A stretch of DNA of 31,082 nt, from the NCBI RefSeq assembly GCF_000003605.2, contig NW_003155740.1, positions 124,649 to 155,730 on the forward strand, given 5' to 3'. Source of the stretch: Saccoglossus kowalevskii (lineage: Eukaryota; Hemichordata; Enteropneusta; Harrimaniidae). The notes beneath the pieces were generated by a model. That model did no database searches. It saw only the letters and a list, made by a program, of their open reading frames with translations, and had not been told where the DNA came from. The position numbers and the translations under genes are program-made. This document shows, one piece after another, positions 1 to 31,082 of the stretch (within the stretch, counting starts at the first letter, position 1; every line of letters starts with the position of its first letter).

Positions 1-2149
1 CTCCTGTCATGTACGCTTATAAACTTCAACTGAACTCACAAGTCATTAATCTAAACAAAAGTCATACGACGTGGAAACGGAATGCAAAGACAATGTCGCT
101 TTCATAACACATTACTCCTCTGGCAAAAAAGACGGGAAAAGACTAAAACGATAGACACTACTAAGTCACATATAATCCTGTCAATCATGAACAAAAGCTT
201 GCGTTATCAAACAATACGTATATAAGCGCACCAATTCTCATTCCAAAAAGACATTAAAAAACGTTACAAAGGTGCTCTCAACTCAAATCAACTCAAAAAG
301 CATCAGAAGTATTCCGAAAAAACACGTAAACAAAAAACACTCTTAAAACGTCGATATCTCTGTACATCGACAAATCTCAAAACTCTTAAAAACACGTGGG
401 GGCATCATTCCTCCCATCATATTCCATACTCATAAACTCATTAAAACACCATAAAACTTCACAAAACTCAAAACACTGTGTTGCAAATACTTGTCCACTG
501 AAACGCGCTTAAATCGTTATAAAGGACCTTGAACGTTACTAAATATCACTTCAAAACAAAGATCTGGGCGCTCACATAACATACAATTCAACATCACAAA
601 AAAACACGGTAAAAACGATAGGAAAAGCAAGCAAGAAATACGTTACATACTAAACAATAGTGTTGAGATTCTGGAAAAAAGTTCAACGTCTTGAGTTACA
701 GTGTTCGTTACAGTGTCCAACGAGCGGTTCTCTAAGCAATACACAGATATCTACAGTTCTAATCAAAGTCTCTACAGCGTCTTCTCTCTTGTCGTCGCGT
801 TAGTCCGGGTCGTTCTTTATCTTCATCTTGTCTCTGATGTCTTCCGCTACACAAGTCCTATTCGATACTCGTCCTTCCGAACGGGCTCCGGAGTCTTCAT
901 GTCTTCAGCGTTGTACATCGGTGTGATTCGGGTAAAGCCGTTAGTCGTCAAGCGCAGTTTTGTCTCTGCCATCGAGTTGCTAATTTGGTTCACAAGAAAG
1001 ACACACCTTCGCCATTTTACTTTTCTTCACAGGATGTCAATGTGTGTTAAACACCTGCCCGGGATCTCCTCTAGGGTTCTCCACACGTGTCAGGGGGAAT
1101 CTCGTCTCGTCTCTCTATCGCGTCCCCTTGAGGTACGGGATCGGGAAAGTCGTTTTAACTTTACAGTCAAATATGACACACACAACAAAATACGTTTCAA
1201 CTTTCGTCTTAGTCGATCAGTCGAGCGCTCTATAAGACACAGCGCCCTGGGGAAAAATCCCCAAGACTATCGCAAGGCTGACCCAAGACTCTGTCCAAGA
1301 CTGCATCTCAAGACTCGCCCCAAGACTCTCCAAGACTGGACTGCCTCTGTCCTTGTGTACTCGCCAAGACCAACTAAAACTCTTTATTCATTTTCAAAAC
1401 CTTAACCAATTACAAAACAGTATTAAGACTCTAAGGCGTAACCTTCAATCATAAAGCCAATCACACTAAGTACTGAATATGTCATATCTTTTGATTAATC
1501 GTTCACTACATTAATAACTACGAATACTAAACTGTCAGAAATAGCAGTCCGAATAGCGACGGTTATCTCTAATTAGTTCCAAATCACTGAGTTGAGTTCC
1601 GTCCAGAACTTCGCCTAAACAATGACAGACATAACACAACCATTCACTCTTAATCAACTCATTAAGTCGATCAACATATACGCGTAAACAATTTCATCAT
1701 GAAATACTCTTGTTTCTCTTGGAATACCGTCCATGTATCTTTGTATTATGTATCGATCGCGTCGACTGGCTATTTGTGAATCGCTGGCAGGTTCTCATGA
1801 TTAGTATTTAATGTCCCTATTATTAATTGGCTAGAATAAATGCGTATTCATTGATACTTTTTCCCAAGACACATATTGGCCAGCGTAAAATCCATGGTTC
1901 GAGAACTTATTATTTGGAAAGAGAACAAGCCGGCTTGAAACATCTGGGCGTTTTTGCCCAATCTATACTTGATGGAGTCGTTCCATTGACACGCCCACAA
2001 CGCAAATCAATTCAATTTCCATGGGCGTTCATTTAGAATACATAAACAAGTTAATATTTTCTACAAGTGACTTAGGGGAGAATGTTGAGCAGTTACCAAC
2101 GTAACACGGGAAGTAATAAAATAAAACGTATTATTTTTTTATTTTTAAG
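1..2149. other. Noncoding region upstream of + channel exons, strand-asymmetric repeat-like DNA
   Basis: No channel exon could be recognised here, although the equivalent preceding exon in the - strand paralogue lies only 97 bp from its neighbour. Bases 1-660 are rich in A and C. Bases 670-1000 are pyrimidine-rich on the + strand, so G is depleted on this strand across about 1.4 kb. Bases 1258-1375 contain about seven copies of CAAGACT at irregular 10-20 bp spacing. A long open frame at 701-1405 has no recognisable domain and is probably chance. The region looks like decayed mobile-element DNA lodged in an intron of the + channel gene. Confidence 0.45.
2066..2114 (+). mobile_element. Possible polypurine tract and LTR start remnant
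   Basis: A purine run (AGGGGAGAA) is followed directly by TGTTGAG. This is the arrangement expected where the polypurine tract of a Ty3/Gypsy-type element meets the 5' end of its 3' LTR. The similarity ends after about 30 bases, just before the branch and acceptor region of the first + channel exon. Another TGTTGAG lies at 661. No reverse transcriptase, integrase or gag could be read nearby, so this is a weak call. Confidence 0.25.
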
Positions 2150-2313
2150 GTCTGAAACTGACTTTATTTATGGAACAGGATGAATATCTTGGCATATATG
2201 GACAGTCAGCAGGTGTCAGAGTCACTGTACACGGCAATAATGAAATGCCGTGGCCAGAGGATAGAGGTCTGACAGCCAAGACTGGTGCTGCAACATCTTT
2301 CGCCGTGCAGCAG
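2150..2313 (+). CDS. + channel exon 1 in window: palm/finger strand
   Basis: The acceptor is TTTTTAAG and the donor is CAG/GTAAAT. The exon enters with two bases completing a glycine codon and leaves in phase 0. It encodes LTLFMEQDEYLG and AGVRVTVH, a hallmark DEG/ENaC stretch. Its length (164 nt) and both phases equal those of the - strand exon at 18778-18615. The two peptides agree at about 32 of 55 positions by hand count, so they are paralogous exons. Confidence 0.9.
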
Positions 2314-5300
2314 GTAAATAATAGTGCAGTTTCGTTTAATATTAACATTTTGATCTTCAAAAACTTATGATAGAAGACTATTTCAGTCCAATGTGCTGAA
2401 TGCCGAACATAAGGCAATAAAATATGCGTACTAATATATCATGTTGCATTTCAGAAAGTATTCAGTAGAATGCCTCACCCGTACGGAAACTGTGTGTCAA
2501 ATGATACATATCTATTCAACGGGAAAATATACTCCAGTCTGGTAAGCTTGTTATGCATTTTATTCAAAATTTAAAATTATGTTCATATGAACTTTGAATT
2601 CAGGTATAAAATGACATCAATATTCCATCACCCCGACATTAGCGTGATGCACCACTGGTCCCTCCAACAAATGTGATGACGCCACATAATATATTGTAGC
2701 GATTTCTCTAGCGGTGTCGGCGCGTGCAATTAAGTGGGTTAGTTATATTTCACCGTGGCACAAAACTGGACGTATGTGACAGAGGTGGGAGTAAGCGCAC
2801 ATTCACATCCGCCGTTTTGATATGTAGCTCAATGTTCGTCAAAAATAAGCTGTCTTTAAAGTGGGGGAGTCGTTAACTACGCATGCGTCAGGTGGCCATA
2901 GCGTGTCATTGTTTACAAACAAGCGTCTACCCATGAGCCTTTGCGTTTCAGCGTGTGTTGTTATCATCGCTTGGGACTCAATTCCGCCGCATGCGCAGGT
3001 GACACCCCTTTACGGACATATAATATAGCAGCTATCACACATTATTATTTGCAGTCATGTAGAAAGATGTGCGTACAGGAAGCAATGATGAACTACTGTG
3101 GTTGTACAGACACCTATTATAAAGACCAGGTCAGATGCAATATACTAGACACTATGCAAGAGGCATGTCGACAGATAATCCATTATTTTTATCGGAAAGG
3201 TTTATTGGAATGCGAATGTCCACCGCAATGCTTGTAAGTATATTAAAACATAAATAAAAGAAGCGATGTTACACTTGGCATTAGATGAACTAAAATGGGG
3301 ATGGGGGCTTCATGTTCCGTCGTATTCTACCAGGCAGTTTCTATTGATGGGATACCAAAAAAAAAGTCACAGAGTTGCCTGGTCGGTAGAGGGCGGTATT
3401 TATTGAAAAGATATATTGACACATTCTGATTTAATTTTCCAGTGAGGAATCGTATGACAACACGGTATCAATGTCAACTTGGCCGTCAGAGAGCTCACTA
3501 GTAAGTCTGCTTACATTATTTTCTGACTTTTAAATATATACATCTATATGTTTTTATTAGTGCGGGGGTGCCGTGTTTTACTTTACTGAATATATCGAAA
3601 ACGAGCTCGGTTTCCAAGGAAAATAGTTATGTATATGAATAACAATTATTGCTTATTGCGTTTCTGTACTCATAAAAACGGTCACTGTTTCTGATATGAA
3701 GAATAGTTTTAGAAAATGGTCAGTATAAGATAATGCACGAGTGGAGTAGATTCTTTTGCATAGTATTTCACCGACACGAGGGCGCACTTCTGGTATCGAT
3801 TTCCTGGTAAATTGAATGACATTTGAGCTTGGAGCCCGGCGGAGCACTTGCATTGTTTATATAACAGTATGCGAGTCACAAACGTTTGGTAAAAATGGCG
3901 GTCCGGGAGACCAGATCAGTCAAAAACCCACGCCTTGAAACAATTTTTAGAGAAAAACCCACCCCTTGAATCAAATTTATAAGAAAACATATCCGTTATT
4001 AATATACACTAGTTCAAAATCATGGTAAAAATGAATCTATCATTGCTTTATATGACATGTTCTGTCAACACAGCATAAATACGACCCCTTTAATTCCCAA
4101 AAATGTCGAAAAACGGAACCCTTGCCACTTGCAAATGTCAAAAAGGGGCCCCTTCAAGTTGGCCAGTGCAAATGTTAAAAGAAACCCTTTGACAACAATG
4201 CAAATGTCAAAAGGGACCTCTCACAATGTAATTTATACACTGACTCCTCTGGCATCGTTGGTAAGTGTCCAATATTGACCCCCCGAGTTGCGAGTTTGTA
4301 CCCGAGCAGGGACTTTGCTTCAACTTAAAAATTTTGACTGTTGACTTTATATTCAAAATTATTGTGGAATCAGAATTGTAATTGCACATTACAGAGTATC
4401 ATGGTGGGAGTGTGTACAAATCGTTAGTTTGTGTATAGTATATCTGGTAGCGTCGCATATGTGTGGGCTTCGAATACGACGAACACAACGTTCAGTACCA
4501 TCAATGACCGTTGGTTGACAAACCTCATTGACGGTGCTGAAAGTCACTTACATAAAACGTACATTGCAATTGACCTCACTGTAATGAAGTATTCGTTGTG
4601 GAAAATGGAAAAAAGGAACATTTAACGAGGATATGACGGAGACACATCTAATGAATATTATTTGAAAGTGCAATTATAGTAGAAAACATTTATTATGAAA
4701 CGCGGGAATCACGTATATTCGGTCTTGACCCACACTCTGTCTATTGTGGTAATTTGAAGACTACACGTTTTCTATCATACTAAACGTGTCACCAAATTAA
4801 AGTGTTTCTGGCCTTTACATTGCATAAAGTCTGAATGAGCGTAGGCAGGCCTAAATAGGTTTCAATTGTATACAGCGCCACCAGTGGCTATTCCCGGCTC
4901 CATGCGTATAGAAGACGGGCGGAATGTCTCACGAGAACGAAGAGTTAGATAGATCACGTGTTTAACTTAACATAATCATTTTCAGGTACACTTTAGTTTA
5001 CTCGTCGTTTTGCTGGATCGATTTGGCATACTTCATATTATTTCATTTTTTTCGCACACAGGGACAATTGCTGAAAAGTCTGCACGCTATTAACCCAAAA
5101 GCAAAGAAAATTACAGACATGAACTCTGCTCAGTAAGTATGACGTGTCCACCCATAATGTGGTCAAATTATCTGTTTTTCATCGAGAAAGAAATAGCATT
5201 ATACATGACTTCGATATGACTAAAATAACAAGCTCTATTTGCAGGAAGAATCTGGCAGCGATCTCAGTGTATTTTGAAAGTTTGAGTGTTGACATGGTGA

Positions 5301-5775
5301 AGGAATCAGAAGCGTACACGGTAAGTGGGTCACTATCTCTGGTTGACTGGCATGGACATACAGTAACTGACTTGAATACCATGTCTATCTAAATTCGATT
5401 TTAGAACTGTACAAAATCCAAAAAACTTACATAGCTTGAATAAAACAGTGAGATGATGCAGACACTAAAAGTGGGAATGCAAATTTCGAATAAATTATTC
5501 GATTTGCCCTATAAACTAAATACACGCAAGTGTGTAAACATCAGTTTTTATTTTGTTTCTATTTCAAACAGAAAGATGACTTGATGAGTGACGTTGGCGG
5601 ATTACTTGGACTTTACATCGGGGTATCGGTCATCACAATCGTAGAATTCATTGTGTATTTGAAAAGCCTTCTAAGATTGATGTTTACCGGGTCTCCGGGC
5701 GACAACACGGTCACTGATGGCACCGATAGAGAAGCGGTTGGTGATGATGACGACATAGCGACATCAGCGCTCTGA
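2150..5775 (+). CDS. DEG/ENaC sodium channel, C-terminal half (7 exons)
   Basis: Exons are 2150-2313, 2455-2541, 3055-3233, 3443-3500, 5062-5132, 5245-5320 and 5572-5775. All have GT-AG borders and matching phases, giving about 213 residues plus stop. The protein runs from the palm/finger segment (LTLFMEQDEYLG, then AGVRVTVH), through the cysteine-rich thumb (CGCTD, CPPQC), to the last palm strand and TM2. TM2 contains GGLLGLYIGVS, with the G-V-S selectivity filter of the family. Channels of this superfamily are trimeric, amiloride-sensitive Na+ channels gated by acid, peptides or mechanical force; which applies here cannot be told. The HG motif and TM1 exons are absent from the window, so the gene is partial at its 5' end. 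The tail ends in S-A-L, which fits a class I PDZ ligand. Family assignment is secure; the subtype is unknown. Confidence 0.92.
2455..2541 (+). CDS. + channel exon 2: finger/thumb segment with YGNC
   Basis: This 87-nt phase 0-0 exon (TTTCAG acceptor, CTG/GTAAGC donor) encodes 29 residues including HPYGNC and FNGKIYSSL. It leads directly into the cysteine-rich thumb exon. No counterpart was found for the - strand gene. Confidence 0.85.
2854..3013 (-). mobile_element. MITE family A, copy 1 (inverted), inside channel intron
   Basis: An element of about 155-160 bp begins near AAAGTGGGGGAGTCG and ends near GCGCAGGTGACACCCC, which are imperfect terminal inverted repeats. Its interior is the reverse complement of copies 2 (6727-6884) and 3 (18440-18597), including the block GGACTCAATTCC. 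It lies in the intron just before the thumb exon and accounts for the upstream extension of the open frame to 2941. There is no transposase, so it is nonautonomous. Confidence 0.8.
3055..3233 (+). CDS. + channel exon 3: cysteine-rich thumb
   Basis: The exon opens after TTTGCAG and ends at TT/GTAAGT. It encodes SCRKMCVQEAMMNYCGC and later LECECPPQC, the conserved thumb cysteines of DEG/ENaC channels. The reading frame stays open upstream to 2941, but that part is transposon-derived intron and should not be read as protein. Confidence 0.92.
3443..3500 (+). CDS. + channel exon 4: post-thumb strand
   Basis: A 58-nt exon completes a Phe codon from exon 3 and encodes EESYDNTVSMSTWPSESSL. It matches the family pattern of Tyr, then Ser, then Trp-Pro after the last thumb cysteine. 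It leaves in phase 0 at CTA/GTAAGT. Confidence 0.88.
3501..5061 (+). other. Long intron of + channel gene with degenerate repeats
   Basis: Between exons 4 and 5 there is no other coding signal. From 3920 to 3990 two copies of an AAAACCCAC(G/C)CCTTGAA motif occur about 48 bp apart. From 4132 to 4220 three copies of GCAAATGT(C/T)AAAAG occur at 30-37 bp spacing. The remainder (4290-5060) shows nothing recognisable. Confidence 0.6.
5062..5132 (+). CDS. + channel exon 5: thumb-to-palm linker
   Basis: A 71-nt exon between CACACAG and CA/GTAAGT encodes GQLLKSLHAINPKAKKITD. The phase (0 in, 2 out) matches both neighbours. The sequence is lysine-rich and the least conserved part of the ectodomain. 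The preceding 1.56-kb intron holds repeats at 3890-4230. Confidence 0.8.
5245..5320 (+). CDS. + channel exon 6: final palm strand
   Basis: A 76-nt exon (TTTGCAG acceptor, ACG/GTAAGT donor) encodes KNLAAISVYFESLSVDMV. The ISVYFESL core is the strand that leads into TM2 in DEG/ENaC channels. Confidence 0.87.
5572..5775 (+). CDS. + channel exon 7: TM2, pore and C-terminus
   Basis: The terminal exon opens after CAAACAG. It encodes the pre-TM2 stretch LMSDVGG with a small residue (Ser) at the degenerin position. The pore helix follows with GLYIGVSVITIVEF, and G-V-S is the selectivity filter. The cytosolic tail is short and acidic (DDDD) and ends TSAL, compatible with PDZ binding. The stop is TGA at 5773-5775. 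Confidence 0.92.
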   Translation, partial: KDDLMSDVGGLLGLYIGVSVITIVEFIVYLKSLLRLMFTGSPGDNTVTDGTDREAVGDDDDIATSAL

Positions 5776-5816
5776 GACATTTGTCGTAGAAAATTGATAG
5801 CGGCATTGCCAAAATT

Positions 5817-6020
5817 ATGATCATTTGATTTCTACATGCTATCATTTGATATCTACATGTTATCATTTGATATTTGCATGTTATCATTTGATTTCTTCAT
5901 GCTATCATTTGATATCTGCATGCTATCATTTGATATTTGCATGTTATCATTTGATTTCGACATGCTATCATTTGATATCTGCATGCTATCATTTGATATT
6001 TGCATGCTATCATTTGATAC
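5817..6020. repeat. 21-bp tandem repeat in 3' UTR, about 9.5 copies
   Basis: The unit CATG(C/T)TATCATTTGAT plus six variable bases repeats every 21 bp, starting about 40 bp after the channel stop codon. Unit endings cycle in groups of three (TTTCNN, ATATCTN, ATATTTG), giving a 63-bp higher-order period over most of the array. Because 21 is a multiple of three, two frames stay open as repetitive peptides. These are not believed to be proteins. Confidence 0.93.
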
Positions 6021-6040
6021 AAGCTACGAGTCCCCAGTGA

Positions 6041-6046
6041 AATAAA
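6041..6046 (+). terminator. Polyadenylation signal of + channel gene
   Basis: AATAAA lies 266 bases after the channel stop and just beyond the tandem repeat. A second AATAAA is at 6099-6104. Either could direct 3' end formation. Confidence 0.55.
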
Positions 6047-6726
6047 ATGATTATATGCAGGACTCAAAATGATCGCTTGTTAAAACTGTTTTCAAGTGAA
6101 TAAAATGCTGGCATGTAAAGAATCCCATGTTGAAATATTGAAATCAAATTATCGCATTTAGGAATTTAAATCATGAAATGTAATAATATATGGGAGGTTA
6201 ATTTTGTATTGAATAGTGCGAAATACATGTACAGTATTATAATGTTTGTTTAAACGGAATTCGAACGCTGCGCGATAATTGTCCCGATTGTCTGTCCAGC
6301 GAACACAGTCAATGCGAAATGTCAATATTTGTTACACGATTGAATTGTGTATTCCTTTTTTATTTTATTTTATTTTGTTTGTGTTAACTATGAAAATAAA
6401 AGTTGTTTGCTATATATCCATGTTTACATCATGTTAATGTTCCTCACTTCAATTGAACGTGTTGTTCACTGATCATTCTGTAGTTATCTAATCTGGAAAA
6501 TGTAAACGAACACATTGAATTAATCGGTATCGTATGTTTCGGTGTCAAAACCCCACCAACCCACTCGCTATTATGAAATAAAATCGATGATAATAATAAT
6601 ATGTGATCTTAGAAAGGATGAACGTTCGATCACGGCATTGTTAGTCGGCGCCGTGATTACAATGCGAATACGTTTTAGTTGTTCCGGTATTCCGGTACTA
6701 TATATATGATATCATGAACTTATTCT

Positions 6727-6884
6727 TAAAGGGGGAGGGGTCGTCACCTGCGCACGCGCAGGAATTGAGTCCCAAGCGACGATAACAACGCACGCTAAAA
6801 ACGCAAAGGCTCATGGGTAGACGTTTGTTTGAAACAACGACACGGTATGACCGTTTGCCGCAAGGCAGGTGACGACTTCAAGAA
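6727..6884 (+). mobile_element. MITE family A, copy 2
   Basis: The element begins near GGGGTCGTCACCTGCGC and ends near GCAGGTGACGACTT, so its ends are inverted repeats sharing GTCGTCACCTGC. The interior contains AATTGAGTCCCAAGCGACG and GCTCATGGGTAGACG, shared with copy 3 in the same orientation and with copy 1 inverted. It has no coding capacity. Confidence 0.83.
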
Positions 6885-7135
6885 GTGGGTTTAGCTTCGC
6901 GTGTTATCATTGAAACTCGATCGGTACCAGATAATCCATATTTATGGTAATTTTTCATGGTGTGGGTGACGTAACAAAAACGCGATTTTTTATCTGAACA
7001 AGATGACAACAATGTTTTTTAACATTCTGTTTGTTTTTTTAATTTGAAGTATGATAGCAACGAAACTATCTTATTAACATTCTTCGTAACACGCGGGAAT
7101 ATACATGCTTTTCATAATGCTGGACCCCAGACCTA

Positions 7136-7357
7136 AATGACCGCCGAAATCTCGTTAAGATCTAGAGAGAATGGGTAAAATAAAGTGACTTGTTTTATTC
7201 TCTCCCTTCATCGCATCTACTGTTCCACATGTATCCATAATGATTATTTTGATCAGTGGACGGCGACTTGAGAGAATGAAACACTGTGATTGTTTTATGG
7301 CCAAAAACAAGTCTCGTGATTCAGCCTCTCGCTATCAACGAGATCTCAACGGTCATT
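7136..7357. mobile_element. Foldback element B (about 222 bp, 21-bp TIRs)
   Basis: The left end, starting AATGACCGCCGAAATCTCG, is complementary to the right end, ending GAGATCTCAACGGTCATT, with about three mismatches in 21. Just inside the left end is an inner hairpin, GAGAGAAT...TAAAATAAAG paired with CTTGTTTTATTCTCTC. There is one copy in this window and no open frame. This is typical of a nonautonomous DNA transposon. Confidence 0.65.
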
Positions 7358-8746
7358 ATTGTCTAAAGTTCATTTAGTAACTATGGTGCATAATATTCTA
7401 TGTTTTGATTGAATAAAACCATCATCAGCCGATAATCTAACTATAGAAGGCCCCATGAAAGCGCAAACTTCCAATTACTCAAATTTCTCCATATTATTCC
7501 AAGCGGTCATTTGAAAATTGATAGTTCTGTGTCTGTGTGCCCCCAAAAAACATCAAGTCGCCTTGCTGCACATCCACCCAGCATTCACCAAAATGTATGC
7601 TTAATAATCGAAATTTGTTCACGCTCACGTTGTGCACCCAGACAAGGGCAATACAATACAAAAAACATTCCTACGTGGATATACGAGAAATATGTTTCAT
7701 TATAAAAAGTTTGCTCATTATCGTGAGCATTATTGAATCTACACAGTGCAGTAGACTACAGCTTACACAAGCTGGATCACAAACTCCCACAAACTCCAGT
7801 GACAGTGTTTGTTTGTATTTTTTGTCTAAACCATTAAAGCGCGGTGGTCGTCGCGCAGCGCGTGTTCGAATTCATGTAAATAAACAATATATTTTACACG
7901 CGTTGTATACGTCGCCATGAGTCCCATATCGAACAGGACGCGGCACGACGACTGTCGCCCTTTAAGAATTAGATTACTTACAAGCTTTGGCTGAAAAGTA
8001 TAGAAATCTTTAATTTTGTTTTGAAATGAACTTAAAAAAACACAATATTATACCAAAAAAATGTTGTCAACTATCATCAATTGTACAGCTTCAATGATTT
8101 GTCTGTCAAAGAAATAGTTTCATGATAAAGTGACTGATTTGTATATTCTGTGAATCACTACATGTGTTTATAGCCTGCACTCAGTGTTAAAGGAACCACG
8201 CTTTCCTCACGTATAAACTTTTATTTAGTTTACATTCAGAGTCAACGTGATTTTCAAAATTGTCATTCGGGTTAACATACCTCCAGTGACTCTCTTTGTT
8301 TCACATTTCTTAAACTACCATTTCAGTTATCTTTCCATTTATTAATTATGGAATTTGTTAGATGGTTCAATTAACTGGAATTATTCATCTGTTAAAAAAA
8401 TAATAAATATTATTCACTGCTGCTTACCATTGCAAGTTGCCCCATATTTTTCCAAGGCCAGGTTCCCGGATGTACTGAAATCAGCACGGTAAAATTTCCC
8501 CATATCCAGCTTTTAACACGTGTTCGTGCGTTGTTTTCCTGTTAGCCAATCACAGGTTTGGAATCAACGACACACCGAAATAAAATCCCAGGTGCAACGG
8601 TTACACGTCATCCAGATAATACCATTGCATTCGTTTTTCAACGTCATTTGAAACGTCTTCACTTCACTTAAAGCGAGCGTCTCAGTGTTTCCACAAAACC
8701 CTTTTAAAATTGCGATCAGGAGGTATTATTTTCTGATAAAATCACA

Positions 8747-9584
8747 ATGTCACAGGCTAACTCTAGTGGCAGTGTATTTAATGTACCAGCAATCTTCATA
8801 CCAATGGGCGATTTCAACGAGGGCAATGACAACACAGACGACGAACCAAAAGATGACCAGGGTACAGCTTCATTGGATTCAAGCCTAATGTTTCCTTTGA
8901 TATTTGTCGCGATATTTCTAGTTCTGCTGCTGATTTTTCACTGTGTCGTAGTCTACAAATTCCGATTACGTGCTCGACGAGACAAAGCTATTATTGACCG
9001 TGTGCATGGGCAGCGGTTCATCAGCCGTGGTGTCGATGCACGAAGCTCTACTTGTTCTAATATATTATTGAGTGAGAAGACGGTCAAAAGCTCAACTAAC
9101 AGTATTGACCGTCCCGTTAAATTATCCAATTTGTCTACATTTCCAGAAATCCCACGCTCGTTATTCATTGGCGGTGACGCATGCGTAGTTGCCCACTCCG
9201 ATCCAAATATCATTCACGTACAAACCTACGGGACTTTACGTTCAAACCCCGCGTCGTGGAACGACTACGAAGCGCCTCTTTACACACAGGACGCCCATCG
9301 TACTCTGACCCGTCGATGACCAAGCACTCTGATCTACATACAAATAACAAGCCTTTCTGTGGACAGGAACTTTACAATCCCCACTGTCGTGCCCGTGCAA
9401 AATCATTGGAACTATTCGAAAATAGCCGGACACTATCGCCGAACACTACCAGTCGTTTTGGAACAAATAACACTAGCAGCGTGCCGACTATTTATTATAT
9501 CGAAGACAGCTACAGCCAGAGTGGTAGTCTGACAGTATTCCCAATATTCCATACTTACAGAATATCACATGGAAAAATAATGAG
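8747..9584 (+). CDS. Orphan single-pass membrane protein, exon 1 (frame broken twice)
   Basis: The ATG at 8747 has a good context (ATCACAATG). The first 47 or so residues are acidic and Asn/Asp-rich, with no clear cleavable signal peptide. A strong membrane helix follows (FPLIFVAIFLVLLLIFHCVV), then the basic stop-transfer KFRLRARRDK and a Ser-rich cytoplasmic tail. As written the frame stops at 9317-9319. The neighbouring frame then looks coding to about 9525 (for example PTIYYIEDSYSQSG), and a third frame carries coding-like sequence to the donor at 9584 (SDSIPNIPYLQNITWKNNE). Each switch needs one base added or two removed. Only the third frame joins the next exon correctly. I do not recognise the family. 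Confidence 0.6.
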
Positions 9585-10779
9585 GTATGTACGCCTTGTA
9601 TAAATTATCACGTGTTTAAGGAACTTGATAAACCACAATCCTATGCGATTTGTACTTGAATATATTGATTTGTAAAGGTTTGGTTTGGATTCGCTTCATG
9701 CATCCCGAGAACATGCATTTTTTTTCCAAAAGTTTTTCTATTTGCTTGAACAGAGGCGGCGGCACGAAAGTTTCTAGTTCAAGATGGGGGGGGGGGGGAT
9801 TGCTCACCATCCCTTACCGCGACCTTACTAGGGGGTCTGGGGCATGCTCCCCCTTTAAACTTTTGAAATCTAGACCCTCTGTAACTCTATTTCCTTCATT
9901 TGAGGGGCAAATCTTGCTGACACAAAGAGTTTCAGTTTGATTTTAAAAGGGGCCGCGATGCTCAAACATTTTTGTCGAGGGGGCGACCGCCTCTCTGCCC
10001 CCCATGTGCCACAGTCACTGATGAATCGTTTAATTTGATAAGAGAAAGTAGCAATTTTTGTCAAGAGTAAGCCAAACGTACACTTTTCAACCATACAGAG
10101 CAATTCGTGGATAACTGAGGGAGTACCCATCATCTGGTTGTGTCTTCAACTCGTGATTTCAAATACCTAGAATTTATTCATTTCCCAGTAAACTGTACTT
10201 CCGGAAAATATAAGGTTAGTGACTTAAAAAAAAAGGGGGGGGGGTCACCAGCTTAATTTTTCGAGAAAATAATGGATGTATTTTAGTGGATACTCCATCA
10301 GTAGCAAAGCAGTTCTTTTACTAGAGGTTTCTGTGGCAGAGACTATATATCTTAAATTAGGCATAGACATGATGTGTTTTGTTCTCGATTATTTAAAAAA
10401 TCTGGGTTTTAAAAAGGAGCAAAAAATGCAATTTTTCTCTAACCTTCTGTTTTATATAGCGATAGCAATTTTTTGAAAAATATTAAGACAAGTTTCCTAA
10501 AATAATACACAAAACAGTGCTATTTTATAGTGCCATAATACAAAAGCTTTATTTTTAGATTTTTAGTCAATAAACCAATGAACATTGTCATTATGAGTAG
10601 GCTTCTACCTTAATCAACTTTTTTGCGCATTAGTTAGCTTGAACGACCATTGCTGTGAAATGACATTGTTACAATGTTTTATTTATTTATTTTTATTTTT
10701 TGTTGCCTCCCAGAGTTCATATGTATGTGCTTCAAAATGAACCACTTATTATTAATCTGACCAATTTCTTCTTTTCTAG
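9585..10779 (+). other. Intron of orphan membrane-protein gene with poly-G tracts
   Basis: This 1.2-kb intron runs from GTATGT to TTTTCTAG. It contains a 12-base G run near 9787 and a run of A then about 10 G near 10226-10244. A block around 9828-9855 (GGGGGTCTGGGGCATGCTCC) can fold on itself and looks like a dispersed repeat. No exon is visible. Confidence 0.6.
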
Positions 10780-11103
10780 CTATATTCCCCCGCTGAGTTG
10801 ACATCGGGAGTCAGAGCGCCTCACAACAGTCTAATGATATCGAGCGTGAATACCTCTACATCGCTGGGACCTGGGCTCGATTCTGACTTCGGTGCCAGTG
10901 CTGGGTGCTCCCAACGAATCGTGTCCTCCAACAACAGCATTACGACATCGGAGGATAGCCGTCATAGAAAACCACAGAGCGACGTCGCTACTCTTACGCC
11001 CACTGATTGGCATAACGCGACACCTTATTACACAGACCACCAATATGGCTACGTTGACGGGCACTCTATCCCAGTACTCGAAAGAGCACAGCACTGGGTA
11101 TGA
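10780..11103 (+). CDS. Orphan membrane protein, exon 2 (cytoplasmic tail and stop)
   Basis: The acceptor is TTCTTTTCTAG. The frame opens LYSPAELTSGVRAPHNSL and continues for 107 residues of Ser/Thr/His/Tyr-rich low-order sequence (for example TPYYTDHQYGYVDGHS) to TGA at 11101-11103. This composition resembles the tail in exon 1. The phase (0) fits only the third frame at the end of exon 1. CTGG/GTATGA at 11099 could act as a donor that removes the stop, in which case the exon at 12277 would follow in frame. Confidence 0.65.
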   Translation, partial: LYSPAELTSGVRAPHNSLMISSVNTSTSLGPGLDSDFGASAGCSQRIVSSNNSITTSEDSRHRKPQSDVATLTPTDWHNATPYYTDHQYGYVDGHSIPVLERAQHWV

Positions 11104-11393
11104 ATTCGGGTGCAATTTATTTATTCTTAAACGTCCATATTTTATAAAAATATAGTACACAGGATACAAGGTTTACTTTATAACCCATCCTGCAGTGAAG
11201 GGAAGCAGTGCCCCGCTTTCAGGTATTACAATAGTATTTCAGAAGATTCGTCAAATTACTGTTTCTGCTACATGACCGTTCAATATAAAAATGTATTTAT
11301 GTGTGTAAGCTTATGTATTCTGAGTGTCTTTGTATATAAATATATAATTTTATTTTTGTTGTAAATTTAAAAAAAATGTGACGTGTGCGATGT

Positions 11394-11399
11394 AATAAA
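11394..11399 (+). terminator. Polyadenylation signal after orphan gene exon 2
   Basis: AATAAA lies 290 bases after the stop at 11103, preceded by an AT-rich 3' UTR-like stretch. It supports a short transcript ending here. Confidence 0.5.
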
Positions 11400-12276
11400 G
11401 AAAATACTTAACATTCTTTGTGTTTATATCTGTATACTTTCCGTAACAGTTGAGATGCGTTGATCTGTAGTGTGGCAATTGCACTTGGATAAGTTTGTTG
11501 TACATGCACTAGTTTTCAGTATCAATATCTCCCAATCCCCGCCATCAATCGGACGCATAAGAATTGTCATCTTCGGCGGCCATCTTGTATATATCGCGAG
11601 GCCACATACCTCGTCTATCATTCGCGCCCTCTAGTGACGTGAACATTACGTAGGTATGCGTGAGCAACATATTTCAAAACTACAAATCTGTTGTAGTACA
11701 TTAATTAGTCATTTTGCATATAGTACATCTTCCAAGGTAGAATAAGTGCCAGTGCGCATATTGCAGTGTCAAAATCTGTATATAATCGTATTATTCAACA
11801 GATTTCTTTTTGACTTTTTCCGATTCACAGTCAACCCGTTTTTTGAAAGTGTCCATGAATAAAGACGTATAGCAATTTAGAAGCATAAATCACAGTAAAA
11901 ACTTCATTTTGTCATTGAAATCTCACTGAAAATTATGTAAATGTCGGTAATACTTCTAGACATGAACGAAATATTGCAAGACACTATACCTTATTTTTTC
12001 AAAATGACCACAATTTTGAAATTGTGTGATATATTCTCTTCATAGAATAAAATGGTTGCGAAATGCCCTCTAAAAACAGACAAATGTTAATCGTTTAATC
12101 TAATTGTTTACATTGATTTTCTCCGACAGTCACGGTGACCCTAATTTTTATTTCATTTTTACATCCTTGTAACATAAAATATCGTAAGTAAAAAAAAACA
12201 AAAATAAACGTGACACAATGTTTTAGTAATTATCTACAAATAAATTTGCTCTTTTTGTTGGTCTTACTCGTTGCAG

Positions 12277-12453
12277 TGGCTGGTTGATAGTCCCAGGTTT
12301 GTGCACGTTAGATGTTACCCATGTCTAACTAATCATCCAGCATTAGAGGAATCGCTAAACAACGGCACATATGCCGAAATCAACGGCGAATTTGTGACGT
12401 GTGAACGCAAAGGTATTTTAAAACAGATAGAACTAATCGAACAAATAGAATAA
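12277..12453 (+). CDS. Possible alternative exon of orphan gene
   Basis: After CTCGTTGCAG the phase-0 frame encodes WLVDSPRFVHVRCYPCL and ALEESLNNGTYAEINGEF, continuing to TAA at 12451-12453 or to a weak donor (AAAG/GTATTT) near 12413. It is in phase with a potential donor at 11099, so a longer isoform of the orphan protein is plausible. The peptide has no family I recognise. The other two frames stop quickly, which favours this one. Confidence 0.4.
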   Translation, partial: WLVDSPRFVHVRCYPCLTNHPALEESLNNGTYAEINGEFVTCERKGILKQIELIEQIE

Positions 12454-12774
12454 CACAACAAATAACGGCCTATTTTTTACAGTGTGAACACAGCTTACTA
12501 TTCCAGTATTCTGCATTAGAAGATTAGATTGCTCCTTATGAATACCATGCATAATAAATTACAGGAATATTTAAATAAGGTCATTCCACATGCGTTATAT
12601 ATACACGTTTTTTTATGCCATGAATCAAACAAATGAGTTGGTAACTTTAATGAACATAAATAACTGTAAGATACATGTACGGATAAATACACACGTGAAT
12701 ACATTTATCTATCTAGTCTGAATGTGCAACTGAGGCGGTCGACTTGCTCGCTTCCTGTATATTGTTTTATGCAG

Positions 12775-12889
12775 ACACAATCTTATTACGTCGAAAAGAA
12801 AGTCGAACGATTCAAATATAGTTATCGTTGATATTCCGATGTACAGACCTAGAAGACCGCCGATGTCACTGGCCAGGTCTTCCTCCTAA
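12775..12889 (+). CDS. Possible terminal exon of orphan gene, long form
   Basis: After TTTTATGCAG one frame reads HNLITSKRKSNDSNIVIV and PMYRPRRPPMSLARSSS, then TAA. An AATAAA follows at 12916-12921. The composition is coding-like, but the entry phase (needing two carried bases) does not match the only visible donor of the exon at 12277. Either another exon or an indel is missing, or this is not an exon. Confidence 0.3.
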
Positions 12890-15800
12890 TAACCAGAATG
12901 CAAACAAGTATTGTAAATAAAAAAAGAGGTTTCAGAAAGATTATGTAGTTGAATAAGGATTAATACGACGTGATTAGCTGAATCAAAACTAGAAATGGCG
13001 CATGTGATGCAGTCTGATCTGATTGTGTTTGTCAAGGGAAAGGCGTGCTTTCGTTAAACCACCACGGCAAATTACAGAGTTCCCTCAAACGTTCTATTCC
13101 GTTATATGATGGCGCTGTGTAAACGTCATTCACTGAGCGTTAGGCAAAAATGTCACCAGCAAGGATGAGTAATGATTTTTAAATTAAGATGATTTCTTGG
13201 CATAATAGTAATACTATACAGTTACTTTAATAAATATATATGGAGTGTACCTGTTATTACTCGATAGTGGCACTGGTTTCCACGGGCGACTAGATAAAAT
13301 ATTAATAATATCTATGTTGTAATTAGCATACACAATTCTGACTGTAGTATATATTTATTTTTTCGTCAACTTGAAAAGTATAATTACAGAAAGTTTTAAG
13401 TTATAAATTTGCGGCGTCAGAAGTATTGAACATCTTTGTCTCATTTTGGTGTTTTCATTCTCTTTCACGCTCGCGCACACATTTTTCATTTCTTTAGTTC
13501 ACGCTATATAGGAGAAATATTTAGCAAGCTATTTATATTGAAAAAGGAAGGACTTCTTTCCATATGCCTTGGCGCGTATAAAATAACTTTAGTACACTGC
13601 GCGTAGTGATTTAAAAGTAATAGCACCACGATGGCATGTAACCAATGGAAACTGGAGTTAATCATACATCTAGTAACGCTACGGAAGTGCGCCCTCACAC
13701 AAGGACAGAAATTTCCCATATCGTGTCAGGTTCAGCGCGCCTAGCTTTCATCAATCAAATCAAGACGCGTCATTTTAAATTACGTCGTGAATTTGAGTTC
13801 ACGTCATGGTAAAATTGTAATTACACCTAAACTGTATGATAAAACCTTTATGGACTAGATACAGTCCATAAAGAATAATGTTGCTATGGAGTTAATAAAA
13901 GGCACACTTTTCATATACAGTTATTTAAAGTGAAGTGTTCGGAAATTGAATATACTTTCTTCCTTTCAACTGTGCTGGTAGTTATGCTAATTAGTCCATG
14001 AGCCAAAGACGGAAACAATTGCTTATCGGTAACATCTCAGGGATGGGTGCTACTAAAGATTTTCTTGGAGCATTGTTGTGTACATTACGAATTTGTATGA
14101 TTGGAAGCACAACATTTAGCTTCATCAACTCGTCCCTCAAAGTCCATACTTTGAATTGAAGGTTGTTTCAGATAATATGATGACACTAAACAAAACAGAT
14201 GAATTCGAAAAAATGTGGCGAAAATTGGTAAATAGCATATATCGCTGCCAATGTACTACTGATCATACTATCAGTTCGCACTAATTGAATTATTAACTGC
14301 ATGCTCAAAATTACTACTATATAATGTTTTTGAACGCTAGAAATCGTTCTGTTATGATTAGATAACTAACTCATTTGCAATTTTAATATGGTCTCCAAGT
14401 TGCATACAACTATTACAGTTCACTCAGATGATAGAGGTAAATAATATTGGGCCCACTTTTATTGAACCTTAATATTTTAAAATAACATGAGGGTGTAACC
14501 TATAACACATGGGACAGTATCTTTTCCGAACAGTTTTGCTTTAGTCATTGCATACGTACGGAGATAATTTATTGTTTTTTACCATATGATGTGCCCACTT
14601 CACACCCTGACTCGCATCCTAGGTAACAGTGTTTCATGGAATTGATATACTAGGGTGTTTTACCTGGTAATCTTATACTCTATGAGAGTTTGTCAATTAA
14701 TTCTAGAAAGTGTTCCTCCAACCCACAGTATACCGTAATCCCTCACTGGCACCACAAGTTGCGTATTCATTTACAGGTAAATCCGTATAGCTCATCACAA
14801 CACTCAGTGAAATTGACGTGTCAATATATCTATGCGATATTCTAATAAGGTGAAATTCGGTGGTCTCATTGAAATTATGCAAATTATAGTTATTTAATAA
14901 CAAAAGCTATAGCTGCGTTTCAGAGCATACTATTCTTTAATATAGTATTTGAAATTGGGGTATGTTCAATAGTGCAGTAGTGCAGTGATGGCTTTCTTGG
15001 ATTCCCTACACTTATGGAAAATGTTCAACACCCTCATAATACATAAGCATAACCCTCCAACCTTGACAGAAAATACACTCATGATATGATAGATAAGTTG
15101 ATCACCTCATTTTGTATATTATATTATTTCAACAACTTGGTCACAATATAGTAACCCCAAAAATCGCAATGATAAATTATATATATGATAATATGATATA
15201 ATATATTAAGTTGAGTAGCCAAATTGAAATTATGCAAATGACTTAATTGTCTAATCATAATATGAGTTGTGTATGAAGCAATATGGTGTCATCAATTATT
15301 TAGGTAGTCCTAAACAATATTTGTGTGGAATTGTTGGCATATGCGCTATCATTAGATCTAAACTTTAAGTTGAGCCTATGAGTCTATGATTGGCTAGTGT
15401 TTATCATTAGCATGTAATTGTTTATTGTAACTTTTGAAGGTGCGGTTTATGCTAGAGACCTCCAAACGTTTCATATCATATGCTTTTGCTTAGTGTTGTC
15501 AGTGACACGCGTAACGGGGACTTTGGCTCCCAACTCTGCCTACAGTAGAAATAAGACTGAATTTATTAAGTTGTGTGTAGTTGTTGTTATCTCAGAACTC
15601 AGCCCCAAAGTTTGACAATAGCGAATCAAATGATAAAATATTTTCGTCAGAGTTCGAGTATTTTAGAACACGTTATTATGTAACATTCTAGTAGGAAATA
15701 ACCAGAGCATGATTAGGAGCGTATTGGCGGCCATATTAGATGTATGTAAATTACCCATTTTTCTCACATTTTTGTTAAATTCACCTGGCTCATTTTATTT

Positions 15801-18217
15801 AATTATGCACAATTTTGTCAAATTATGCACACGAGTGTTGTCATTATTCTAGCGTTTAAATACTCTATAGCATTAATGTTGAGCATGCATAAAATATGGA
15901 AATTACCAGAATAGGTAAGCCCAGTAGCGCATTGGCGACCATCTTGGATTTAAGCTAATTACCGATTTTCTCTAAAACAACCTTCAATCTGTGACCCCAG
16001 AAAAGAAAAGAAATACCCTACACAAATGAATTGACCAATGGGCGTTCTAGAATGTTCGTGGTGTTCGTAACTTAGTTATGGCGTGGTCTATGGTATAAAA
16101 GTTCACCAATTTACAACTAACGCCACACCACGTTAGCTATAATTAAAGTTCCTACCTGATAGGCCGGTACCTCCGATACACGTTGAACAGATAGACTTTC
16201 AAAATAAACAGCAATACTCGCAAGATTTTGTCTGTAATTGAAGATTTATTGAATTACCGCGTATCCAAGCAAAGGTGACGATCAAAAGGACCCCTTGTTG
16301 TGGAGTGAAGGTTTCCACTCTAAATAACGTAAAATAAGTAAGCGTTCGCTAGTGTAATTTCCGTTTGGAACGGGAGGAGGTTTTTTGACAACACATGTTA
16401 TGGATTCATCAGATAGTAATTAAAGCACGACGTAATTAATTATCGTATTATACTTAATACGATGAAATTCGAATCGCATGTATTTGTAACACTGAAGTGC
16501 ATCGTTATACTTACGTAGCACTCTGGAGATTTGTTATACTTTTTGTTTTGGGGTTGATGGAATGAATATTTTTTAGTAGTTGGGCCTATGAAAGAAACAA
16601 AAAAAAAATCATTCACAACACGTCGTGTGGCAACAAAGGTATAAATACGCATGCGTACATCTGCAAATAGACGAAATAGTCATACATACCAGGTACATTT
16701 CAGACGGCCATGTTGAATGCGATATTGTTTTTGCGTAGGTAATTTCACTGTAATATCAAAACAAAGCAATAAATGCTCCTGTTAGTAATCGAACAGCTTT
16801 TCTTTTTATTTCTTTTCTTTTTTAATTTTTTTAATTATATATTTCAATTTTCTGACTGTGAAAGACCAAAGGTCTAAACAAACTACATAGAGAATTCAAA
16901 TAATAAGACTAGTCAACCAATCATTGAAGGCCTTGCATACAGTAATTATTCCGATTGGTTATTGAAGTTTGGGCAAAACCAATAGAATTTAAACAGCAGA
17001 ACGTTAATAAGGTGCTGACAACTACACTTCTGATAAACATGGATCTTACATGGATTAATATAGGGGTAAATGAAATTCGAATAGTGGCGAGAAAACGTAT
17101 GCTTGAAGTTCATAAGACGTGGTTTTAGTTTCCAATGGCGCTCACGAAAGCTGAGAGTTTCATTAACATATTTGTTCTATGCATGACGGAAAGCATTACT
17201 CAAAACACGTTGAATTTGCATGCACTTACTTGCACGATAGTTTGCATTCATCACATGGTAATTGAGATGACTCGTGGAGGAAATGGATCAGTTGGCGACA
17301 CATTTCTGATGAGAAAATCACAACATATAAACAAGCGCGGGTCTTACTTTGCTAGGATTGGAGAAATGTAAACACTAGATGTGCTTTTTTTCTATCAATA
17401 CAGTATAATATTTCATTATTACATATATATGTACCGCAGTTTACTTTGCAAACAAGCAAAGAAAAACACACAAAAAACAACAATAATAACAAAACTTAAT
17501 CCAGTTTATTTGGTGTTTGTGTAGTTTTCCACGAGATAACTTCATACATACGTTGAAAATTCTTCATAATTAATATTATAGAACACCGGAAACAACAAAA
17601 ATTGGTTATATATAATATGAACGTTTGTGATAGCTATGACATGTCTGACGACCCATACTATCAATGGCGATACACAAAATAGTATGTTATTTAATGACAG
17701 ATATGCAAATCACACGAGCCAAAAGCGCTCGTGAATTGTTTATATGCACATACTCAGATTCAATAAACGTGGTTTCCATTTCAAAGGGATTTGTAAACAG
17801 TTTGCCTACCCTGAGTCTTATTCAACATAAGACAACGAGGCGATCCGGCGAATGTATCAAGACATCCACAGTAGATGTACATATATTTATGCAGACAATC
17901 TACTTGGCATTCCTGTAAAAAAAACAACGCAATTTGATAATTCACAAGTTACACAAATGCACTTCAGCCGATCTGCGATTACTTGAACGTTAATAACGAA
18001 ATGCCACATTGAATGTACGACCACCATTTGGTATCAGGTGTTTCACAACCCATTGTGATTGACCACTCACCTTTCTAGAATAAAGAAACCCTTCATCGTC
18101 AGGAACATTGGGTTTGCAGTCTTGGCCATATGGTGTTTGCAAACGGTGTGCTACGGACTAAAACGTGTAATAAAATGTATAGTAATTGTATTATATCGTG
18201 TCGGTTCATTGCAAGTA
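12890..18217. other. Long intergenic region without recognisable genes
   Basis: All open frames are short and lack domains. I looked for the missing downstream exons of the - strand channel (YGNC, CGC, GGLLGL and CPPQC equivalents) and found none. Visible structure includes a perfect hairpin at 13846-13873 (CTTTATGGACT, 6-base loop). ATTGAAATTATGCAAAT is repeated near 14868 and 15222. A degenerate duplication (TTGGCG(G/A)CCAT) occurs at 15722 and 15938. A TATAAAA plus AATAAA pair lies at 16094 and 16203. It resembles decayed repeat-rich spacer. Confidence 0.6.
16080..16210 (+). promoter_or_regulatory. TATA box with downstream AATAAA, LTR-like fragment
   Basis: GGTATAAAAG at 16092-16101 is followed about 105 bp later by AATAAA (16203-16208). 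No open reading frame begins nearby. The pairing is what a retrotransposon LTR would show, but its ends could not be found. Confidence 0.2.
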
Positions 18218-18395
18218 CACTGTAACCTCAATATAATGAACACCGTTACAATGAATTACCTGATATAATGAACACACAGCGTGTCTCCCGCTCACTACAA
18301 ACCCAATGTATTATGTGCTTCAGTATAGTGAACATTTCACTATAACAAACTAATTGTATGTCCCCCAAAGAGTTCGTTATAACGAGGCTACTGTG
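18218..18395 (+). mobile_element. pogo/Tigger-like MITE, copy 1
   Basis: The element is 178 bp, starts CACTGTAACCTC(A)ATATAA and ends TTATAACGAGGCTACTGTG. Both ends are bordered by the dinucleotide TA, the target duplication of Tc1/mariner-pogo elements. The sequence between the ends is shared nearly base for base with copy 2 at 24793-24966. The reading frame crossing its left end is not a protein. Confidence 0.82.
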
Positions 18396-18439
18396 TATTA
18401 CGTCGTAATCCCAATGTCCTAACTATTTTCAACAACCAC

Positions 18440-18597
18440 TTGAAGCGAATGGGGCATCGCCCGCGCACGCGCGAGAATTGAGTCTCGAGCCACGATAACG
18501 CACGCTAAAACGCATAGGCTCATCGGTAGTTTGTTTGTAAACAACGACACGCTATGGCAGACTGCCACATTTGCAGGTGACGACTCCCCCGCTTAAA
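18440..18597 (+). mobile_element. MITE family A, copy 3, 18 bp beyond - channel exon
   Basis: The left end is degenerate (GGGGCATCGCCCGCGC). The right end, GCAGGTGACGACTCCCCCGC, is the best preserved terminus of the family. The interior matches copy 2 in orientation (AATTGAGTC, CACGCTAAAACGCA, GCTCATCGG). It sits within the intron directly after the last exon found for the - strand channel. Confidence 0.85.
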
Positions 18598-18614
18598 TAT
18601 TTAACTGTACCCAC

Positions 18615-18778
18615 TTTTTTAATGGCAAATGATGTCACCGAACCCGTCTTTGCCGTCATGCCCTCCTCTTCAGGTGATGGAACTTCCATGGGCTGGTGGA
18701 TAACGATACGCACACCAGACTCTTGTCCATACATGCCCAGGTATTCTTCTTGTTCCGTGAACACTGTTAATAACAGTC
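18615..18778 (-). CDS. - channel exon: palm/finger strand (last found)
   Basis: A 164-nt exon opens after CTACGCAG with two bases completing Gly and ends AAA/GTGGGT in phase 0. It encodes [18 protein letters not shown] and [10 protein letters not shown], the paralogue of the exon at 2150-2313. Downstream in the gene direction come 17 intron bases and then MITE copy 3. No later channel exon was found. Confidence 0.9.
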
Positions 18779-21700
18779 CTGCGTAGAAATAATTGCAAAC
18801 ATTTGATTCTGGATGTTAATAAACAATCTCCAATAATTGTAATAAGAACAATATACATTGACGAGTTGAACTCACCAGAACCGCCACCAGATCGAGTTGA
18901 TTTTTTCTGTTCGTGTAGATCAGCGTTGAAAATAAAGCAGTTACCGTAATGTTCATTCGGTATTGTAACAAAGTCTCTGCAAGAATTAAAGGAAAATAAA
19001 TATATCTAAACGTAGAATATGTGGGAAATGTTAAGGACCTGGGTCAATTTGTATCTTTAGCTAGAAATATACGCCAAAATTGGACCTATATCGAGCCTTG
19101 CACATTTGGATGCTCCTACACATGTTAAAACAGACCTTGAAGGGAAAAAAATCGATTGTGTCGATAAACAAGCTTGAAAATCTTTGCTGTGACTTCATGG
19201 ACAGTTTCTAGGAGTTAATTGTTTTCAAAATACAAGGTCTTTAACAAAAAATAACGTATACTTATTGTCGTAGGATTAACACAAAATTTTCACAACTTTA
19301 AGGTGACAATGAGAGGAACTTGAATGTGTCCAGACAAACTATTTCGTGGATTATTTACCAACGTGTTGTAGTTTGAGTTGGGGGGCAATGCGACTAAAAC
19401 GGAAATTAAAATTCAGCACACTACTTTTTAAAACGCATTGCTTGAATAAAACTGACCAGACACATTCAATTTACCAGACTATTGAACAAACTAGGAAAAG
19501 TGAAAAACTAATTTCTTATCACCAGCATAAATGCGTAATTATTTTTTTTTACATAAAAAGTAATTTTTTACCTTTGATTGAGTAACGCGTCGTAGAATGC
19601 AGATACGGGCATGAAAAAATATACATTTGAAAAGCTTGAAGTCTGGCGATTCCAAAAATATATACTTTCCTGGATCTGTTTGTAGTCATTTAGTCATAAT
19701 TAGAAGATGAAAACAAGTATGTAAATAATAGTCTCGCTACCTCAAATGTTTAGCGCCAAAAGAGAAGAGCCAGCCAATGCCCAGTAAGCCAGTTTCATAA
19801 TCATATTTCAAAATTAGATTACACTTTAACTTTAAAATCAGGTATACTTTGTACATAAGTTTTAGTCGAAATAAAAACTACAATAAACATTAGTTTAGGT
19901 AAATAGTACTGTAGTTCTCTTAACTCGGAATATAATAAACATATCGATTACCCCGGGTCACACGGTGCACCATTGAAAGTACATTGCAGAATGAAATCTT
20001 CAAATTGGTGCCCGTATTCGCGGATTTCTTCTGCTGTCAGTTTTAACACATTTCTAAGATCACTGTAGTCTGGAGTCGAGCTGAATGTTACGAAGTCCTT
20101 CCAATCTGCTGGATCTTCTCGCCCCACTCTATCGAAACCGGGATTTGTGTAGTAATATTCCTGGAACTCATCAAATAGCTGTTCAGAGTCTTCAGTAATA
20201 TCCAAGTACTCATCCTGCCAACCTTCATGAAATGGACTAGCAATCTCTGCCGATTCTATAAAATGAACATGTGAAATAACTGATGCTAGTTTTATTTAAT
20301 TAAACATCGCTATCATTTTGTCAAACGAGTCTCGTCTCCCATTACTAACAGAACGTATTCAAATACAACAAATCTCTGACAATTTGAAGAAAACAAACAC
20401 TATCAGTTTGTCAACGGCCCAAAAAAAGAGAAAACAGCTGGTGAACAGATATTATTAACAAACATGTATTGACAATTACTATTGTTTTACCTAAACATGT
20501 TAATTTAGAGGAAACAAATATCAACAACATTGTTTCCATTTTGTGTGTTCTAAATAAATATTAGATTGTTTTTTTGACAACAGAAAGCGATCGATATATA
20601 TTATTATATGTACATTTTGAAAAGAAATGATACTTAATACTAAAATTTGAGAACTTATTTCTCAAAAGATATATTTAAAACGTTACAGACTTCGCCGTCA
20701 ACAAAATCGCATCTCAGAGGTTGGTTCAGTCCTATTGTATATGTATTTAAAAGTTACCTACCAGTATGTACACATAATGGCCAATACTCATCTTCGCCTT
20801 GGTCACACTCTTGTTCATTGTTACAGTATCGAATACTTTCAATGCAATATCCACTGCGACATTTAAAAAAACCACTGGGACATTCGCCATCATTGCCAAC
20901 AACCACTAGAATCAAACCAGATATTTTACGGTCATTTGTAGTTTACTCACAAAAAAACATCAGGCCAATGTGACAGAATCTATTAGAAGATATTTACATT
21001 TTTATCTAGGAAAATCATTGTTGTCTGTATATTCAGGACGGGGAATTATGTATATTCATGAGCAAAAATGGCATATTATGGTTCGATACTCTTTTATATA
21101 ATTGATTTCAATCAATTTGGTCACAAGAATGTTATGGTCATAAACACGTGACCATCGTCTCCTACCTTGTTTTCCAACACAGATCCCACAGCTTAATTGG
21201 CACCTTGATTTCATAAACAAAGAATTCTGGGAACATTCACCTTGTGCTGCCCAATAGGGACATGCCTCATAATTATCTACACAATCTAGAAAATATAAAA
21301 TGTAACAGTTAAGCATGTTAACATGTGAACTTATGATATGTATTGGCATTATCAGTCTGAACGCCGACCGCCATTTGTATATGTGTCATTCGAACGTTTA
21401 ACACCTGGTGGTAATTTCCTGGAAAACACCTGCCATTATTTAAATATAAAAATGCAACCATCATCAATCCAAAAAATCCAACACCAGAAAACATATGATA
21501 AGCACAGATACACAATGCAGTTTTTTTTTAACACACACTTTTCTGCTTCTAGTTTAAAATTTTACTTACGGACATCGGTGCAGTTTGCTTCCTCGTCGCT
21601 TTTATCTATACAGTCAGTGTATCCATTGCACACCTTCCAATTGTCAATACATTGACCATTATTACACGAAAATTCCGCATTTTCACAGTGATCTGGAGAA

Positions 21701-24700
21701 AACAACATATCACTGATATTGTCTGTAGAGACGATCATTCAACTTAATATGTAAATTAACTTCAATTTATATCGTTTTCGAGCAGACACAGAACAACAAC
21801 GCTTACTATGGATACACTGTACTTCGTCACTTCCGTCACCACAGTCATCTACCCAATCACAGACCTTCTTTTTGATGATGCATTTTTTGTTATCACACGC
21901 ATATTCCCATTCCTGGCATTTCCCTGAATACACCGATTGAAATATAAAAGCACGAACATGAGACGAAATATTGTAATGCAATATATCAATTACTGTCAAT
22001 AATTGGCGCAATAACTACAGAGTGGAAACCGATATTGTTTTAATTGACTAATCTCTAGGCACTCTAGTAGCTTGTTGAACTCCTTGTTTTTGTTACTTCT
22101 TGATTGGTGAATCGCTTGCCATATAACAGGTTAACAAATAAAGAACAAGGCTAATTGAAATTTAGAATTCGGAAACTACTATTAATAGTTATCTATGGCA
22201 TTTCGTGAAGGTGTGTAATGGGTATCATTACGATATGAGAGTTATAATAACGAGATTTCCATGACAGAAGTGAGGTGGTAATAAATGCTGCACAAAATAT
22301 TATCTCACGATATCGACAGCCGACTTCATCCATCTTGTCCTTGCAGTCTGTCTTGTAATCACACCTGTGGATATTAGGATGACAGATTCCCATGTCACAT
22401 CGAAATCCTTGTTGACAAGCATCATCATTGATATCACGTCGCTGTGTATTCCCTGTAGTAAAAAAAACCATACATTTACGTCACTGATAGTGTTTGCGTG
22501 AAATCACACTGGTGAATATTAATATGGTCAACTGTAACAGTAGCCATATGCTCTTTTTCTGTGAGGTATTTAATTTTCCATTACAATTAACGTACATTTG
22601 CTAAAATGTGTCTAGTCAGCAAGTAGTTATGAATAGAACAGACTGACAATCAAACTGAACGATAGAGAAAGAATAGTCAAGGCCTCAGCTTGGATTTATT
22701 TTTTACACAGTTTAGTGAGTTTTTTGTTAACAGTAGGGAACACGTGTTTTCTGACATTAATATTTATTATTATACATCTGTCACTGTAACGCTATAGGTT
22801 ACAGCATGCCGTAATGCCGTAATTCTGCGGTATTTCACGAGGTATTATCATCCTACCATATAAAGAAATGCGAATTCCAAATATTGAATGATTACGCGCG
22901 TAAGCGTTCTCTAATAATAAACAAAAAACATGGCTGCCACCTGGGTTTGATCGGACTCCGCACAAAGAAGTTCGCTTATTCTGTTCCAAACTTTTTTAGA
23001 TTTCGGCATTACCATGATGTATCCTTGGTAGGAAAAGATGTATAATAATAAGGTTAATACGAAGATACCTCAAAGTATGAACCCAGATAGTACGCTGTTG
23101 CATCCGACCTCCGCTGCGCGTCAGTCGATATTTCTGTTGTACTGTCTACAATGCATACTTTGAGGTGTTCTCGTAATAACTTCATATTATAGAAACAGTT
23201 CACAAGGTAACAGATACTATTTTACCCAGGCCAATTTAACATTACTGAAAACTAAATGTGAATATTCAAAACATACCGCACATTTCAGGATTTTCATCTT
23301 CCCTCTGTGCGTCAATGCAGTCGTCAATACCATCGCATACCTTGCTAGCATCTACACATATTCCATAGAATCCCCCTTTGCTGCACTTAAACTCTCCTTC
23401 GCTGCATATAAAGAGACCTACGCGAACAATAAACAGAAATGATTTACAGAGTCGTATTGCCCAGACTTCAGAACACAAAGAGCGTTTGCTTGTGATACTG
23501 TACCATACTAAATTAAACTCCGATCTTAAAAGGCGCAACTAATGTGTAACATCGCTGATATGTTTTGAGGTCGCAATTCCACCTTGGTTAATATGTTTTT
23601 GAAAAAATGGATATATAACCATCCAAACTTACTGTAGTCACAGCCGAACTCGTCACTAGCATCCGGGCAACTGATTTCGCCGTCACACACACCATAGGAT
23701 TTGATACAGTTGATCTGATCGTTGCACAGAAAGTCACCATGTAAACACGGAACTGAAACATACAACGCCATCACACTCACTGAAATTAAATTGATTATCT
23801 CCTACCTTTTGTACTTTTTACTTATTACATTCTGTGTTAGATAATTTATGAAACCGCAGTACACAACCATCAACAAGTCTTGAAATATGAATACATGTTG
23901 TAGCGTATCAGACGATTAAATATATTAAAAAGTTACAGTCGTCGCACATTTCGTTCTGATTTTGTGTAAGCAAACAATGTATTTCCCAAGCATTGGGTCG
24001 AAATCTAACACGACAGGGAACAAGAACTGCAGGGTTTTAAGCAGTTTCAAAAATAATTTGTCTGCCACTAATATAGTTCTTTGAATCGAGAATATATAAC
24101 CAAACTTACCATAATATGGAAAGACCTGAGCTTCTTTCATTATCGCCACCAACGGTGAATATTTGCTTCGTGCCAATGCCGATGACCGCACTTTGTTCGT
24201 ATTGCACACTGTAACTGCTGGAAAAAGCAATACTGACTCGGGCAACTCTTCTACTTTGATGAGTATTGGATAATTAAAGAAACGCTTTATAACCAGCGAC
24301 AGCTGTGCAGTTACGAGGATAATCGCGATGACAAGGAGCACTGTCCAGAATATTCGGGAACATGCTTGATTGGCGCGGGCTATCTGAGGCAGTCCGTGCC
24401 AAGATGTTTGAGTGAAGAAATTGCGAGTAATATCCGAGCATGTCGGGGAGTCATCGGTGTTTTCTAGAGTACGTGCTTCTAAGTTAGGATCGTTATCATA
24501 TCCGATTGGCAATACGCTGCCGTCATTCCCGAAACGTTCAATGGACCAGTCAATGGATGACACGACATCATGACCTGTCATCTCCCTGTTGGATAGATGA
24601 CAAAACAGTAAATGAAATATTTAGTTTTGTCTTAAGATGCAATTGCCAAAATAAACTGTGAGTATGAATAACTGAGCCGTATGTTAACAACAGAGAAACG

Positions 24701-27700
24701 TGATCACAAATAATAGTACCTAGACGAGAATCATTGATACAAGTTCTTTGCGAAATTCCGAGAACACAAATCGAGTGACAACAAACAAATTACATTGTAA
24801 CCTCAATATAACACCGTTATAATGAACTTCCTGATATAATGAACACATAACGTGTCTCCCGCTCACAACAAACCCAATGTATTATGTGCTTCATTATAGT
24901 GAACATTTCACTATAACAAACTAATTGTATGTCCCCCAAAGAGTTTGTTATAACGAGGCTACAGTGCACTGACAATCTTATCACAACAATCAGTCAAATC
25001 AGAGAGAAAAAAGATACATGGACCTTAACACAACGCATTTGTAAAAACTATTGTTTAAATGAGACTATGGCGGAAAGAAAGATATTTTAATATTGCGCTG
25101 TACTCACCGCATACACAAATCATCACTATCCCCGCTTTTAACGGTAGTACACTGTAGAATATATACATAAATAAATAAATAAATAAATAAATAAATATGA
25201 TGATGATAATGATGATGGAAAAAGTTGATTTTAGGTCAACACTTGATTTTGTAAATATATTATAATCGTCAAATTATCTTAATTTCAATTCTGGTTATGT
25301 ATATGCCCAAAAACATATGAGACTTGCTGTCGTTTTGATATATAATTCGAATTTTGTATTGACGATTAATGAAATAATACGAAAGTTCCTGGACCATGAT
25401 GTTATAAGCTCATTTTCATTTTGTACTGCACAATATTTCAGCACCAATTAGTTGTAACATCAGAGGATACATATCATTACAATTGGATAGTGAATATGAT
25501 GAAATTAGCATATCATGCATGCCTAGCAACGTGGAATTGAGTTTAACCACATGCTTTTTAAACAGTGTTTTTTAATGTATTGTTATCTTTGGATCTTTTT
25601 TTTTTTTTTATAAAAGTATGAACAGGAATATCAGAGTTGGCAACTTTGAGCATGTTCGGGAAAGAACGGTTAATTATACGAACATCGATTATTACCGTTC
25701 GGATTTTCTCGGGTTTCCACAGTGTACAAAGCCTCTGTCGGACAAACTGTCTTCTTTTGTACACGACAATTACAAAACAAACAAAAACAAAAATAAAAAC
25801 TTCCCCCGCAATTATGGCTGATCCTGAAAAAATTAAACAAAACTGTTAATAGTTCCAAGACGACATTAGCCTGATTACGTATGACAACAAAATCAACAGA
25901 TATTGTGTAGTCCTAACTCCTATGTGATTTAGTATCACCTAATGTATTATCAATAATATATGCACAAAAATATATCCCGGATGTCGACCAATTTATGATT
26001 ATGATTACTGTTCGAAATGAATATCCAACTTATTGAGAGTGCATTTTAGTTATAGCTGTATTTTCGCAATTTGTGCAAAATATGATATATAATTAAATAA
26101 ATTATGTATTAATACACATGTTATTTACCATATGTATAACTGTGGATTTATAATAACCATTATCATAAACAAAATACAAATACAAAATACAAACGATCGG
26201 TATTATTATTTGGTGTAGTGACATATATATAAGCCGTATTTAAAGTAAAATGTATTACTTATGTGCAATATTGCCTAAATATTACATGAAAATTATAACA
26301 AGCGTGGGATAAATATTATTGAAGGAAATTGTATGTTGTGTCAGAATTCCCACAACAGTTTATTGTTTTTAATTGGTTTCGTTCGCATATAGATATGTTC
26401 GCGCAATCATTTTGTCGATGAGAGAGAGAGAATAATCCCCTATTATTTCCCTAAATATTACCACGGTATTCGTTCGTATTATTGATTTAATATTGTTCAA
26501 TTGTGATTCAGTGCTTTCTTGAATTTCACATATTGTTATTGTGTTTACTCAATTATTTGTCTTTATTACATGTTCAACTTTTCTCTTATTAACCAATCAT
26601 GGTTCATAGCAAATGAACCAATCAGCACCAAGCCAGCTAAAATTGTTTGCGGTTGCTGATCTTACCAAGGCTATAAAAGGCCTGAATACTAGTTTTAGCG
26701 CGCGAGTACTTGTAGTGACGAGTTAATAAAAGAGGTTATTTGATATCGTTTATTTGTTTACTATTTCCTTGATTAACAGTCCCTTGTCCCACGCACCATA
26801 AAGTTTACGCTCGTTAGGGTTGAGATAAGTGTGAAACCCTTTTTCCAGGTTCTCCCTACACATTTAAACATGGTAATATATGCCATACATTTCAGCCATT
26901 ATGTGTTATATTCGCTGGACTTGACCAAAACAATAACATTCCCAACGATCATCTCTTAAGCCACTTATTCGTGTTCGATGTCCATTGGAACATCATGAAA
27001 CACAATTAAGTTATTATTATTATTCATTGTATGTTTAGAAAATCAACTGACTTAATAAAAAATAATTTACCGATATTCCATGCACAGTTTGTCCAAAACC
27101 AAAGACCTTGACAATTGCAAATATAAGCTGTACAGTCCGTATCATCAGGAATACATGTTCCACCATTTAAACAGGGCGCAAAGTCACATAGAGAGGTATC
27201 TGTCGATCAAAATGAGAATATAGATAAACCATATTGTACCGCATATTCCATCAAACGAAAATATTTAAAAAAATGTTCGGGTACGGAATAAAACACACAA
27301 TATGAATACATGGATATGGTGTTGTGAACGTTTGGTCAAGCTTTATGTGTTTTTTCCGGATTCTTCTAGACTATACATTGCCCAATAGTATATATCAGCC
27401 TATGACAATTGGTTTTCAATTAGCGATATGTAACATGAGTCTTTCCTGCTAATTTAGAGGATATTTATATGGTATTGGTTATGTATGTTCGCTTTCGTAT
27501 TACGAATATACATCGTCTTGATTCGAGTTGCTGTTCCGCCTTGTCGTTGCTGTCCCCTGTCTTTACAAGAACCAGTACCTCACATATAAGTAAGAACTTG
27601 AGATCGTTATTCTACACACTATTATATGTTCATTGCCAAAGCAATGCTGGCACGAATATGTAACCAGTTATATAGAATATATGAAAAGAAACATTAGAAC

Positions 27701-29809
27701 CTGATTTGTTTTTGTATTTGTAATCGAAGTGTTTTTAAGATTGCCTAAGCTATTATGATATGTGTATTAGTATATATACACATCAAGATGATCGTAAACT
27801 TACAATTGCTGCAGTGTTCTCCAGCATAACATTGCCCACACTGACATGTGTAATCAACACAGGAGTCGTTCATTGCAACACACTTCCCATCGTTAAGACA
27901 TGGGTTTGGGCTGCAAGGGTTAACCTCTGTAAAAAAATAGAATTGTGTAATTATATATGTCTATATCAAATGTCACAAAGTTTATATTTTATGAAACATT
28001 ACTTTATATTATGTATTTATAGTATTATGTAGAAGTTTGACCTGAAAGATCGAATAAAAAGACCTACCTTGGTGGCACACATCTCCTGTAATACACTCTG
28101 GACATTCACACGTGTATTCTGAACATGAGTTATTGGTTGGATGACACGTTCCGTTATTGCGACAAGGATTGTCTAATTGGCATACGTCTTCAATGTCTGA
28201 TAAAACAAAAGGAAAAAACGATCAAAGTCGGCTTTATTCGTATTAAAGACTAACAACTATGCAATTATATAAAAAAATATGTGTTATAATTGAAATACAT
28301 ACTTTAATGTTTGTATATATACATTTATTTGTATATGAATGTTTTAAATACTAGTGGCAGCAGCTGTCCACGACTTTTATAGCTTTATACGTCATAACCA
28401 ATGTTGCACCTAATATATTATACGTATTTATCTGTTTATGTGTTAAAACAGGTTGAACCTAATTTATAACTGAATCTCATTCATTGTACGTGATTTCAGT
28501 GTTATGTGTTATATCTTTCATCTCACGGATTTCGAATGCGACAACTCACATATTATTCTGCAAACAGTATTAGTAGCAATTGCTTTAAACCACCATCGAC
28601 AAGATATTTCTTATTTGTAATTTGTTATATTGTATAGAATGGTCTTGTTGTAAGCTCGTGAATAAAAAACACACACACTATACTACAATTTAGATTATAA
28701 TATGTTTGATATTCGCTCTTCCATGAAATCGTCATTATATTTAAGCATAGGTATGGTCACTGCAAGACTATGTAGTACATAAGTAGAACCGACTAAGTCT
28801 GACAAAATAATTGTTCTGAATCAGAATTTGTTTGATGTGGTAAGCTTAGTTGGATTTGTGTTTATTTGTGTTTGTTAGTTGGTTTTTCATTCATGTCAAA
28901 TGATTTCATCACATGTTTCAAACCTAAACATTGTGGTTGAATTTTGTTGTCAGTATTGTACAGAAAGTAAACTTACAAGTTTCACAGTTTCTGCCATTGT
29001 AACATTCGGGACATATGCATGTATACTGGAAACAGGAGCGTCCTTGTTGTGCGCATATTCCACCATTGCACGGATTTGGGTCACATGGTTTCAACACTAC
29101 AATTGAAACAATATTATTTCTCATAACACGACCATGGTGCATATCATTGACAGTTGTGACGTTTAGCGTGACATATCACTGCTAATACAATAAACGTCAC
29201 GATGTTCACATTACGTCATCATTTTATGAGTGTTCGGACAATAGGCGGAAAAAAACGTACGACGTTTCCGTATTTATCGCTGCGATATAAAACACTTCAG
29301 AACTGGATAACAACTCACATGGTGCAATAACAGTAAATCATTAATAATAATGGCGACTGACAATTTTATTTTGATAAACAATATTGCTGCCGATTTAAAA
29401 AAAAAAACGTCGACGACCTTACTTGCCAATGCATAATTATTAGGATTCATTTTTGTCGTTCCGTAATACTACGATTTCTCTGTCTTTTTGACACTCGCAA
29501 CTTACATTGCTCACAGTAGCGGCCAGTATAACAGTCCGGACAGATGCACGTCTCACTGCAAAACAGGTCATCTCTCTCGCACGTACCAGGCCAGCAAGGG
29601 TTAGGATTGCAGGGATCATAACCTGTTCGAATGTTAAAATATGAGCCATTTAAATCTGTTTAGCGTTTCAACCAAACCTTACAAACTAATGCTAATATGA
29701 ACAGAATATAATCTACAAATCACCCTACCAGTCTTCATATCATATTTGGTCAAGACAAACACATATTCAGCAGTTTCGTCAACTTCAAACATTTTAGCGA
29801 AAAAGTTAT
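18615..29809 (-). CDS. EGF-TM / DEG-ENaC channel with LDLa and ShKT insert (19 exons)
   Basis: Exons (high to low): 29809-29729, 29622-29506, 29096-28977, 28196-28068, 27926-27804, 27199-27071, 25823-25696, 25151-25108, 24585-24110, 23752-23633, 23417-23277, 22452-22309, 21923-21807, 21692-21570, 21285-21166, 20905-20762, 20255-19952, 18976-18876, 18778-18615. Every junction is GT-AG and keeps one frame open for about 940 codons. Domain order is unknown segment, five EGF-like, membrane helix, linker, HG motif, TM1, five LDLa, ShKT, LDLa, channel palm/finger. The topology is consistent (EGF outside, linker inside, LDLa outside). The 5' end lies beyond the window. Thumb and TM2 exons are not found, so the channel lacks its pore as annotated. 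The join at 25696-25108-24585 is the weak point: these may be two adjacent genes. The channel part (24585 downward) is secure. Confidence 0.6.
18876..18976 (-). CDS. - channel exon: YGNC finger segment
   Basis: A 101-nt exon (TTCTTGCAG acceptor, G/GTGAGT donor) encodes [18 protein letters not shown] followed by a Gly/Ser/Lys-rich loop. HYGNCFIFN is a strongly conserved DEG/ENaC ectodomain motif. It is separated by only 97 bp from the next exon. Confidence 0.92.
18977..19951 (-). other. Intron of - channel gene
   Basis: This 975-bp AT-rich intron lies between exons J and K of the channel. No exon or named repeat was identified. Confidence 0.6.
19952..20255 (-). CDS. - channel exon: finger domain core
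   Basis: A 304-nt exon resumes the channel ectodomain after the inserted modules. It begins with an acidic, Tyr-rich stretch ([11 protein letters not shown]) and ends with [16 protein letters not shown] then [26 protein letters not shown] is diagnostic of DEG/ENaC proteins. Phase is 1 in and 2 out. Confidence 0.93.
20762..20905 (-). CDS. LDLa domain 6 exon of - channel
   Basis: A phase 1-1 exon of 144 nt encodes one LDL-receptor class A module with six cysteines ([16 protein letters not shown], then [19 protein letters not shown]). The calcium-box acidic residues are partly kept. It lies after the ShKT exon. Confidence 0.85.
21166..21285 (-). CDS. ShKT domain exon of - channel
   Basis: A phase 1-1 exon of 120 nt encodes [17 protein letters not shown] then CQLSCGIC. 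The six cysteines follow the ShKT order C-x6-C-x8-C-x10-C-x3-C-x2-C. ShKT modules occur in many animal extracellular proteins, often with proteases or ion channels. Here it is one module in a larger receptor-like ectodomain. Confidence 0.9.
21570..21692 (-). CDS. LDLa domain 5 exon of - channel
   Basis: A phase 1-1 exon of 123 nt encodes [20 protein letters not shown] and [17 protein letters not shown]. All six cysteines and the D..SDE calcium-binding pattern are present. Confidence 0.93.
21807..21923 (-). CDS. LDLa domain 4 exon of - channel
   Basis: A phase 1-1 exon of 117 nt encodes [20 protein letters not shown] and [16 protein letters not shown]. It is a complete, canonical LDLa module with DGSDE. 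Confidence 0.93.
22309..22452 (-). CDS. LDLa domain 3 exon of - channel
   Basis: A phase 1-1 exon of 144 nt encodes [19 protein letters not shown] and [16 protein letters not shown] after a short hydrophilic spacer. Six cysteines are present; MDE replaces the usual SDE. Confidence 0.9.
23041..23190. mobile_element. Foldback element C in intron between LDLa 2 and LDLa 3
   Basis: The left arm (23041-23079, ending ACCTCAAAGTATG) and right arm (23154-23190, starting CATACTTTGAGGT) are imperfect inverted repeats of about 38 bp around a 74-bp CpG-richer loop. The innermost 13 bases pair perfectly. There is no coding capacity and one copy in this window. Confidence 0.65.
23277..23417 (-). CDS. LDLa domain 2 exon of - channel
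   Basis: A phase 1-1 exon of 141 nt encodes [19 protein letters not shown] and [20 protein letters not shown]. This is a divergent LDLa module with a longer loop and no SDE, so calcium binding may be weakened. Confidence 0.88.
23633..23752 (-). CDS. LDLa domain 1 exon of - channel
   Basis: A phase 1-1 exon of 120 nt encodes [17 protein letters not shown] and [16 protein letters not shown]. It is a canonical LDLa module joined directly to the end of the TM1 exon. Confidence 0.93.
24110..24585 (-). CDS. - channel exon: cytosolic N-terminus, HG motif, TM1
   Basis: The exon opens after CCAACAG with GGAG, then ATG at 24581, and ends TATG/GTAAGT in phase 1. The conserved gating motif appears in [18 protein letters not shown]1 is [20 protein letters not shown], followed by the extracellular [15 protein letters not shown], the family's FPAVTICN box. 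If the channel is a separate gene, translation may start at this ATG or at an ATG two codons earlier, in the preceding 44-nt exon. The preceding frame is also open through that exon. Confidence 0.94.
24793..24966 (+). mobile_element. pogo/Tigger-like MITE, copy 2
   Basis: Closely matches copy 1 (18218-18395), with a 5-bp deletion near the left end. It starts CATTGTAACCTCAATATAA and ends GAGGCTACAGTG. TA precedes it; the right TA is not preserved. It lies in the intron between the linker exon and the TM1 exon. Confidence 0.82.
25108..25151 (-). CDS. Small linker exon between EGF-TM and channel exons
   Basis: A 44-nt segment lies between TTCTACAG and CG/GTGAGT. In phase 0 it encodes [12 protein letters not shown], then completes an Arg codon with the next exon (REMTGHDVV). 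The entry phase matches the donor at 25696 and the exit phase matches 24585. It could instead be the first coding or untranslated exon of a separate channel gene. Its short length makes it the least certain exon. Confidence 0.5.
25160..25215. repeat. AAAT microsatellite
   Basis: A run of seven AAAT units is followed by GATGATGATAATGATGATGG. It is an intronic simple repeat. Confidence 0.9.
25696..25823 (-). CDS. Membrane-helix exon after EGF domains
   Basis: Opens after TTTTTTCAG with two bases completing Gly, matching the exit phase of the fifth EGF exon. It encodes [20 protein letters not shown] then the basic stop-transfer KRRQFVRQR and [12 protein letters not shown]. The EGF array is thus membrane-anchored with a cytosolic C-terminal side. 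A donor (ACG/GTAATA) at 25696 joins in phase to the linker exon. If it is not used, the frame runs on to a stop at 25558 through a lysine-rich stretch that looks intronic. Confidence 0.7.
25824..27070 (-). other. Intron between EGF 5 and membrane-helix exon
   Basis: This 1.25-kb AT-rich intron contains an LTR-like promoter fragment on the + strand (26590-26730). No exon was identified on the - strand. Confidence 0.55.
26590..26735 (+). promoter_or_regulatory. CCAAT/TATA promoter with close AATAAA, LTR-like
   Basis: Two CCAAT boxes (26593 and 26618), a canonical CTATAAAAGG (26671-26680) and AATAAA (26725-26730) lie within 140 bp. No open frame follows. A TATA box some 50 bp ahead of a poly(A) signal is the U3-R layout of a retrotransposon LTR. 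A possible 5' end is TGTTGTGTCAG near 26334; the 3' end is unclear. Confidence 0.35.
27071..27199 (-). CDS. EGF-like domain 5 exon
   Basis: A phase 1-1 exon of 129 nt encodes [19 protein letters not shown] and [17 protein letters not shown]. It follows the spacing of the other repeats but has lost the seventh cysteine (QG in its place). It is the repeat nearest the membrane. Confidence 0.82.
27804..27926 (-). CDS. EGF-like domain 4 exon
   Basis: A phase 1-1 exon of 123 nt encodes [19 protein letters not shown] and [17 protein letters not shown]. It has eight cysteines instead of the usual six. Confidence 0.88.
28068..28196 (-). CDS. EGF-like domain 3 exon
   Basis: A phase 1-1 exon of 129 nt encodes [20 protein letters not shown] and [17 protein letters not shown]. 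It has eight cysteines. NGT and NNS offer N-glycosylation sequons. Confidence 0.88.
28197..28976 (-). other. Intron between EGF 2 and EGF 3
   Basis: A 780-bp AT-rich intron with a short CA repeat near 28669. No exon or element was identified. Confidence 0.55.
28977..29096 (-). CDS. EGF-like domain 2 exon
   Basis: A phase 1-1 exon of 120 nt encodes [18 protein letters not shown] and [17 protein letters not shown]. It has eight cysteines, with the G-x-x-C close of EGF modules. Confidence 0.9.
29506..29622 (-). CDS. EGF-like domain 1 exon
   Basis: A phase 1-1 exon of 117 nt encodes [18 protein letters not shown] and [16 protein letters not shown]. It has eight cysteines. It joins in phase to the exon at 29809-29729. 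Confidence 0.9.
29729..29809 (-). CDS. Upstream exon of EGF gene, unknown domain
   Basis: An 81-nt phase 1-1 segment between TTGAATAG and G/GTAGGG encodes [18 protein letters not shown] then LTKYDMKT. It contains no cysteine. It looks like the end of an extracellular beta-rich domain whose remainder would lie beyond the right edge, but the family is not recognisable. Confidence 0.5.
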
Positions 29810-31082
29810 CTATTCAAAGGGAATTATCATTAACGACTACATTTGTTTATTATATATCATGTTACCAGTTGAAAACAGCACCAATCTCTCATGCATTATT
29901 GTAAAGTCTTTCCCATGGCGCCCTCTGGCGATCATATTTTTATATTACTTAAATTTGACAAATGAAAGTCATTAGAACCGTTGATATTCTTTCCATATTT
30001 TTGAGAGATTTGAGTGATGAGCGAATACAAAATAACTCTACAAGTGTCGATTACAGCAATATCTCTTCCATTTATTTACCGGTATGTCATGTTGACGTCA
30101 TAGAAGCTCTTCCTTGCTAGAGGGCGCGACTTGTCGTGTTTTGTCACGCATGTTAATAGGTTGGTTATTATATGAATATTGACGACTGTTTTGTGTCTTT
30201 GACTGGGTATGTACCTCCAAGGAATATGAATTAATATTCTAATTGGCGCGGTGTTATTTTTATTTCACTTCACATTAAGTTGATTGCATGTTTAAACCTA
30301 TAGAGTGTGTGTATGTACTGTGTAATAAGTTAATGATCAATTAGTTGATTACTGCATGACAGTCATGCACAGAAACACATGTACGATCTGATCGTTTGTC
30401 ATGCTTGAAACGTTAGCCACAGGTAGTGAGTGACCTTGTTTACAGGCACTTAGAGTGTAAAAAATGTCGTATCTTCGATAGTTCTGCGCAATTATCAAAA
30501 ATGTGATTAACGGGACAACCATATACCGGCAAATTAATCGATTATATAAGCGAATATAACATTTACACTTGGTACATTACTTATCCTACTTTTGTTTTAC
30601 AGTTGATAAGGAATATCAAACTTCCATAGTTAGTATTGTAGTATTGATTCGTTGCTTGTGAATATTTCATACTATATTGGCTCACCGTTTACCTGCAGAA
30701 AAACATCTGGCGCGTTTCAAAGTACGCTTTATTATTCTAACGCCAAACAGGTATTTAACACTTATTCAACAAGTATTGTTCAAATAAACACGCCACTTAC
30801 ATCGTTTGATCATTTCAAATCAAACAGCGGAAGAACCGAAACGCAGATAAAAACTTTTTAAATCGCTTAAAATGTTCCACCTGGATTATAACCAAAATTT
30901 CAGGAGCGTGAAGCCAGCAGCACTGTCTAAACAATGAAATGAGACGAACACATAATGCTAAGGTACGAGTGATCACGGACATGTATCTACATCTTTATCT
31001 TAGCATTTGTGTGTGCAATTGATGTAGTGAAGTAGGAACGAAAGGAAACACGAAATATGTTCTCGTTTGAGGTTATTTCACT
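29810..31082. other. Right-end noncoding region
   Basis: No further exon of the EGF gene could be supported on the - strand, and the + strand open frame at 30652-30861 has no domain. Two AGAGGGCGC-type motifs occur (29922 and 30118). The 5' end of the EGF gene probably lies outside the window. Confidence 0.5.

Follow-up and report, generated by a model that had tools for sequence, protein, structure and literature searches.

The window, as we call the whole stretch of DNA analysed here, covers positions 124,649-155,730 of Saccoglossus kowalevskii contig NW_003155740.1 (31,082 nt; C4507:124649-155730) in assembly GCF_000003605.2, which comprises 572 Mb in 4830 contigs. Its GC content is 36%, and its genes point to intron-rich animal DNA. 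One minus-strand gene, running from upstream of 29622 down to 12709, very probably encodes a predicted three-pass subunit of the DEG/ENaC channel family, and the C-terminal half of a paralogous channel lies on the plus strand. The original prediction had threaded 19 minus-strand exons with GT-AG borders in one open frame through 18615-29809. All of them could be placed and the stretch holds real exons, but the gene continues beyond it: seven more exons (18157-12709), found by comparison with the plus-strand paralog at 2150-5775, complete the channel and supply its stop codon. From the first EGF module to the stop, the joined frame counts 1129 codons with no internal stop; the channel part counted from the ATG at 24581 has 865 aa. 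The exons of the gene, followed by the plus-strand paralog and by the second paralog used for comparison throughout (P2), are as follows.

29729-29809, minus strand: possible upstream exon, the first of the original prediction; phase 1-1, acceptor 4.6, donor 6.7; doubtful
29506-29622, minus strand: EGF-like module 1; 8 Cys, phase 1-1
28977-29096, minus strand: EGF-like module 2; 8 Cys, phase 1-1
28068-28196, minus strand: EGF-like module 3; 8 Cys, phase 1-1
27804-27926, minus strand: EGF-like module 4; 8 Cys, phase 1-1
27071-27199, minus strand: EGF-like module 5; 7 Cys (7 also in P2), phase 1-1
25696-25823, minus strand: extra membrane-helix (TM) exon; phase 1-0, helix followed by KRRQFVRQR
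25108-25151, minus strand: linker exon, 44 nt; phase 0-2
24110-24585, minus strand: channel N-terminus with HG motif and TM1; phase 2-1, Pfam ASC 1-87, E 2.4e-20
23633-23752, minus strand: LDLa module 1; phase 1-1
23277-23417, minus strand: LDLa module 2; phase 1-1
22309-22452, minus strand: LDLa module 3; phase 1-1
21807-21923, minus strand: LDLa module 4; phase 1-1
21570-21692, minus strand: LDLa module 5; phase 1-1
21166-21285, minus strand: ShK domain; phase 1-1, Pfam ShK E 1e-08 and 3.7e-07
20762-20905, minus strand: LDLa module 6; phase 1-1
19952-20255, minus strand: ectodomain resumes, finger region; 59.6% identity to P2 over 94 positions, ASIC1 alignment restarts inside
18876-18976, minus strand: channel ectodomain exon
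18615-18778, minus strand: channel ectodomain exon; Pfam ASC 202-262
18071-18157, minus strand: channel exon with the PYGQDC stretch; weak acceptor (-0.58), absent from the original prediction
17810-17912, minus strand: channel exon
17230-17305, minus strand: channel exon
16690-16747, minus strand: channel exon
16515-16585, minus strand: channel exon
16156-16231, minus strand: channel exon
12709-12885, minus strand: TM2 with its GIS filter (GxS type), followed by the cytosolic tail and the stop codon
2150-5775, plus strand: 7 exons forming the C-terminal half of a paralogous channel, whose preceding part falls outside the window
C4507:603300-633299, minus strand: paralog P2 (locus L014, extended); no N, 0.46 Mb from the window gene

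The exon at 18157-18071 measures 87 nt and equals the plus-strand paralog exon 2455-2541 in length and place. Over the aligned part of the two window channels 129 of 268 residues are identical, and because pN is 0.38 against a pS of 0.84, both channels look constrained on this comparison. The window also holds several other elements. Open frames at 8708-11155 (plus strand), between the two channels, contain a membrane helix and a long polar tail, with no Pfam match over the cut-off. Two copies of a repeat on the minus strand, 24969-24820 and 18398-18249, are 88% identical over 50 codons, one of them in the linker-channel intron; the repeat presumably resembles a small DNA transposon. The segment 18589-18447 (minus strand) was rejected as an exon, being a repeat with copies near 2864-3012 (plus strand) and 6862-6737 (minus strand); this family, 76-85% identical in DNA, occupies neighbouring introns of both window channels. 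A tandem repeat with a 21-base unit in 9.5 copies lies at 5820-6019.

We analysed the channel part with the LDLa and ShK exons left out. A conserved-domain search, which had been proposed as a check on the original prediction, gave a match to Pfam ASC over positions 1-455 of 455 in a single stretch (E 4.3e-88), and likewise confirmed the inserted modules as LDLa (Ldl_recept_a, six stretches, E 1.3e-38) and ShK (E 3.7e-07). The HG motif stands ahead of the first pore helix (TSWHGLPQI in the window gene, TTWHGLPNI in P2), TM1 and TM2 flank a Cys-rich ectodomain by hydropathy (the TM2 stretch scoring lower, 1.46), and the filter stretch in TM2 reads GLYIGIS in the window gene and GLYIGVS in P2, which we take to be of the GxS kind. 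When the query also omitted the exon at 18157-18071, the matches in the PDB included ASIC1 (127 bits), an FMRFamide-gated Na+ channel (122), ASIC5 (120) and ENaC beta (108).

Members of the family are described, in the excerpts of one account that we drew on (PMC11750451), with two transmembrane domains and intracellular termini. The window gene shares with ASIC1, FaNaC and ENaC the complete ASC core, with the HG motif, TM1, the Cys-rich ectodomain and TM2 with its filter, but adds an N-terminal helix and an EGF array, and six LDLa modules and one ShK module after TM1. Because the extra TM exon (25823-25696) joins the channel in frame, the chain departs from the two-helix description, and we assign the core to DEG/ENaC but treat the entire chain as a variant. 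The best reading of the sequence is thus a DEG/ENaC core within what would be a new architecture of that family.

All seven exons of the LDLa/ShK insertion have phase 1-1 and follow TM1, ahead of the remaining ectodomain. The insertion site falls between ASC profile positions of about 89 and 128, corresponding to ASIC1 residues of about 108 and 161, in the finger. The P2 insertion gave five Ldl_recept_a stretches; its ShK exon has six Cys, and no match to the ShK profile was listed there at E 0.01. LDLa modules after TM1 were also found in two apparently non-fused channels of the genome (on C958 and C3898), the LDLa repeat of the former with a Pfam E of 1e-08. The positions noted for such modules in apparently non-fused channels are as follows.

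L029 and L027, oriented about 9305-9628 and 9764-9877: LDLa modules that follow the TM1 exon immediately

The C958 and C3898 channels have an in-frame Met, and no EGF match occurs in the ~9 kb upstream of them; the distribution of the LDLa insertion thus extends beyond that of the EGF fusion. In a tree of the channel exon these two loci sit in a different clade from the window gene and P2.

The EGF modules have 8, 8, 8, 8 and 7 Cys, and the counts in P2 are identical; the 8-Cys modules perhaps have one extra disulfide each. They reach 17.1 bits with the Pfam EGF profile, which describes six Cys and has a cut-off of 21.5, and the best PDB match of the array (phmmer) is Delta-like 1 (E 5.7e-23). 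The array resembles Delta-like 1 and Notch in its tandem EGF modules and differs in that the modules have 8 Cys (7 in the last) and score under the Pfam cut-off. The extra helix reaches a Kyte-Doolittle value of 2.98 over 19 aa, and a basic stretch follows it, KRRQFVRQR in the window gene and RKRRKKKK in P2. The first exon of the original prediction (29809-29729) can be placed and is the sole 1-1 candidate in the 1.4 kb upstream, but its coding score of -0.145 makes it doubtful. A signal peptide and the true 5' end of the gene were not found in the window sequence. At 30522-30444 (minus strand) there is a possible signal-peptide exon (MVVPLITFLIIAQN...) with a phase 1 exit and a weak donor (3.4).

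For the join between the EGF part and the channel, we ranked all AG-GT pairs lying 20-250 nt apart in the gap, with the frame ignored. By splice strength alone the linker ranks first of 555 pairs; its score was reached in 7 of 1000 shuffles of the gap, in 4 of 179 overlapping non-coding chunks (all with an equal score) and in 0 of 71 minus-strand chunks. The donor of the TM exon is weak (score 5.0, above only 3 of 21 reference donors), and at that score 77 of 200 gap shuffles could be threaded too. Threading by itself therefore carries little information, and the argument of the original prediction from one threadable frame gains its weight from the strength of the linker sites and above all from the same join in P2.

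Several features of the window locus would fit shorter products. Read through its donor, the TM exon meets its first stop at 25556, after 45 open codons; 428 of 10454 non-coding positions stay open as long. Read-through of the linker meets a TGA stop at 25106, with an ATTAAA at 25091. The channel exon has an in-frame ATG 4 nt from its acceptor (24581), and a further one closes the linker. With the window locus taken alone, two tandem genes would be a likelier reading than a fusion: one for an EGF protein that crosses the membrane once and stops at 25556 or 25106, the other for a channel that begins with the ATG at 24581 or with the one closing the linker, the two perhaps co-transcribed. Such an arrangement has a precedent in Drosophila, where, according to the passages of PMC2827562 considered, llz (ppk25) lies <100 bp downstream of CheB42a, a gene for an extracellular partner, and is co-transcribed with it. 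Separate or shorter products of the window gene are also possible, because of the weak TM donor, the open read-throughs and the internal ATGs.

The paralog P2 has the same order of elements: at least five EGF modules, TM, a short linker, the channel N-terminus, five LDLa, ShK, one LDLa and the channel up to its stop. Its frame runs uninterrupted for 1147 aa from EGF 1 to the stop and is 45.6% identical to that of the window gene over 1117 aligned positions; its channel matches Pfam ASC in two stretches (E 1.4e-81). At the join, which was read by eye and scored afterwards, the TM exon has 146 nt (1-0), the linker 59 nt (0-2) and the channel exon 440 nt (2-1), with all six splice scores between 7.0 and 9.6. 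The P2 channel exon lies at C4507:614330-613891, and the P2 counterpart of exon 27199-27071 at C4507:615219-615094. The join that the original prediction had drawn from the EGF array through a membrane-helix exon and a 44-nt linker to the channel recurs with the same phases, 1-0, 0-2 and 2-1, at a second locus. The remaining P2 borders were placed with the phases of the window gene imposed and so give no independent test of phase; the TM2 exon was placed separately from them.

The TM and channel exons of P2 lie 502 nt apart, the two introns measuring 93 and 350 nt, and within this interval the linker is again first in rank, of 190 AG-GT pairs (20-250 nt apart). Both linkers, chosen as top by splice strength, also have the right phase and an open frame. 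Among overlapping non-coding segments, 17 of 221 and 18 of 153 had a top pair with the right phase and an open frame, and the score was reached in 3 and 11; an equal score together with phase and open frame occurred in 0/221 and 0/153 segments and in 0/500 and 1/500 shuffles. A blastn comparison of the TM-to-channel intervals of the window gene and P2 gave nothing noteworthy, the best hit spanning 12 bases (E 0.097), and the match of the joins is therefore not a relic of a recent duplication. The EGF, LDLa/ShK and channel modules of the two genes have pN < pS, with pS near saturation. Fewer residues are kept at the join: the TM exon is weakly conserved (12 of 41) and the linker nearly unconserved (2 of 14). 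In a FastTree tree built on this channel exon from 21 genes of the genome, the window gene and P2 form one clade (support 0.98), adjoining two C3229 loci.

With P2 included, the two-tandem-gene alternative that accompanied the original prediction becomes very improbable. Were the two parts separate genes, a start exon would have to lie in the 502-nt gap of P2, whose linker and channel exon have no in-frame Met upstream of HG; a search of the gap for a separate start exon (ATG, donor of at least 3, right exit phase) turned up nothing beyond two pieces, of one and three codons, with weak donors (4.0 and 3.0). An in-frame Met before HG was present at 19 of the 20 fetched channel loci (these Mets being unverified as starts) and missing only in P2, and the phases match across the join. 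The P2 interval has a single AATAAA, which falls within the TM exon, and the window gap has none, although chance absence of this signal is common in about 1 kb and hence carries little weight. The tail up to 25556, which the two-gene reading would take as the end of an EGF protein, has a score typical of non-coding DNA, equalled or exceeded by 78% of open non-coding segments. A related proposal, which overlaps with the best explanation, is one gene with several products: the three-pass form, a free EGF-TM protein and a channel started from an internal ATG. We consider it rather unlikely, if distinctly more plausible than two genes. The signals for short forms are all present in the window gene; P2 has no internal ATG, and its read-throughs stop 13 codons past the TM donor or immediately past the linker. 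Short forms are therefore not a conserved feature. An assembly artefact, in turn, is exceedingly improbable: the assembly is fragmented into the 4830 contigs given above and is unchecked against reads, but the same order stands at two loci 0.46 Mb apart, with coding sequence 45.6% identical and join DNA unlike outside the exons.

The EGF-TM-DEG/ENaC fusion, raised as a possibility in the original prediction, is supported because P2 repeats the exon order, the phases and the join, with no Met before HG and a gap of 502 nt. As gene structure it consists of an EGF array, a helix, a basic stretch, a linker and a complete channel core with an LDLa/ShK insertion.

At least 93 exon-level ASC matches occur genome-wide, a large expansion of the DEG/ENaC family with a cluster on C3473. 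From these we fetched 20 loci around N-terminal ASC matches, the window's own excluded; at least 12 further N-terminal matches were left out. EGF exons upstream on the same strand (E <= 1e-3) were found at 1 of the 20, namely P2. Stretches of N in 11 of the 20 make the absence of EGF exons there inconclusive, and among the fully readable loci the count is 1 of 9, again P2. One of the C3229 loci, C3229b (L032, free of N), has an in-frame Met; upstream it carries a TM2-like piece of another channel in place of EGF exons. Upstream of the plus-strand paralog we found two further modules.

L009:6476-6958, plus strand: fn3 module; Pfam E 2.7e-08
L009:7614-7787, plus strand: EGF-like module, after the fn3; tblastn E 0.001

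These are possibly the N-terminal part of the plus-strand paralog. In P2 there are likewise a stretch resembling fn3 (E 1.6e-04, under the Pfam cut-off) and two phase 1-1 EGF exons far upstream, and the two genes may share an fn3-EGF beginning, with an 8-kb gap in P2.

Relatives of the gene were found neither in the viral contigs nor in the genome contigs of the collections searched. In the Thermotoga maritima control genome the ASC profile scored above the cut-off, an odd match for a family regarded as animal-specific. In the literature searched, whose coverage leaves out most subscription papers, no title or beginning of an abstract named an EGF- or LDLa-bearing DEG/ENaC. The portions of PMC9822975 and PMC4224354 that were covered had no match to the terms sought, the EGF passages returned from PMC10507113 concerned EGFP, and the excerpts of PMC11750451 mention no LDL, finger domain or insertion.

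Three known systems offer partial parallels. ENaC subunits carry, according to excerpts of PMC10178586, the GRIP, a stretch of 20-40 residues with protease sites in the finger, between alpha1 and alpha2. The modules of the window gene are likewise inserted in the finger, at what would be an equivalent site, but comprise seven disulfide-rich modules, one exon each. In C. elegans, loss of MEC-9, a separate protein with EGF and Kunitz domains, disrupts the distribution and currents of the MEC-4 channel, as stated in the available passages of PMC6499529. The parallel is an EGF-bearing extracellular protein in the service of a DEG/ENaC channel; in the window gene, in contrast, EGF modules and channel belong to one chain, which would make it a covalent form of such a pairing. 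CheB42a and llz are two unfused proteins, and no EGF domains are mentioned for them in the passages of that source considered.

In the architecture that we propose, the EGF array would be extracellular. The basic stretch (KRRQFVRQR or RKRRKKKK) would stop transfer after the first helix, and this helix would return the chain to the cytosol before the HG motif, so that TM1 would keep its usual orientation. Three subunits of this kind would form a trimeric Na+ pore. The EGF and LDLa/ShK arms would most likely bind matrix or neighbouring cells and would tether the channel, probably relaying force or the binding of ligands to the finger domains, which control the gate.

The phase 1-1 modules document exon shuffling into an ion channel, and the apparently non-fused LDLa-bearing channels of the same genome are possible intermediates. 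How extracellular tethers convey force or ligand binding to DEG/ENaC channels is a long-standing question. For MEC-9/MEC-4 and CheB42a/llz, partner and channel are separate, whereas here the arm and the pore lie in one chain; a single gene for both makes the coupling of the tether testable, as the arm can be removed or shortened. We put forward, tentatively and as less probable than not, that these genes represent a self-tethered DEG/ENaC subfamily, in which an EGF (perhaps also fn3) ectodomain anchored by its own helix would pull on, or report to, the pore of the same chain, and which would unite the link and a touch- or adhesion-gated channel in one gene.
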